Source: Streptomyces sp. NBC_01454
GTDB taxonomy: Bacteria; Actinomycetota; Actinomycetes; Streptomycetales; Streptomycetaceae
Direction of reading: 5' to 3'
Assembly: GCF_036227565.1 (NCBI RefSeq)
Contig: NZ_CP109460.1
Span: 7,626,001 to 7,690,000 of the forward strand
DNA length: 64,000 bases
The notes under the pieces are model-generated. The model worked only from the letters and a program-made list of their open reading frames with translations, was not told where the DNA came from and made no database searches. The position numbers were made by a program, and so were the translations under genes. Each line of letters starts with the position of its first letter. The stretch's first letter is position 1. Below, piece after piece: positions 1 through 64,000 of this stretch.

Positions 1-113
1 AGGACATCATCCACAACGACCCGCTCGAGGGTGACGAGGAGAACCGCCGGCCGGGCATCGGCATCACGGTGACCGTGCCGTTCCGCACCGCCGAGGACAC
101 CGAGGAGGACTGA
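1..113 (+). CDS. C-terminal tail of an unidentified protein (5' end outside window)
   Basis: An open frame enters from the left edge (codons in phase from base 3) and ends at TGA 111-113. About 36 residues are visible. They are acidic, with a beta-strand-like patch GIGITVTVPF followed by an acidic tail ending in EED. I do not recognise the family. It lies 105 bp before a RiPP-type radical SAM gene on the same strand, so it could belong to that locus and might even be a precursor or accessory protein, but a strong hairpin (119-150) separates them. The frame shows the G/C-rich third positions of a real Streptomyces gene. Confidence 0.6.
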   Translation, partial: DIIHNDPLEGDEENRRPGIGITVTVPFRTAEDTEED

Positions 114-118
114 CCTCC

Positions 119-150
119 CCGGCCGGCCCGGCGCCACCCGGGCCGGCCGG
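119..150. terminator. Rho-independent-type hairpin
   Basis: A perfect 13-bp inverted repeat (119-131 with 138-150) encloses a 6-nt loop, six bases after the stop codon of the truncated upstream gene. No T-run follows, as is usual in Streptomyces. It probably ends the upstream transcript and would partly insulate the radical SAM gene that starts at 219. Confidence 0.6.
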
Positions 151-218
151 ACCCGTGCACCGCACCGGCCGGCCGCCGGCCGTCTCCCGCCCCATCCGCC
201 GCCGCACGTGGAGCCGCT

Positions 219-2150
219 ATGCGCGTCCTGCTGGTCAACATGCCCTGGTCCCCGATCGATCTGCCCTCGCTCGCCCTCGGAATCCTGCGGCGCAGCGTCG
301 ACGAGCGCACCTCCGGGCACGCCGAGGTCCTGCACGCCAACCTGGAGTTCACCGACTGGATCACCCGGCGCTGCACCTTCACCGGGGAGGACTACCAGTT
401 CTATGCGCTCTCCTCGTACTTCATGGGCTGCGGCGACTGGGTGTTCTCCTCCGCCCTCTACGACGATCCCGAGTGGCGCGCGGAGGAGTTCGCCACCTCC
501 ATGCGTGGCAAACTGCGCGCGGAACGACTGCGGATGTCCCATGAACTGCACCGCGTGGTACCGGAGTTCGTCCAGGAGATCGCCGAGCGGATCGTCGCGG
601 CCGGCCCCGATGTCGTCGGCTTCACCTCCACCTTCCAGCAGAACACCGCCGCGCTGGCCGCCGCCAAGTACGTCAAACGCCTCGCCCCGCACATCAAGAC
701 CGTCATGGGCGGCGCCAACTGCGACGCCGAGCAGGGCGCCGCCGCGCACCGCAACTTCGCCTTCCTGGACTTCGTGGTCCGCGGCGAGGGCGAGGCCGCC
801 TTCCCGCAGCTGCTGACCGCCCTCGACGAGGGCACCGAGCTGTCCGCCGTCCCCGGGCTCTGCCACCGGCAGCCCGACGGCACCAGCACGGCCAACCCGA
901 TGAGCACCAGCCCGCTGCCGCCCGCCACCATCCTCCCGCCCGACTACAGCGGCTACTTCGAGCGGCTGGCGTCGTCCGTGGCGCGCAACTGGGTGGAGCC
1001 CAAGCTCGTCGTCGAGGGGGCCCGCGGCTGCTGGTGGGGCGAGAAGCACCACTGCACCTTCTGCGGCCTCAACGGCTCCTTCATGCAGTTCCGCAGCAAG
1101 AGCCCCGACACCTTCTATGACGAGATCATGGACCTGGCCCGCCGCCACCGGGTGCTGGACATGTACCTCGTCGACAACATCCTCGACATGGGCTACCTCA
1201 CCACCGTCCTGCCCCGCATCATCGACAGCGGCTACGACCTGCGGATGCACATCGAGATCAAGGCCAATATGCGCCGGGCCCAGCTGCGCACCCTCGCCGA
1301 GGCCGGAATGATCTACGTCCAGCCCGGCATCGAGAGCCTGAACAGCCGGGTGCTCGACCTGATGGACAAGGGCGTGAGCGGCTGTCAGAACGTCCGGATG
1401 CTGCGCGACGGAGCCGAGACCGGACTCTCCGTCTCCTGGAACTACCTCCACGGCTTCCCCGGCGAGACCGCCGCCGACTACGAACCCGTCATCGCCCAGA
1501 TACCGGCCCTGGAACACCTCAACCCGCCGGTCGACCTGTCCGCCCGCATCGCCATCGAACGCTTCAGCCCCTACTTCAACCGGCCCGAACTCGGCTTCAC
1601 CGGACTGCGCCCCGAGGAGCACTACCGCTTCACCTACGACCTGCCGGAGTCCGAACTGCTTGATCTGGCCTACGTCTTCGAGGCACCCGAACGCGGCATC
1701 ACCGAGCCCACGGTCACCGCGCTCAACGAGGCCCTCGGCGCCTGGAAGAAACACCATGCGGACGCCCGGCTCACCCACGCCGACCTCGGCGACCGCATCG
1801 TGCTGGTCAGCCGCCGGCGCGCCTTCGACTGGGGCGTGAGGGAACTCACCGACCCCCTGGAGACCGCGGCCTTCCGCCTCCTGGACCAGCCGCACGCCCC
1901 CGCCGCCCTGACCCGCAAACTCGCCGCGCGGCTGCCGGACCACACCGTCGACGAGCCCGCCGTCCATGCCCTCCTCCAGCGCTGGGTGACGCTCGGGCTG
2001 GTCTTCACCGACGGCGGTCAGTACGTCCATCTCGCCCCCGCGGCCGTCAACGAGGACCTGCTGCGCCTCGACTTCATGCGCCACACCCATGCCGCCGCCG
2101 CCCCGCAGGAGCAGCCGGACGACACCGCCCGCACCGTCGCCCACGTCTGA
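219..2150 (+). CDS. RiPP maturation radical SAM C-methyltransferase (B12-dependent)
   Basis: 643 residues. The N-terminus (about 1-200) is a cobalamin-binding-like Rossmann domain (MRVLLVNMPW, VVGFTSTFQQN, VMGGANCD). The central radical SAM domain carries the cluster ligands as C271-X7-C279-X2-C282 (GCWWGEKHHCTFCG). This spacing departs from the classic CX3CX2C and is the hallmark of the ribosomal peptide maturation radical SAM protein 1 type. A later stretch WNYLHGFPGET is also typical of B12-radical SAM enzymes. The C-terminus (about 545-620) resembles a PqqD-like winged helix that could bind a leader peptide. Expected chemistry is methyl transfer from SAM via methylcobalamin to an unactivated carbon of a precursor peptide. 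It probably forms an operon with the next gene, 22 bp downstream. No obvious precursor lies between them. The ATG at 219 fits the family start. Confidence 0.88.
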   Translation: MRVLLVNMPWSPIDLPSLALGILRRSVDERTSGHAEVLHANLEFTDWITRRCTFTGEDYQFYALSSYFMGCGDWVFSSALYDDPEWRAEEFATSMRGKLRAERLRMSHELHRVVPEFVQEIAERIVAAGPDVVGFTSTFQQNTAALAAAKYVKRLAPHIKTVMGGANCDAEQGAAAHRNFAFLDFVVRGEGEAAFPQLLTALDEGTELSAVPGLCHRQPDGTSTANPMSTSPLPPATILPPDYSGYFERLASSVARNWVEPKLVVEGARGCWWGEKHHCTFCGLNGSFMQFRSKSPDTFYDEIMDLARRHRVLDMYLVDNILDMGYLTTVLPRIIDSGYDLRMHIEIKANMRRAQLRTLAEAGMIYVQPGIESLNSRVLDLMDKGVSGCQNVRMLRDGAETGLSVSWNYLHGFPGETAADYEPVIAQIPALEHLNPPVDLSARIAIERFSPYFNRPELGFTGLRPEEHYRFTYDLPESELLDLAYVFEAPERGITEPTVTALNEALGAWKKHHADARLTHADLGDRIVLVSRRRAFDWGVRELTDPLETAAFRLLDQPHAPAALTRKLAARLPDHTVDEPAVHALLQRWVTLGLVFTDGGQYVHLAPAAVNEDLLRLDFMRHTHAAAAPQEQPDDTARTVAHV

Positions 2151-2172
2151 CGCCGGTCCCCGAGGAGACACC

Positions 2173-2841
2173 ATGCACACCACCGCCACCCCCACCGGGC
2201 CCGCACTCAGCGCCTGGCGCGACTACGACGAGGCCGCCTGCACCCTGCCGGGCATGAGCCTCGGCGCCCTCGATCCGGGCGGCCCGCCGGAGGAGCAGGC
2301 CGGCCGGCTGTGGGAACTCGGGGTACGCCGGGTGCGGTTCGCCGAGGAGATCGACCTGGCCGCGGTCGACGAGCCCGGCGCCGCCGCCCGTGCGGTCCAA
2401 CAGCTGTGCCTGATACGGGATCTGACGGCCCGTGCGGTCCTGGTGCAGTGGCAGCTGCGGCTGCCGGCCGACCCCGACGACGGCTGGCGCGACCTCAGCC
2501 ACCTCCAGCCGCCCCGGACCCTCACCGGTCCCGCCGACCCGGCCGCCGCCCTCGCCCGGTGGCGCGACGAGCACTACCTCTGCAAATGCCTCTGGCGCCA
2601 GGGCCCGGGCTTCGTCCAGATCCGTGACCGGCGGTGGGGCGACCTGCGCCGCTTCACCGCGGACGAGCCCGCGTACCGGGAGGCGATCGGCCGGCTGGCC
2701 TATGGCGCCCCGCTGTCCGCGGTGCCCGAGTCCATCACCGCCGACTTCCTGGCGGAACGGCTGATCGCCCGCACCGGACCGCTGGTGTGGTGGCTGCCGT
2801 ACCGGGTGAACCGGTGGATCCAGGAGGCGATGGCCATCTGA
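2173..2841 (+). CDS. Small partner protein of RiPP radical SAM enzyme (DUF5825-like)
   Basis: 222 residues. The ATG at 2173 was chosen because GAGGAGA lies just upstream at 2162-2168; the frame is open further upstream only by overlap with the preceding gene. There is no signal peptide or membrane segment. The sequence has a Trp/Arg-rich centre (LARWRDEHYLCKCLWRQGP, QIRDRRWGDLRRF) and ends in WWLPYRVNRWIQEAMAI. From memory it resembles the DUF5825 proteins that sit beside radical SAM C-methyltransferases in Streptomyces; I could not check this. Tight spacing with the upstream gene suggests co-expression and a role in the same peptide pathway, perhaps substrate binding or partner recruitment. 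Function is otherwise unknown. Confidence 0.75.
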   Translation: MHTTATPTGPALSAWRDYDEAACTLPGMSLGALDPGGPPEEQAGRLWELGVRRVRFAEEIDLAAVDEPGAAARAVQQLCLIRDLTARAVLVQWQLRLPADPDDGWRDLSHLQPPRTLTGPADPAAALARWRDEHYLCKCLWRQGPGFVQIRDRRWGDLRRFTADEPAYREAIGRLAYGAPLSAVPESITADFLAERLIARTGPLVWWLPYRVNRWIQEAMAI

Positions 2842-2867
2842 ACCCGGGCGCGGCCCGTGGCCGGACG

Positions 2868-4661
2868 TTACGGTGCGCTGGGCTCGGGCTGTCCGCGCTC
2901 CTCGGGCATCTGCTGCTCGAACCAGACGACCTTGCCGGTGCTCAGCCGCGTCGCTCCCCAGCGCTGCGCCAGCTGGTTGACCAGGAACAGGCCGCGGCCG
3001 CCCTCGTCGCCCGACTGAGCGCGCCGCATCCGGGGCACCTGCGGGGAGTCGTCGCCCACTTCGCACCGCAGCACATCGGTGCGCAGCAGCCGCAGGGCGA
3101 TCGGCCGCGACGCGTAGCGCACCGCGTTCGTCACCACCTCGCTGACCATGAGCTCGGTCGCGTCCAGCAGCGAGTCCAGACCCCAGCGCCGCAGCGCCCG
3201 GCGGGTCAGCTGCCGGGCCCGGCCCGCCGTCTGCGGCTGGGGGCTGAGGAACCAGTACGCGACGTTGAGCGGCGGGAACCCGTCGAACCGGGCGGCGAGC
3301 AGCGCCACATCGTCGTCCAGGCTCCCCGGGTCCAGGACGTTCAGTACCGCGTCGCAGAGCACGTCCAGCGGCGGGGAGCCGAGCATGTCGGCGGCGGCCT
3401 GCAGCCGGGCGCGCAGCAGTTCCACCCCCGCCCAGACATCCTGTTCCCGGGACTCGACGAGGCCGTCGGTGTACAGCAGCAGCGTCGCTCCGGTGGGTGC
3501 GGGCATCTCCACGGATTCGAAGGGCACGCCGCCCACCCCGATCGGCGCACCGGGCGGGATCTGGAGCACCTTCCCGAATCCGTCCGGGTGCAGCAGCAGC
3601 GGCGGCGGATGTCCCGCGTCGGCCATCAGCAGCCGCTGCGCGATCGGGTCGTAGACCGCGTAGAGCACGGTCGCCATGTGCGCGCTGCCCAGCCGCTGGG
3701 CCTGCTCGTCGAGATGGTGCAGCACCTCCTCCGGCGGCAGGTCGAGCCCGGCGAGGGTCTGCACGGTGGTGCGCAGCTGCCCCATGATCGCGGCGGAGGT
3801 CATGGAGTGCCCCATGACGTCGCCGACGACCAGCGCGACGCGGTTGCCGGGCAGCGGGATCGCGTCGTACCAGTCGCCGCCCACCTGGGAGGTGGCGGCA
3901 GCCGGCAGATACCGGCTGGCCAGCCGGACGCCGGTGGTCGTGGGGAGCGACGAGGGAAGCATTGTCAGCTGCAGCGCGTCGGCCATGGAGACCTCGCGGT
4001 CGTACACGATCGCCTTGTCGATGCCCAGCGCGGTGTGGGTGGCCAGCTGGGAGGCGACGAGCAGATCGTCGTCCGTGAAGGCGGGCCGGCCGGCCCCGCG
4101 CAGCAGGGCGACGGTGCCCAGGACGTGCCGGCGGCCGTACAGCGGGGCGAGGATCAGCCGCCGGCCCGGTGCCGGAGTCGCCGGCGGGCTCGTCACCGGC
4201 GCCAGTAGCGCGGTCACGGTGGGCCCGAGCCCGGGGGCGTCGCCGAACACGGGCCGCCCGGCCAGCAGTATCCCGACGAGCCGCCCGGTCACCGTCAGTG
4301 GTGCGAACTCGGCGTCCCCCGCGGGCGCCTCGGTGACTGAGGCCTTCGGCCCCTGGGCGATGCTGTGCAGCCGCAGGATGATCGGCTCGGCCGGCTGCGC
4401 TTCCCCGGTCGGCAGCGGATCCCGCAGATGGACGAGGAGCGTGTCGGCGAACGCGGGGATCGCGGCCCGGCACAGTTCCCCCAGCGTCTCGTCCCGGTCG
4501 CTGCCCCAGGCGATCCGCCGCGTCGCGGATTCGAGGTACCGCAGGCGGTCGGTCTGCGCCTCGGGGCCACGTTCCGCATCCCCCCGGGCACCCTCCGCAG
4601 ACTCGTCCCCGGGCCCGGCGGAGAGCCTGCCGGGTCCTTGGCGGGGAGTGCGGGGCTCCAT
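2868..4661 (-). CDS. SpoIIE-family PP2C phosphatase with GAF and RsbW-like ATPase domains
   Basis: 597 residues. Order: a short variable N-terminus, a GAF-like sensor (about 45-225), a PP2C/SpoIIE phosphatase (about 240-455) with the metal-binding GGDWYDAIPL and VVGDVMGHS motifs and LLLYTDGLVESR, then a histidine-kinase-like ATPase of the anti-sigma RsbW type (about 465-590; N-box ELMVSEVVTNAVRYA, G-box CEVGDDS, GGRGLFLV). Such proteins dephosphorylate STAS anti-sigma antagonists and can also bind or phosphorylate partners. The SigB-like sigma factor at 6534 and STAS protein at 9102 are plausible partners. I took the ATG at 4661; the frame stays open upstream through the neighbouring methyltransferase, which is a GC-rich artefact. 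It follows the methyltransferase gene by 47 bp and probably shares its transcript. Confidence 0.88.
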   Translation of the reverse strand: MEPRTPRQGPGRLSAGPGDESAEGARGDAERGPEAQTDRLRYLESATRRIAWGSDRDETLGELCRAAIPAFADTLLVHLRDPLPTGEAQPAEPIILRLHSIAQGPKASVTEAPAGDAEFAPLTVTGRLVGILLAGRPVFGDAPGLGPTVTALLAPVTSPPATPAPGRRLILAPLYGRRHVLGTVALLRGAGRPAFTDDDLLVASQLATHTALGIDKAIVYDREVSMADALQLTMLPSSLPTTTGVRLASRYLPAAATSQVGGDWYDAIPLPGNRVALVVGDVMGHSMTSAAIMGQLRTTVQTLAGLDLPPEEVLHHLDEQAQRLGSAHMATVLYAVYDPIAQRLLMADAGHPPPLLLHPDGFGKVLQIPPGAPIGVGGVPFESVEMPAPTGATLLLYTDGLVESREQDVWAGVELLRARLQAAADMLGSPPLDVLCDAVLNVLDPGSLDDDVALLAARFDGFPPLNVAYWFLSPQPQTAGRARQLTRRALRRWGLDSLLDATELMVSEVVTNAVRYASRPIALRLLRTDVLRCEVGDDSPQVPRMRRAQSGDEGGRGLFLVNQLAQRWGATRLSTGKVVWFEQQMPEERGQPEPSAP

Positions 4662-4708
4662 CACTCGTGGGTGTCCGTCCGGTGGGGGCCAGGAGGTGCG
4701 CGGCGGCC

Positions 4709-5410
4709 TCAGTCGCGCCGCCTGCAGTGGAGAAAGAGCTGTTCCTCGGGCGGTACGTCCGAGGTCGCGGGGGCGTAGGTGTACGAGGTCTCCTCGACGA
4801 CCTCGAAGTCCGCCTCCTCGATGACCTTGCGCAGGTCCTCCCGCAGATAGCCGGACACCCGGATGGTGTTGCCGAGGAACGGGATCGTGAAGTAGTCCAC
4901 GTCGGCCTCCACCATCGAGAGGGCGAACAGACCGCCGGGCACCAGCAGGTCGTGGATCGCGTGCAGCGCGGGCGGGATCTCGGCCCGCGGCAGCATCAGC
5001 AGGGTGAAGAAGGCCGCGACCGCGTCGAAGCGGCCCAGGCCGTCGGGGCCGCCGGGCGTCAGGTCGGCGATGTCCCGACGGTGGAACGTTGCATCGGGCA
5101 CATACTTCCGGGCGAGGTCGATCATCCCGCGGGAGAGATCGACGCCGACCACCTCGCACCCCGCGTCCACCAGCTGCCGGGCGGTCGGCAGGCCCGTTCC
5201 GCAGCCCAGGTCCAGTACGCGGGAGCCGCCGGGCAGCGCGCCGATCAGCCACGCGCCGGCCGCCAGCTGCCCCTCCTTGAACGGGAACGCCTCGTCATAG
5301 CGGTCACCGATCGCATCGAACGCCTCGGCCTGCCCCTCGCGGTCGGGCCGTGCGCCCTCGGTGCCGGTCTCGTCGTCCTCGTAACCGGTCTCCAGGAATC
5401 CTTCGCTCAC
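4709..5410 (-). CDS. Class I SAM-dependent methyltransferase
   Basis: 233 residues. Motif I is VLDLGCGTGLPTA (about 80-92), followed by the acidic motif II VVGVDLSRGMIDLAR and LTPGGPDGLGRFDAVAAFF, a standard Methyltransf_11/25 fold. The substrate cannot be told. The start is GTG at 5408-5410, with an AGAGG-type ribosome site eight bases upstream. The next gene on the strand is the SpoIIE/RsbW-like regulator, 47 bp away, suggesting an operon. The ORF is divergent from the DUF1206 gene across a 191-bp intergenic stretch that should hold both promoters. Confidence 0.85.
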   Translation of the reverse strand: MSEGFLETGYEDDETGTEGARPDREGQAEAFDAIGDRYDEAFPFKEGQLAAGAWLIGALPGGSRVLDLGCGTGLPTARQLVDAGCEVVGVDLSRGMIDLARKYVPDATFHRRDIADLTPGGPDGLGRFDAVAAFFTLLMLPRAEIPPALHAIHDLLVPGGLFALSMVEADVDYFTIPFLGNTIRVSGYLREDLRKVIEEADFEVVEETSYTYAPATSDVPPEEQLFLHCRRRD

Positions 5411-5601
5411 GAATTACGCCTCTTCACGTGCGTCTATTCGATTACCTCCATCATGCACCCCCTCCCTGCGCCGCTGCCCGTACGGACGGCGGACCGCGCA
5501 CCGCCCGCATGCCGCCGGTGCGCGGCCGGGATTCGTGCCGCGGGCCCGGGGCAGACGGCGGTACATCCTCGACGGCGGGGCAGAGGCTTTCAGCAGGCGA
5601 C

Positions 5602-6444
5602 ATGGACGCGACAACCGCGATACCCGGTGCGGGCAGACGCCTGGCCCGGCGGGGTGCGCGCAGCACCGCGATCCGCACCGCGGCCCGCTGCGGATTCGCG
5701 GCACGGGGCGTGATCTACCTCCTCGTCGGCGTACTGGCCCTGCGGATCGCCTTCGGCGATTCCCATGAACAGGCGGACCGGGGCGGGGCGCTGGCAGAAC
5801 TCGCCCCCCGGCCGTTCGGCAGCCCGCTGATATGGGCGCTCGGCCTCGGACTGGCGGGAATGGCGCTGTGGCGTCTCACGGAGGCGCTGATCGGCGCCTC
5901 GGGACCCGACGGGCACAAGCCCCACAAGCGGCTGCTGTCACTGGCCCGCTTCCTCTTCTACGCCACCGTGTCGTCCTCCGTCGTGGCGTTCGCCGCGGGC
6001 CGCAAGGGCGACGGAAGCGGGGCCGGCGACCGGCAGTCCCGGGACGCGACGGCCCGGGTGCTCGAACTTCCCGCCGGACCGTGGCTGGTGGCGGTCGCCG
6101 GGGTGGGCATCGCCGTCGCCGGGGTGTGGATCGCGGTGCGCGCCGTCCTCCGCAGGTTCCACAAGAACCTCCGGCGGGAGGGGATGTCGCGGCGCGGGCG
6201 GCAGGCCGTCGATGTGCTCGGCGTCGCGGGCGGCGCCGCCCGGGGCTGCGTGTTCGCCGCGGCCGGGGTGTTCGCCGTCCGCGCCGCGATCCACCACGAC
6301 CCGGGGAGCGCCAAGGGCATGGACGACACGCTCCGCTCCTTCGCCGATACCTCGGCCGGCCCCTGGCTCCTGGTGGCGATCGCGGTGGGCCTCGCCCTGT
6401 TCGGTGCGTTCTCCCTCGCCATGGCCCGGTGGCGCCGGCTCTGA
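5602..6444 (+). CDS. DUF1206 domain membrane protein
   Basis: 280 residues, integral membrane. Three related two-helix units recur: the first begins with CGFAARGVIYLLVGVLAL, the second lies around LARFLFYATVSSSVVAFAA, and the third begins with GGAARGCVFAAAGVFAVRAA. This triplication and the ARG-hydrophobic signature are characteristic of DUF1206. A short basic N-terminus precedes the first helix. The ATG at 5602 has only a weak, distant GAGG; other in-frame starts upstream would extend into the divergent promoter region. Function is unknown. Members are often found near stress genes in actinobacteria, as here beside a SigB-type sigma gene. It ends convergently with that gene across a strong shared hairpin. 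Confidence 0.85.
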   Translation: MDATTAIPGAGRRLARRGARSTAIRTAARCGFAARGVIYLLVGVLALRIAFGDSHEQADRGGALAELAPRPFGSPLIWALGLGLAGMALWRLTEALIGASGPDGHKPHKRLLSLARFLFYATVSSSVVAFAAGRKGDGSGAGDRQSRDATARVLELPAGPWLVAVAGVGIAVAGVWIAVRAVLRRFHKNLRREGMSRRGRQAVDVLGVAGGAARGCVFAAAGVFAVRAAIHHDPGSAKGMDDTLRSFADTSAGPWLLVAIAVGLALFGAFSLAMARWRRL

Positions 6445-6480
6445 CGGGACACGGCGGGAGAAAGCGGTACCGACGAACGG

Positions 6481-6515
6481 GGGCGGGCCCCGGCCATGGT
6501 GGCCGGGGCCCGCCC
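6481..6515. terminator. Bidirectional terminator between convergent genes
   Basis: A perfect 15-bp GC stem (6481-6495 with 6501-6515) with a 5-nt loop lies midway between the DUF1206 gene ending at 6444 and the sigma factor gene ending at 6534. Its symmetry allows it to act on both transcripts. Confidence 0.75.
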
Positions 6516-6533
6516 ACGGAACGACGATCCCGC

Positions 6534-7391
6534 TCAGCGCTCGCTGAGCATGCCGGTGCGCAGCTTGGTCAGGGTGCGGGTGAGCAGACGCGAGACATGC
6601 ATCTGGGAGACGCCCAGCTCCTCGCCGATCTGGGACTGGGTCATCTCCTGGCCGAAGCGCAGCTCGATCAGCTGACGCTCGCGCGCGTCGAGCTGCTGCA
6701 GCAGCGGCGCGAGGGTGTGGAGGTCCTCGACGGTTCCCATGGCCGGGTCCTCCTCGCCCAGGACGTCGGCCAGGGCGCGGCGCTGGTGGGAGGGGTCGGG
6801 GTCGGTGGGGGTGTCCAGCGAGCCGGCGGAGTAGCCGTTGGCCGCGACGATCCCCTCGATGACCTCGTCCTCCGACAGGTCGAGATGGGTGGCGAGCTCA
6901 TGGACCGTCGGGTCGCGGTCGAGCCGGAGGTGAAGCGCTTCCTTGGCCTTCGCCAGATCGCTGCGCAGCTCCTGCAGCCGGCGCGGGACGTGCACCGCCC
7001 AGCCGGTGTCGCGGAAGAAGCGCTTGATCTCGCCGAGGATGTACGGCACGGCGAACGTGGAGAACTCGACCTCACGGGAGAGGTCGAAGCGGTCGATGGC
7101 CTTGATCAGTCCGATCGTGCCGACCTGGATGATGTCTTCCATGTCGTCGCCACGATTGCGGTAGCGACGCGCGACGTACCGCACCATCGACATGTTCATC
7201 TCGATGAGGGTGTTCCGCGCGTACTGGTACTCGTGCGTGCCCTCTTCGAGGAACCGCAGCCGATCGAAGAACTGCTTCGACAGCTCCCGCGCGTCCCTGG
7301 GGGCCACCGTGCTCGGGCACTCGACCGCCGGCAGTGCGGCGGCCAGGTCGGAGTGCTGCTCGGTAGTGGTGTCGTTCACGACGGTGGTCAT
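6534..7391 (-). CDS. RNA polymerase sigma factor, SigB/SigF/SigG family
   Basis: 285 residues from the ATG at 7391; an adjacent ATG at 7394 and another at 7427 are alternatives. GGGGAGG lies 4 nt from 7391, so I prefer that start. Regions 2-4 are clear: region 2 (YARNTLIEMNMSMVRYVARR, DDMEDIIQVGTIGLIKAIDRF, EFSTFAVPYILGEIKRFFRD), region 3 (VPRRLQELRSDLAKAKEAL) and the region 4 helix-turn-helix (LIELRFGQEMTQSQIGEELG, VSQMHVSRLLTRTL). This architecture is the general-stress/sporulation SigB type, normally held by an RsbW-like anti-sigma factor. The SpoIIE/RsbW-like protein at 2868 and STAS protein at 9102 make a partner-switching circuit plausible. Confidence 0.92.
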   Translation of the reverse strand: MTTVVNDTTTEQHSDLAAALPAVECPSTVAPRDARELSKQFFDRLRFLEEGTHEYQYARNTLIEMNMSMVRYVARRYRNRGDDMEDIIQVGTIGLIKAIDRFDLSREVEFSTFAVPYILGEIKRFFRDTGWAVHVPRRLQELRSDLAKAKEALHLRLDRDPTVHELATHLDLSEDEVIEGIVAANGYSAGSLDTPTDPDPSHQRRALADVLGEEDPAMGTVEDLHTLAPLLQQLDARERQLIELRFGQEMTQSQIGEELGVSQMHVSRLLTRTLTKLRTGMLSER

Positions 7392-7481
7392 CATGCCTCC
7401 CCGTGCGTCCGTCACACGCGAACGCACAGCGCCCGCCTACCCACCATGAACACTTCCATGCGTGTGACGTGCCCGTCACGA

Positions 7482-9083
7482 TCACGCCTGGCCACCGAAG
7501 CGGTCGGGGTCGGCCGCCGCCCGGTCCGCGGCCCAGCCCTGCGGCGGGCCGGCCACCAACTCACCGGGGCGCAGCCAGTCGTAGAGCTCCTCGTACGACC
7601 GGACGGTGAGCGGATCGATCCGCCGCCGCAGCATCCAGGGCCGCAGGCCGTCCGGGTCCTGGACTCCCACGGAGCCCAGGATCTGCCGGGCGCTGTCCAC
7701 GGTCGCCCGCTGGAACCGGTGCACGCGCGCGGACTTGTCACCGACGTCCAGGGCCCGGCCCCGGCGCGGGTCCTGGGTCGCCACACCGACGGGCAGGTGT
7801 GGGTGTGGCAGCGCTGTGCCTGGATGCAGCCGACGGCCATCATCATGGCGCGCGCCGCATTCGTGTAATCCGCGCCCTGCACCAGGCGCTTGACCATATC
7901 TGCGCCGGTGGCGACCTTTCCGCTCGCGCCGATTTGATGCGGTCGCGCAGTCCGCAGCCGACCAGCGCGTGGTGCACGGTGATCAGGCCTTCGGTCAGCG
8001 GGGCGCCGAGATGGTCGGCGAATTCCAGGGGAGCGGCCCGGTGCCGCCCTCCGCGCCGTCGACGACGAGGAAATCGGGGGTCACCCCCTCCGCCGGCCTG
8101 GCCTTGCAGACCGACAGGAACTCCCGCCTCGCACCGACGCACAGCTTGCATCCGGTCGGCTTGCCGCCCGCCGGCTCGCGCCTCCTCGCCAGGAAAAGAA
8201 CCAGCTCACGCGGGGTGGCAAAGGTCCGGTGAGAGGGCGGGGAGATGATCGTCCGGCCTTGGGGCACCGCACGGATCCGGGCGATCTCGGCATTGACCTT
8301 GCTGCCGGGCAGCACGCCGCCGGTGCCGGGCCTGGCGCCCTGGGATCTCTTCAGCGAGAGGCACGTGATGCGCTCGTGCGCGGCCTTGTCGGCGAACTCG
8401 GACGGCGCGCATTCCCCGTCCTCGGTGCGGCATCCGAAAGAGCCGGTCCCGATCTCCCAGAGGAGATCGCCACCGTGCCGCAGGTGGTACTCGCACAGCC
8501 CGCCTTCGCCGGTGTCGTGGGCGAAACCACCCAGCGCCGCCCCTTTGTTCAACTTTGTTCCACGCGAACATGGTTGGCCGACAGCGCCCCGAAGCTCATC
8601 GCCGAGACGTTCAGCAACGCCATGTCATACGGCTGGGTGCAGTCGGGGCCGCCGGCCCGCACCGTGGGCGGCTGCCCGGGCACCGGCACGGGCGCCATGG
8701 ACGCCACCAGATACTCGTACCCGGTGGCACAGACGTCCCGTTCGGTACCGAAGGGTTCCTCCGCGTCGACGCCCTTGGCGCGTTCCTACACCGGGCTGCG
8801 CACCTCACGGCCGAAGGGCCGGCCGTCGAAGTTGCGCTCGACGAAGTACTGCTGCCACTCCGGCCGGATCGCCTCCAGCGCGAAGCGCAGGTGCCCGAGG
8901 ACCGGATAGTTGCGTAGCACGGAGTGCCTGCGCCGGGTCAGATCGGCCACCCCGAGAACGCCGAGCGCCAGGAAGAACCCGGCCGGCGGCCAGTACCAGG
9001 GCGACCACAGCACCGCGGCACCCACGAGGCCGGCGGCCAGGACCAGCAGGGCCCCACCGACAGTTGCCGCACCCGCCGCGCAC
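7482..9083 (-). pseudogene. Decayed FMN-binding glutamate synthase-like protein
   Basis: Reading the minus strand, pieces in different frames line up as one protein of about 530 residues of the FMN-binding GltB-domain family. In order they are an N-terminal membrane segment (WSPWYWPPAGFFLALGVLG), [103 protein letters not shown], and VATQDPRRGRALDVGDKSAR to the end. Lesions: an in-frame TAG near 8786, a small duplication-like insertion with a stop near 8550, and frame changes near 8045, 7935 and 7795. The last of these sits in the conserved CPVGVATQDP. Several independent lesions argue for true decay rather than one sequencing error. The upstream limit is uncertain because no start codon fits clearly. 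Confidence 0.85.
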
Positions 9084-9101
9084 CGGAGCCCATGCCCCCG
9101 C

Positions 9102-9518
9102 TCACCCCACGGCGTCCGGGCCGGCCTCCGGCCCGGACCCCGACGCCCGCGGCAGCGAGGCCGCCGCGATCGCGAAGAGCGCCTCCTCGGGGCTGGCGTG
9201 CACCGGCATGGACACACTGAGCCCGGTGAGGTCGAGCAGACGCAGGACCACGGGGGAGACCGCGGCCAGCCGCAGACTGCCCGCCACCCGCTTGGTGTCG
9301 TTGCCCGCACGGATGAGGACGTTCAGGCCGGAGGAATCCATGAACGGGACCGCCCGCAGATCGAGCACGAGATGCTGCCGGCCGTGCACGAGCTGATTGG
9401 CGAGCTGGTGGTGCAGCATGGTGCCGGTCTCCGCGTCGATATCCCCTTGGACGGCCACGACCGCCACCTGCGGATCGATGACGGACACCTCGACGCTCAA
9501 CTCATCGGTGCTCACCAT
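9102..9518 (-). CDS. STAS-domain anti-sigma factor antagonist
   Basis: 138 residues, a single STAS domain. The phosphorylation-site signature FMDSSGLNVLIRAG (about 59-72) is present, as in SpoIIAA/RsbV, preceded by the strand HLVLDLRAVP. The N-terminus VAVVAVQGDIDAETG and the helical C-terminus also match. Such proteins release a sigma factor when dephosphorylated by a SpoIIE-type phosphatase; both a SpoIIE/RsbW protein (2868) and a SigB-type sigma factor (6534) are encoded on the same strand within 7 kb. The start at 9518 fits the family length. The decayed glutamate-synthase-like gene lies immediately downstream. Confidence 0.9.
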   Translation of the reverse strand: MVSTDELSVEVSVIDPQVAVVAVQGDIDAETGTMLHHQLANQLVHGRQHLVLDLRAVPFMDSSGLNVLIRAGNDTKRVAGSLRLAAVSPVVLRLLDLTGLSVSMPVHASPEEALFAIAAASLPRASGSGPEAGPDAVG

Positions 9519-9641
9519 GCGCGCCTCATCCCTTCGCCACTGATCAACGGTGGCCCTCGTGTACCCACTCGGCCCCCCTTCAGTCGGGGTGGCGCACGGC
9601 GGGGTCGGGAGCGGCGGCGGCGCAGGTCGGGGGCGGGCCGT

Positions 9642-10169
9642 TCACTCCGCCAACTCCCTTGTGTCGAGCGGGAGTTTCCAGATGTTGCGGCGGTGTGCGG
9701 TCTCGAATGCGTGGTGCAGGGGAGAGGGCGGCACGGCCAGCACCGGGCAGCGGGCGCGCGCGAGGCAGTGGCGGGCGACGGAGGGCCACACGGCCCGCCG
9801 CAGCCTGCCGCGGGCGCCGGCCCCGACCACCAGGAGGTCGTCGCTCCGGTCGGCGGCCTCCAGCAGCACGGTGCCCGGCTTTCCGAGCACCACCAGGCAC
9901 TCCAGGGGCACGCCGGGCCCGGCATCGCCGAAGGCGTCCTCCAGTGCGGTCAGCAGCCGCGTGCAGGCCATCCGGCGCCAGTCGGCCAACGGTGCCGGGC
10001 ACGGCCCGCCGCGGTGCACGATGGTGCCGCCGGGCGGCTCCCAGGCCAGGACGGCCCGCAGCTCGGCACCGGTGCGACGGGCCTCGGCGGCGGCCCGGTG
10101 CAGCGCCGTCAGACTCCCCAGTGAACCGCTCACACCGGCCACGACGCGCCGACCGCCCGGTCTGTCCAT
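9642..10169 (-). CDS. Universal stress protein (UspA family)
   Basis: 175 residues, one Usp domain. The N-terminal strand VVAGVSGSLGSLTALHRAA and the C-terminal nucleotide loop VVGAGARGRLRRAVWPSVA followed by ARCPVLAVP match the ATP-binding G-X2-G-X9-G pattern loosely. The ATG at 10169 has AAGGAG eight bases upstream; the frame remains open far upstream over the permease gene, but that is an artefact. A cytoplasmic stress or nucleotide-binding role is expected. It follows the APC permease gene on the same strand across 181 bp, and is followed by the STAS gene. Confidence 0.85.
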   Translation of the reverse strand: MDRPGGRRVVAGVSGSLGSLTALHRAAAEARRTGAELRAVLAWEPPGGTIVHRGGPCPAPLADWRRMACTRLLTALEDAFGDAGPGVPLECLVVLGKPGTVLLEAADRSDDLLVVGAGARGRLRRAVWPSVARHCLARARCPVLAVPPSPLHHAFETAHRRNIWKLPLDTRELAE

Positions 10170-10350
10170 GGGGCATGCTCCTTGTGCTGTGTTGTCCCTG
10201 CCTGCTTCCTCGCATTCATCGAACGACCGACGGCGGGGCGCAGGCGCGGCCTTGGCGTCTTCCTTACGCGGGGAACGGGGACCCTGACGGCACCATGACG
10301 GCCGTGGGCAGAGTGGGGCCGAGGCGGCGGCGGTGTGTGGGCGGGTGTGT

Positions 10351-12318
10351 TCAGCCGACGTGGACGCGGGGGCGGCGGGCCCGGTCGGGTTCGGCCTCGC
10401 GCAGGACCTCGCGGGTGACCGGGGCGACCTCGCCCTGGCCGAAGAGGAAGAAGCGCAGGAACTGGGCGAAGGGGTTGCCTTCGGTCCACTCGAAGTAGAT
10501 GTGCGGCCGCTCTCCGGTGACATCGCGGACGTGCAGCAGCAGAGCGGCCAGCGCGTTGGAGACGGCGGGGCTCTCCAGGCAGAGCACACGGTAGCGGCCG
10601 TGCAGCACCTCGCCGCGTACGTGCAGTTCGCTCTCGAACTCGGACGGGTCGCCGACGGTGACCTCGACGAAGACGAAGTCCTCGGACGCCGGGATGTCGT
10701 TGTCCGTGCGGATCTGCTGGAGCTTGTCGCGGTACTCGGCGACATCGCGCCGGTCGGGCTCGTTCGCGATGAATCGGATCCTGCGCTGGGCGATGTCGCG
10801 GATGAACCGTTCCGCGATCCCGTCGAGCACGACGCTGGTCACCCGCAGCTCGAAGGCACGGGCGAGGCGCGAGAGGAACGACAGCAGGATGATGCCGGTG
10901 ATGAAGCAGGCGCCGATCTTGACGCCGTCGGGGCGCTCGATGACGTTCGCGATCGTGGTGTACAGGAACACCACGGCGATCACGGCGAAGGCGATCCACC
11001 AGCCGTGCTCACGGGCGCGCCGGGCGGCGATGGTCACGGCGATGGCGGCGGAGCTGATCAGGACCAGGACACCGGTGGCGTAGGCGCCGCCCTGGGCGTC
11101 CACATCGGCGTCGAAGAGCCAGGTCACGAGGAACGCGACCAGGGTGAAGACCAGCACCATCGGCCGGACCGCCCGCGCCCAGTGGGGCGCCATCCCGTAG
11201 CGCGGCAGATACTGCGGCATCAGGTTGAGCAGTCCGGCCATGGCCGAGGCGCCGGCGAACCACAGGATGGCGATGGTGGACACGTCGTAGACGGTGCCGA
11301 AGGCGGAGCCCAGATACTCGTGGGCGAGATAGGCCAGGGCGCGCCCATTGGCCGAACCCCCGGGCTGGAACGCCTCCTTGGGGATCAGCAGGGTGGTCAC
11401 GAAACTGGTGATGATCAGGAAGACGCTCATGATCACGGCAGCCGTGGTGAGCAGCTTCTTCGCGCCCCGGATCCGCCCCGCGGGCCGTTCCTCGGTGTCG
11501 TCGGGGTCGCCCTCGATATGGGGCATGACCGCCACCCCGGTCTCGAACCCGGACAGGCCCAGCGCCAGCTTCGGGAAGACCAGCAGCGCCACACCGACCA
11601 TCGCCAGCACGTTGCCGTGCTCGGCGGTCAGCGCCTGGGACCAGTCGGGAATGAGGTGCGCGGCGGTGACCACATGCCACAGCCCCACGGCGACCACGAC
11701 CACGTTGAGCCCCAGATAGAGGGCCACGAGGGCGACCGCCACCCCGATCGCCTCCAGGAACCCCTTGAGGAACACCGCGCCGAGCAGGGCGATCAGGACC
11801 AGCGTGATCACCACCTCCCGGCCGTGCAGGACGCTGCTGACGTGTGGGTTCTCCACCAGGTGGGTGGCCGCGTCGGCCGCCGACAGGGTGATGGTGATGA
11901 GGAAGTCGGTGGCGGCGAAGCCCAGCAGGGTCAGGACGAACAGCTTGCCCTTCCAGAAGGACAGCAGCCGCTCCAGCATCGCGATCGAACCCTGGCCGTG
12001 CGGGCTCTCCCTGGCCACCCTCCGGTACACCGGCAGCGCCCCGGCGAGCGTCACCACGACCAGGACGAGGGTGGCGACCGGTGACAGCAGCCCCGCGGCC
12101 AGGGCGGCGATGCCCGGCTGATAGCCGAGGGTGGAGAAGTAGTCCACTCCGGTCAGGCACATCACGCGCCACCACCGCTGTCCCCGGTCGGCGCGCTGCG
12201 GGGCGGCGTGCGGGCCGGGATGGTGCTTGGCCATATCGGCCAGCCCCTCCAGCATCCACGCCCGGAAGCGATGCCGCACTGCGGTCCTGGACGAACCGGC
12301 AGGGGCGGAGGCGGCCAT
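10351..12318 (-). CDS. APC-family amino acid/cation permease with large cytoplasmic tail
   Basis: 655 residues. The first 60 residues are hydrophilic; about 12 transmembrane helices follow, starting at [20 protein letters not shown], a typical first-helix motif of APC transporters. Further helices include [20 protein letters not shown] and [18 protein letters not shown]. The last 170 residues are soluble and end in a basic tail ([10 protein letters not shown]). This long-tailed type occurs widely in actinobacteria, and the substrate is unknown. The ATG at 12318 is the best start because it precedes a basic N-terminus of normal family length. It heads a same-strand run with the universal stress and STAS genes. 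Its promoter should lie in 12319-12761. Confidence 0.85.
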
Positions 12319-12761
12319 CGTGTGCTCCTGTCGTATCGCTGTCGTACCGCGAAAGGATCAAGCCATCGACGCGACGGCCAGGTCAGCGTACGCATCCGCG
12401 GCCCGCTCGCCGGGGTGTCGCCGCCGTGGCGGCCGCGTGTCCACCGGAGTGGGGGCAGGGCTCCGGTGGCACAGGTGATCGCGCGGCGGAGCCGGCAACG
12501 GGCCATGGGGGTCGTCAACGGACCGTCGGAGTCGTCAACGGGCGTTGGAGGGCCCGCAGTTGTCCGTTCGCGTGCCCCGGCCCACGCCTCCGCCCCCGCC
12601 TGCGAGCCGGACCGGCGCGCCTTCTCCCGCCCTGGCTGGTTACTGAGTGGAAACCTCAGATCTCACGCAAACCTTGCAGCTCAGCGTTGATCCGCCACCC
12701 GAACGGTGCCAGGGTTTCGGGAATTCTCCTGCACGCCACCTCAGCGAATCCTGGAGGCCGT
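12319..12761. other. Divergent intergenic region (443 bp)
   Basis: There is no convincing gene between the minus-strand permease and the plus-strand gamma-glutamyltransferase. It must hold both promoters. The one clear structure is a direct repeat of GTCGTCAACGG (12511-12521 and 12531-12541). A ribosome site CTGGAGG lies just before 12762. Confidence 0.6.
12511..12541. repeat. 11-bp direct repeat, 20-bp period
   Basis: GTCGTCAACGG occurs at 12511-12521 and 12531-12541, with a related GGCAACGGG at 12494-12502. Two-turn spacing on one face of DNA in a divergent promoter region is what a dimeric activator or repressor site can look like, but no regulator can be assigned. Confidence 0.35.
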
Positions 12762-14606
12762 ATGGCTGTCCGTCGTGCCGCTGTCGCCGCCGCGTCCGCG
12801 GCAGCGCTCAGTCTTTCCCTGCTGGCCACGTCCTGCACCACCAACGGGACTGCGGCCGCCGCCGCATCCGCGCCGTCGGCGCCCGCGAAGCAGGCGGTCG
12901 CCACCGGCAGCGGCGGCGCGGTGTCCAGCGTCAACCCCTATGCCTCCCGTGCGGGGCTGGAGGTGCTGCGCAAGGGAGGCAACGCCGTGGACGCGGCGGT
13001 GGCCACCGCCGCAGCCCTCGGCGTGGTCGAGCCCTACTCCGCGGGAGTGGGGGGCGGCGGCTACCTGGTCTACTACGACGCCAAGGCCAAGAAGGTACGC
13101 ACCATCGACGGGCGGGAGACCGCACCGGCCACCATGCGCGCGGACTCGTTCCGCGACCCCAAGACCGGCAAGCCGCTGCCCACCGAGGACGCGATCAACT
13201 CGGGGCTGTCGGTCGGTATCCCCGGCACGCCGGCCACCTGGGACACGGCGCTCAAGGACTGGGGCACGGTCTCCTTGTCCAAGGCCCTGAGCCCGGCCAC
13301 CCGGATCGCCGACGACGGCTTCGTGGTCAACAAGGAGTTCCGGGCCCAGACGGCCATGAACGAGAAGCGCTTCCGCGACATCAAGTCCACCACGGACCTG
13401 TTCCTGCCCAAGGGCAAGCTCCCGGTCGTCGGCTCACGCTTCCGCAACCCGGACCTCGCCCGGACCTACCGGCAGCTCGCCGGTGAGGGCGTCGGTGCGC
13501 TCTACCACGGCGGCATAGGCCGCGATGTGGTGCGGACCGTCCAGAAGCCGCCGGTGGCCTCCGGCGCCCAGCACAAGGCCCGGCCCGGCCTGATGAAGCA
13601 GGGCGACCTGGCCCGCTACACCACCGAACGCCGGGACCCGACCCGGACCACGTACCACGGGCTGGACGTCTACTCCATGGCCCCGTCCTCGGCGGGCGGC
13701 ACCACGGTCGGTGAGGCGCTGAACATCCTGGAGAACTTCCACCTCTCCAAGGCCGACAAGACGCAGGCCCTGCACCACTATCTGGAGGCCAGCCGGATCT
13801 CCTTCGCCGACCGCAACCGCTGGGTGGGCGACCCGGCGTCCTCGGACGTGCCCACCAAGCCCCTGCTCTCCAAGGAGTTCGCCAAGAGCCGGGCCTGCCT
13901 GATCCGTTCCGACAAGGCACTGACCAGCCCGCTGGCTCCCGCGGACCCCCGACACCCGGACTCCGGCTGCACGCGGAAGACCGGGAACAAGCAACCGCAC
14001 GAGGGACCGTCGACCACCCACCTGGTCACCGCCGACCGCTGGGGCAATGTCGTCTCCTACACCCTGACGATCGAGCAGACCGGTGGCTCGGCCATCACCG
14101 TGCCCGGCCGCGGATTCCTGCTCAACAACGAGCTGACCGACTTCGACTTCGCGCCGCTGACCAAGGGGACGCCGGACCCGAACCTGCCGGGCCCGGGCAA
14201 GCGTCCGCGCAGCAGCATGTCGCCGACGATCGTCCTGCGGGACGGCAAGCCGATGATCGCCGTCGGTTCGCCGGGCGGCGCCACGATCATCACGACCGTG
14301 CTGCAGACCCTGGTCAACCGCCTGGACCTCGGCATGTCACTGCCGGCGGCGGTCGCCGCGCCACGTCTCTCGCAGCGCAACGCGGCGCAGACGGAAGCCG
14401 AACCGGCCTTCTTCGACACTCCGGAGCGCAAGAAGCTGGAGGCGATGGGGCACCGGTTCGTCCTGGCGCCGAAGGCCTTCACGCCGTCACCGGAGATCGG
14501 GGCGGTGGCCGCGCTGGAGTTCCTGCCCCGCGGCAAGATCACCGCGGTGGCCGAACCCAAGCGCCGCGGCGGCGGGTCGGCCATGGTGCTCCACGACTCC
14601 CGCTGA
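12762..14606 (+). CDS. ggt: Gamma-glutamyltransferase (lipoprotein)
   Basis: 614 residues. The N-terminus is a lipoprotein signal with a lipobox-like LLATSC (Cys about residue 26), so it should be anchored outside the membrane. The family hallmarks follow: GLEVLRKGGNAVDAAVA, GVGGGGYLVYYDAK, IDGRETAPATM. The autoprocessing site is TTH at residues 418-420 (GPSTTHLVT), where Thr418 becomes the N-terminal nucleophile of the small subunit, followed by RSSMSPTIVLRDG and the glycine loop GSPGGATIITTV. The enzyme cleaves and transfers gamma-glutamyl groups from glutathione or similar peptides. The ATG at 12762 has CTGGAGG upstream. A strong terminator follows at 14633. Confidence 0.93.
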   Translation: MAVRRAAVAAASAAALSLSLLATSCTTNGTAAAAASAPSAPAKQAVATGSGGAVSSVNPYASRAGLEVLRKGGNAVDAAVATAAALGVVEPYSAGVGGGGYLVYYDAKAKKVRTIDGRETAPATMRADSFRDPKTGKPLPTEDAINSGLSVGIPGTPATWDTALKDWGTVSLSKALSPATRIADDGFVVNKEFRAQTAMNEKRFRDIKSTTDLFLPKGKLPVVGSRFRNPDLARTYRQLAGEGVGALYHGGIGRDVVRTVQKPPVASGAQHKARPGLMKQGDLARYTTERRDPTRTTYHGLDVYSMAPSSAGGTTVGEALNILENFHLSKADKTQALHHYLEASRISFADRNRWVGDPASSDVPTKPLLSKEFAKSRACLIRSDKALTSPLAPADPRHPDSGCTRKTGNKQPHEGPSTTHLVTADRWGNVVSYTLTIEQTGGSAITVPGRGFLLNNELTDFDFAPLTKGTPDPNLPGPGKRPRSSMSPTIVLRDGKPMIAVGSPGGATIITTVLQTLVNRLDLGMSLPAAVAAPRLSQRNAAQTEAEPAFFDTPERKKLEAMGHRFVLAPKAFTPSPEIGAVAALEFLPRGKITAVAEPKRRGGGSAMVLHDSR

Positions 14607-14632
14607 CGTCCGGCCGTTCCCCGCTGCGTCCC

Positions 14633-14668
14633 GTCGCCCCCGCCGCTGTGTGAAGCGGCGGGGGCGAC
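14633..14668 (+). terminator. Strong terminator after ggt
   Basis: A perfect 15-bp inverted repeat (14633-14647 with 14654-14668) has a 6-nt loop, 27 bp after the ggt stop. The facing minus-strand membrane protein gene ends at 14710, so the hairpin may serve both. Confidence 0.8.
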
Positions 14669-14709
14669 GCCGCGTTCCGGGGCGTGGGACGACTCCCGCC
14701 CACCCCGGG

Positions 14710-15231
14710 TCACACCTTGGTCGGCTGCGGACCGGTCACGCCTCCTGGCTCCCGTGCGACGGCCCGCCGGCGCACCAGGACGTTCTGCGTCCCCAGGCCG
14801 ATCGCCAGGTACGCATACAGCGACACGGTGCCCAGCACCCCGGCCCCGGCCGCATGGTCGATCCACCGGCCCAGCCCGTAGTGCGTCACCACCGACGCCA
14901 CCCAGAGCCCGGTGGTGGCCGCCGTCCCCTTGCGCAGCACCTCGTCCCGGCTGCCGTGCCACACCCGTACGGTCCGTGCCCGGGCCGCACCGAAGCCCGC
15001 CGCGAGAGCCAGACTCACCACCAGGAGGACGACGGACAGGGCGCTGAGCGGATGGTCCTTGCGGACCGACGCGACACCGAAGGCGATCCCCACGACGCCC
15101 AGGACGCCGAGGAGGGCCGGGGTGACCAGCGACCCGGTGCGTCGCACCGGCCGGGTACGCAACTGCTGCCGCACCACCAGCCCGACGACCACGGCCATGA
15201 CGAGTGCGGACCCGCCGTTCGTACTCAGCAC
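14710..15231 (-). CDS. Four-helix membrane protein, DUF1453-like
   Basis: About 173 residues with hydrophobic segments at MAVVVGLVVRQQL, TPALLGVLGVVGIAFGVA, ALSVVLLVVSLALAAGFGAA and GVLGTVSLYAYLAIGLG. Arg-rich loops lie between them. The layout recalls the CcdC/DUF1453 family of small membrane proteins, but the match is weak and unverified. The start is uncertain: I chose GTG 15231 with a GGGGG stretch about ten bases upstream; an in-frame ATG at 15198 is the alternative. Function is unknown. It is divergent from the metallo-hydrolase gene at 15423. Confidence 0.65.
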   Translation of the reverse strand: MLSTNGGSALVMAVVVGLVVRQQLRTRPVRRTGSLVTPALLGVLGVVGIAFGVASVRKDHPLSALSVVLLVVSLALAAGFGAARARTVRVWHGSRDEVLRKGTAATTGLWVASVVTHYGLGRWIDHAAGAGVLGTVSLYAYLAIGLGTQNVLVRRRAVAREPGGVTGPQPTKV

Positions 15232-15422
15232 AGCTGCCAACCCCCCGTTACGGCACTGCACTTGGACGGCAGTGCACCAGTGCCCCATTGTGCGGGAACG
15301 GTCCCGGCGCCCGCGCCCGCGGGGCGGCTGCCGCGCCTCCTCCTCCCTCGCCGCGGTGCACTCATGTCCGCCGTCGGCGGAACGGCCGGCCGACCGGCGT
15401 GACGGACTGTCAGGATGACCCG

Positions 15423-16148
15423 ATGGCACACGACACTGCGGTACGCCGACTCGACCTGGGATATTTCATCCGGCCCGCCTCGGAGACCGGCGGCCCGCTC
15501 CCGCGCGTGGAGCCCGCTCTGGCCTACCTGGTCCGGCACGATCGGGGACTGCTCCTCTTCGACACCGGTATCGGCCACGCCGGCCCCGAGACCGAGGCGC
15601 ACTACCGCCCCCGGCGCCGCGCGCTGCGGGACGCCCTCTCGGCGGCCGGCGCCACCCTCGCCGACATCTCCCTGGTGGTGAACTGCCACCTCCACTTCGA
15701 TCACTGCGGAGGCAATCCCCTGCTGGGCGGCAAGCCGATCCTGGTGCAGGACGTGGAGCTGGCCACCGCCCGCCGGGGCGACTACACGGTCGATGACCTC
15801 ATCGACTTCCCCGGCGCCTCCTACGAGGAACTCTCCGGCGAGGCCGAGGTCCGGCCGGGCATCTGGATCGTCCCGACACCCGGCCACACCGAAGGACACC
15901 AGTCCCTCGTGGTCCGCCGCGGCGACGGCACCGTGATCCTCGCCGGCCAGGCCCACGACCGTGCGTCCGACTTCGCCGCGGACCACCTCGCCCATCGCGC
16001 CGCACAGGACGGTGCGGACGTACCGCCTCCCGCCCACCGCTGGTGGGACCGCCTCGCCGACTTCGACCCACGGCGTGTGCTCTTCGCCCATGACGGTGCC
16101 CTTTGGGAACCGCCGGCCGGCAACTCGTCCCGTGTCAGGCAACGTTGA
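15423..16148 (+). CDS. MBL-fold hydrolase, N-acyl homoserine lactonase-like
   Basis: 241 residues. The metal-binding motif HLHFDHCGG (about 87-95) is present, with a downstream metal His in PTPGHTEGHQS and a terminal His in VLFAHDGALW. The N-terminal strand-loop LLLFDTGIGHAG is typical of lactonase-like MBL enzymes. The position that usually holds the bridging Asp reads LAGQAHD, that is Gln, which I believe occurs in a subgroup of these lactonase relatives but could alter the metal site. The substrate is unknown; a lactone or ester is likely. The ATG at 15423 was chosen from the family N-terminus. It stands alone between divergent and unrelated neighbours. Confidence 0.85.
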   Translation: MAHDTAVRRLDLGYFIRPASETGGPLPRVEPALAYLVRHDRGLLLFDTGIGHAGPETEAHYRPRRRALRDALSAAGATLADISLVVNCHLHFDHCGGNPLLGGKPILVQDVELATARRGDYTVDDLIDFPGASYEELSGEAEVRPGIWIVPTPGHTEGHQSLVVRRGDGTVILAGQAHDRASDFAADHLAHRAAQDGADVPPPAHRWWDRLADFDPRRVLFAHDGALWEPPAGNSSRVRQR

Positions 16149-16173
16149 CCCTGTCGGGTGCAGCTCTTGTGAT
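16145..16173 (+). promoter_or_regulatory. Candidate promoter for the alpha/beta hydrolase gene
   Basis: TTGACC (16145-16150) and TGTGAT (16168-16173) are separated by 17 bp, the spacing of a housekeeping promoter. The -35 box overlaps the stop codon of the upstream hydrolase. It would give a leader of about 125 nt. It was found by eye only. Confidence 0.3.
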
Positions 16174-16305
16174 ACGTTCGGCGCCGCCGTGCGCCGCTGC
16201 GAACTGAGGAGGTGAGACCGATCAACGCTGTGACAGGTCGGGGCTCCCTCCCGCGCAGGGTCTGGGGAGTGCCCGCAGAAGGCATCCCGAAAGGCTTGCA
16301 ACACT

Positions 16306-17037
16306 ATGCGCTTCACCTCCCAGACGTCGTCCGACGGCGTCCGCGAACAGCTCTTCACCCTCGGTGAGATTCCCGGCGTGCTGTGGACGCCAGAAGGTGC
16401 CGCCGGTACTCGTCCCCTGATCCTGATGGGACACGGCGGCTGCCAGCACAAGAAGGCCCCCGGAATGGTGGCCCGTGCGCGCTGCTTCGTAGCCGAAGGT
16501 GACTTCGCGGTCGCGGCGCTCGACGTGCCCGGCCATGGCGACCGGCCGAAGGAGAAAGAGTACGACCGGATCGCGACCGAGAACCAGGCTCGCGTGGAGG
16601 CCGGAGAGGAACTGGCCCCGCTGATCGCTGATTTCCAGATGCTGGTAGCTCGCCAGACCGTCCCGGAATGGCGAGCGTTCCTGGGCGCGGTCCAGGAACT
16701 CGATCACGTCGGCACCGGCCCGGTGGGCTATTGGGGTGTGTCGTTGGGTTGTGGACTTGGTGTTCCGTTCGTTGCCGCCGAGCCCCGGGTCCGCGCCGCG
16801 GTGCTGGGCTTGGGCGGGGCGGCGGCATCGGCCGAGGCCGCCGCGCGGATCACCGTCCCGGTGCAGTTCCTGGTGCAGTGGGACGATGAGCGGGTGCCGC
16901 GGGCCCAGAGCCTGGCACTGTTCGACGCCTTGGCCTCGGCCGAGAAGACGCTGCACGCCAACCCCGGCAAGCACGGGGAGATCCCGGAATTCGAGCTGGA
17001 CAGCACGCTACGGTTCTTTGCCCGGCACCTCGGCTGA
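16306..17037 (+). CDS. Alpha/beta hydrolase (dienelactone hydrolase-like)
   Basis: 243 residues, one alpha/beta hydrolase domain. The nucleophile elbow is GYWGVSLGCG (Ser about residue 147). The acid is probably in QWDDERVP and the catalytic His in PGKHGEIP near the C-terminus. The oxyanion strand is LILMGHGGCQHKK. There is no signal peptide, so it is cytoplasmic. The substrate is unknown; an ester, thioester or lactone is likely. The ATG at 16306 has GAAAGG about 11 bases upstream. The leader upstream contains a much stronger ribosome-site sequence (AGGAGGTGAG, 16207-16216), which fits a short upstream frame rather than this start. Confidence 0.83.
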   Translation: MRFTSQTSSDGVREQLFTLGEIPGVLWTPEGAAGTRPLILMGHGGCQHKKAPGMVARARCFVAEGDFAVAALDVPGHGDRPKEKEYDRIATENQARVEAGEELAPLIADFQMLVARQTVPEWRAFLGAVQELDHVGTGPVGYWGVSLGCGLGVPFVAAEPRVRAAVLGLGGAAASAEAAARITVPVQFLVQWDDERVPRAQSLALFDALASAEKTLHANPGKHGEIPEFELDSTLRFFARHLG

Positions 17038-17170
17038 CACCGCCGCTCCCGGCCGCCCAGGCCCGCAGGCCCCCCCCGAAGCGCGACTCGATCCGTCGGC
17101 TTGGGTACGCTCCTTTCCGGGAGGTCCGGCGGCGGTGAACACGAGACGGTGCGTGCGAGCAGGGGGCGCC

Positions 17171-17608
17171 ATGGCGCGTCTGCTGCTGGTCGTGGTGCTC
17201 GCGTTCGGTGTCTTCGTGATGCACACGGTCGGCCATCCCGATGGGGCCGCGGGCCCCGGTGCGCATGCCACGGCCCAGGGCCACACCACCGGCATGGCGG
17301 CGATGACGGGAACATCCGCCGTCGCCGACACCCCGACGCAGCAGGGGGCGCCCGCCCACTCCGCGGACCGGGGGACGCCCGCCGCACCGTCCCCGCACTA
17401 CACCCCCGGGCCCGGCACAGGTATGAACATGGCCTCGCTGTGCATGGCGGTGCTCGGCACCTGGGCGCTCATGATGCTGCTGGGCGCGGCGCTCACCCGG
17501 ACCCCGGGATGGGTGGCGGACCTCCTCGCGAAGGCCGTCGTCCTGCTGCGGCCCAACCCACCGCCGGCCCCTCCCGATCTCACCCGGTTGTCCGTTCTGC
17601 GGATCTAG
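17171..17608 (+). CDS. Small His/Met-rich membrane protein (DUF6153-like)
   Basis: 145 residues. It begins with a membrane helix (LLLVVVLAFGVFVMHTVG), then a loop of about 60 residues rich in His, Met, Ala and Thr, then a second helix (MASLCMAVLGTWALMMLLGAAL) and a Pro-rich tail. The layout matches Streptomyces DUF6153 proteins as I remember them. The His/Met-rich loop could bind a metal such as copper. It precedes a DUF305 lipoprotein by 91 bp, a pairing that suggests a shared envelope or metal-related job. ATG 17171 is preferred; an in-frame GTG at 17135 is possible. Confidence 0.7.
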   Translation: MARLLLVVVLAFGVFVMHTVGHPDGAAGPGAHATAQGHTTGMAAMTGTSAVADTPTQQGAPAHSADRGTPAAPSPHYTPGPGTGMNMASLCMAVLGTWALMMLLGAALTRTPGWVADLLAKAVVLLRPNPPPAPPDLTRLSVLRI

Positions 17609-17699
17609 GCCGACCCGACTCGCGGCCGCGCACTGCGCGCGGTCCGCGACGCCGCGAACGCCAGACATCCGCACCATCGACAACATGAGGTGTATCCAC

Positions 17700-18365
17700 A
17701 TGAGTTCCGTCCAGCACGCCGTCCGACGTCCCCGCAACCGCCGCCTCGCGGCCGTCGGGGTCATCGCTTCGGGGGCTCTGTTGCTCGCCGGGTGCGGCAG
17801 CGACGACTCGAAGACCACGGGCCGGGGGAGCAGCCACGCACCCACCGCCGCGCAGAAGGCCGGGGCGAACCCTGCCCCGGGGGCGTCCAACGACGCGGAC
17901 ATCACCTTCGCGCAGAGCATGATCCCGCACCACCAGCAGGCCGTCGCCATGGCCCGACTGGCCGACGGCCGGGCCTCCGACACGGAGATCAAGTCCCTGG
18001 CGGCGGCGATCGAGAAGGCCCAGGGCCCCGAGATCACGACCATGCGGGCGTGGCTCAAGGCGTGGGGCGCACCGGCGTCGTCCGCGCACGACATGCCCGG
18101 CATGGACCACGGCGCCGGAGGCATGGACGGCATGTCCGGGATGATGTCCGCGAAGGACATGACGGACCTCAAGGCCGCCCGGGGCAAGGACTTCGACAAG
18201 AAGTTCGCGCGGATGATGATCGGCCATCACAACGGTGCGGTCACCATGGCCAGGGACGAGCGGCGCAACGGCCGTAATGCGACGGCCAAGAAGCTCGCCG
18301 GTGACGTCATCAAGCACCAGACCGCCGAGGTCGCGACGATGCGCACGATCCTCGACCGGCTCTGA
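17700..18365 (+). CDS. DUF305 lipoprotein
   Basis: 221 residues. A lipoprotein signal with the lipobox LLLAGC (Cys about residue 32) targets it to the outer face of the membrane. Two DUF305 repeats follow, each with a His-His pair: FAQSMIPHHQQAVAMARLA and FARMMIGHHNGAVTMARDE, separated by a Met/Gly/His-rich linker (MPGMDHGAGGMDGMSGMM). DUF305 is a ferritin-like four-helix family implicated in metal handling. The ATG at 17700 has GAGGTG eight bases upstream; an ATG at 17685 is less well placed. It is probably co-transcribed with the DUF6153-like gene and is followed by a strong terminator. Confidence 0.88.
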   Translation: MSSVQHAVRRPRNRRLAAVGVIASGALLLAGCGSDDSKTTGRGSSHAPTAAQKAGANPAPGASNDADITFAQSMIPHHQQAVAMARLADGRASDTEIKSLAAAIEKAQGPEITTMRAWLKAWGAPASSAHDMPGMDHGAGGMDGMSGMMSAKDMTDLKAARGKDFDKKFARMMIGHHNGAVTMARDERRNGRNATAKKLAGDVIKHQTAEVATMRTILDRL

Positions 18366-18385
18366 TTCCGCTCCGCACGCGTACC

Positions 18386-18420
18386 CCGTTGCGGGCCTGT
18401 CGTCGGCAGGCCCGCAACGG
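18386..18420 (+). terminator. Terminator after the DUF305 gene
   Basis: A perfect 14-bp stem (18386-18399 with 18407-18420) with a 7-nt loop begins 20 bp after the DUF305 stop codon. Confidence 0.75.
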
Positions 18421-18521
18421 CCCCGCGGATGCCGAGCCGCGCCCGTTGGCCGGCCCCGGCTCGGCCCGCCGCCCGGGAAATTCCCTCGCGCCCGTGCCGC
18501 CCCATCGACTACACAGGCCCC

Positions 18522-19772
18522 GTGCCCCATTCCTTTCCCCTTCGCCCCGTCACGGATGCCGAGTTCGCGACCTGGGCCCGCGTCATCGCCGACACCTACG
18601 GCGAGGACCGGTCCGACGAAGACCTCGCCCGTGAACGCGACACCATCGAACTGGACCGCACCCTCGCGGCATTCGACGGCGACAATCCCGTGGCCGGGAC
18701 CGCGGCCTGCACCCGCTCGCTGACGGTGCCCGGCGCCGTGCTGCCGGTGGCGGGTGTCACCTGGGTCGGCGTGGCCCCCACCCATCGCCGCCGCGGCATC
18801 CTCACCTCGATGACGCGCAGACAGCTCACCGAACTGCACGAGGGCGGCCGCGAGCCGATCGCCGTCCTCCGTCCCGCCGAGGCCGGCATCTACGGCCGGT
18901 TCGGCTACGGCCCGTCGTCGCGTGGGGCACAACTGCGCGGCGACAAGCGCGCCATGGACTTCCGTCCCGGCACGGATTTCGGGGCGGGACACATCCGGCT
19001 GCTGGAGCGCGCGACGGCCCGTCCGCAGATCGAGGCGGTGTACGAGCGGGTGCGCCTCCTCACGGTCAGCTGGCCCGGCCGTACCGCCCGCCTGTGGGAC
19101 GTCCGCCTCCATGACGAGCCGCAGGCGCGGGACGGAGCCGGCGCCCTGCGGTACGCCGTGCACCGGGAACCCGACGGCCGGGCAACGGGGTACGCCCTCT
19201 ACCGGCTCACAAGCGAACGGGACAGCTTCGGCGCGAACGCCGGCGTCGTGCAGGTCGTGGAGCTGGCGGCGGTCTCCCGGACGGCGTACGCCGCGCTGTG
19301 GCGCTTCCTCGCCGGGATCGACCTGGTGCCGTGGATCGCGTACGAGGCGGCGGTGGACGAGGCCCTGCCGCACCTGCTGACCGACCCCCGGACGGTACGT
19401 TCCAGCGAGGTGGACCGCCTGTGGGTACGGCTCGTCGACGTCGACCGCGCGCTGGCGGGGCGCCGGTACAGCACGGCGCTGGAGGTGGTCCTGGACGTCC
19501 AGGACAGCTTCTGCCCGTGGAACGCCGGCCGTTACCGGTTGCAGGCGGACGGCGACGCGGCCCGCTGTGAGCGCACGTCCGCCGCCCCCGACCTGCGGCT
19601 CACCTCGGCCGAGCTGGGGGCGGCCTACCTCGGCGGCACCACCCTCACCGCCCTCGCCGGCGCGGGACTCGTCGAAGAACTCCGGCCGGGCGCACTGGCA
19701 CACGCCTCCACCGCCTTCCGCGGCGCCCGGGAGCCCTTCTACCCCGGAGGCTGGGCCTTCCCCGCCTACTGA
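18522..19772 (+). CDS. GNAT acetyltransferase, Eis-like
   Basis: 416 residues, the full length of the Eis (enhanced intracellular survival) family. The N-terminal GNAT domain carries the acetyl-CoA signature VGVAPTHRRRGILTSM (about 84-99). A second GNAT-like domain and a C-terminal SCP2-like domain (about 300-410; LEVVLDVQDSFCPWNAGRY, AAYLGGTTLTALAGAG) complete the three-domain layout, and the chain ends in an aromatic-rich FPAY whose terminal carboxylate is catalytic in Eis. Eis proteins acetylate amines, including aminoglycosides in some species; the substrate here is unknown. The GTG at 18522 gives the family N-terminus, but no clear ribosome site precedes it, so a leaderless transcript is possible. 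Confidence 0.85.
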   Translation: MPHSFPLRPVTDAEFATWARVIADTYGEDRSDEDLARERDTIELDRTLAAFDGDNPVAGTAACTRSLTVPGAVLPVAGVTWVGVAPTHRRRGILTSMTRRQLTELHEGGREPIAVLRPAEAGIYGRFGYGPSSRGAQLRGDKRAMDFRPGTDFGAGHIRLLERATARPQIEAVYERVRLLTVSWPGRTARLWDVRLHDEPQARDGAGALRYAVHREPDGRATGYALYRLTSERDSFGANAGVVQVVELAAVSRTAYAALWRFLAGIDLVPWIAYEAAVDEALPHLLTDPRTVRSSEVDRLWVRLVDVDRALAGRRYSTALEVVLDVQDSFCPWNAGRYRLQADGDAARCERTSAAPDLRLTSAELGAAYLGGTTLTALAGAGLVEELRPGALAHASTAFRGAREPFYPGGWAFPAY

Positions 19773-19778
19773 GCATCC

Positions 19779-19806
19779 GGGCGACGGGCGACGGGCGACG
19801 GGCGAC
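19779..19806. repeat. Tandem heptamer GGGCGAC x4
   Basis: Four exact, adjacent copies of GGGCGAC lie seven bases after the Eis-like gene. The unit length makes slippage likely and the block may vary in copy number. Confidence 0.8.
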
Positions 19807-19815
19807 GGACGCGGA

Positions 19816-19856
19816 GTCGGACGACGACGGGCCCGACGTCGGACGACGACGGGCCC
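19816..19856. repeat. 19-bp direct repeat in convergent intergenic region
   Basis: The same 19 bases occur at 19816-19834 and 19838-19856 (period 22), each ending in GGGCCC. Each GGGCCC can pair with the other, so RNA hairpins are possible and the block may help end the convergent transcripts. Confidence 0.75.
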
Positions 19857-19895
19857 AGGCGTCAACTCATGCCGTATCAGAGGGAGTTCATCGGT

Positions 19896-21356
19896 TCACC
19901 GGTTCACCGGTTCCTTGACGATGTGCGCTTCCGGGCCCGACCGGTTGTGCCGCTCGGTCCAGGCCGCCAGTGCCGTCGTGCAGGCGTGGTCGAGGTGGCG
20001 GACGCCGGACAGCTCGAGTTCCACCGGCCGGTCCGACGGCAGCTCCTCCAGGGTGTCGAGGATCCGCGGCAGCCGGAGGAAGGTGGCATTGCCGCTCAGC
20101 GAGACGGTGATCGGGCCGGTGCCGGTGTCCCGCGTGCGGATCCGCAGATGCGAGGTCTCCCAGGCCGACTTGGCCACGGAGAGGGCGAGACCGATCAGCA
20201 CCCCCTCGAACATGTTCACCAGGAGGATCGCCAGCGCGGTGACGACCAGGACGACCGCCTCGGAGCGGTGCTCGCGCCACATGGCGGGGATCCGGCCCAG
20301 CGGCAGCAGCTTCCAGCCCGCGTGGACCAGCACACCGGCCAGCGCCGCCATGGGGATGACGGACAGGACGAAGGGGAGCAGCGCGGCGAACAGCAGCAGC
20401 CACACCCCGTGCAGCACCCGGGACGCCTTGGTGCGTGCTCCGGCGTCGACATTGGCCGAGCTGCGGACGATGACCGCTGCCAGCGGAAGCGCACCCAGGA
20501 TGCCGCACAGGGTGTTGCCCGCTCCCTGGGCCATCAGTTCCTTGTCGTAGTCGGTCCGCGGGCCACTGTTCAGCCGGTCCACGGCCGCGGCGCTGAAGAG
20601 ACTCTCCGCCGAGGCGATCAGGGCGATGGCCACCACGCTCCCCAGGACCCCGGCCTGTGCCAGCTGCCCGAAGTCCCCCGGACCGACCAGGTGCACGGAG
20701 TCCAGGAGCCCGCGGACCTGTACCTTCTGCACCTTCAGGCCGAGGAGCGCCGAGGCGCCGGTGGCCAGGGCGACGGCCACCAGCGGGCCGGGCACCGCGC
20801 GCAGGGTCCGCGGCGCCCGGCGCCACAGCACCATGACCGCGATCGTCGCGGCACCGATCGCCGGCGCGGACAGGGCCTGCGGGGACTGGAACACCCCGGC
20901 CACCAGCCCCGGTATGGCGGTGATCTTGCCGAGTCCGCTCGCCGGGGCCGTCCGGTCGGCCAGGGCGTACAACTGGCCCGCGATGATGACCAGTCCCACG
21001 CCGGCGAGCATCCCCTCCACCACGGAGACCGACACCGCCCGGAACCACCGGCCCCAGCGCAGCGCGCCCAGCAGCACCTGGAGCAGGCCGGCGGCGATGA
21101 CGATGACACCGAGCGTCGCGACGCCGTAGGTCTTGACGGCCTCGAAGACCAGAACGGTCAGCGAGGCGGTCGGGCCGCTGACCTGCAGGCTGCTGCCGGG
21201 CAGCAGCCCGACGACGAGACCGCCGACGATGCCGGTGAGCAGACCGGCCTCGGCGGGCAGGCCGGAGGCCACCGCCACGCCGACACTCATGGGAAGAGCG
21301 ACCAGAAGGACGACGACGGATGCGCCGAGGTCGCGTCCGGGAGCAGGGGGAAGCAT
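19896..21356 (-). CDS. SulP-family anion transporter with C-terminal STAS domain
   Basis: 486 residues. About 10-12 membrane helices start at LGASVVVLLVALPMSVGVAV, followed by the conserved SGPTASLTVLVFEAV and the SulP signature region IALIASAESLFSAAAVDRL with GAGNTLCGILGALPLAAVIV. The last 90 residues are a short STAS-like domain (VSLSGNATFLRLPRILDTL, VELELSGVRHLDHACTTAL). SulP proteins carry sulfate, bicarbonate or other anions. The ATG at 21356 has GAAAGG upstream. It lies 49 bp downstream of a broken beta-carbonic anhydrase gene on the same strand, an arrangement known for bicarbonate-type SulP transporters, so bicarbonate is a reasonable substrate guess. Confidence 0.88.
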   Translation of the reverse strand: MLPPAPGRDLGASVVVLLVALPMSVGVAVASGLPAEAGLLTGIVGGLVVGLLPGSSLQVSGPTASLTVLVFEAVKTYGVATLGVIVIAAGLLQVLLGALRWGRWFRAVSVSVVEGMLAGVGLVIIAGQLYALADRTAPASGLGKITAIPGLVAGVFQSPQALSAPAIGAATIAVMVLWRRAPRTLRAVPGPLVAVALATGASALLGLKVQKVQVRGLLDSVHLVGPGDFGQLAQAGVLGSVVAIALIASAESLFSAAAVDRLNSGPRTDYDKELMAQGAGNTLCGILGALPLAAVIVRSSANVDAGARTKASRVLHGVWLLLFAALLPFVLSVIPMAALAGVLVHAGWKLLPLGRIPAMWREHRSEAVVLVVTALAILLVNMFEGVLIGLALSVAKSAWETSHLRIRTRDTGTGPITVSLSGNATFLRLPRILDTLEELPSDRPVELELSGVRHLDHACTTALAAWTERHNRSGPEAHIVKEPVNR

Positions 21357-21405
21357 CAGAACCTTTCGTCGGTGTGGCGAGGGGGAACGCGGTGCCGCGG
21401 CACGC

Positions 21406-21813
21406 TCACAGGGGCCCGAACACGTCCTGGCCGGCGCGACGGGCGGTGACCCGGCCGGTGTGGACCTCGTAGCACCAGCGTGGATCTGCAGCGGACGGTC
21501 CGCGGCGCGGGCCGCCACGCACGGATAGCCGCGCAGCCGCTCGATCTGGGTCAGGACATGGGAGAACCTGGACGGCGTACTCGATCGTGGCGGCCTCGCC
21601 CGAGTACCGCTCGGCGTCGTAGGCCGGCACAATGCCGCCGGCGGTGCGGAGTTCGAACAATTCCCCGGGCCCGGCGCCGGTGAACAGCGAGGGAATGACC
21701 CGGGAATCCGAGCAGGTGAGGAAGAGCGCTTGCGGTGCCTGTCCGTCCGCTAATTGACGGAACTCCTCGGCCCGCTCGCCGAATCTCCTGGCGTGTTCCA
21801 TGAGCAGTTGCAC
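21406..21813 (-). pseudogene. Beta-carbonic anhydrase remnant with internal deletion
   Basis: The first 80 codons (GTG start at 21813) are a good beta-carbonic anhydrase N-terminus: [20 protein letters not shown] (first zinc Cys and the Asp-Arg pair), [26 protein letters not shown]. The sequence that should carry the other zinc ligands (CGHSHCGA-type motif) and most of the second half is missing. Instead a C-terminal-type helix [20 protein letters not shown] appears in another frame, and the first frame returns at [11 protein letters not shown] near the stop. So roughly 80-100 codons were deleted and the frame was shifted. The product could not form the metal site. It lies directly upstream of the SulP gene and probably shared its transcript. 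Confidence 0.85.
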
Positions 21814-22152
21814 GTCGGCCGGCTCCTTCGGTCTGTCGACACGCGGGACGGGCCGCCGGTGGTCCGGCGGCCGTGTTCAGGACCGTGTCAGAGCCCACCT
21901 GAAGCCCAGCTGAAGTCCGTTCCGCCCCGCGCCAACCGGCTCGTGCACATGGTGCCGCCGTGCGCCGCCGGACGTACCGTGGGAAGAGTTCGCTGATTTC
22001 CTGCGGCGTGCACCGGCTCATGTGCGGTCCGGGTGCCGTCCGTCAGGGAACGGGGATTTCGCGGATTTCCCGGCCGCGTGAACGGTGGGCATTCGGGGTG
22101 CTGCACCGCGTGCACGCAGTCACAGGGCGAGGCGGCGCTCGGAGGGTGCCTG
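21814..22152. other. Divergent intergenic region (339 bp)
   Basis: It lies between the carbonic anhydrase remnant and the molybdenum oxidoreductase operon. No gene is supported. A short direct repeat CTGAAG-CC/TC is seen near 21898-21916, and the last 60 bases before 22153 include GGAGGG at 22141-22146, the ribosome site of the operon. Promoters for both directions are expected here, but I could not define boxes. Confidence 0.5.
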
Positions 22153-22668
22153 ATGGTGGACGTGACCGATGCGGAAAGCGCCGCAGATCCCGCTGACAGG
22201 GTGGTCACCCTCGTGGTGAACGGGCGGGCGTACACGGTGGGCCTGGATCCGCGGGTGACCCTGCTGGATGCGCTGCGTGACCATCTGGGGCTGATGGGCA
22301 CGAAGAAGGGCTGTGACCAGGGGGCGTGCGGGGCGTGCACGGTGCATGTCGACGGGAAGCGGGTGCTGGCGTGCCTGTCGCTGGCGGCCCAGTGCGAGGG
22401 GCGTGCCGTGACGACCATCGAGGGGATCGGCGGCCCGGACGGGATGCATCCGCTGCAGTCGGCCTTCATGGACCACGACGGGTTCCAGTGCGGCTTTTGC
22501 ACTCCGGGTCAGATCATGTCCGCGGTGGCCCTGCTCAAGGAGGGGCGAGCCGGTTCGGACGAGGAGATCCGCGAGTTCATGAGCGGTAATCTGTGCCGCT
22601 GCGGTGCCTATCCGCACATGGTGGCCGCCATCCGCGAGGTGGCGGGTGGTGGCGATGCGCGCACTTGA
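22153..22668 (+). CDS. Aldehyde/xanthine oxidoreductase, 2Fe-2S subunit (PaoA-like)
   Basis: 171 residues. An N-terminal plant-ferredoxin-type 2Fe-2S domain has its ligands in GCDQGACGACTVHVDG and RVLACLSLA. A C-terminal all-helical 2Fe-2S domain has FQCGFCTPGQIMS and GNLCRCGAYPHM. Both clusters pass electrons from the molybdenum centre to FAD. The ATG at 22153 was chosen because GGAGGG lies at 22141-22146. Its end overlaps the FAD subunit start by 14 nt, so translation is coupled. Order Fe-S, FAD, Mo matches the PaoABC/YagTSR aldehyde oxidoreductases; there is no twin-arginine leader, so this version should be cytoplasmic. Confidence 0.9.
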   Translation: MVDVTDAESAADPADRVVTLVVNGRAYTVGLDPRVTLLDALRDHLGLMGTKKGCDQGACGACTVHVDGKRVLACLSLAAQCEGRAVTTIEGIGGPDGMHPLQSAFMDHDGFQCGFCTPGQIMSAVALLKEGRAGSDEEIREFMSGNLCRCGAYPHMVAAIREVAGGGDART

Positions 22669-23644
22669 GTATGTGCGGGCGGCGGATGCCGCTGAGGCCG
22701 TGGAGCTGGTCTCCGGCGATCCGCGGGCCGCGTTTCTCGCGGGCGGCACGACACAGCTCGATCTGATGAAGGACGGGGTGCTCAACCCGGGACTTCTGGT
22801 GGACATCACACGGCTGCCGCTGCGGGGCATCGAGCCCCAAGGCGAGGTGCTGCAGGTGGGGGCACTGGTCACGATGGAGGAGCTGGCGGCGGACCCGGTG
22901 CTCGCACAACGGGCTCCCGTCGTCCGGGAGGCACTGCTGGCGGGGGCGTCGACACAACTGCGGAACATGGCGACGATCGGGGGAAATCTGCTCCAGCGCC
23001 CGCGGTGCCGCTACTTCCGCGACCCCGCTGTGCCGCGGTGCAACAAGCGTGAGCCCGGCTCGGGGTGTGCGGCGGTGGACGGTACGGCGCGGATGCACGC
23101 GATCCTCGGGGTGAGCGAGCGGTGCATCGCCGTGCACGCCTCCGACCTCGCGGTGGCGCTGGTGGCACTGGACGCCGTGGTGCAAGTCCAGGGGCTGTCG
23201 GGCCGCCGGGAGGTGCCTTTGACGGAGTTCTACCGGACCGCGGCGCAGAGCCCGGAGTCGGAAAACGTCCTGGCGCACGGGGAGTTGATCACCGGTGTGG
23301 AGGTGCCGCTGCCGCCGGCCGGGACGCCGTCGGGCTATCTGAAGGTGCGCGACCGGGCGTCGTACGAATTCGCCCTGACCTCCGCGGCGGTGGCGCTGGT
23401 GGTGTCCGGCGGGGTGATCCGGCACGCCCGGGTGGGCCTGGGCGGTGTGGCCTCCGCACCCTGGCGGGCCCGGGATGCGGAACGGGAACTGAGGGACGCG
23501 CCGGCCACCCTTGACACCTTTCGCCGGGCGGCGGCACGGGCCGTGGAGGGGGCCTGGACGGTCCCCGGAACGGCGTTCAAGGTCGAGCTGGCGCAGCGCA
23601 CGCTGGTCCGTGCGCTGCGGACGGTGGCAGGAGTGGCGGCATGA
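22655..23644 (+). CDS. Aldehyde/xanthine oxidoreductase, FAD subunit (PaoB-like)
   Basis: 329 residues. An FAD-binding PCMH-type fold has the motifs AAFLAGGTTQLDLMK and GASTQLRNMATIGGNLLQRP. Directly after these comes a Cys-rich insertion (RCRYFRDPAVPRCNKREPGS followed by GCAA), which in PaoB/YagS-type subunits binds an extra 4Fe-4S cluster and separates them from ordinary xanthine dehydrogenases. The C-terminal CO_deh_flav_C domain is around VRDRASYEFALTSAAVAL. The ATG at 22655 lies inside the end of the Fe-S gene, and the stop overlaps the next start as ATGA. The role is electron transfer from Fe-S clusters to the final acceptor. Confidence 0.88.
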   Translation: MRALEYVRAADAAEAVELVSGDPRAAFLAGGTTQLDLMKDGVLNPGLLVDITRLPLRGIEPQGEVLQVGALVTMEELAADPVLAQRAPVVREALLAGASTQLRNMATIGGNLLQRPRCRYFRDPAVPRCNKREPGSGCAAVDGTARMHAILGVSERCIAVHASDLAVALVALDAVVQVQGLSGRREVPLTEFYRTAAQSPESENVLAHGELITGVEVPLPPAGTPSGYLKVRDRASYEFALTSAAVALVVSGGVIRHARVGLGGVASAPWRARDAERELRDAPATLDTFRRAAARAVEGAWTVPGTAFKVELAQRTLVRALRTVAGVAA

Positions 23645-25848
23645 GGACGCTCGAGAGCGCTCCGGTGGTCGGCGCCGGGGTCAACCGTGTGGACGGTCCG
23701 CGCAAGGTCACCGGTGCGGCGCCCTATCCGATGGACTTCGGCTTCCCGGGACAGGCTTACGGCGCGCTGGTGCAGAGCACCATCGCGGCGGGCCGGATCG
23801 TGCGGATGGTCACCGCGGCCGCCGAGGCGGCTCCTGGCGTGCTCACCGTGCTGACGCACGCCACCATGCCCCGACTTGCGCGGGGGCCGATGACGGCCAT
23901 CGGCGCCTCCCCTCCCGCCCCGATGCAGGACGACCGGATTCTGCACCACGGCCAGCACATCGCGCTGGTGGTCGCCCGTACCCAGGAACAGGCCACCGCC
24001 GCCGCCCGGCTGGTGTCGGCCGAGTACCAGTGCACCGAGCCGCTGCTGGACGTGCTGGACCCGCGGGCGCCACAGGTCGACGACCCGTGGGGGATGGACC
24101 ACAGTCGGGGCGACATCGACGCCGCCCTGGCGTCGGCCGAGTTCGCCGTCGAGGCGACCTACACGACGCCGGACCACACCAACAATCCGCTGGGGCCGTT
24201 CGCGACCCTCGCGGCCTGGGACGGGGACCGCCTGACCGTGCACGACACCACCCAGTGGCCGTCGCTGGTGCGCACCACGCTGGCCGCGGTCTTCGAGGTG
24301 CCCGACAGCGCGGTGCGGGTGCTGGTGCCGTACGTGGGTGGCGGGTTCGGCGCCGGTCTGCGGGTGTGGCCGCATGTCATCCTGACCGTCGCCGCCGCCC
24401 GGCTGCTGCGCCGGCCGGTCAAGATGGTGCTCACCCGCCCGCAGATGTTCACGTCGGTGGGGCATCGCCCCAAGAGCGTCCAGCGGATCACCCTCGGCGC
24501 CACCCGCAGCGGAGAGCTGGTGGGCATCGACCACCGTGGCATCTCCCCGGTGGCGAGGGAGGACGACGACTTCGAGCCGCTCGCGGCAGGGTCGGGGGAC
24601 GCCTACCGGTGCCCGAACGTCTTCACCCAGGACCGTCAGGCCCGGCTGCACCTCCCCGATCCGACCTCCATGCGCGCCCCCGGCGAGGCCCAGGGCAATT
24701 TCGCACGGGAATCGGCTCTTGACGAACTGTCCTATGTGCTGGGAATGGATCCGCTCGACCTGCGGATGCGCAACTACGCGGAGGTGCACCCGCGGCTGGG
24801 CCTGCCCTGGTCCGGCAAGGCGCTGCGCGAGTGCTACGAGGTGGGCGCGGAGCGGTTCGGCTGGGCGGCCCGCGACCCCGAACCGCGCTCCATGCGGGAG
24901 GGCGACTGGCTCGTCGGGTACGGCATGGCCGGCGTCAGCTATCCCTGGTACGCGAGCGACTGCCGGGCCCAGGCCACGGTCAGCCTCGACGGAAGCGCGC
25001 TGGTCCGCAGTGCCGCGGCCGACATCGGCACCGGCACGTACACGGTGATGACGCAGCTGTCCGCGGAGTGTCTGGGCCTCGCGCCGGACCGGGTCCGCTT
25101 CGATCTGGGCGACTCGGACATGCCCGTCGCACCGGCGGCCGGCGGTTCCGGACTGACCGCCTCGCTCGGCAACGCGGTCTTCGACGCGTGCCGACAGCTG
25201 ATCGGTCTGTTCGTCGGCCTCGCCGGCAAGGACGAGGACTCCCCGCTGTACGGTGCCACGCCCGGCACGGTGGAGGTCACCGGCGGGCGCGTCCACCTGG
25301 CCGGGCAGCCGGCGCACGGGGAGTCGTACGCGGACATCCTCCGCAGACACGGACTGCCGGAGCTGACGGCCCACGGCTCCAGCACCCCGGCCTCCCAGGA
25401 CGAGCTGGGCATGGCCCTGTCGGGAGCGTTCGGCGCCAAGTTCGTCGAGGTCCGGGTGGACGCCGACCTGGGTCTGATCCGCGTCGCCCGGGTCGTGTCG
25501 GCGATCGACGGCGGCCGCATCCTCAACGAGAAGACCAGCCGCAGCCAGATCGTCGGCGGCACGGTCGGCGGTATCGGCATGGCGCTGTTCGAGGAGACGG
25601 TCACCGACGCCCCCAGCGGACGCATCGCCAACGCCACGTTCGCCGACTACCTCATCCCCGTCAACGCGGACATCCCCGAGATCGACGTGGTGTTCGTCGG
25701 CGCACCGGACCGCGGCAGCCCCATCGGCACCAAGGGAGTGGGCGAGATCGGCCTCGTCGGCATCGCGGCCGCGGTGGCCAACGGCGTCTACCACGCGACG
25801 GGGAAGCGCATCCGCTCGCTGCCCCTCACGCTCGACGCGCTGGTGTGA
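23641..25848 (+). CDS. Aldehyde/xanthine oxidoreductase, molybdopterin subunit (PaoC-like)
   Basis: 735 residues, the usual length of YagR/PaoC-type catalytic subunits. Features: the N-terminal hammerhead domain (GPRKVTGAAPYPMDF), VPYVGGGFGAGLRVWP, MRAPGEAQGNFARESALDEL for cofactor contact, and the catalytic glutamate in GTKGVGEIGLVG (Glu about residue 702). It binds Mo-molybdopterin, probably as the cytosine dinucleotide, and should hydroxylate aldehydes or N-heterocycles; the true substrate cannot be told. The start overlaps the FAD subunit stop by four bases. The operon ends here, facing a convergent TetR regulator that may or may not control it. No XdhC/MoaD-type chaperone is present in the window. 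Confidence 0.9.
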   Translation: MRTLESAPVVGAGVNRVDGPRKVTGAAPYPMDFGFPGQAYGALVQSTIAAGRIVRMVTAAAEAAPGVLTVLTHATMPRLARGPMTAIGASPPAPMQDDRILHHGQHIALVVARTQEQATAAARLVSAEYQCTEPLLDVLDPRAPQVDDPWGMDHSRGDIDAALASAEFAVEATYTTPDHTNNPLGPFATLAAWDGDRLTVHDTTQWPSLVRTTLAAVFEVPDSAVRVLVPYVGGGFGAGLRVWPHVILTVAAARLLRRPVKMVLTRPQMFTSVGHRPKSVQRITLGATRSGELVGIDHRGISPVAREDDDFEPLAAGSGDAYRCPNVFTQDRQARLHLPDPTSMRAPGEAQGNFARESALDELSYVLGMDPLDLRMRNYAEVHPRLGLPWSGKALRECYEVGAERFGWAARDPEPRSMREGDWLVGYGMAGVSYPWYASDCRAQATVSLDGSALVRSAAADIGTGTYTVMTQLSAECLGLAPDRVRFDLGDSDMPVAPAAGGSGLTASLGNAVFDACRQLIGLFVGLAGKDEDSPLYGATPGTVEVTGGRVHLAGQPAHGESYADILRRHGLPELTAHGSSTPASQDELGMALSGAFGAKFVEVRVDADLGLIRVARVVSAIDGGRILNEKTSRSQIVGGTVGGIGMALFEETVTDAPSGRIANATFADYLIPVNADIPEIDVVFVGAPDRGSPIGTKGVGEIGLVGIAAAVANGVYHATGKRIRSLPLTLDALV

Positions 25849-25855
25849 GCGCGCC

Positions 25856-25870
25856 CGCCCGGACCGGGCG
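25856..25870. terminator. Short hairpin between convergent genes
   Basis: A 6-bp GC stem (25856-25861 with 25865-25870) lies in the 30-bp gap between the molybdenum oxidoreductase operon and the TetR gene. It is weak by itself but the only structure available there. Confidence 0.3.
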
Positions 25871-25878
25871 CCGCCGGG

Positions 25879-26523
25879 CTACGCCTCCGGGGCGATGAGG
25901 CCGCGGAGCAGGGGAGCCGCGAGCCGCACGATGTCCTCCACGTCGGCCTCGGCCAGGTCGGGCAGGTGCAGCAGATGACGCTGCGAGGCGATGCCCATCA
26001 TCATCGCGCCGAACAGCGCCGCGCGCAGCCGTGCGTCCGGGCCGTCGAGGGTGGCGGCGAGATGATCGGTCACCTCCGCGGTCACGTGCCGGCGCAGCAG
26101 CTCCGCGGCCTCCTCACTCGTCATGCTGGTCCGCAGGAGCACCGCCATCGGACTGTCCCGATCCGCCGCCCAGTTGTCCAGCATGGCGCGCAGCCGGTTC
26201 TCCACCACCTGGCCGGGGTCGTCGGAGGTGAGTGCGTCGTGCGGGATGTGCCAGCGCACGGCCTCGCGGAACAGCTCCTGCTTGCTGCCGAAATACTGCA
26301 TGACGGAGGACTTGTCGACATCGGCCTCGGCCGCGATGGCACGGATGGTGGCGCGCTCGTAGCCGACCTCCGCGAACCTGCGCCGCGCGGCCGCCAGGAT
26401 GCGCCGACGTGTGCGTTCGCCCTTCCGCTCCGGAAGGGCTGCCTCCGCGGACGGGCCGCGCGGCCCGGTCTGTTGCGGCGCGGCCCGTCCGGGCGCATTC
26501 GTCACTGCATCGGCGCAGGCCAC
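25879..26523 (-). CDS. TetR-family transcriptional regulator
   Basis: 214 residues. The N-terminal helix-turn-helix spans about 35-80: RRRILAAARRRFAEVGYERA, TIRAIAAEADVDKSSVMQYF, GSKQELFREAVRW. The C-terminal ligand domain has the hydrophobic helices of the TetR_C_20/33 type. The GTG at 26523 has GGAAAGGGGA upstream; the first 30 residues are a flexible leader. It lies 86 bp downstream of a GT1 glycosyltransferase on the same strand. The palindrome at 27875-27890 in front of that gene is the most TetR-like operator nearby and may be its target. The ligand is unknown. Confidence 0.9.
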   Translation of the reverse strand: MACADAVTNAPGRAAPQQTGPRGPSAEAALPERKGERTRRRILAAARRRFAEVGYERATIRAIAAEADVDKSSVMQYFGSKQELFREAVRWHIPHDALTSDDPGQVVENRLRAMLDNWAADRDSPMAVLLRTSMTSEEAAELLRRHVTAEVTDHLAATLDGPDARLRAALFGAMMMGIASQRHLLHLPDLAEADVEDIVRLAAPLLRGLIAPEA

Positions 26524-26609
26524 AGTCGGTCCCCTTTCCGGTGCCGGGACCCGATGCTACAAGCACCTGCCCGCGGCACCGGGGCCTCGGGCTGCGACGG
26601 TCGCCCGGC

Positions 26610-27797
26610 TCAGCCGACCAGCGCCGCCGCGTCCTCCACCAGCCGGTCGAGGTCCGGCAGCGCATGGGTGCGGCGCTGGAAGCCCTGGGCGCGGGACCGG
26701 TACGAGTCGTCCTCCAGCACGGTGCGCAGGGCCGTGGACAGCGTCTCGCGGGTGACGTCCTCGGCGTTGAGCCGGAGCCCGACACCCAGCTCCTGGAGCC
26801 GGGCGGCGTTGTGGGACTGCTCGGCGAACAACGGCACGGCCACCATGGGCACACCGGCCGACAGCGCCTCGCGGGTCCCGTTGAAGCCCGCATGCGTCAG
26901 GAACAGGTCGCTGGACTGGAGCAGGAGTTCCTGCTGGACGAACGACGTCAAATGGACGTTGTCGGCGCGCGGCCCCTCCCACAGCTGCGGATCGCGGTCC
27001 GCGCCCAGTGCCACGACACCGGTGACCGGCAGCTCCCCGAGTGCCTCGATGATGGTGTGCAGCAGAGTGGAGGCACCGCCGGGAAGCCGCGGGGCGTTCG
27101 AGCCGAGCGTGGCCAGAACGAGCGGCCGGTCCACGGGGAGCCGGGCGATGTCCGGGTCGAGGGTGCCCCGCGACGCCTGGGCGGGCACCCGGTAGTGGCG
27201 CGCGCCGGGCAGCCGGCTGACCGTGGGGTAGAAGTCCTCCGGAACGACCCCGGCGCGGAAGGCGCGGAAGGGGTGCCAGGGGTCGGAAACCGGTTCCAGG
27301 CCGAGTTCCGTGCGCTGCTGGTTGAGTGCGTCCTTGACGGCCGGATGGGCATAGGGCGCCATCGGGGCGATGTCCAGCGCCCCGTGCGGAATGCCGAGGC
27401 GTTCGGCCGCCAGGTAGCCGCCGTACTCGGTCGACTCGTGCAGGATCAGATCCGGCCGCCACTCCCGTGCCAGGTCGAGGACGCCCTGTGCGCAGGGAGC
27501 GGCCAAGTGCCCGACGAAACCCGCCGCGAAGAACTCCGGCTGCAGTACCACCGTCACCGAACCGACGTTCTCCATGCCCGGCGGACGCTGGAGCGCACCC
27601 CCCTGAAGCACGTCCCCCAGCGCCTTGACGTCGGGCAGCGTGAACGCGGTGATCCCCCGCTTCTCTATGTGCCCGACGACATCGGCCCCGGTGGCGACGG
27701 CTACGTCATGACCTGCCCGTTGGGCAGCTTCCGCCACGGGCAGCACCAGGGGGGCCAGGTGCGAATAACTCGCCTGTGCGGTGATGAGAATGCGCAT
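26610..27797 (-). CDS. GT1-family glycosyltransferase (macrolide/UDP-glycosyltransferase type)
   Basis: 395 residues, GT-B fold. The N-terminal acceptor domain begins MRILITAQASYSHLAPLVLP, followed by AAQRAGHDVAVATG. The C-terminal donor domain has VLATLGSNAP, VHLTSFVQQELLLQSSDLFL, and the donor-binding signature THAGFNGTREALSAGVPMVA and VPLFAEQSHNAARL. This is the family of natural-product and macrolide-inactivating glycosyltransferases (YjiC/MGT). The acceptor is unknown. It stands alone with a TetR regulator downstream, a pattern seen for drug-inactivating enzymes. The ATG at 27797 has GGAGAG eight bases upstream. A perfect 16-bp palindrome sits 78 bp upstream of the start. Confidence 0.87.
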   Translation of the reverse strand: MRILITAQASYSHLAPLVLPVAEAAQRAGHDVAVATGADVVGHIEKRGITAFTLPDVKALGDVLQGGALQRPPGMENVGSVTVVLQPEFFAAGFVGHLAAPCAQGVLDLAREWRPDLILHESTEYGGYLAAERLGIPHGALDIAPMAPYAHPAVKDALNQQRTELGLEPVSDPWHPFRAFRAGVVPEDFYPTVSRLPGARHYRVPAQASRGTLDPDIARLPVDRPLVLATLGSNAPRLPGGASTLLHTIIEALGELPVTGVVALGADRDPQLWEGPRADNVHLTSFVQQELLLQSSDLFLTHAGFNGTREALSAGVPMVAVPLFAEQSHNAARLQELGVGLRLNAEDVTRETLSTALRTVLEDDSYRSRAQGFQRRTHALPDLDRLVEDAAALVG

Positions 27798-27874
27798 GAT
27801 GCTCGCTCTCCACGATGCGGCCCGAGCACCACGAACGGCGCCCCGCCGCGGGCCTCACGGCCGGTTCCAAGAAA

Positions 27875-27890
27875 CTCAACACGTGTTGAG
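27875..27890. promoter_or_regulatory. Perfect 16-bp palindrome, likely operator
   Basis: CTCAACACGTGTTGAG is a perfect palindrome in the divergent region between the glycosyltransferase (start 27797, minus) and the FemX-like gene (start 28049, plus), inside a locally AT-richer stretch. Size and symmetry fit a TetR-family site; the TetR gene at 25879-26523 is the nearest candidate. Confidence 0.65.
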
Positions 27891-28048
27891 AATCTATCAT
27901 CCGCGCCCTACGGGAACGCCAAGGCCCCTGTGGGGTAGGTCCGTTGAGGGTGTGCGGCATCCGGATGACGGGGCGTGCCACCGGCGAGCTTCCGCCCCTG
28001 CCGTGCATGTCTCCGTAGGCTTGCGTCTCGGACAAAGGAGCACTGCGC

Positions 28049-29170
28049 ATGAGCTGTCGCCTGAAGGTGATCACCCGCGAGGAGCATCTGGCCTTCGTCA
28101 AGGCCCAGCCCTCGGTGAGCCATATGCAGGTGCCCGCGTGGGGGGAGGTGAAGCCGGACTGGCGGGCGGAGAGCCTGGGCTGGTTCGACGAGGGCGGCCG
28201 CCTCGCCGGGGCCGGACTGGTGCTGTTACGCCCCGTGCCGAAGCTGCGGCGCTACCTCGCCTATCTGCCCGAGGGACCGGTCATCGACTGGTTCGCACCC
28301 GATCTGGAGCAGTGGCTGGAGCCGATGCTCGCCCATCTGAAGTCGCGGCGTGCGTTCTCGGTCAGGATGGGGCCGCCGGTGGTGACCCGCCGCTGGAGCG
28401 CCGAGGTGGTCAAGGCGGCGATCGCCGACCCGCAGGCACGGCGACTGCGGGAGGTGGCGGCCACCGTGCACGAGCCGCGGGCCTTCGACCTCGCCGACCG
28501 GCTGCGTCGGATGGGCTGGCAGCAGGCCGAGCCTGACGGCGAGGACGGCTTCGCCGCGGGCCAGCCGCGCCATGTGTTCCAGGTCCCCTTCGCCGGGCGG
28601 TCGCTGGAGGAGGTCCGGCGCGACCTCAACCAGCAGTGGCGCCGCAACATCAAGAAGGCGGAGCGCGCCGGCGTCAAGGTCGTCCAGGGTGACTACGAGG
28701 ATGTGCCCGCGTTCCATCAGATCTACGTCGAGACCGCTGAGCGGGACCGGTTCATCCCACGTCCGCTGGCCTACTTCCAGCGCATGTGGGCCGTGCTGCG
28801 GGCCGAGGACCCGGACCGTATGCGCCTGTACCTCGCTCACCACGACGGGGAGCTCCTCGCGGCGGCCACGATGCTCACGGTCGGCGCACACGCCTGGTAC
28901 TCCTATGGCGCCTCCACCAGCCGCAAGCGCGAGGTCCAGCCGAACAACGCTCTTCAATGGCGGATGATGTCCGACGCCTACGAACTCGGCGCGGGCCGCT
29001 ACGACTTCCGCGGCATCACAGACACCCTCGAAGAGGGAAACCACCTCCTGGGGCTGCTCCGCTTCAAGGTCGGCACCGGGGGCCAGGCCGTCGAATACCT
29101 CGGAGAGTGGGACTACCCGCTGAACAAGGTCCTGCACAAGGCCCTGGGCCTTTACCTGGCCAGGCGCTGA
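28049..29170 (+). CDS. FemX-type peptidoglycan bridge aminoacyltransferase
   Basis: 373 residues. The FemAB fold is built of two GNAT-like domains. Markers: SHMQVPAWGEVKPDW near the N-terminus, LRRYLAYLPEGPVIDWF, the central NQQWRRNIKKAERAGVKVVQ, and the C-terminal MLTVGAHAWYSYGAST and YDFRGITDTLEEGNHLLGLL. Members use aminoacyl-tRNA to add the first residue of the interpeptide bridge; in Streptomyces FemX-type enzymes attach glycine to LL-DAP of lipid II. It should act at the inner face of the membrane. AAAGGAG lies nine bases before ATG 28049. Several Fem paralogues exist in Streptomyces, so the exact substrate is open. Confidence 0.88.
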   Translation: MSCRLKVITREEHLAFVKAQPSVSHMQVPAWGEVKPDWRAESLGWFDEGGRLAGAGLVLLRPVPKLRRYLAYLPEGPVIDWFAPDLEQWLEPMLAHLKSRRAFSVRMGPPVVTRRWSAEVVKAAIADPQARRLREVAATVHEPRAFDLADRLRRMGWQQAEPDGEDGFAAGQPRHVFQVPFAGRSLEEVRRDLNQQWRRNIKKAERAGVKVVQGDYEDVPAFHQIYVETAERDRFIPRPLAYFQRMWAVLRAEDPDRMRLYLAHHDGELLAAATMLTVGAHAWYSYGASTSRKREVQPNNALQWRMMSDAYELGAGRYDFRGITDTLEEGNHLLGLLRFKVGTGGQAVEYLGEWDYPLNKVLHKALGLYLARR

Positions 29171-29208
29171 GGACGGCCCCCTCGAAGTGGCCGGCCCCGT
29201 CAGGGCGC

Positions 29209-29829
29209 CTACTCGAAGCGCGTGATGTCGCCCGCGCCCCGGCGGACGATGTCGAGTACGCCGCCGGAGAAGTCGAGGACCGTGGTCGGGTCCGTGCCGC
29301 AGTCACCCGAGTCGAGTACCGCGTCCACCACGTGGTCGAGCCGCTCCTTGATCTCCCAGCCCTGGGTCATCGGCTCCTCCTCGTCGGGCAGGAGCAGGGT
29401 GCTGGAGAGCAGCGGCTCGCCGAGTTCGGCGAGCAGGGCCTGGGCGACGGCGTGGTCGGGAATCCGGACCCCGACCGTCTTCTTCTTCGGGTGCAGCAGC
29501 TGGCGGGGCACTTCCTTCGTCGCGGGGAGGATGAAGGTGTAACTGCCGGGGGTCGACGCCTTGATCGCGCGGAACACATCATTGTCGATGTGTACGAACT
29601 GCCCCAGCTGGGCGAAGTTCTGGCACACGAGGGTGAAGTGGTGACGGTCGTCGAGATTGCGGATCGACCGGATCCGGCTGATGCCGTCCCGGCTGCCCAG
29701 CTGGCATCCCAGGGCGAAACAGGAGTCCGTCGGGTACACGACGAGCGCGCCGGAGCGGATACTGTCCGCCACATTGCTGATGGTGCGCCGCTGCGGGTTT
29801 TCCGGGTGCACGTCGAAATACTTTGCCAT
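29209..29829 (-). CDS. Sua5/YciO/YrdC-family protein (YciO-like)
   Basis: 206 residues. The YrdC fold is clear: SIRSGALVVYPTDSCFALGC, HHFTLVCQNFAQLGQFVHID, PGSYTFILPATKEVPRQLL, KKKTVGVRIPDHAVAQALL, LLSSTLLLPDEEE and TVLDFSGG. YrdC/Sua5 makes threonylcarbamoyl-AMP for tRNA t6A; the shorter YciO branch, which this resembles most, has a less certain role. The ATG at 29829 was chosen because MAKYFDVHPENPQ is the usual YciO start; an upstream in-frame ATG at 29928 would add an Arg-rich non-homologous leader. It ends convergently with the FemX-like gene and starts divergently from the gas vesicle operon. Confidence 0.87.
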   Translation of the reverse strand: MAKYFDVHPENPQRRTISNVADSIRSGALVVYPTDSCFALGCQLGSRDGISRIRSIRNLDDRHHFTLVCQNFAQLGQFVHIDNDVFRAIKASTPGSYTFILPATKEVPRQLLHPKKKTVGVRIPDHAVAQALLAELGEPLLSSTLLLPDEEEPMTQGWEIKERLDHVVDAVLDSGDCGTDPTTVLDFSGGVLDIVRRGAGDITRFE

Positions 29830-29991
29830 CCGCCGAGTGTAGGTGATCAGCGTCGCCGTGCTCCTTCGGCGACGGCGGGGCGTGCGGTGACCGGCGTTGT
29901 CCGGTGACCGGTGACGCCCGGTGGCCACCCCCTGTCACCATCCGGCCGCGCTCAGGATGCGCGGGCCCGCAGGGCGATGAGACTGGGGTGC

Positions 29992-30315
29992 ATGGCAGAG
30001 CAATCCCGCACGCGGACTCGGTCATCGTCGACGGCTGCCCGCAAGCGCACCAAGGACTCCGGGAACGCGCCCGGGGAGATGGCCCGCCGCGCCGCCGAAC
30101 TGCTGCAGAGCCTGATCAGCCATCAGGCCGAGGGCGTCACGGCGGTGCGCCGGACCGATCACGGCTGGTGCGTCGAGGTGGACGTGCTGGAGCTGCTCCG
30201 CATCCCCGACACCACCAGCCTCCTCGCGACGTACGAGGTGCGGCTCGACGCCGACGGCGAGCTGCTCGAGTACTACCGCACCCGCCGCTATCGGCGCGGT
30301 GCGGCAGATGAGTGA
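29992..30315 (+). CDS. gvpO: Gas vesicle protein GvpO
   Basis: 107 residues. The first 35 are basic and Ser/Thr-rich; the conserved GvpO domain follows (about 40-105), with GVTAVRRTDHGWCVEVDVLE, TTSLLATYEVRLDADGELLE and YYRTRRYRRG. GvpO opens Streptomyces gas vesicle clusters and is thought to act as an assembly or regulatory factor. The ATG at 29992 is preferred; the frame is open upstream to 29911 but without homology. It is followed by gvpA after 35 bp and leads a compact nine-frame operon. Soil streptomycetes carry these clusters although vesicles are rarely seen. Confidence 0.88.
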   Translation: MAEQSRTRTRSSSTAARKRTKDSGNAPGEMARRAAELLQSLISHQAEGVTAVRRTDHGWCVEVDVLELLRIPDTTSLLATYEVRLDADGELLEYYRTRRYRRGAADE

Positions 30316-30350
30316 GCACACCGCCGCCACCTGCTGAAAGGACACCTCAG

Positions 30351-30815
30351 ATGGGCACCACGACGTATGCCGGACTGTCCGGTGAGGTGGTTCCCTGCCC
30401 GCCCAGGGCAGGCACGTTGTACGACGTGATGGAGCTGATCCTGGACCGGGGCATGGTCATCGACGTCTTCATACGGGTGTCCCTGGTGGGGATCGAGATC
30501 CTCAAGATCGATGCCCGCATCGTGGTCGCCAGCGTCGATACGTATCTGCGGTTCGCGGAGGCGTGCAACCGGCTCGATCTGGAGCGGGATTCGGGAAGCG
30601 TCACCGTGCCCGAGCTGTTCAGCGGCCAGGCCGCCAAGGGCATCGGAAAGCGCAAGGTCAAGGACGCCGCCAAATCCGTGGGTGAGACCGTCCGCTCCGC
30701 GGTGGGCGCGGGCGACGACTCGGACGAGGACTCCGAGAAGGAGCCGCAGCGGCGCCGCCGCAGTACCGCCCGCACGGGCGCCGCTTCCCGCCGGCGGCGC
30801 GCAGAGGAGGACTGA
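30351..30815 (+). CDS. gvpA: Gas vesicle structural protein GvpA
   Basis: 154 residues. The GvpA core (about 22-75: LYDVMELILDRGMVIDVFIR, SLVGIEILKIDARIVVASVD, TYLRFAEACNRL) forms the shell rib. Beyond it is a hydrophilic C-terminal extension of about 75 residues, acidic then Arg-rich, typical of actinobacterial GvpA but absent from cyanobacterial ones. The ATG at 30351 has GAAAGGA about eight bases upstream. gvpF follows after 5 bp, with its GAGGAGG ribosome site inside the end of gvpA, indicating tight coupling. Confidence 0.92.
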   Translation: MGTTTYAGLSGEVVPCPPRAGTLYDVMELILDRGMVIDVFIRVSLVGIEILKIDARIVVASVDTYLRFAEACNRLDLERDSGSVTVPELFSGQAAKGIGKRKVKDAAKSVGETVRSAVGAGDDSDEDSEKEPQRRRRSTARTGAASRRRRAEED

Positions 30816-30820
30816 ACACC

Positions 30821-31567
30821 GTGACCGACGACGGCATCTACGTCTACGGCATCGTCCGCGCCGGGCACCCCCTGCCTTCCGCCCCGGTCGGAGTCGGGGA
30901 CCCTCCCGGGGCCGTGGGAACGCTCGCGGAGGGGCGGCTCGCCGCGGTCATCAGCCCGGCACCGCCGCGGCTGCGGGCCCGCCGCCGCGATCTGCTCGCA
31001 CACCAGGAGCTGCTGCTGGCGCTGGCGGCGGACGGACCGGTCCTCCCGATGCGCTTCGGCATGGTGGCACCGGACGAGACGGTGATCCGCCGGCAGCTGA
31101 GCGAGGCCGAGGACCGTCATCTGGCCGCGCTGGACGGCGTCGCGGGCCGCGTCGAGATCAACGTCAAGGCGCTGCCGGCCGACGAGGCACTGCCCGCGCT
31201 CGTCCAGGGCGACGCCACGATCCGCCAGCTGCGCGAGGCGGTGCGCCGACGGCCCAGCTACGAGGCGAACGTCCGACTGGGCGAGGCGGTGGCGACCGCG
31301 CTGGCGCGCCGGGCGGCCGAAGCGGGCCGGGAGATCGTGCGGGAACTGTCGTCCACGGCGCACGCCGTGTGCGCCGGGCCGGAGGTCTCCGGCTGCCAGG
31401 TGAATGTGTCGTTCCTGGTGGACCGCGGTGACAGCGCCGGTTTCGTCGCGGCGGCCGAGCTCCTCGCCCGCCGGCGGCAGGACCGCGTCGTCCTGCGGGT
31501 GGCCGGGCCCCTGCCGTGTTACAGCTTTCTGGAGCCGCGCCCCTCCGCCACACCGCTCGGGGTCTGA
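30821..31567 (+). CDS. gvpF: Gas vesicle protein GvpF (GvpL/GvpF family)
   Basis: 248 residues. It starts with the characteristic TDDGIYVYGIVRAGHPLP and contains RDLLAHQELLLALAADGPVL followed by PMRFGMV, then an alpha-helical middle and the conserved C-terminal NVSFLVDRGDSAGF and GPLPCYSF. GvpF/L proteins are chaperone-like minor components that bind GvpA during vesicle nucleation. The GTG start at 30821 has GAGGAGG just upstream. It is separated from gvpG by a single base. Confidence 0.9.
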   Translation: MTDDGIYVYGIVRAGHPLPSAPVGVGDPPGAVGTLAEGRLAAVISPAPPRLRARRRDLLAHQELLLALAADGPVLPMRFGMVAPDETVIRRQLSEAEDRHLAALDGVAGRVEINVKALPADEALPALVQGDATIRQLREAVRRRPSYEANVRLGEAVATALARRAAEAGREIVRELSSTAHAVCAGPEVSGCQVNVSFLVDRGDSAGFVAAAELLARRRQDRVVLRVAGPLPCYSFLEPRPSATPLGV

Positions 31568-31568
31568 C

Positions 31569-31793
31569 ATGGGGCTGATCAGCGCGGTGCTCACGCTGCC
31601 GCTCGCGCCGGTGCGCGGAGTGGTCTGGGTGGCCGATCAGCTCGCGCAGGCGGCGGACAACGAGCTGCACGACCCGTCGCTGGTGCGGGCCCGGCTCGCC
31701 GCCCTGAACCACGAATTCGAAGCCGGCCACCTCAGCGCCGAGGCCTTCGAACGCGAAGAGGAGCAGCTGCTCGACCTGTTGCACGGGTGCTGA
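31569..31793 (+). CDS. gvpG: Gas vesicle protein GvpG
   Basis: 74 residues. It matches the small GvpG family: MGLISAVLTLPLAPVRGVVW, VADQLAQAADNEL, then a helix ending FEREEEQLLDLL. GvpG is an accessory protein for vesicle assembly. The ATG at 31569 lies one base after the gvpF stop, so translation is probably coupled. In better-known Streptomyces clusters gvpY and gvpZ come next; here only a very short frame separates it from gvpJ. Confidence 0.88.
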   Translation: MGLISAVLTLPLAPVRGVVWVADQLAQAADNELHDPSLVRARLAALNHEFEAGHLSAEAFEREEEQLLDLLHGC

Positions 31794-31825
31794 CCGGCCG
31801 CGTGCCGAAGGAGAGGGGACAGACC

Positions 31826-31900
31826 GTGAGGCCGACCGAGGAACCCTGCGCCGCCGCCCCGGGCCGCGGCCGGGCGCCGGGGAGGCGAGTGACCCGATGA
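31826..31900 (+). CDS. 24-codon ORF between gvpG and gvpJ, coupled to gvpJ
   Basis: A GTG frame of 24 residues, Arg/Pro/Ala-rich, starts after the strong GAAGGAGAGGGG (31807-31818) and ends in TGA that overlaps the gvpJ start as ATGA (31897-31900). The encoded peptide has no homology I recognise. It sits exactly where Streptomyces clusters usually hold gvpY-gvpZ, so it may be a fused scrap of those genes, or just a short frame that keeps ribosomes feeding gvpJ. Placement and ribosome site support translation; function is unproven. Confidence 0.4.
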   Translation: MRPTEEPCAAAPGRGRAPGRRVTR

Positions 31901-32259
31901 CCGATGTCGACCACCGGCCGGGCGCTCCGCCCGCCAACGGCCCGGGCACCACCAACCTCGCCGACATCCTCGAACGCGTCCTGGACAAGGGCATCGTCAT
32001 CGCCGGCGACATCAAGATCGACCTGCTGGACATCGAGCTCCTCACCATCAGACTGCGGCTGTTCGTGTCCTCGGTGGAGACGGCCAGGAAGGCCGGCATC
32101 GACTGGTGGGAGACGGATCCCGCGCTCAGTTCCAGGGCGGCGGACAGTGAACTGCGCGCGGAGAACCGCGAGTTGCGCGAGCGGGTGCAGGCGCTGGAGT
32201 CCGCCGACGGAAACGGCTCGGCACACTCCGCACGGACGAGGGACACGGCCGGCACATGA
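31897..32259 (+). CDS. gvpJ: Gas vesicle protein GvpJ (GvpA family)
   Basis: 120 residues. The GvpA-like core (about 20-70: NLADILERVLDKGIVIAGDI, KIDLLDIELLTIRLRLFVSS) is followed by a charged helical tail with coiled-coil character (DSELRAENRELRERVQALES). It is a minor component thought to cap or nucleate the vesicle. Starts overlap on both sides: ATGA with the upstream short frame and ATGA with gvpL at 32256. The ATG at 31897 gives the family length. Confidence 0.9.
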   Translation: MTDVDHRPGAPPANGPGTTNLADILERVLDKGIVIAGDIKIDLLDIELLTIRLRLFVSSVETARKAGIDWWETDPALSSRAADSELRAENRELRERVQALESADGNGSAHSARTRDTAGT

Positions 32260-33086
32260 CGACGACGCAGCACGCCGCAACCCCGGCGAACGGGACGACC
32301 GACGAGACCGCCACCTACGTCTATGCCGTGTGCCGGCAACTCGCGCCGGCCGGGCTGTCCGCGCTGCCGGGGCTCGCCGAAGGCTTCCCCGTACGGGCTC
32401 TGCGATGCGGCACGCTCACGGCGGTCGTCCAGCACGTCCCCGCGGCGGACTTCTCCCAGGAAGCCTGGGAGCAGCGGCTCGCGGACCGTACGGAACTCGA
32501 ACGGTGCGCACGGGCACACCACGAGGTGGTGGTCGCGGCCGCCGCCGGCGGGCCCACGGCACCGCTGGCGCTCGCCACCCTCTACCGGAGCGACGAGCGG
32601 GCGCGCGAGGCCCTCGGGGAGGACGCGGCCCGCTTCGCCGCGGTGCTGGACCGCATCGAGGGACACGCCGAGTGGGGCGTGAAGGTGTCGCTTCCCGCCG
32701 GGTCCCCCCGGCCGCCCGCCGACCCGCCCCCGGACGGTCCGCAGCCCGACGCGAAGTCCGCCCCCGGCGCGGGCCGCGCCTATCTGGAACGCAAGCGGGG
32801 ACTCCACCGGGCACGGGAACACCGCCACGACCGCGCACTGCAGACCGCCGAAGACGTCGATGCCGCGCTGAGCCGCCTGGCCACCGCGGCCCGCCGGCTG
32901 CGCACGCACGGCCAGGAGATGACGGGGACCGCGGCCCGGCGGCAGATCCTCAATGCCGCCTACCTGCTTCCGCACGAACGCACGGAGGACCTGGCGGCGG
33001 CGGTGGCGGCCTGGCGTGCACGGACCGGGGCCGAGATCGAGCTGTCCGGGCCCTGGGTGCCGTACTCCTTCGTCGGGGAGGTGTGA
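32256..33086 (+). CDS. gvpL: Gas vesicle protein GvpL (GvpL/GvpF family)
   Basis: 276 residues. The family N-terminus is TYVYAVCRQLAPAGLSALPG, followed by ARAHHEVVVAAAAGGPTAPL and ALATLYRSDERAREAL, WGVKVSLP, and a helical middle (YLERKRGLHRAREHRHDRAL). The C-terminus has LNAAYLLPHERTEDLAAAVA and ELSGPWVPYSF. It is a second GvpF/L paralogue, longer than the one at 30821 by a Pro-rich insertion near residue 150. It overlaps gvpJ by four bases and its stop lies two bases before the preferred gvpS start. Confidence 0.9.
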   Translation: MTTTQHAATPANGTTDETATYVYAVCRQLAPAGLSALPGLAEGFPVRALRCGTLTAVVQHVPAADFSQEAWEQRLADRTELERCARAHHEVVVAAAAGGPTAPLALATLYRSDERAREALGEDAARFAAVLDRIEGHAEWGVKVSLPAGSPRPPADPPPDGPQPDAKSAPGAGRAYLERKRGLHRAREHRHDRALQTAEDVDAALSRLATAARRLRTHGQEMTGTAARRQILNAAYLLPHERTEDLAAAVAAWRARTGAEIELSGPWVPYSFVGEV

Positions 33087-33088
33087 GC

Positions 33089-33319
33089 GTGTCCGCGCAC
33101 GAGCCCGTGCCCTGGGAGACGCCCGGTCCGCTCGTGGGCCCCCTCGGCGTCCCGCTCGTCGACCTGCTGGACCGTCTGCTGTCCACGGGGGTCGTGGTGA
33201 GCGGCGACCTGGTCATCGCCATCGCGGATGTGCCCCTGGTGCGGCTTTCGCTGCACGCGCTGCTGTCGTCGGTCAGCGAGCGGATGCCCGCCCCGTGGGC
33301 GGACGGGGGCCCGCTGTGA
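33089..33319 (+). CDS. gvpS: Gas vesicle protein GvpS (GvpA family)
   Basis: 76 residues. A GvpA-like core (PLVDLLDRLLSTGVVVSGDL, VIAIADVPLVRLSLHALLSS) has almost no tail. Two GTG starts compete: 33083 overlaps the gvpL stop, but 33089 lies seven bases after GGGGAGG (33075-33081), the better spacing, so I chose it. It overlaps gvpK by GTGA. Its role is probably as a minor shell or cap protein. Confidence 0.85.
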   Translation: MSAHEPVPWETPGPLVGPLGVPLVDLLDRLLSTGVVVSGDLVIAIADVPLVRLSLHALLSSVSERMPAPWADGGPL

Positions 33320-33633
33320 GCGGGCGGACGGGCCTCGCCCCCGGCAGAACGGACCGCGCTCCCGGCCGATTCGACATCGACCGGGACCAAGTCGGCCGCG
33401 ATCTGGTCTCGTTGGTGCTCACCGTCGTCGAACTCCTACGGCAACTGATGGAACGTCAGGCGATTCGCCGGGTGGAACAGGGCGACCTCAGCGACGCGCA
33501 GGTGGAGCGGATCGGGGAGACGCTGATGCACCTCGAGGCACGGATGACCGAGCTGTGCGACCAGCACGGTCTGCGGCTGGAGGACCTCAACCTCGACCTC
33601 GGACCGCTCGGTTCGCTGCTGCCCCGCGACTGA
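33316..33633 (+). CDS. gvpK: Gas vesicle protein GvpK
   Basis: 105 residues. The GvpK signature is clear: RDLVSLVLTVVELLRQLMER, QAIRRVEQGDLSDAQVERIG and ETLMHLEARMTELCDQHGL, followed by LNLDLGPLGSLL. The GTG start at 33316 overlaps the gvpS stop by GTGA. It is the last gene of the operon and converges on the pore-like protein gene with a 12-bp gap, so transcripts from the two strands probably overlap. Confidence 0.9.
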   Translation: MSGRTGLAPGRTDRAPGRFDIDRDQVGRDLVSLVLTVVELLRQLMERQAIRRVEQGDLSDAQVERIGETLMHLEARMTELCDQHGLRLEDLNLDLGPLGSLLPRD

Positions 33634-33645
33634 GGCCGCACCGCC

Positions 33646-34731
33646 CTACCCGACGGGGCGGCGGTCGACCGGGGTGCGCGGGGCGTAGGCGTCCATCGCC
33701 GTGCGGCGCGTCCCGGACCACGGGGCCGGAACCGCCTCGATGTCGCGTGCCAGACGGTGCACGAGCGGCTCGTAGTTGACCCGCCAGCCACGGAAATGCG
33801 GCCACGCCTCCCGCGGTGTGCGCTCCATGGGGTAGCCCTGGGCCCGCATCCGTTCCACGCCCCGCAGGAAGTCCTCGTAGTCCAACCGCAGCGCGTCGTC
33901 CGGGTGGGGATCACGGTCGTAGGAGATGCCCTCGGTATCGGCGATCTCGCGCAGGCACACAAAGCCCGCCCGCAGCGCCATCCGCACCTCGGCCTGCGGC
34001 AGGGACGGGTTGAACGCCAGTTGCAGGGCCGCGGCGTCCAGCACGGCCAGCAGGGCGATCAGCCAGCTGCGGGACACCTTCGGGGAACGGAAGTGGATCA
34101 GGATCGGATAGGTGGTGTGACTCTCGCTCACATCGGCGCTCCAGCGTTCCCAGTTCCGGAAGAGCTCGGTGAGGCGGTCCAGCAGGTCGACCTGCGCATA
34201 GCGGGCGAGGATCTCCGGCCCCCACGGCGGGCTCCCGGTCCGCGCCTGCAACAGCGTGACCTCGGTCTCCCTGCGCTGATAGGCGCCGTAGAGCGTGGGC
34301 AGATAGCCCACCTGCAGACCGATCACGATCGGGCCGGTGGCGGCGGCGCAGAAGTCGATGACGTTCAGTGTCACGCGGTTTCCGCTGGCGAAGCCCAGCG
34401 TGAAGAGCGAGGAACCCGCCTCGATCAGCGCCTCCCTGGGGCCGAGCCGGCTCACCGCCGCCTCCAGCAGCGCATAGCCGGCGAGGAAGGCCACCAGCCA
34501 GCTGATCAGGGTGGCGACGATGACCAGCGGTGCCATGGGAGTGAGCACCCGGTCCTTGGCCTCGACGCTCGGCAGGAGGTCGGCGAGCAGCCGGAACGGC
34601 CACTGCACCAGCCGCTGGACGGAGCGGCTGAAGCCGTGCCGCGTCGGCCGTGGAATCACCAGCGCATGCAGCACCGAGGAAAAGATCCCGAGCACGATCA
34701 CCGCACCGGCGATGCCCAGCAGTACGCGCAC
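33646..34731 (-). CDS. Two-TM pore-loop membrane protein (potassium channel-like, altered filter)
   Basis: 361 residues. An N-terminal helix (VLLGIAGAVIVLGIFSSVLH) is followed by a second (LVIVATLISWLVAFLAGYAL), a pore-helix-like stretch EAGSSLFTLGFASGNRVTLN, and a third helix (FCAAATGPIVIGLQVGYLPT). This TM-P-TM order resembles ion-channel domains, but the selectivity filter TVGYG is replaced by TLGFASG. The remaining 210 residues are soluble and helical (LLDRLTELFRNWERWSADVS, LLAVLDAAALQLAF). The start is GTG at 34731 with GGAGAGGAG upstream. Ion conduction is inferred from layout only. It could instead be a sensor or a non-conducting relative. Confidence 0.75.
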   Translation of the reverse strand: MRVLLGIAGAVIVLGIFSSVLHALVIPRPTRHGFSRSVQRLVQWPFRLLADLLPSVEAKDRVLTPMAPLVIVATLISWLVAFLAGYALLEAAVSRLGPREALIEAGSSLFTLGFASGNRVTLNVIDFCAAATGPIVIGLQVGYLPTLYGAYQRRETEVTLLQARTGSPPWGPEILARYAQVDLLDRLTELFRNWERWSADVSESHTTYPILIHFRSPKVSRSWLIALLAVLDAAALQLAFNPSLPQAEVRMALRAGFVCLREIADTEGISYDRDPHPDDALRLDYEDFLRGVERMRAQGYPMERTPREAWPHFRGWRVNYEPLVHRLARDIEAVPAPWSGTRRTAMDAYAPRTPVDRRPVG

Positions 34732-34801
34732 CGCAGTCCGCTCCTCTCCCGCACGCCGCCTCGACGGGGGAAGCGTACGGGGCGCGGTCCGCGAGACGCG
34801 G

Positions 34802-34827
34802 CCGACCCGGCGGCGATACCGGGTCGG
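34802..34827 (-). terminator. Terminator of the VanZ-like gene
   Basis: A perfect 9-bp stem (34802-34810 with 34819-34827) with an 8-nt loop lies 64 bp beyond the stop of the minus-strand VanZ gene and before the next minus-strand gene. Confidence 0.5.
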
Positions 34828-34890
34828 GGCCCCGGATCGCCCGGGATCCCGGCCGGCCGTAGGTCTCCCGCGCCGGCGGCCGGTCGTGCG

Positions 34891-35403
34891 CTACAGGCGG
34901 GAAAGCCTCTCGACCTCATGTGCATAGCGGTGGCGCCGCCCGATTTCGTGCGAGACCTTTCCCACCGCCGCCGCGCACACATAACCGGCCATGCCGCCCA
35001 AGGTATTGGAGAGGAGGTCGTTGAGGTCCGCGGTCCGGCCGGACGCGGTCAGATACTGCGTGACCTCGATGGCCAGGGAACCGAGGAAAGCGAGCGCGGC
35101 GGCCGGCCACAGCCCCGTGCGCAGCACGGCGAGAAGAATGCCGCCGGGTGCGAACATCGCCATGTTCAGCAGGAAATCGAGGACGTCCGCGGGATTGCCC
35201 AGATCGAGCAGCGCCAGATTCACGGCCTGGCCGCCGCCGGACCGGGTGCCGAAGGTGAGACCGATGACGCAGGCGACCCACAGCCACCCGAGAGCCGCCA
35301 CCACGCGGTGCGCAATACGCCGGGGGCGATCGGCCAGCGTGGTCCATACAGCGATCAGCACGCTGCCGAGGACGCCGGCAGCAAAGGCGAGGGAAAGCGA
35401 CAC
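34891..35403 (-). CDS. VanZ-family membrane protein
   Basis: 170 residues with four to five membrane helices. The VanZ pattern is visible: ADVLDFLLNMAMFAPGGILL (the N-x(2)-F/M-x-P-G core), then LAFLGSLAIEVTQYLTASGR, then TADLNDLLSNTLGGMAGYV. VanZ proteins are linked to glycopeptide (teicoplanin) resistance in some bacteria, but most homologues have unknown roles. The start GTG 35403 has AAGGA ten bases upstream; longer in-frame starts lack homology. It is divergent from the GT2/TagF fusion gene. Confidence 0.83.
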   Translation of the reverse strand: MSLSLAFAAGVLGSVLIAVWTTLADRPRRIAHRVVAALGWLWVACVIGLTFGTRSGGGQAVNLALLDLGNPADVLDFLLNMAMFAPGGILLAVLRTGLWPAAALAFLGSLAIEVTQYLTASGRTADLNDLLSNTLGGMAGYVCAAAVGKVSHEIGRRHRYAHEVERLSRL

Positions 35404-35768
35404 GCGCAGACCGTCCTTCCGGGTGTTCGCCTCCCGGAAACCCTCGCGACAGCGGCGATCGTAAGCCGGTCCGCGGGAGGATTCGTCGGCATTCCTGGCA
35501 AATAAAGGTGTATACAGAGGGACGCGTGACGCGAGCGGACCGTTCTTTTGTGCGCCGTGAAATACGTCACCGGCGCGCGGCAAGCGGCGCGGCGGCACGG
35601 CGCGCGGTGATGCCGCCGGCACCGCGTGGGCGACCTCGGTGTGATGGACACAACAGAAGGGGCGCCCAGGTCGGGCGCAACCTGCGGGTCCTCCCGATTG
35701 TCACACCCACAGTCACAGGAATTCAGGCCTGCGTCGTGAGGCCGACCTCTTCTAGGAGTAACCCCGCC
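35404..35768. other. Divergent intergenic region (365 bp)
   Basis: It lies between the VanZ gene and the GT2/CDP-glycerol transferase gene. There is no gene. Local AT-rich patches include an 8-bp palindrome TGTATACA (35509-35516). The ribosome site AGGAG (35754-35758) serves the downstream gene. It is likely to contain both promoters; boxes are not assignable with confidence. Confidence 0.5.
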
Positions 35769-38096
35769 ATGCCCGAAACGGGCCTCAGATCCGCCCCGCG
35801 TTTCAGCGTCGTCGTTCCCGTGTACAACGTGCAGGGCTACCTTCGCGCGTGCCTGGACTCGTTGCTGGAGCAGGACTTCACCGATTTCGAGGTCATCGCG
35901 GTCGACGACTGCTCGCCGGACGGGAGCGGCGACATCCTGGCGGAGTACGCGGCCCGCGACCCGCGGGTGATCACCGTGCGGCACGAGGAGAACCGTGGCA
36001 TCGGTGCGGCCCGCAACACCGGGGTGGAGCGGGCGAGCGGGGACTATCTGCTGTTCCTCGACAGCGATGACACCCTCACCACGGGCGCGCTGCGGGCCAT
36101 GGCCGACCGCCTGGCCGGCACCGCGGACCCGGACCTGCTGCTCTTCGACCATGTGCGCAGCTACTGGTGGCACGCGGTCCAGCCCAGTGCCGCCCGCGAA
36201 CTCCTCGCCGAGGCCGGGGCGGAGGTGTTCCGGCCCGCCGAGCGCACGCAGTTCTTCCAGATGTTCGCCGTCGTGTGGAACAGGGCGTTTCGTCGTCGCT
36301 TCTTCGTCGACAACGGCTTCCGCTACACCGACGGGCTCTATGAGGACGCCCTCATGGTCTACGTCACCATGCTCACCGCTGAGCGTGCCGTGTGTCTGGA
36401 CCACGCCTGTGTGGACTACCGCCAGCGCCGCCACGGCAATTCCATGAAGACGCCCGGCCGGAAGCACTTCACGATATTCGAGCAGTATCAGCGGCTCTTC
36501 GATTTCCTCGACGGCCGGCCCGACCTCGCTGGGCTGCGGCCGCTGTTCTTCGAGCGAATGATCAGCCATTTCCTGTTCACCGGCGCTCGCGAAAGCCGCG
36601 TCCTCGTCCAGGACCGGCCGGAGTTCTTCCGTCGTGCCGCGGCGATGTACCGGCGCCACAAGCCCGCCGGGTTCACCCCGCCCGCGGAGGTCGACGCCCT
36701 TCAGTTCCAGGCACTGGAACGCGGTTCGTACCGTCTTTTCCAGGCCGTGAATCTGATGAGCCGTACGCAAAAGACCGGCCAGGAGCGGCTGCGCAAGGCC
36801 CGGAGCGCAGTGAGCAAGAGGGCGTCCGACAGCTTCTACCGGAGGCAGCTGAAGCGCCCCCTCGACCCGCACCTGGCCGTCTTCAGCGCCTACTGGAACC
36901 GCACCCCGTCCTGCAATCCGCTGGCGATCTACGAAAAGGCGAAGGAGCTGGCGCCCCACCTCCACGGCGTATGGGTCGTGCGCGAGGACCTCGTGGACAC
37001 CGTGCCCGACGGCATGGACCATGTCGTCGTCGATACGCCGCGCTACTGGGAGCTGATGGCGCGCGCGACGTACTTCGTCAACAACGTCAATTTCGCGGAC
37101 ACCGTGGTCAAGCGCGCGGGCCAGATCCATCTCCAGACCCACCACGGCACTCCGCTCAAGCGGATGGGGATCGACCAGCAGCAGTACCCGGCCGCCGCCA
37201 AGGGCATGAGCATGCGCAAGCTGCTCGCCCGCGCCGACCGGTGGGACCTGTCGGTCTCCGCCAACCAGCACACCAGTGAGCAGTGGGAGCGGGTCTACCC
37301 CTGCGGTTTCGAGTCGGTCGACGCCGGCTATCCGCGCAACGACGTCTTCTACCGGACCGGCGCCCAGGACGTCCTCGACATCCGTGCCCGGCTGGGCATC
37401 GCACCCGGTGCCACGGCGATCCTCTACGCCCCGACCGTGCGTGACTACCAGGTCGGCTATGTGCCGCAGCTGGACCTCGAGAAGATCACCAGGGAACTCG
37501 GCCCCGACTTCGTCCTCCTGGTCCGGACCCACTACTTCTACGGCCAGGACCCGCACCTGCAGGAACTCCAGGAGCGCGGGGCGCTGATCGACGTCTCCCG
37601 GCACCCGTCGGTCGAGGAGCTGTGCCTCGCCGCGGACGCCCTGATCACGGACTACTCGTCGATCATGTTCGACTACGCCAACCTGGACCGGCCCCTCATC
37701 ACCTACGCGGACGACTGGGAGACCTACGTCCGCTCCCGCGGCGTCACCTTCGACCTGCTCTCCGGCGAGCCGGGCGACACCCCGGGGGCGATCGCCACCA
37801 GCGAGGACGAGCTGATCGAGGTGTTCCGCAGCGGCCGGTGGGACGACGAGACGGCCGCCGGGCTGCGCGCCGCGTTCCGCGCGCGCTTCTGCATGTGGGA
37901 CGACGGCCACGCCGCCGAGCGGGTGGTGGGCCGGGTCTTCCTCGGCAGCCAGGGCCTGGCCCCCGCGCCTCTTCCGCTCGCCGTGCGCACCCCCGCGCCC
38001 TCCCCGCGGGAAGCCGCCCGGATCGTGGCGGGCATCGCCCTCACGCCCGCCGGGGACGGCTCACCTGGCCGTTCCGGCGTCGAACTGACCAGCTGA
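35769..38096 (+). CDS. Bifunctional GT2 glycosyltransferase / CDP-glycerol glycerophosphotransferase
   Basis: 775 residues, two enzymes in one chain. N-terminal GT2 domain (about 10-240): FSVVVPVYNVQGYLRACLDS, VIAVDDCSPDGSGDILAEYA, NRGIGAARNTG and the metal-binding FLDSDD. C-terminal TagF-type domain (about 370-720): HLQTHHGTPLKRMG, LSVSANQHTSE, GYPRNDVFY, ILYAPTVRD, VRTHYF, and ADALITDYSSIMFDYANLDR followed by PLITYADDWE. Together they would add a sugar and glycerol- or alditol-phosphate units, building a teichoic-acid-like wall polymer at the inner membrane face. The ATG at 35769 has AGGAG upstream. Streptomyces has several such fusions, so the polymer is unspecified. The stop codon lies inside a hairpin. 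Confidence 0.88.
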   Translation: MPETGLRSAPRFSVVVPVYNVQGYLRACLDSLLEQDFTDFEVIAVDDCSPDGSGDILAEYAARDPRVITVRHEENRGIGAARNTGVERASGDYLLFLDSDDTLTTGALRAMADRLAGTADPDLLLFDHVRSYWWHAVQPSAARELLAEAGAEVFRPAERTQFFQMFAVVWNRAFRRRFFVDNGFRYTDGLYEDALMVYVTMLTAERAVCLDHACVDYRQRRHGNSMKTPGRKHFTIFEQYQRLFDFLDGRPDLAGLRPLFFERMISHFLFTGARESRVLVQDRPEFFRRAAAMYRRHKPAGFTPPAEVDALQFQALERGSYRLFQAVNLMSRTQKTGQERLRKARSAVSKRASDSFYRRQLKRPLDPHLAVFSAYWNRTPSCNPLAIYEKAKELAPHLHGVWVVREDLVDTVPDGMDHVVVDTPRYWELMARATYFVNNVNFADTVVKRAGQIHLQTHHGTPLKRMGIDQQQYPAAAKGMSMRKLLARADRWDLSVSANQHTSEQWERVYPCGFESVDAGYPRNDVFYRTGAQDVLDIRARLGIAPGATAILYAPTVRDYQVGYVPQLDLEKITRELGPDFVLLVRTHYFYGQDPHLQELQERGALIDVSRHPSVEELCLAADALITDYSSIMFDYANLDRPLITYADDWETYVRSRGVTFDLLSGEPGDTPGAIATSEDELIEVFRSGRWDDETAAGLRAAFRARFCMWDDGHAAERVVGRVFLGSQGLAPAPLPLAVRTPAPSPREAARIVAGIALTPAGDGSPGRSGVELTS

Positions 38097-38118
38097 CTCG
38101 GTCCGACTGAGTCAGCTG
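38090..38118 (+). terminator. Hairpin overlapping the stop codon of the GT2/TagF gene
   Basis: A perfect 10-bp stem (38090-38099 with 38109-38118) with a 9-nt loop; the TGA 38094-38096 sits in its left arm. It is followed directly by the larger palindrome at 38131. Confidence 0.6.
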
Positions 38119-38130
38119 ACCGCACGGCGT

Positions 38131-38160
38131 GGCGCCGGCCGGGACGTCCCGGCCGGCGCC
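38131..38160. terminator. 30-bp perfect palindrome, convergent terminator
   Basis: All 30 bases form a perfect palindrome (arms 38131-38145 and 38146-38160), giving a 12-bp GC stem with a 6-nt loop in RNA. It stands between the plus-strand transferase and the minus-strand protease and would work for both. Confidence 0.75.
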
Positions 38161-38181
38161 GCAGCACATCTGCCGGGCCGG

Positions 38182-40119
38182 TCAGCCGGCCGGCGCGACG
38201 AGCTTGTGCTCCCGTGCCAGGGAGGTGGCGGTGGTGTCGGCGTACAGGCTCAGCTTGCCCTTGGGCCACAGGGCGATGAGGTCGTCCTGCCGGGAGCCGC
38301 CGCCGAACGCGCCGGCCGTGGTCAGCAGACCGTTGCGCCAGGCGGATTTCGCGGGGCGGAGCTGATGCTCCTTCTTGAGGCCGGCGGCCGCGACGTTCTC
38401 ATAGACGGTGACTTCACCGTCGTTCCAGCGGACGAACAGATCCTGGTTTCCCGAGGGGTTGCTGAAGTCGCCGGCGGTGAGGTCCGCGGCGTGCGTCCAG
38501 GTCGTGTTGCTCTTGGCGAGCTGCTTCTCGGTGTGGATGCCGGCCGCGTCGACGTCGGGGTAGAGGGTCACCCCGCCACCGGCCCAGCGCACCACGAGGT
38601 CATTCCGGCGGGTGTCGCCGCCGCCGAAGCGGCCGGCCGTGATCTGTGTGGCGTGCGTCCAGGTGGTGTTGGGGCCGCGCAGCTGGATCCCGTCGGTGAG
38701 CTTGCGGGTCTCGTTGACGTCCCGGTAGAGGGTCAGCTTGCCGTTGGCCCAGCGGACGAGGAGGTCGTCGGTGCCGTCGCCGGTGAAGTCGCCGGCGGTG
38801 ACCACCTGCGCCTGTTGCCACTCCTTGCTCTTCTTGGCGAGCTGGATCTCCTGACGGAATCCGAACGTGCCGTTGCCCGGATAGAGGGAGACCTCACCGT
38901 CGGACCAGCGCACGACCAGGTCGCCGACGTGGTCGCGCACCGAGGCGGTGTGGAAGCTGCCGGACGTCATGACCGCGGCGTGCTGCCAGGTGCCGCCGCT
39001 GCCCAGGAGGTTGGGTTCGTCCGGCTCCGTGTCGGCGACCGCCTGCTGGTAGAGCCGGACGACGTCCTCGTCGAACTGCGAGGCGTAGGAGATGTCGTCG
39101 GAGAGGCCACCGGTGTGCCACCCGCCGATGACTCCGACCAGGTTGCCGCGACTGCCGTCGAAGTGGTCCAGGAACGGGCCGCCGCTGACACCCGTACGGA
39201 AGCGGTCGCACTTGATTTCCATGAACCGGTTCAGGACGGCGCTGGTGTCATTCGTGCACTGCAGCGGCGTCTTCTGGCCCCCGGGGTAGCCGATGAGGGT
39301 CACGTTCTTGCGCGCGAGGCTCGCGGACGTGGAGGTGGTCAGCGTGTTGCCGCTGCCGGTGGCGTCCTCCAGGAGCTGGCCGCGGGAGTTCGGCCCGACC
39401 CGCAGGAAGGCGAAGTCCACATCGTCGTTGGGGGTGGGGGCGAGGTATCGCCCGTCGATCCAGACCTTGCCCTCCACCAGGGGGAAGATTCCGTACGGCG
39501 TCTCCCCGGCCTGGCCGGCCGTCGAGGCGCCGGAGCGGTAGCCGGGGACGTAGGCGATCTTGCTGGCGGACCTGTTGCCCTTGAGGCAGTGTGCCGCCGT
39601 GATGATCAGACTCCTGGTCGGCGACGTCACGGAGTTGGCGGTGCAGAACTGGTTGGGGGTCGGCGATCCGTCGTCGTTGCGGATCAGAAACACCCCGACC
39701 GTGGCGACGCCCGCGCCGACCTCGTGACTCGGCTCCCGCAACGACGGCTTGCCGCGCACCGCCGGCACCCGCTGCGCGTCCGGACTCGACCCGCCGGTGT
39801 CCGGGGCCTCGACGGGGACGGCGCTGCGGATGCGCTCGGGCGTCCAGTACCGCTCCACCTCCTGCGCCTTGCGGATCTCTGCCGGCGTCACGCCCTTCGA
39901 GGGCCGCACGGGTGCGCCCGACGGGGGTGGCGGGGTCGGTCCGGCCGAGGGCGCGGGAGGCGCGGGGTGCGACGGCGCCGGTGCGACGCTCCGCGTGGCG
40001 GAGGTGGTGGCGCGGTCGGCATGGTCGGGGACCGCGGACGCCGGAGCGGCCACGGCGAACGAAGCAAGGGAGGCGCAGACGCCCATGGTGGCGGTGCGCG
40101 TACCGGGTATTCGTCTCAT
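38182..40119 (-). CDS. Secreted trypsin-like serine protease with five C-terminal VCBS/FG-GAP-like repeats
   Basis: 645 residues. A signal peptide (ATMGVCASLASFAVAAPASA) is followed by a Pro-rich linker to about residue 75. The S1-type protease domain (about 150-375) has His in SLIITAAHCLKGN, Asp in NDDVDFAFLRVGP and Ser in RTGVSGGPFLDHF. The C-terminus (about 385-640) holds five repeats of about 50 residues, each with a core such as DLVVRWSDGEVSLYPG, DLLVRWANGKLTLYRD or DLFVRWNDGEVTVYEN, forming a probable beta-propeller for binding. It is expected to be secreted and to cleave proteins outside the cell. ATG 40119 starts the signal peptide; the upstream frame lacks one. It converges on the GT2/TagF gene. 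Confidence 0.88.
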   Translation of the reverse strand: MRRIPGTRTATMGVCASLASFAVAAPASAVPDHADRATTSATRSVAPAPSHPAPPAPSAGPTPPPPSGAPVRPSKGVTPAEIRKAQEVERYWTPERIRSAVPVEAPDTGGSSPDAQRVPAVRGKPSLREPSHEVGAGVATVGVFLIRNDDGSPTPNQFCTANSVTSPTRSLIITAAHCLKGNRSASKIAYVPGYRSGASTAGQAGETPYGIFPLVEGKVWIDGRYLAPTPNDDVDFAFLRVGPNSRGQLLEDATGSGNTLTTSTSASLARKNVTLIGYPGGQKTPLQCTNDTSAVLNRFMEIKCDRFRTGVSGGPFLDHFDGSRGNLVGVIGGWHTGGLSDDISYASQFDEDVVRLYQQAVADTEPDEPNLLGSGGTWQHAAVMTSGSFHTASVRDHVGDLVVRWSDGEVSLYPGNGTFGFRQEIQLAKKSKEWQQAQVVTAGDFTGDGTDDLLVRWANGKLTLYRDVNETRKLTDGIQLRGPNTTWTHATQITAGRFGGGDTRRNDLVVRWAGGGVTLYPDVDAAGIHTEKQLAKSNTTWTHAADLTAGDFSNPSGNQDLFVRWNDGEVTVYENVAAAGLKKEHQLRPAKSAWRNGLLTTAGAFGGGSRQDDLIALWPKGKLSLYADTTATSLAREHKLVAPAG

Positions 40120-42250
40120 GAACTCTTCTGTTGTCGTCGTGACCTCGGCCGGAACCGGCCGAGGTGTCGAGGTGGGTGAGGAAAGGGGAGGGGAGGGGCG
40201 AGGCGTGGGCGACGGCCCGGCTGTGGATCGCGCGCCGCCGGACACGGGTGCGCCTTCGGTGCGGGGACGCCTCAGCCGGCGGTCGCGATGCCGTCGTGCG
40301 TCGTTGCCCGGCGGACCGCCCGGGGCACCTCAGCCCCTGACACAGACGCGGAGGACCTCGGCCGACTCCCTCGCACGGTGCACCGTCGGTGCCTTCGTGC
40401 TGTCGGGGTGCATTTCGCTTCCCGGCTCCGTCATCACGCGCTGGATCGCAGACAAGATATCCCGCAGCGCGCCTCAGTCGCACACTTGTACACCCTTTTC
40501 GGCCTCGATGTGCGAGAGCTGCCCGGTTCGCGCCTGCCCGCCGGCCTCGCCTCCCGGCCGTCGGTCTCCCCACTGCTCCCGTTTCCGTCCTCATTGGCCC
40601 GATATGGCGCTGCGCTCGACCAGTGGGGGCGTGCGTCAGCCCGTGGAGCGTGCCGCTTCGCGTCTGCATATGCGGGTGTGCTGTGCGGGCGGGCCGGAAG
40701 AAACCGGGCCCGGCCGCCGCCGGCGGGCCGCGCCGGGGGGGCGTCGGCGGGTGTAGCCGTGATCCCGGTGGGACTCATGGCCACCCTTTCCCCTGCTATT
40801 TGACGGAGAGTTAATTTCCGTGGTGCGTGCATCGGCCACGAGGCGTCAATTCCAGCCAATCGTGCGGCCGTCGAAAGTCAGACATCCCGTGGAGGGTCTC
40901 CCTGGCCGACCGACGGTTGCTGCATCAGGCCGGGTCGCCGCTGTGGATCTGTCGGGACCTGCCGGGCGCCGGCGTGGCGCGGTCCGGTGATGTCGCGGGA
41001 TCCGTCTCCCTGTCGAAGGTGGCGAACAAGACGCGTTTGAATACGCTGAATTGACGCTACGTCAGCAAAATTCGGGCCCTGGGCAGCCGGGTTGCCGGAG
41101 CGGTGGGGGGCGTCGCCCGGCGGCGGCGATGGATGCCCCGGGAGGGGTTTTGCGCCTTTCCGTGCGGGCTGACCTCCGATTTGCCGCGCAAGGGTCGAAC
41201 GGAAAGTCGAATCACTGGCCCCACGGGTAACGGGAGTCCCGCGCAACGTACCCGTGCGTTAAGCCTATTGAGGTGCAAAATTACGCTCAGTGAAGCCTTG
41301 GGGGGTTGCTATCGTATGACTGGGAGTGAAGACTGTGGCCACGCCAAACTGGCGCGAAAGCTTCCAGGGGTACGAATCACTGACAACAACAAGCGATACC
41401 TGCCAGTAATGCGTACTCTTCTCTCGTTCTCCTTTTCGGCAGCGGTGGCTGAAGTCTTGGATCAGCCATTTTTGCTCGGGCGGGGAAGTCTCATTCGTGT
41501 CACGTGCGAAGGGTCTTCGGTGGGGGATCAGTGATATCGAGAAGGTCAACTGTGCGGTTGCTACCGTTTGTCCGTGCAGTGATGGATGGTGGGGGAGGGT
41601 TCTCGCGGACTTGTTCACCGAGTGGGCGGGCGAAAACGGCTGCATTTCCTCGGCGGGATTCGCCGGGGGACACCAGGGCCGGGCCGGCGTCATGTCGGAC
41701 CGCCCGCCGTCCGTGAACGGCCGGCGGTACGGCCCGGGTGGGGATCCGGCCGGCCGCCAAGGCAGTCCTCTCGCTGCCGTCCGCCGCATGCCGCGGCGGC
41801 ACCGGGGTCCCGCCCGTGCCGCTCGCCATGCCGTGGCGCTCGGTGTCGCTCTCGTCCGTGATGATCTGGAAGGCGAATGCGGTGCCCTGTGCTGTCGCTT
41901 TGTGGTGCGACCCGGCATTCGGCCGCTTCGGCATGCCGTGAGCCGGTGTTCACGTCCGCGCGTCCCCTTGAGCGGCCGTGCCGTCGGGCAACTCCGGGTG
42001 CCGCGTCCCCCGGGGTGACCCGCGATACCGCAAGCACCGTATGCAGGAGTTCCGAGCGGCGATTTCGCCTGCACCGGAAAACCCGGAAAACAACGCAAGA
42101 AACCAATCAAGGTCAGGGAAAGGCGGTGACCGTGAGTCCGTTGTGCCATTGGGTGAACCATTGTTCCGGGGCACATGACCGCCTACCGGTCCCGTGCACC
42201 ACTTCCGGCGAGGAGCGCATCCTCCCGGGTCCGCTCTCCAGGGAGAACCG
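40120..42250. other. Large region without a convincing gene (2.1 kb)
   Basis: No frame here has the codon bias or motifs of a real gene. The stretch 40800-41560 is clearly poorer in GC than its surroundings (for example around 41265-41420). Open frames present on both strands are low-complexity translations. It probably contains the protease promoter at its left end and the promoters of the peptide cluster at its right end. Structures seen: an inverted repeat at 41052-41064 and a short GTG frame at 42126-42254. No tRNA, transposase or SARP-type heptad array was found. Confidence 0.6.
41052..41064. promoter_or_regulatory. Inverted repeat TGACG-CTA-CGTCA
   Basis: A perfect 5-bp inverted repeat with a 3-bp centre lies in the AT-richer part of the long gap; an alternative pairing GCTGA (41045-41049) with TCAGC (41061-41065) exists. 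It could be a protein-binding site for a regulator of the NRPS cluster. Evidence is symmetry only. Confidence 0.3.
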
Positions 42251-42254
42251 GTGA
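42126..42254 (+). CDS. Possible 42-codon leader ORF coupled to the P450 gene
   Basis: A GTG frame preceded by AGGGAAAGG (about 42116-42124) encodes 42 residues (begins MTVSPLCHWVNHC) and stops by overlapping the P450 GTG start as GTGA (42251-42254). The overlap and ribosome site favour translational coupling. Codon use is poor for Streptomyces (many codons end in T or A), so it may be a leader peptide or chance. A RiPP precursor is conceivable because a P450 follows, but no known core pattern is visible. Low confidence. Confidence 0.25.
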   Translation: MTVSPLCHWVNHCSGAHDRLPVPCTTSGEERILPGPLSRENR

Positions 42255-43459
42255 CCAGCAACGAACTGATACAGGCCCCCTTCGCCTTCGACGAGCTCGT
42301 CGAAGGGTGGCGCACCGCGCGGCAGGCCGGGCCCGTCCGCTACGACGAGCAGCAGAAGTTATGGCAGGTGCTCGACCACGAGAGCGTGGCCGCGGTGCTC
42401 GCCGACCCGGCCTCGTACTCCTCGGACTTCTCCGGACTGGCCCCCACCCAGGCGGACTTCGAGACCTTCCGCCAGGGCAACTTCGTCGGCATGGACCCGC
42501 CGGCGCACCGCAAGCTGCGCACCCTGGTCAGCCAGGCCTTCACCCCGCGCGTCGTGGCCGCACTCGAACCGCGGATCCACGCCATCACCACGGAGCTGCT
42601 CGACGCTGTCGAGGACCGCGACCGCTTCGACATGGTCGACGCGCTGGCCTACCCGCTGCCCATCATCGTCATCGCCGAACTGCTGGGCATCCCGGCCGGC
42701 GACCGGGCGTTGTTCCAGGAGTGGGCGGCCACCCTCTTCGGCGGGGACGAGATCGGCGACTCGCTGGACATGGCCGACATCGAGCGCGCGCTGGAGTCCA
42801 TCGCGCCCACCGTGCGCGAAATGAACGGCTACATCCTCGACCACATCCGCCACCACCGGAAGCACCCGGGCGAGGGGCTCACCAGCAAGCTGGTGCAGGC
42901 CGAGGTGGACGGCATGCGCCTGGAGGACCAGGAGATCGTCGGCTTTGTGGCGCTGCTGCTGGTCGCCGGGCACATCACCACCACCGCCCTGCTGGGCAAC
43001 GCCGTGCTCAGCCTCGACCAGTACCCCGACGAGGCCGCGCTGCTGCGTGCCGAGCCCGGCCGGCTGCCGGACACCCTCGAAGAGGTGCTGCGCTGGCTGC
43101 CGCCCTTCCCCGAGCTCGGACGCCGCACCACCCGTGAGGTCGAGCTCGGGGGGCGGACCATTCCCGCCGAGTCGGTGGTGATGGCCAACCTGGCCGCCGC
43201 CAACCGCGATCCGTCCCGGTTCGCCCACCCCGACGACTTCGACGTGACCCGCAGCCCCAACCCCCACCTGACCTTCGGCCACGGCATCCACTTCTGCTTC
43301 GGTGCCCCGCTGGCCAGGCTGGAGGCCCGGATCGCGCTCCGACTGGTGCTGGAACGTTTCCCTGATATCGCCGTGGCCCGTCGCAGCGAGGTCGAGATCC
43401 AGAATCCCGCCGTCATCGTCAGCGTGCGCCGACTGCCGCTGGAGGTACGGAGGTCCTAG
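42251..43459 (+). CDS. Cytochrome P450 (CYP107-like)
   Basis: 402 residues. The I-helix motif is LLVAGHITTTALLGN (about 236-250), with the pattern common in Streptomyces CYP107-type enzymes. The K-helix ExxR is in LEEVLRWLPP and the heme loop is FGHGIHFCFGAPLARLEA (Cys about residue 346). GTG 42251 has AGGGAGA about six bases upstream and matches the family start; ATG 42194 would add an unrelated leader. It is the first gene of the NRPS cluster, transcribed in the same direction 182 bp before the serine hydrolase. It probably oxidises an amino acid, a carrier-bound residue or the finished peptide. Confidence 0.92.
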   Translation: MTSNELIQAPFAFDELVEGWRTARQAGPVRYDEQQKLWQVLDHESVAAVLADPASYSSDFSGLAPTQADFETFRQGNFVGMDPPAHRKLRTLVSQAFTPRVVAALEPRIHAITTELLDAVEDRDRFDMVDALAYPLPIIVIAELLGIPAGDRALFQEWAATLFGGDEIGDSLDMADIERALESIAPTVREMNGYILDHIRHHRKHPGEGLTSKLVQAEVDGMRLEDQEIVGFVALLLVAGHITTTALLGNAVLSLDQYPDEAALLRAEPGRLPDTLEEVLRWLPPFPELGRRTTREVELGGRTIPAESVVMANLAAANRDPSRFAHPDDFDVTRSPNPHLTFGHGIHFCFGAPLARLEARIALRLVLERFPDIAVARRSEVEIQNPAVIVSVRRLPLEVRRS

Positions 43460-43641
43460 CGCCGTCCCCAGGCGAGCGCGCTCGGCCGCAACGGCCGCGG
43501 GCGCGCGAGGAGTCCAGCCGTCGAGCACACCTCGGCGAACAGGTCCGGAGGCCGGTGCGCCGACGCCGTGACCGCGACCGGTTCACGGTGAGCCGGCACA
43601 TCCATGCCTCGTGAGTTTCGAGATCCGGGAGTAGTTTTCTC

Positions 43642-44994
43642 ATGCCGTATGTCACGAGCGCTCCGGTCGCAAGCCGGCAGCAGACGCAGATACGTCCCCG
43701 CTTACAAGAGCGCCTGCACACGCTCGCCCGCGCCCATCAGGTGCCCGGGGCCCAACTCGCCGTCCACACCGACGGGGTCACGTACACCGTCCACACCGGC
43801 GAGGCGGACGTCTCCACGGGCCGGCCGTTCACCACGGACACCGCGGTCCCGCTGGGCTCCGTCACCAAGTGCGCCACCGCCGCGGTGGTCATGCTGCTCG
43901 CCGCCGACGGCGACCTCGCGCTGACCGACCGGGTCGCCACGTACGTGCCGGAGCTGCGGGCCTCGCAGGCGACCGTGCGTCAGCTGCTCAGCCACACCGC
44001 CGGACTCCCCACCGGGCCCGACTCGGACGACGTGACGACGCTGACGCCGTCGCGCTATCTGTCCGCGCACTGCGCCGAACGGGACACCGTCTGCGCGCCC
44101 GGGACCGGCTTCTCGTACTCCAACGCCGGGTTCATAGCCGCCGGCCGGCTGATCGAATCGGTGACGGGCATGACCTGGCAGGAAGCGGTGCGCGCCTTCC
44201 TGCTCGAACCCCTGGGCACCGCTCCCGCCTTCCTCGGCGACCCCGCGCCGGCCCGACCGGTGGCGAGCGGCCACTCCGCCAACGCGCTCTCGGGCCGGGT
44301 GCGCCCGGTGCAGCAGACCCTGGCGCCGGTGGAGGCCCCCGCGGGCGCCCTGCTGGCCAGCGCGTTCGACCTGGTCGCCCTGGGCCGGGACTTGATCGGG
44401 CACGGTCCCCGCGCGGTGCTGCCGCACGACGCCGCAGAGGAGATGCGCCGCCCGGTTCCCGGCGCCGTCCCGGGAGTTCTGGCGGACGCCTGGGGACTGG
44501 GCCTCGCCCTCTTCCAGCAGGGCACCGCACAGTGGTGCGGCCATGACGGCAACGCCCAGGGCACCTCCTGCCATCTGCGGGCCGAACCCGAGAGCGGCAC
44601 CGTGGTCGCCTTCACCAGCAACGCCAACAGCGGCACCGCCCTGTGGCACGCACTCGCCGACGACCTCGCCGAGATCACCGGCGTCGGCGTGCCCGCGGCA
44701 CCGCGCCCGCGGGAGGCCGGCCGTCCCCTCGCACTTCCCCAGTGCGCCGGGACCTATCACAACGGCACCGTCGAGTACCGCGTCACGGCCGACGCGGCGG
44801 GCTCCCTGGCGCTGTCCGTGAACGGCGACACCCCGGCGCCGCTCGTCTGCTACGCGGATCTGAGCTGCGATCTGGTGGACCCCGCGAACGGCCGCCGGGT
44901 CCCCGGCGGAAGCTTCGTCCGGGATCCGGACACCGGCGCGATCGACCGGCTGCAGATCTCCGGGCGCACCGCCCGCCGTACCGGCACCGCCTGA
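43642..44994 (+). CDS. Beta-lactamase-fold serine hydrolase, probable PBP-type (SurE-like) thioesterase
   Basis: 450 residues, no signal peptide, so cytoplasmic, unlike a secreted beta-lactamase or PBP. The catalytic set is SVTK (Ser73, Lys76), YSN (Tyr159, Asn161) and GHDGN (His301). A C-terminal lipocalin-like beta domain (about 355-445; [14 protein letters not shown]) follows. Length, domain order, spacing of the three motifs and position directly before an NRPS match my recollection of SurE-type stand-alone thioesterases, which cyclise or release NRPS products carrying a C-terminal D-residue. It lies 147 bp before the NRPS start. It could otherwise be a D-amino peptidase or esterase; the test is whether the downstream NRPS lacks its own TE. 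Confidence 0.8.
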
Positions 44995-45140
44995 CCCCGG
45001 CTCCGCCGCCGGCGGCCCGCGCGCCTCCCCGCTCCCGCGCCCGGCCCGACCGGACCTTCGCCCTGCCCTGCCCCGGACCGCTCGCCCCGGGCCGCACGTC
45101 CTGCTGTCCTGCCCGTCCCCGTTTCGAAGGACTGACCTCC

Positions 45141-48100
45141 ATGACGGACCCGCACGAGAACTCCGCACCCGCGTCCGCATCGGCGCAGACCCGGACCGCA
45201 TCGCCGGTCCGCGGGTCCGGCGGCGTCCGTCCGGTGCCCCCGTGCTCGCTCGGTGACCTCTTCGCCGCATGGGTGGCGCGCACCCCGGAGGCGCCCGCCG
45301 TCACGGACGGGCGGCGGACCTGGTCCTACCGCGCACTCGACACCTGGGCCAACCGCCTCGCGCACCACCTCATCGGACGCGGGGTGGGGCCCGAGCGTAC
45401 GGTGGCGCTGGTGCTGCCCCGCTCGGTCGAACTGATCGTGGCGGAACTGGCCGTGGCCAAGGCCGGCGGCGCGTTCCTGCCCGTCGACCCGGCCTACCCC
45501 GCCGAACGCCGGACGTTGATGCTCGCCGACGCCGATCCGGCCGTGGTCCTCGACGACGTGGCCGGCACCCGGCCCGCCGGCGGTCCCGAGCACACTCCGC
45601 AGGACGCGGACCGGTGCGCGCCGCTGCACACCGGGCACCCGGCGTACGTCATCTACACCTCGGGGTCGACCGGCGTCCCCAAGGGAGTGACGGTCACCCA
45701 CACGGGGCTGGCCGGCTTCGCGGTGGCGGCGGCCGACCGCTACGCCGTCGAACCCGGGGACCGCGTCCTGCAGTTCTCCTCCCCGAGCTTCGACGCCGCC
45801 GTCCTGGAACTGTGCGTCTCCCTGCTGTCCGGCGCCACCCTCGTGGTGCCGCCGGACGGCCCGTGGCTGGGCGACGAACTCACCGACGTCCTGACCGCGC
45901 ACCGCATCACCCACGCCCTCATCCCGCCCGCCGCGCTCGCCACGCTGCCCGCCCCGGCCGGCGACCGCGGCCTGCCCGACCTGCGGACCCTGATCGTGGG
46001 GGCCGAGGCCTGCCCGGCCGACCTGGTCGACCGCTGGGCCGCCGGCCGCCGGATGGTCAACTCCTACGGGCCCACCGAGGCCACGGTGGTCGCCTCCTGG
46101 ACCGGGCCCCTGGCCGTCGGCGGCGGTACCCCGACGATCGGCGGGCCGCTGCCCCACACCCGGCTGCGGGTGCTCGACGCGGCGATGCGGCCGGCGGCGG
46201 CGGGCACCAGCGGTGAGCTGTACGTGGGCGGCGACGGGGTGGCCCGCGGCTACCTCAACCGTCCGGGCCTGACCGCCGCGCGCTTCGTGGCCGACCCGTA
46301 CGGACCGCCCGGCAGCAGGCTCTACCGCACCGGGGACCTGGCGCGCTGGAACGCCGACGGTGAGCTGGAGTTCCTCGGGCGGCTCGACCGGCAGGTCAAG
46401 ATCCGCGGCTTCCGGGTCGAACTCGGTGAGATCGAGGCGGTGTTGGCGGACCACGCCGACGTCGGTGAAGCGGTGGTCCTGGTGCGTGAGGACGAGCCCG
46501 GACGGCAGCGGCTCGTCGCCTATGTGACACCGGCGGACACCGGCCGGCCGCCGCAGCCCGCCCCGCAGCCCGCCCCGCTGCGCGCGGCGGTCTCCCGCAT
46601 CCTGCCGGCGCACATGGTGCCGTCCGCCGTCGTGGTCCTGGAAGCGTTCCCGCTCACCGCCCACCACAAGATCGACCGGAAGGCCCTCCCTGCGCCCGGC
46701 CCGGAGCGCACCGCGAGCCACCTCGCGCCCCGGACCGACGCCGAGCGGACCGTGGCCGGCATCTGGTCCGACGTGCTGGACGTGCACCCCGTCGGCGCCG
46801 AGGACGACTTCTTCGCGCTCGGCGGCGACTCCGTCCTCGCCGTGCGGGTCCTCTCCCGGATCCGCGAGGAGCGGGGGGTCCGGCTGACCGTCCGGGACCT
46901 GTTCACCGCCCGGACGGTCGCCGACGTGGCCGCACTGCTCGACGGGGCGGCCGCCACGGACCCCGCGACGCCGATCCCGCCGGCCCCGCGCGAGCACCCG
47001 CTGCCGCTCTCCGCCGCCCAGCAGCGGCTGTGGTTCCTCGACGACCTCACCGCCGGCTCCACCGAGTACAACACCGGCGTCGGGGTGCGGCTGCGCGGCC
47101 GGCTGGACCATGCCGCGCTCGGCCGTGCCCTGGACCGGCTCGCCGCCCGCCACGACGCCCTGCGCACCACCTTCACCACGGTCGACGGACGCGGCGTGCA
47201 GCGGATCGACGACACCGCCGCGCTGCCGCTGCGCACCGCCGACCTGCGCCCCGTGCCGGCCGACCGGCGCGAGGCGGAGGCCGAGTGCCTGCTGACCGAG
47301 GAGCTGGAGCGCCGCTTCGACCTGGGCGAGGGCCCGCTGACCCGCGCGCTGCTGGTCCGGCTCGCCGACGACGAGCAGCTGCTGCTGCTGGCCCAGCACC
47401 ACCTCGTCACCGACGGCTGGTCGGTCGGCATCCTGGTGCGGGAACTGGCCGCGCTGTACGCCGCCGAGGCCACCGGGGAACCGGATGGACTGCCGCAACC
47501 GGCCCTGCAGTACCCGGACTTCGCCGTGTGGGAGCGCGGGTGTCCGGCGCCGTCCCGGCACGCCGAGGACCTCGCGTACTGGAAGCGGCATCTGTCCGGG
47601 ACCCCGCAGCTGGACCTGCCCACGGACCGGCCGCGGCCGCCGGTGCGCACCACGGCCGGCGCGGCGCACCGCCACGAGCTGCCCGCGGACCTGGTGGCGC
47701 GGCTCGGCAGACTCGCCCGCGCCAAGGGCACCACCCCCTTCACCCTGTTCTCCGGTGCGGCCGCGGTGCTGTTCTCCCGCTACACCGGCCAGCGGGACAT
47801 CGCGTTCGGCACCGTCACCAACGGACGCCACCGCCGCGAACTCGAGGACGTGACGGGCTTCTTCGTCAACACCGTGGTCCTGCGGAGCGATGTCGACGGC
47901 ACGGTGACCGTCGACCGGTTCCTGGACACGATGCGGGCGACGCTGATGGACGCCTTCAGCCATGACGGCGTGCCGTTCGCCCGGGTCGTCGAGGAGCTGG
48001 CCCCGCCGCGGGACCCCAGCCGCACGCCGCTGGTGCAGGTCCTGGTCGTCCAGCAGACCGCCATGGTGCACCCGCAGGAGACCGGCGGCGTGCGGATCGA

Positions 48101-51100
48101 GGAGCATCCGCTGCCGCGTCCGGCCGCACGGTTCGACCTCGTGCTGGAGTTCCTGCCGCGCGGCGACGGCTCCTTCGGGCTGACCGTCGAGTACAACACC
48201 GACCTGTTCGACGCCGCGACCGTGACCCGGATGAGCCGGCATCTGCACCTCCTGCTGGAGGGCATGGCGGACGGCCCGCACCGGACCGTGGCCGAACTGC
48301 CGCTGCTGACCGAGGACGAGCGGCGCACCATCCTCGACGCCTGGAACGCGCCGCAGCAGGAGGAGGCCGCCCCGACGACGCTGCCCGCACTCTTCGAGGC
48401 GCAGACCCTCCGTACGCCCGACCGGACCGCCGTGGTCTGCGGCGGCACGGAGCTCACCTATGACGAGGTCAACCGCCGGGCCAACCGGCTGGCCCGGCTG
48501 CTGACCGGCCGCGGGGTGGGCCCGGAGTCCCTGGTGGCGCTGGCGCTGCCGCGCTCGGCCGACCTGGTCGCCGTCCTCTGGGCGGTGCTCAAGGCGGGCG
48601 CCGGATATCTGCCGGTGGATCCCGGCTATCCGGCCGAGCGCATCCGGTTCATGCTGGCCGACGCCGCACCGGCCACCGTCCTGACCACGCGTGACACGGC
48701 CGGCTGCCTGCCCGAGGGCACCGAGCGGCTGGTGCTGGACGACCCGGCGACCCTGGCGGCGCTGCCCGGCCACCCGGAGCACGATCTGACCGACGCCGAA
48801 CGGGCGCGGCCGCTCGATCCCCGTCACCCGGCCTATGTCATCTACACGTCGGGCTCGACGGGCCGGCCCAAGGGCGTGGTCGTCTCGCACGCCAGCGTGG
48901 CCGACCTGGCGGTGTGGGCGGGGGAGCAGTTCGGGCGGCAGCGGCTGACCCATGTGGTGGCCTCCACCTCACTCAACTTCGATGTGTCCGTCTTCGAGCT
49001 GCTGTGCCCGCTGCTGTCCGGCGGCAGCATCGAGGTGGTGGCCGATCTGCCGGCCCTCGCCGACCGGGCGGGCAGCGCCCCGCGGCGGGCCGGCCTCATC
49101 AGCGGGGTGCCGTCGGTGGTGTCCCGGATGCTCACCACGGATGCCGCACCCGTCCAGGCCGACACGGTGGTGCTGGCGGGCGAGGCACTGCCCGCGCAGA
49201 CCGTGCGCGACATCCGCCGCACCATGCCGTCCTCCCAGGTCGCCAACATCTACGGGCCGACCGAGGCCACCGTGTACGCCACCGCGTGGTTCTCCGGCGA
49301 CGGCACCCCCGAGCAGGCCCCGCCGATCGGCCGGCCCGTCGCCCGGACCCGCGCCTACGTCCTGGACGGCATGCTGCGGCCTCAACCGCCGGGCGTGACA
49401 GGTGAGTTGTACCTCGGCGGCGGCGGTCTGGCCCGGGGCTACCTCCGGCGGCCCGGTCTGACCGCCACCCGGTTCGTCGCTGACCCCTTCGCCGGGCCGG
49501 GCAGCCGGATGTACCGCACCGGCGACCTGGTGCGGTGGACCGCCCAGGGCGAGCTGGAGTACGTCGGCCGGGCCGACCAGCAGGTCAAGGTGCGCGGCTT
49601 CCGCATCGAGCTGGGAGAGGTCGAGGAGGCGCTGGTGCGCTGTGCGGGGGTGGCCCAGGCGGCCGCCGCCACCCGGGAGAGCGACGGCCACAAGCGCCTG
49701 ATCGGCTATGTGGTGCCGGCTCCCGGGGCGGAGCTGGACCCGGGCGCGCTGCGCCGGCTGCTCGGCCGCAGTGTGCCCGACTACATGGTGCCCTCGTCGG
49801 TCGTCGTCCTGCCCGCGCTGCCCCTCAACCCCAACGGCAAGCTGGACCGGGACCGGCTGCCGGCTCCCGACCGGATGGCCGCGGGCACCACGGAGTACGT
49901 GGCGCCGCGCACCGCCACCGAGCGGGCGCTGGCCGCCGTGTGGGCCGACGTCCTGCGGGTGGAGCGGGTCGGCCTGGAGGACAACTTCTTCACGCTGGGC
50001 GGCGACTCGATCCTCAGCATCCAGGTGGTGGCCCAGGCACGGCAGGCGGGCCTGGCCGTCACCTCCCGTGACGTCTACCGGCACCAGACGGTCGGCGCCC
50101 TCGCGCAGTGCGTGGACGCCGCCGGGCGCCCGGCCGCCGGCCCGGCCCCCGAGGCGACGGCCACCGGCACCGCGCCCCTGACCCCCATTCAGCACTGGCT
50201 GTTCGAGAGCGACACCGAGCGGGCCGGCCACTTCGGCCAGACGCTGTCCGTCGAGCTGTCCGACGACGTGGACGCCACGGTGCTGGACGCCGCCCTGCGC
50301 GAGGTCGTCACCCACCACGACGCGCTGCGCTCACGCTTCACGCACGACGGCGACGGCCACCGGCTCCAGCACATCGACGCCGACGCGCCCGCCGCCGTGC
50401 TGCACCACCACTCGGGCCCCGACGACGACGCACCGCACCTCGGCCCGTTCGACCTGCGCCATGGCCCCCTGCTGCGCGCCGTGCTCCACGACCGGGGTGC
50501 CGGACGGCCCCGAGTGCTGCATCTGACCGTCCACCACCTGGTGGTCGACGGCGTCTCCTGGCGCATCCTGCTGGAGGACCTGGACCGGGCCTACCGCGCA
50601 GGGCGGCGCGGCGAGCGGAGCGCCGGGCTGCCGGCGAAGTCCTCCCCGCTGCGGCACTGGGCCCGGCGGCTCACCGAGCACGCCGCCACCGGCGGCTTCC
50701 AGGACGAGACGGCGTACTGGACCGCGCTGGCCCGCTCCTGCGACCCGGAGCTGCCCACCGACCTCGACGGCGCCAACACCTATGCGTCGGCCCGCTCGGT
50801 GACCGTGCGCCTCACCCCGCAGGACACCGCCGTCCTGCTGCACACCCTGCCCGGCGCCTACCGCACCCAGGTCAACGACGTGCTGTTGAGCGCGCTGGGC
50901 CGGGTGCTGCACGCGTGGACCGGCCAGGACCGGGTCCCGGTGGACCTGGAGGGCCACGGCCGCGAGGAACTCTTCCCCGACGTGGACCTCAGCCGCACGG
51001 TCGGCTGGTTCACCACCCGCTACCCCGTCGCCCTGACCGTGGCACCGGACGCGGACTGGGGCACCGTGCTCAAGTCGGTCAAGGAGCAGCTGCGGGCCGT

Positions 51101-54100
51101 GCCGCGCCGTGGTCTGGGCTACGGCGTCCAGCGCCATCTGCTCCGGCCGGAGGGCCTGCCGGACACCCCCAGTGCCGGCATCAGCTTCAACTACCTCGGC
51201 CAGTTCGGCCTGCCCGGCGGCGACGGCGGGCTCTACCGCGGCCCGCACCGCGCACTGTCGCTGGACGCCGACCCGTCGGCGGCGCGCCCGCACGCGCTGG
51301 AGGTCGTCGGCCGGCTCGACGGCGACGCGCTGGAGTTCACCTGGTTCTACTCGGCGCACCTCCACCACGAGGCGACCGTCACCGCGCTGGCCGGGGAATT
51401 CGCCACGGCGCTGGGCGACATCGCCCGGCACGGCGCCCGGCCGGGAGCCGGCGGGCGCACCCCGTCCGACTTCCCGCTGGCCGCGCTCGACCAGCCGGCC
51501 GTGGACCGGCTGGTGGGCGAGGACGCCGCCGCCGTCGAGGACATCCACCCGCTCACCCCCACCCAGTCCGGCATGCTCTTCCACGGGCTGTCGCAGGACG
51601 ACCGACGCGTCTACTTCCAGCAGCTGACCTTCGTGCTGGACGGCGTGCCCGACCCCCGGGCCCTCGCCGCGGCCTGGCAGCGGGTGACCGACCGCACCCC
51701 GGTGCTGCGCGGCCGGGTGGTGTGGCAGGACGTGCCCGAGCCGCTGCTCGTGGTCGAGCGCGACGCCGCCGTGCCGGTCACCCACCTGGACTGGCGCGCC
51801 CTGCCGGACGAGGAGCGCCGCGCGCGGCTGCGGGAGCTGCTCGACGGCGACCGGCGGCGCGGGATCGACCTGGAGACCGCCCCCCTCCAGCGGCTGGCCC
51901 TGGCCCGGCTGTCGGACACCGAGGTACAGGTGGTGTGGTCCTTCCACCATCTGGTGCTCGACGGCTGGAGCCTGTTCCAGGTGCTGTCCGACGTCTTCCG
52001 CTGCCATGCGCTGCCGGCCGGCGCGGACACTGCGGGGGCCGGGACGGCCCTGCCCGTCCGCCGCCCCTTCCGCGACTATGTGGCCTGGCTGCGCGACCGC
52101 GACTGGGCGGAGGCCGAACGGCACTGGCGGGACCGGCTCGACGGCCTGACCGAGCCCACCGCACTGCCCTACGACCGCGAGCCCAGAGAGACCCACCGCG
52201 CCGAGTCCACCGCGGCGGTGCGCCGCACCCTGTCCGCCGGCACCACCCGCGCACTGGAGGAGCTGGCCAAGAGCGCCGGGCTGACCGTGAACACCGTGGT
52301 GCAGGGCGCCTGGGCGCTGCTGCTGGCCCGCCAGACGGGCCGCCGCGAGGTCGTCTTCGGCACCACCGTCTCCGGACGGCCGCCCGAGCTGCCCGGCGTC
52401 GAGGCGATGAACGGCCTGTTCATCGCGACCGTGCCGACCCGGCTGACCGTGCCCCGCGACGGCACCCTGCGGGACTGGCTGCGCGGCGTGCAGGAGATCC
52501 AGACCGACGACCGGCGCTTCGACTTCGTCCCGCTCACCCGGCTGACGGCGTTCAGCGAACTGCCCGAGCGGGTCGCCCTGTTCGACAGCATCGTGGTCTT
52601 CGAGAACTACCCGGTCGGCGGCGACCTCGCCGCCGCGCACGGCCTGCGGCTGAGCGGCCTCGACGGCATCGAGACCACCAACTACCCGCTGAGCCTGGTC
52701 GCCTACCCGGGCGCGGAGCTGGCGCTGCGGCTGGGCTACGACCCGGAGCTGTTCGACGCCGCCACCGTCGAGCGGATGGGGGAGTACCTCACGGTGCTGC
52801 TGGAGGGCATGGCCGCCGACGCCGGGCGCCCGCCCGCGCGGCTGCCGGTGCTCGGCGCGGCACACCGCCGCCAGGTCGTCGAGGAGTGGAACGACACCGC
52901 CGCCGCACTGCCCGAGGGCACGGTGGCCGAGCTGTTCGCCGACCAGGTCCGGCGCACCCCCGACGCCATGGCGCTGGACGCCGGAGAGCTGACCCTGACC
53001 TACCGTCAACTGGAGGACAAGGCCGATGCGTTGGCCCGTCGGCTGCACGGTCTCGGCATCCGGCCCGAGCGCCCGGTCGCCGTCCTCATGGACCGCTCGA
53101 CCGCGCTGGTCGTCGCCCAGCTGGCGCTCGCCAGAATCGGCGGCGTGTACGTCCCTCTGGACGGCCGCGCCCCGCGGGAGCGGCTGCGGCAGGTCCTGGA
53201 GGAGAGCGCGGCGGACCTCGTCCTGACCGACGCCTCCTGGCAGGAGAGCGCCCGGGAGGCGGCACCCGGCGGGCGCACCCTGCTCCTCACCGGTGACGGA
53301 GCGGCCGCGGTGCCGCCCGGCGCCGCGGAGACCCCCGCCGCGGCCGGCGCGCCGCTGCCCGCCGTCCACCCCGACAACGCGCTGTACCTGATGTTCACCT
53401 CCGGCTCCACCGGGCGCCCCAAGGGCGTCGCGGTGCGCCACCGGGACGTGGTCGCGCTCGCCTTCGACCGCGCCTTCGCCGCACACGACCGGGTCCTGGT
53501 GCACTCCCCGCAGGCCTTCGACGCGGCCACCTACGAACTGTGGGTGCCGCTGCTGCGCGGCGGCCGGGCGGTGCTGGCCCCGCCCGCGGAGGTGGACGCC
53601 GCCACGGTGCGCCGGGCGATCACCGAACAGGGCGTCAGCTGCCTGTGGCTGACCGCCGGACTGTTCCGCCTGCTGGCCCAGGAGGACCCCGGGTGCCTGC
53701 GCGGCGCCCGCGAGGTGTGGACCGGCGGCGAGGCCGTACCGGGCGCCGCGGTCCGCCGCCTGCTCGCCGCCTGCCCGGACCTCACCGTCGTCGACGGCTA
53801 CGGGCCCACTGAGACCACCACCTTCGCGACCCGGCGGGCCTTCCGCGCCGGCGAGACGCTGCCCGCCGCGCTGCCCATCGGGCGTCCCCTCGACAACATG
53901 CGGGTCTATGTGCTGGACGACGCGCTCCAGCCGCAGCCGCCGGGCATACCCGGAGAGCTCTATATCGCCGGGGCCGGAGTGGCCCGCGGCTACGGCGGCC
54001 GCCCCGGCGCGACCGCCGAGCGCTACCTCGCCGACCCGTTCGGCCCGGCCGGCACCCGGATGTACCGCACCGGCGACATCGTGCGCTGGGGCGCGGACGG

Positions 54101-57100
54101 CGAACTCCACTTCGTGGGGCGCGCCGACGACCAGATCAAGATCCGGGGCTTCCGCGTCGAACCGGCCGAGATCGAGGCCGCCCTCACCCGCCACGACACC
54201 GTCGCCGAAGCGGTACTGACCGTCCTCGCCGAGGGCGGCCGCAAGCGCCTGGTCGCCCACCTCGTGCCCGCCCCCGGGACGACGGTGCCGCCGGCGGCCG
54301 AGCTGCGCGCCTTCCTCGCCGAGGTGCTGCCCGACTACATGCTGCCCGCCGCGTTCGTCACCCTGGACGCGCTGCCCCTGACGCGCAACGGAAAGGTCGA
54401 CCGGCGCCGGCTGCCCGCCCCCGACTGGACGGCCGCCACCGCGGCCGTGCACCGGGCACCGCGCACCGAGGCCGAGCGGATCCTCGCCGAGATCTGGTGC
54501 GCCCTCCTCGGTATCGACCGGGTGGGCGTGGAGGACAACTTCTTCATGCTGGGCGGCGATTCGATCCTGAGCATCCAGGTCGTCTCGCGCGCCCGCCGGG
54601 CGGGCCTGACGCTCACCCCCCGGGATCTGTTCCGGCACCCCACCATCGCCGCGCTGGCCGCCGCCACCGGTGCCGCCGCCCAGGTCACCGGCACCGGCCC
54701 GGTGACCGGGGACATCGGCCTGCTGCCGATCCAGCACTGGTTCCTCGACGCCGGTCCCGAGCGCCCGGAGTTCTTCAACCAGTCCGTGGTCATCGAACTG
54801 GCCGAGGACCCCGACCCGCGGGCCCTGGAGGTGGCCCTGCACGCCCTGTGGTCGCACCACGACGCCCTGCGCGCCCGCTTCGTACAGCAGGCGGACGGCA
54901 CCTGGCACCAGCACTGCCCGGCACCGGACGCGGCGGACCCGCATCTGCTGCGGGCACACGACCTCACCGGGCTGACCGGGGACGAGTGCGACGCCGCGGT
55001 GCGGGCCGCCACCGCCGAGGCGCACGCGGGCTTCCGGCTGGCAACCGGACCGCTGCTCGCCGCCCGCCTCTTCACCGGCGCCCAGGACCGTCCGCCACGA
55101 CTGTTCCTGACGGTGCATCACCTGGTCGTCGACGGCGTCTCCTGGCGGGTGCTGCTGGAGGACCTGCAGAGCGCCTACCGGCAGGCACACGCCGGCGAAC
55201 CGGTGACCCCGCCCGCCCGGACCACCTCCATGCAGGAATGGGCCGACCGGCTGCGCGCCCACACCGAGGCCGGCGGCTTCGGCGACGAGAGCGCCCACTG
55301 GACCGCGGTGGCCGCACACTCCGCATCCGCGCTGCCCGTCGACTCCGCCGGGACCAACACCATCGCCGACCTCCGTTCGGTCACCGTCCGCCTGGACCGG
55401 CGGCGCACCGACGCCCTGTTGCAGCAGGTGCCCGGCGTCTACCGCACGCGGATCAACGATGTGCTGCTCACCGCGCTCGGCCGGGTACTGGCCGACTGGA
55501 CCGGCCGGCGCACCGTCGCCGTCGGCCTGGAGGGCCACGGCCGCGAGGACCACCTCTTCGACGACGTCGACCTGTCCCGTACGGTCGGCTGGTTCACCAC
55601 CCTGTTCCCCGTCGCCCTCGACGTCCCGGACGGCGACTGGGCCACGGCGCTGAAGTCCGTCAAGGAGCAGCTGCGCGCCGTGCCCGGCCGGGGCCTCGGG
55701 CACGGGGCGCTGCGCCACCTCGCGGGGGTCCCGGAGCTCGCCGCCGCAGCGCAGCCCCGGATCAGCTTCAACTACCTCGGCCGGTTCGACTGGTCCGCGG
55801 AGGGCGACGGCCTGATCCGCGGGGTGCGCGGCGGGCTGGACGGCGCCGCCGCGCCAGAGTCGATCCGCCCGCACCTGCTGGACGTGGTGGGCCGGGTCGA
55901 GGACCGGCAGCTGGAACTCACCTGGTACTACAGCGGTGGTGTGCACCGCGAGGAGACCGTCTCCGCCCTGGCCACGGGCATGCGCACGGCGCTGGAGGAC
56001 ATCGTCGCCCACTGCGCCGGCCCGGACGCCGGCGGCCGCACCCCCTCCGACTTCCCGCTGGCCGGCCTCGACCAGGCGGCCGTGGACCGGATCGCGGCGG
56101 ACGGGCACGCGGTCGAGGACATCTACCCGCTGACCCCGATGCAGGCGGGCATGCTGTTCCACGGCCTGATGGACCCCTCGTCCCAGGCCTACTTCAACCA
56201 GGTCCAGCTGGTGCTCTCCGGCGTCCGGGACGCCGCGGCCCTCGCCACGGCCTGGCAGCAGGCCTCCGACGCCAACCCGATGCTCCGCACCCGTCTGGTG
56301 TGGGAGGAGACCGACCGGCCGCTGCAGATCGTGCAGACCCGGGCCACCGTTCCCGTCACCCACCACGACTGGACCGGGTGGGCCCCCGACCGCTGCGCCC
56401 GCGCCCTGGAGACGCTGCTCGCCGAGGACCGGGCGGCCGGCCTCGACCTGACCCGCGCCCCGCTGATGCGGCTGAACCTGATCACCCTCTCCGCCGACCG
56501 GGTCCGCCTCGTCTGGACCTTCCACCACACCCTGCTCGACGGCTGGAGCGCGGCCCAGGTCTTCGACGAGATCTGCGAGCGGTATGCGGCCCTCACCACG
56601 GGCCGCCGCCCCGAACTCCCCGCACGTGCCCCCTTCGGCAGCTATCTGCGCTGGCTGGCGGAGCAGGACACCACACAGGCCGAGCGGCACTGGCGCACCG
56701 CTCTGGCGGGATTCACCTCACCCACCGAACTGCCCCGCGACCGGGTGCCGCTGGAGGCCCACCGCACCGCCTCGTCCGGCTCGGTCGGCATCACGCTCGG
56801 CGCCGAGGAATCCGCCCGTCTGCGGGAGACCGCGCAGCAGGCCGGGCTGACCATGAACACCGTCCTCCAGGGCGCCTGGGGCCTGCTGCTGTCCCGCTAC
56901 GGCCACAGCGACGACGTGGTCTTCGGCACCACCGTCTCCGGCCGGCCCGCCGCACTGCCGGGCGTCGAGTCCATGGTCGGCGTGTTCATCAACACCCTGC
57001 CCACCCGGGTGCGGATCGACGGACAGCGCCCCCTGCTGGAGTGGCTGCGCGCGCTGCAGACGTCCCAGTCGGAGTCCCGGCGGTTCGACTTCGTCTCGCT

Positions 57101-60100
57101 GGCCCAGCTCCAGACCTGGAGCGAACTCCCCGGCGGGACCGGCCTGTTCGACAGCATCGTGGTCTTCGAGAACTACCCCTTCGACAGCGACGGGCTCGCC
57201 CGGCACGGCCTGGGCATCCAGCAGGAACGCGACCTGGAGCCGACCAACTACGCGCTCAGCGTGGTCGTCGCCCCCGGCGAGCGCCTCACCATCACGCTCG
57301 ACTACGACCCGGCGGCCTTCGACGCCGCCACCGTCGAGCGGCTGGGGGAGTGCCTGCGCGTCCTGCTGACGGAGATGTCGGCCGACCCGGACCGTCGGCT
57401 GGCCGATCTGCCCCTGCTCACCGGGGACGAACGCGGGCGCATCCTGTCGCGGTTCGGCGGAGCGGCGCTGCGCGCGCCGCGCCGGGTGCTGCCCGCGGTC
57501 TTCGAGGAGCAGGCGGCCCGCACCCCTGACGCCCCGGCCGTCCTGGCCGGCGCGGACCGGCTGACCTACCGGGAGCTGAACGAGCGCGCCAACCGGCTGG
57601 CCCGGCTGCTGATCGACTCCGGCGCCGGCCCGGAGCGCTTCGTGGCGCTCGCGCTGCCGCGCACGGCCGACCTGATGGTGGCGCTGCTGGCGGTGCTCAA
57701 GAGCGGCGCCGGATATCTGCCGGTCGACCCCACGTACCCGGCCGAGCGGATCGCCTTCCTCTTCGACGACATCGGCCCGGACATCGTGCTCACCACCACC
57801 GCGCTGGCCGGCCGGCTGCCCGAGGGGCCCGCCACGCGCCTGGTGCTGGACGACGCCGGGACCGCGGAGCGGCTCGCGGTGCGGTCCGCCGCCGACCTCG
57901 GCGACGCCGAGCGGGCCGGTGCGCTGCTGCCCGCCCACCCCGCGTACGTCATCCACACCTCGGGGTCGACGGGCCTGCCCAAGGGCGTGGTGGTCACCCA
58001 CGGTTCGGTGGTGGCACTGGCCGACTGGGCGGCCGCCGAGTTCGGCGGCCGCGGCCTGTCCCACGTCGTGGCGTCCACCTCGCTCAACTTCGACGTGTCG
58101 GTCTTCGAGATCGTCTGCCCGCTGCTGTCCGGCGGCTGCGTCGAGCTGGTCGGTGACCTGCTCGCCCTGGCCGAACGCCGCGGCCCCTGGACCGCCGGCC
58201 TGCTCAGCGCCGTCCCCTCCGCCCTCGGCCGGCTCCTCGCCGAGGACACCGTCCGCGTCAGCGCGGACACCGTCGTGCTGGCCGGCGAGGGGCTCGCCGC
58301 CCGCACCGTGGAAGAGGTCCGCGCCGCCGTCCCCGGCTGCCGGGTCGTGAACATCTACGGCCCCACCGAGGCCACCGTCTACGCCACCGCCTGGCACTGC
58401 GACCCCGACGACCCCGGCCGCACCCCGCCGATCGGCAGCCCCGTCACCGGCGCCCGCGCCTATGTCTTCGATCCGCATCTCCAGCCGGTGCCCGTCGGGG
58501 TGCCCGGCGAGCTCTACCTCGCCGGAACGGGCGTGGCGCGCGGGTACTTCGCCCGCCCCGGCCTGACCGCCCGCCGCTTCCTCGCCGACCCGTTCGGCCC
58601 CGCGGGCGAGCGGATGTACCGCACCGGCGACCTCGTGCGCTGGGACACCGAGGGACAGCTGGAGTACCTCGGCCGCACCGACGACCAGGTCAAGGTGCGC
58701 GGCTTCCGGATCGAACTGGGCGAGGTGGAGGCCGCGCTGGCCCGCCATCCGCAGGTGGCCGAGGCGGCCGCCCGGGTGGTCGAGACCGACGGCCACAAGC
58801 GTCTGGTGGGCTATGCGGTCGGCCGCGGCGCGGGGTGCCCCGACCCCGCCGCGCTGCGGGCCTTCCTCGCGCAGAGCCTGCCCGGACACCTGGTGCCCGC
58901 GGTCATCGTCCCGCTGGAGCGGCTGCCGCTGGGCGCGACCGGCAAACTCGACCGGCGCGCCCTGCCGGCTCCCGACTGGGCGGCCCCGGCCGGCGGCCAC
59001 GTCCCGCCGCGCACGGACACCGAGAAGACGCTCGCCGGCATCTGGGCCCAGGTGCTGGGCGTGGACCGGGTGGGCGCCGAGGACAACTACTTCGCCCTGG
59101 GCGGCGATTCGATCCTCAGCATCCAGATCGTCTCCGCGGCCCGCCGCGCGGGCATCGAGCTCACCCCGCGGCATCTGTTCGTCCACCAGACCGTCGCCGC
59201 CCTGGCCGCGGCTGCCGAGGGCCTGCCGGCCGCGGTGACCGCCGCCGAACAGGGCCCCGTGGTGGGCGAGGTCCCGCTCACCCCCGTCCAGCACTGGCTG
59301 TTCGACACCGTCCCCGACAGCCCCTGGCACTTCACCCAGTCGCTGTCCTTCCACCTGGCCGCCGAGGCCGACGAGGAGGCGCTGCGCGCCGCCCTGGCCG
59401 CCGTCTGGGAACACCACGACGCCCTGCGGATGCGCTACGAGCACACCGACGACGGCCGCCAGCGCCAGGTCGGCACGGCGCCCGCCACGGCGCCCGCGCT
59501 GGAGGTGTGCGACCTGTCCCACCGGGCACCTGGGGAGCGGGCCGAGGCGCTGCGTGCGCTGGCCCGCGACCTCAACGCCGGCTTCGACCTGGCCGACGGG
59601 CCGCTGCTGAAGTCCGTGCTGTGCCGGCTCGGCGACGAGGAGCGCCCGGTGCTGCTGCTGGCGGCCCACCATCTGGTCGTCGACGCGGTGTCCTGGCGCA
59701 TCGTCCTGGAGGACCTGGACACGGCCTACCGCGCGGCGCACGCCGGCGGCCGGGCCGCACTCGGCCCCAAGACCACCTCCTTCCGCGCCTGGGCGCAGCG
59801 GCTGCACGAGCACACCGCCGCCGGCGGCTTCGACGACGAACTCCCCTACTGGAACGGGCCGCAGGGCCACGCCGAGCTGCCCACCGACGGCGAAGGGCGC
59901 AACACCGCGGACTCCGAGGACACGGTGACCGTCCGCCTGGAGGCCGAGGAGACCCGCCGGCTGCTCCAGGAAGTGCCGGACACCTACCGCACCCGGGTCA
60001 ACGACGTCCTGCTGTGCGCCCTGGGCCGGGTGCTGGCCCGCTGGACCGGACACGACCGGGTGCTGATCGGGCTGGAGGGGCACGGCCGTGAGGAGATCTT

Positions 60101-63100
60101 CGACGACGTCGATCTCTCCCGTACCGTCGGCTGGTTCACCACCATGTTCCCCCTCGCCCTGGACCTGCCGCCGCAGGCCGGCCTCGCGGCGGCGCTGAAG
60201 TCCGCGAAGGAGGGGCTGCGGCGGCTGCCCCGGCACGGTCTGGGGTACGGCGCGCTGCGCCATCTGCGCACCCTGGCGGCCGACGGGCTCCCGCCCCTGC
60301 CGCAGATCGGCTTCAACTACCTCGGCCAGCAGGACTGGAGCGCCGCGGCCGGCGGTGGCCTCCTGCACGCACCGTACGGTGCCCTGGAGGGCGGCATGGA
60401 CCCGGCGGCCGGGCGGCCCCATCTGATCGATGTCGTCGGCCTGGTCGCGGACAAGCGGCTGGAGTTCACCTGGTCGTTCTCGAAGAACCTGCACCGGCGG
60501 GAGACCGTGGCCCGCCTGGCCGAGGAGATGGCCGCCGAACTGCGCGGGATCGTGCGGCACTGCGCCCGGCCGGACGCCGGCGGCCGTACCCCCTCCGACT
60601 TCCCGCTGGTCCGCCTGGACCAGGAGGGCGTCGACCGGCTCGCCGGCAACGGCCGGGACGTCACGGACATCTACCCGCTGACCCCCACCCAGACGGGCCT
60701 GGTCTTCCACGGCATGGACGAGCCCGACCAGGGGCTCTACGTGGAGCAGGCCACCTTCGTCGTGGACGGCGTGCGCGATCTGCGGCTGCTGGCCGCCGCC
60801 TGGCAGCAGGTCGTGGACCGCACTTCCGTGCTGCGCAGCGCGGTGGTGCTGCGCGAGGTGCCGGTGCCGCTCCAGACCGTGCACCGCTCCGTCACCCTGC
60901 CCGTGACGGAGCACGACTGGAGCGACCTGACACCGGACGAGCGGGACGCCGCGCTGGAGCGGCTGCTCGCCGAGGACCGGGCCCGCGGCATCGCCCTGGA
61001 CCGGGCGCCGTTGCTGCGGGTCGCCCTCATCCGGCTCGCCCCGGCCGAGGTGCGGGTGGTGTGGACCTTCCACCATGTGCTGCTCGACGGGTGGAGCGTC
61101 TTCCAGGTCCTCTCGGACGTCTTCGCCTGCCACGCGGCGCTCGCCGCGGGCACCGAGCCCCGGCTGCCGGACCGCAGGCCGTTCGCGGACTACGCCGGCT
61201 GGCTCGCCGCCCACGACACCGCCCCGGCCGAAGCGCACTGGCGCCGGGTGCTGGCGGGGCTGTCCGCCCCCACCCCGCTGCCCTACGACCGGCGCCCGGC
61301 CCAGGGCGCGGCCACCCGGGCCGGCACCTGGCACTCGCAGCGGCTCGACGCACAACGGAGCACCGCGCTGACGGACTTCGCCCGGCGCCACCACCTCACG
61401 CTCAACACCGTCGTCCAGGGGGTCTGGGGCCTGCTGCTGTCGCGCTGGAGCGGGGAGCGCGAGGTGTGCTTCGGCAGCACGGTCTCCGGCCGGCCCACGG
61501 ACCTGCCCGGCGCCGACGCCATCACCGGCCTGTTTATCAACACCCTGCCGGTGCGCGTCGACGTGGACGGCACCGCCGCCCCGGCCAACTGGCTGCGCGG
61601 CCTGCAGTCCACGCAGGCCGACGCCCGCGGCTACGACCACGTCCCGCTGTCGGACCTGCACGGCTGGAGCGAACTGGACGCCGGGACGCCGCTGTTCGAG
61701 AGCCTGGTGGTCTTCGAGAACTACCCGATCAACAACACCGCGGCCGACGCGCACGGCCTGCGCATACGCGATCTGCACGCGCTGGAGGCCACCAACTACC
61801 CGCTCACGGTGGTGATTTCGCCCGACGACGAACTCAGCGTCGAACTCGGCTACGACCCGCGGTACTTCGAGGACTCCACCGCACGCTCCCTGGCCGCGCA
61901 GCTGATGCACACCCTCGCCGCCCTCGCGGCGCCCGACGCCGCCGCGTCCGTGGACGGGATCGACGTCCTGCCGCCGGACGAGCGCGCCCGGCTCACCGGC
62001 CGTCCGGAACGGGCGGCAGCCGCCGCCGCGCCGGCCACCCTCGCCGCACTCGTCGAGGCGGCGGTGGACCGGTGGCCCGACGCGCCGGCGGTGAGCGGGC
62101 CGGCAGAGACGCTGTCCTTCGCGCAGCTGGAGGCGCGGGCCAACCGCCTGGCGCACCGACTCCTCGCCCGCGGGACGGGCCCCGGCGACCTCGTCGCCCT
62201 GGTCCTGCCGAGATCGGCCGAGATGGTCGTCGCCCAGCTCGCGACCGCCAAGGCGGGCGCCGCGTACCTGCCGGTGGACCCCGGCTACCCCGAGGAGCGG
62301 ATCGCGCTGATGCTGCGCGACGCGGCCCCGGCCGTCACCCTGGACGCCGCGGAGGTCGGCCGCCTCCTGGACGCCGGGGAGGACACCGCACCCGCCCACC
62401 GGCCCACCGACCGCGACCGCGTCCGCCCGCTCGACGTGGACGACCCGGCCTATGTGATCTACACCTCCGGTTCCACCGGCACCCCCAAGGGTGTCGTCGT
62501 CACCCACCGCGGCCTGGCGGACTTCGCCGCCGCCGAGGCCGGCCACTACCAGGTCCGCCCCGGCGACCGGGTCCTGGCCTTCGCCACCCCCAGTTTCGAC
62601 GCCTCGGTGCTGGAGCTGTGCATGTCCCTGCCGGCCGGCGCCGCCCTGGTGGTGCCCCCGCCCGGCCCGCTGCTCGGTGCACACCTGGCCGCGGTGCTGC
62701 GCGAGGAGCGCATCACCCACACCCTGCTGCCGCCCGCCGCGCTCGGCACCGTGCCGCCCGCCACCGCCGGCACCCTGCCGGACCTGCGCACGCTCATCGT
62801 CGGCGCGGACGCCTGCGGCGCCGAACTCGTCAGCCGCTGGGCCCCGCACCACCGGATGATCAACTCCTACGGCCCCACCGAGACCACGGTGGTCGCCACC
62901 TGGTCCGGCCCGCTCCGGCCCGACGGCAGCGCGCCCCCCATCGGCCGCCCGCTGCCCGCCACCGGGGTGTACGTCCTCGACGGGCGGCTGCGCCCGGTCG
63001 CCGACGGCGTCCCCGGCGAACTCTGGATCAGCGGGGCCTCGCTGGCCCGCGGCTATCTGAACCGGCCGGGCCTGACCGCCACCCGCTTCACCGCCGACCC

Positions 63101-63800
63101 GTACGGCCCGCCGGGCACCCGGATGTACCGCACCGGCGACCTGGTCCGGCGCGACGCCCGCGGCGACCTCCACCACCTCGGACGCACCGACCACCAGATC
63201 AAGCTGCGCGGCCACCGCATCGAGGCGGGCGAGGTCGAGGCCGCCCTGACCCGGCACCCGGCCGTCCTGGACGCGGTGGTGACCGTACGGGAGGACGAGC
63301 CCGGGCTGCCGCGACTGGTCGCCCATCTGCTCGCGGTACCCGGCGCCGACGTGCCGGCCGGCCCGGAGCTGCGCGCCTTCGCCGCCCGCGGCCTGCCCGG
63401 CCACATGGTGCCCTCGGCCTTCGTCGTGCTGGAGCGCTTCCCGCTCACCGAGAACGGCAAGACCGACCGCAAGGCCCTGCCCGCACCCGGGCGGGACACG
63501 GCGGAGCCGGCCGGGCACGTCGCGCCGCGCACCCCCACCGAGGAACTCCTCGCGGACATCTGGTCCACGGCCCTGGAGACGGCCGTGGGCGTCGAGGACG
63601 ACTTCTTCGCACGGGGCGGCGACTCGCTGCGCAGCCTGCTCATCGCCTCCCGGGCCAACGAGACCTTCGGGGTGGCCCTCACACCCCGCGACGTGCTGGC
63701 CTCCCGAACGGTCGCCGCCCTGGCGGACCTGGTGGAGGAACACATCCTGCGCGAACTCGAAGACGCCGTACACGGCGACAGCGACCACGACGAACGGTGA
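45141..63800 (+). CDS. Five-module nonribosomal peptide synthetase
   Basis: 6,219 residues, start ATG 45141 with GAAGGA upstream. Domains (approximate residues): A1 34-505, T1 530-595; C2 617-1057, A2 1082-1570, T2 1590-1655, E2 1680-2130; C3 2135-2580, A3 2594-3084, T3 about 3138, E3 3192-3655; C4 3660-4110, A4 4118-4610, T4 about 4654, E4 4708-5175; C5 5180-5620, A5 5633-6114, T5 about 6159. There is no starter C, formyl or TE domain. Carrier serines lie in GGDS motifs. C2 starts like an LCL domain ([13 protein letters not shown]), while C3-C5 start like DCL domains ([13 protein letters not shown]), matching the upstream E domains. Codes read by eye (235-331 plus Lys517): A1 and A5 DALLIGSVVK, A2 and A4 DVFSVAIVYK, A3 DAYWWGGTFK (valine-like). 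The predicted chain is X1-(D)X2-(D)Val-(D)X2-X1, continuing into the next NRPS. E4 reads HHLVVDA instead of HHLVVDG. Confidence 0.95.
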
Positions 63801-63811
63801 GGACCGACCCC

Positions 63812-64000
63812 ATGACGTCTTCGAAGAAGGGCCGCGCCGCGGCCCTGCCGCAGGAACTGCAGGACGCGCTGCGCCGCCGCCTGGCCGGCAAGGGCGCACC
63901 GGCGGCCACCAAGGCCCGGGACGCCATCCCGCGGGCGGACCGCTCCGAGCCGCTGCCGCTCTCCTTCGCCCAGCAGCGGCTGTGGTTCCTCGACCAGCTC
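63812..64000 (+). CDS. Start of a second NRPS (N-terminal condensation domain, cut by window)
   Basis: 63 codons are visible from ATG 63812, with GGTGAGGA upstream and an 11-bp gap after the first NRPS, so the two are in one operon. The N-terminus (LPQELQDALRRRLAGKG) is a short helical linker that may dock onto the preceding protein. It is followed by [16 protein letters not shown], the first core motif of an LCL-type condensation domain, which fits the absence of an epimerase in module 5 of the upstream enzyme. The remainder lies outside the window. Confidence 0.9.
   Translation, partial: MTSSKKGRAAALPQELQDALRRRLAGKGAPAATKARDAIPRADRSEPLPLSFAQQRLWFLDQL

What the first reader, a model, noticed from the sequence alone, without database searches (positions are those of the whole stretch)
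45141..63800. Mirror-order adenylation codes in one NRPS: X1-X2-Val-X2-X1
Extracting the specificity positions by alignment to GrsA gives the same ten-letter code for modules 1 and 5 (DALLIGSVVK) and for modules 2 and 4 (DVFSVAIVYK), around a valine-type centre (DAYWWGGTFK). Modules 2, 3 and 4 have epimerases. The predicted product segment is thus symmetric in residue identity and has three D-residues in a row. I cannot assign X1 (perhaps aromatic, by resemblance to a known Tyr code) or X2. Such symmetry suggests internal module duplication and may yield an unusual cyclic peptide.
Basis: partly seen in the sequence, partly recalled or inferred. Interest (0 to 1): 0.8.

Follow-up and report, generated by a model that had tools for sequence, protein, structure and literature searches.

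The report
Half of a ten-module peptide assembly line
The two matching pairs of amino-acid selectors are real, but they are the first half of a ten-step peptide-building machine that many Streptomyces share, and the mirror order ends where the second half begins.

Summary
The window cuts the line in half. A second NRPS gene (from 63797, about 20 kb) adds five modules and DALLIGSVVK returns in module 10, so the ten-residue order X1-X2-V-X2-X1-X3-T-X4-V-X1 is not a palindrome. The line has six E domains (L-D-D-D-L-D-L-D-L-D), no TE domain, and a stand-alone SurE/Ulm16-like cyclase gene upstream: a head-to-tail cyclic decapeptide is expected. In a draw of 199 genus genomes 20 have a close cyclase homolog; the 16 relatives whose surroundings I fetched show the same line as far as the stretches reach. 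Trees place each code set in one clade, old (61-64% identity) and older than the spread of the cluster. The 2/4 pair fits copying of an A-T-E-C unit, not of a whole module. A published line of Streptomyces sp. H-KF8 matches module for module in its text, with MS/MS assignments of Ala, Val, Trp, Orn and Tyr: X2 is probably Ala, X1 aromatic (Trp best guess), X3/X4 basic. New member of a known kind; my searches found no isolated product.

The parts
42194..43459 (+). cytochrome P450, conserved neighbour (tailoring enzyme, reaction unknown)
   Evidence: Pfam p450; homolog of 69-79% identity in 11 of 16 related loci
43642..44994 (+). stand-alone PBP-type thioesterase / peptide cyclase (SurE/Ulm16-like)
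   Evidence: Pfam PF00144; best solved relatives SurE 6ksu (249 bits) and Ulm16 8fek (207 bits); present in 16 of 16 related loci, which were fetched because of it
45141..63800 (+). NRPS gene 1: A1-T / C-A2-T-E / C-A3-T-E / C-A4-T-E / C-A5-T
   Evidence: open frame of 6219 aa; Pfam; motif scan
45261..46757 (+). A1, code DALLIGSVVK (X1); no C or E in this module
48393..49934 (+). A2, code DVFSVAIVYK (X2)
50130..51464 (+). E2 (approximate limits), motif [10 protein letters not shown]
52935..54488 (+). A3, code DAYWWGGTFK (valine type)
54684..56018 (+). E3 (approximate limits), motif [10 protein letters not shown]
57501..59036 (+). A4, code DVFSVAIVYK (X2)
59232..60566 (+). E4 (approximate limits), motif [10 protein letters not shown]
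62055..63554 (+). A5, code DALLIGSVVK (X1); no E
63797..64000 (+). start of NRPS gene 2 (LCL-type C domain); continues beyond the window for 6673 aa in all: C-A6-T-E / C-A7-T / C-A8-T-E / C-A9-T / C-A10-T-E, no TE

Best explanation
This is the first half of a two-gene, ten-module NRPS of Streptomyces that makes a head-to-tail cyclic decapeptide. Shown from sequence: module order, codes, six E domains, absence of a TE domain, a SurE/Ulm16-like cyclase gene, an MbtH gene behind gene 2, and conservation of the line. Inferred: A1 starts with a free L-X1; the chain grows as L-X1, D-X2, D-Val, D-X2, L-X1, D-X3, L-Thr, D-X4, L-Val, D-X1; the cyclase joins C-terminal D-X1 to N-terminal L-X1. Best residue guess: X1 aromatic (Trp most likely), X2 Ala, X3/X4 Orn or another basic residue. 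The matching codes come from old copying inside the line: the X2 pair fits a copied A-T-E-C unit (A2..C3 and A4..C5), modules 6-7 and 8-9 of gene 2 are a clearer two-module repeat, and X1 is one A-domain lineage in three places.
For: Gene 2 and its codes. Cyclase: best PDB hits SurE and Ulm16; a review (passages) says such cyclases stand alone and join N-terminal L to C-terminal D, as module 1 without E and module 10 with E require. Conservation: 20 of 199 genus genomes (own included) have a cyclase match of 62-100% identity, the next being 47%; 16 of the other 19 were fetched and 16 of 16 show the line as far as the stretches reach; in 10 complete lines (own included) the A3, A4 and A10 codes never vary. 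Trees (quick search, SH-aLRT): each position one clade; A1+A5+A10, A2+A4, A6+A8, A3+A9 each 100, and X1 96, X2 95 against 56 other A domains. C3+C5 99, C7+C9 98, C8+C10 96, E6+E8 99 (6 of 10 lines); T+E+next C puts 2 with 4 (96) and 6 with 8 (100). Substrates: published line of Streptomyces sp. [quoted passage not shown] X1 lies among Phe/Tyr-type codes in the trees (type labels recalled).
Against: H-KF8 is matched by its text only, not by sequence. Its paper gives Trp at 5, Tyr at 10 and nothing at 1, although here positions 1, 5 and 10 have one code; its MS assignment is of an extract and it leaves confirmation open. X2's code is also near some piperazic-acid codes. T+E alone does not group 2 with 4 (the best tree puts module 4 with 3 and 10 at 91; holding 2+4 together p-AU 0.41), so the A-T-E-C copy rests on A and C. 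C3/C5 likeness could reflect a shared donor. Outgroup sampling is thin and was chosen as best matches to A2 and A10: a domain with the same X2 code in another line (L154) is 63% identical to A2, as A4 is; X2 still excludes it with support 95 and 98.
Confidence: 0.72

Rival explanations
1. The mirror order reflects selection for a pseudo-symmetric cyclic peptide, and not chance ordering of a few repeated residues. The D/L pattern L-D-D-D-L-D-L-D-L-D has a mirror axis through residues 3 and 8, and residues 1/5, 2/4 and (loosely) 7/9 (Thr/Val) match across it.
For: E pattern is the same in the complete lines; axis through 3 and 8; codes kept over the family.
Against: Residue 6 (basic) against 10 (X1) breaks it; a random order of 6 D and 4 L has such an axis in 24% of cases, and palindromic windows arise in 7-18% of label shuffles.
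Confidence: 0.15
2. X2 is piperazic acid (or a close cyclic residue) and not alanine.
For: Some published Piz codes (HmtL-A1, PlyF-A1, ArtF-A1) share the first six letters; two A domains of S. aurantiacus that I take for its Piz domains fall in one clade with X2 (support 99) and, read with a one-residue gap, give DVFSVA(S/A)FYK.
Against: No Piz genes seen among the neighbours shared by two or more relatives; the family PF04299, to which piperazate synthase belongs (recalled), has no match in 2 of 10 carriers (G069, G096, both 100% complete), and in the own genome its one match is 0.37 Mb away; H-KF8 was assigned D-Ala at both places. The ornithine hydroxylase was not searched for.
Confidence: 0.15
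3. The equal codes were recruited separately from other NRPS lines with the same substrates, without copying inside this line.
For: A-domain identity within the X1 and X2 sets is only 61-64%; same or near codes exist in other lines (L154, L155, L184, L185); A-core swapping is the common mode of change in print (PMC8097286, passages).
Against: Each set is one clade against 56 outgroup domains, and T-E-next C of 2/4 and 6/8 go along.
Confidence: 0.2

Closest known systems
NRPS BGC #1.8 of Streptomyces sp. H-KF8 (PMC10788856)
   Same: Two NRPS genes, 10 A domains with a stand-alone first one, six E domains, a contiguous thioesterase; residue order matches position by position (two D-Ala around D-Val, D-Orn at 6 and 8, Val at 9).
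   Different: Compared by its text only (sections 4 and 5). Its positions 1 and 7 are unassigned and position 10 is given as D-Tyr, where here 1, 5 and 10 share one code and 7 is Thr type.
Surugamide, ulleungmycin, desotamide/wollamide and pentaminomycin lines with PBP-type cyclases (SurE, Ulm16, WolJ, PenA)
   Same: Stand-alone cyclase of the SurE/Ulm16 kind; first residue L and last D; here no TE domain and a terminal E.
   Different: Other residues and sizes; the cyclase is a distant relative of SurE (249 bits over 421 residues).
Tyrocidine and gramicidin S (cyclic decapeptides)
   Same: Ring of ten residues expected.
   Different: Their cyclisation is by TE domains (TycC joins N-terminal D to C-terminal L); gramicidin S is two-fold because two pentapeptides are joined, this line is not (review passages).

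Membership tests
PBP-type thioesterase (SurE family) | sequence homology to SurE/Ulm16 over most of the protein | tested here: met
   6ksu matched over residues 26-446, 8fek in three stretches; both above the other PDB chains, the next at 91 bits
PBP-type thioesterase (SurE family) | stand-alone gene beside an NRPS without TE | tested here: met
   gene 2 ends in E10
PBP-type thioesterase (SurE family) | N-terminal L and C-terminal D residue | tested here: met
   domain order only: no E in module 1, E in module 10
PBP-type thioesterase (SurE family) | conserved catalytic residues | tested here: inconclusive
   S73, K76, N161 and H301 are invariant in 11 of 11 aligned cyclases; the review lists Ser, His, Asn, Lys, but which of these columns they are was not shown
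PBP-type thioesterase (SurE family) | macrolactamisation activity | not testable with these tools
   needs purified enzyme and a decapeptide thioester
Same cluster family as H-KF8 NRPS #1.8 | 10 A domains in two genes, first A without C, six E, contiguous TE, residue pattern | tested here: met
   text of sections 4 and 5
Same cluster family as H-KF8 NRPS #1.8 | sequence homology | not tested
   I did not find or search for the H-KF8 sequence; S. prasinopilosus NRRL B-2711, which I take for a near relative, has the cyclase homolog (L092)
Piperazic-acid A domains | piperazate synthase available in every carrier | tested here: not met
   PF04299 without match in G069 and G096, matched in 8 of 10; that KtzT belongs to PF04299 is recalled
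Whole-module (C-A-T-E) duplication of modules 2 and 4 | C2 and C4 sisters | tested here: not met
   p-AU 1.5e-5; C2 falls with C6, C8, C10 and C4 with C3, C5, C7, C9
A-T-E-C unit duplication (A2..C3 / A4..C5) | A2+A4, T-E 2+4 and C3+C5 sisters | tested here: inconclusive
   A 100, A-core 98 and A-sub 95, C3+C5 99; T+E alone not grouped, not rejected, p-AU 0.41

The most novel reading that the evidence does not exclude
A cyclic decapeptide of nearly strict L/D alternation (only residue 3 breaks it), with three identical aromatic residues at 1, 5 and 10 and a mirror-symmetric D/L pattern about residues 3 and 8, is made by about a tenth of Streptomyces species and has not been isolated; such alternation favours flat, stacking rings, so it may act as a membrane or self-assembling antibiotic.
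Probability: 0.3. Interest if true: 0.6.

Novelty: new member of a known kind. Interest (0 to 1): 0.35.

Why it matters
A line whose cyclase is found in 20 of 199 sampled genus genomes, conserved nearly down to single pocket residues, has only a tentative MS-based product in the papers I could search. Named carriers listed (for example S. griseofuscus DSM 40191, L145; S. echinatus, L136; S. lucensis, L116) make product isolation direct. The three DALLIGSVVK domains and the two DVFSVAIVYK domains are a handy set for assigning two codes that no held paper's main text contains.

Tried and rejected
Literature. Full text for the two codes: 0 papers. Code stems: 34 papers, 20 listed, of which four are NRPS papers, all on piperazic-acid peptides. 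X3/X4 and further stems: 3 unrelated papers. A described cyclic decapeptide of this make-up: 256 papers, 25 listed; 9; 118, 25 listed; 10; 142, 10 listed; in these listings only the H-KF8 paper fitted. PMC12402327 (passage) lists an unnamed NRPS decapeptide cluster in S. bambergiensis, said to be shared only with S. prasinus; I could not tell whether it is this one. PMC5312570 (passages) lists two NRPS clusters of 79 and 81 kb in H-KF8. A search for mirror or palindromic NRPS work (44 papers, 12 listed) gave the recombination paper PMC8097286. Most subscription journals are not held, so a published product may exist.

Ideas dropped. Piperazic acid for X2: entertained from the code stem, set back and by H-KF8. 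A-core-only copying for 2/4: suggested by sliding identity, not upheld by trees, where the A-sub region also groups A2 with A4 at 95. Recent duplication: rejected, the DNA repeats found within gene 1 are 62-85% identical. S. echinatus genome as a source of a known Ala code: a two-module gene that I take for its echinomycin gene gave DVWHVSLVDK and DILQITLVYK; the assignment rests on recalled gene sizes, so it counts for little. P450 reaction: the nearest solved P450s are CYP107/113 types, which does not tell the reaction.

Not done: ornithine hydroxylase (KtzI) search, structure prediction, search of the large protein database, any test of X3/X4 beyond code and tree.

Full report
WHAT IS THERE. 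NRPS gene 1 runs from 45141 to 63800 and encodes 6219 residues. The window is G000:C1:7626001-7690000. Gene 2 begins at 63797, overlapping gene 1 by four bases, and has 6673 residues: C-A6-T-E, C-A7-T, C-A8-T-E, C-A9-T, C-A10-T-E, without TE. Its codes are A6 DT[L/E]DMGFVDK (the third letter depends on a gap), A7 DFWNIGMVHK (Thr type), A8 DTWNMGVVDK, A9 DAFWWGGTFK (Val type) and A10 DALLIGSVVK (substrate types recalled). X1 thus occurs three times and the palindrome holds for gene 1 only. In label shuffles a palindromic first half arises in 1.1-1.9%, a palindromic five-module window anywhere in 7-11%.

NEIGHBOURS. Upstream lie a P450 (42194-43459) and a beta-lactamase-fold protein (43642-44994). 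The latter's best solved relatives are SurE (6ksu, 249 bits) and Ulm16 (8fek, 207 bits); the next chain has 91 bits. Behind gene 2 come an MbtH gene and a GNAT acetyltransferase. Among 16 related loci, fetched for their cyclase, a P450 of 69-79% identity is found in 11, MbtH in 10 and the GNAT in 5; six of the 16 fetched stretches end before the MbtH and GNAT genes would come. A review (PMC11735501, passages) says PBP-type cyclases act alone and join an N-terminal L to a C-terminal D residue. Module 1 has no E and module 10 has one, so the line fits.

HOW WIDESPREAD. Of 199 genus genomes (own included) 20 have a cyclase match of 62% identity or more; the next is 47%. I fetched the surroundings of 16 of the other 19; the three left out (G102, G150, G163) have the match near a contig start in fragmented assemblies. 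In the 16, the first A domain has the X1 code (V or I at the eighth letter) and the second an X2 code differing from DVFSVAIVYK in at most two letters. Nine give ten A domains (in G109 A9 is partial); six are cut by the fetched length (four at nine A domains, two at four); in G180 nine of ten passed my length filter. Among ten complete lines (own included) A3, A4 and A10 codes never vary; A1 varies at one place, A2 at two, A5 at two. In a separate draw of 296 genomes of the class, most of them of other genera, an A2 match over 63% was found only in the own genome and in G465 of the same genus. In named genomes, the best 80 loci were kept of 202 relatives: Streptomyces, with one each of Streptantibioticus, Streptacidiphilus and Catenulispora and one unnamed actinobacterial MAG. 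An A domain of 250 residues or more was read in 75 of 80; of these 75 have the X1 code, 67 an X2-type code, 66 X1, X2 and the module 3 type together. The E motifs stand in the same places in the ten complete lines, except that in G164 the E2 motif (and the first T motif) was not matched by my pattern; some C motifs were missed too.

ORIGIN OF THE PAIRS. Within the line A1/A5 are 61% identical, A1/A10 64, A5/A10 63, A2/A4 62, A6/A8 63, A3/A9 57, against 43-53 for other pairs. A tree of 100 A domains from ten lines gives each position as one clade (97-100) and A1+A5+A10, A2+A4, A6+A8 and A3+A9 as clades at 100 (quick search, SH-aLRT, midpoint root). So the pairs are older than the spread of the cluster. 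With five of the lines and 56 A domains from elsewhere (best matches to A2 and A10; own copies and G465's two dropped), X1 stays one clade (96) and X2 one clade (95); with four lines and 33 others, 95 and 98. Trees of other domains use six of the ten lines. C domains split into {2,6,8,10} and {3,4,5,7,9}, as expected of LCL and DCL types; C3+C5 99, C7+C9 98, C8+C10 96; E6+E8 99, E3+E4+E10 92; T7+T9 94, T6+T8 79. C2 with C4 is rejected (p-AU 1.5e-5); E2 with E4 is not found and not rejected (p-AU 0.445). T+E+next C groups module 2 with 4 at 96 and 6 with 8 at 100; T+E alone does not group 2 with 4 (p-AU 0.408). The A-core groups A2+A4 (98) and A1+A5+A10 (99); the A-sub part groups A2+A4 (95) but leaves A1+A5+A10 open (p-AU 0.43). 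The simplest account: an A-T-E-C unit was copied (A2..C3, A4..C5); a longer stretch A6..C8 was copied to A8..C10, with the A9 core then replaced by a Val type (the A9 core groups with A3 at 99, and A7+A9 is weakly rejected, p-AU 0.037); and the X1 lineage sits in three places. Core swapping is the common mode of NRPS change in print (PMC8097286, passages).

SUBSTRATES. A paper on Streptomyces sp. H-KF8 (PMC10788856, sections 4 and 5 read, other passages seen; [quoted passage not shown] It fits position by position; the paper leaves confirmation of the product open. In my trees X1 lies within a group holding Phe- and Tyr-type codes (DAWTVAAVCK, DASTVAAVCK; labels recalled), next to DALLIGAVVK of another family. 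X2 lies beside Ser-type domains (86) and, once they are included, in one clade with two S. aurantiacus domains that I take for its piperazic-acid ones (99). X3/X4 are sisters of DAWEGGLVDK domains and carry D or N at the fourth letter, as fits basic substrates (recalled rule). Piperazic acid for X2 is unlikely because two complete carriers, G069 and G096, have no PF04299 protein; the other eight of ten have one.

VERDICT. Observation right, context missing, symmetry of the product not upheld. A widespread and little-studied cyclic decapeptide line of a known kind.

Noticed in passing
L075 (AP026074.1, plasmid SNP1 of S. nigrescens HEK616): The same cluster start lies on a 1.07-Mb plasmid in this strain, a likely route of spread.
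   Followed up: no
L214, L219 (S. aurantiacus JA 4570): Two A domains that I take for ArtG-A2 and ArtF-A1 (piperazic acid) have a motif one residue shorter (YGQSESFYAT); published codes ending YAK read it without a gap, while a gapped reading gives DVFSVA(S/A)FYK, closer to X2.
   Followed up: partly
gene 2, modules 6-7 and 8-9 (L009): A two-module repeat, clearer than the mirror pairs, with the A core of module 9 of valine type.
   Followed up: partly
L154 and L185 (G457:C2, one frame of 8281 aa): Another line holds both the X2 code DVFSVAIVYK and a near-X1 code DALLIGAVAK; possibly a sister system.
   Followed up: no
window 29911-33086: Gas vesicle genes (GvpO, two GvpL/F, Gas_vesicle).
   Followed up: no
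window 35508-38096: Glycosyltransferase joined to a CDP-glycerol glycerophosphotransferase domain (teichoic-acid type).
   Followed up: no
L010:7956-18174 and beyond: Seemingly a second, different cluster downstream: GH3 protein, methyltransferase, DUF6182, thioesterase, two KAS III-like proteins, an AMP-binding protein and an A domain with code DLTKVGEIGK.
   Followed up: no
L010:2020-6377: A second P450, an FAD aromatic-ring hydroxylase and an amidohydrolase behind the MbtH gene; of these only the P450 had (distant, 35-42%) matches in two or more related stretches, and only ten of 16 stretches reach that far.
   Followed up: partly
L082, L083, L085, L089, L095, L102-L104, L109, L123: In these 10 named loci the module 3 code is DAYFWGV(T/A)FK and not DAYWWGGTFK, so the central residue may differ in a sub-group.
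   Followed up: no
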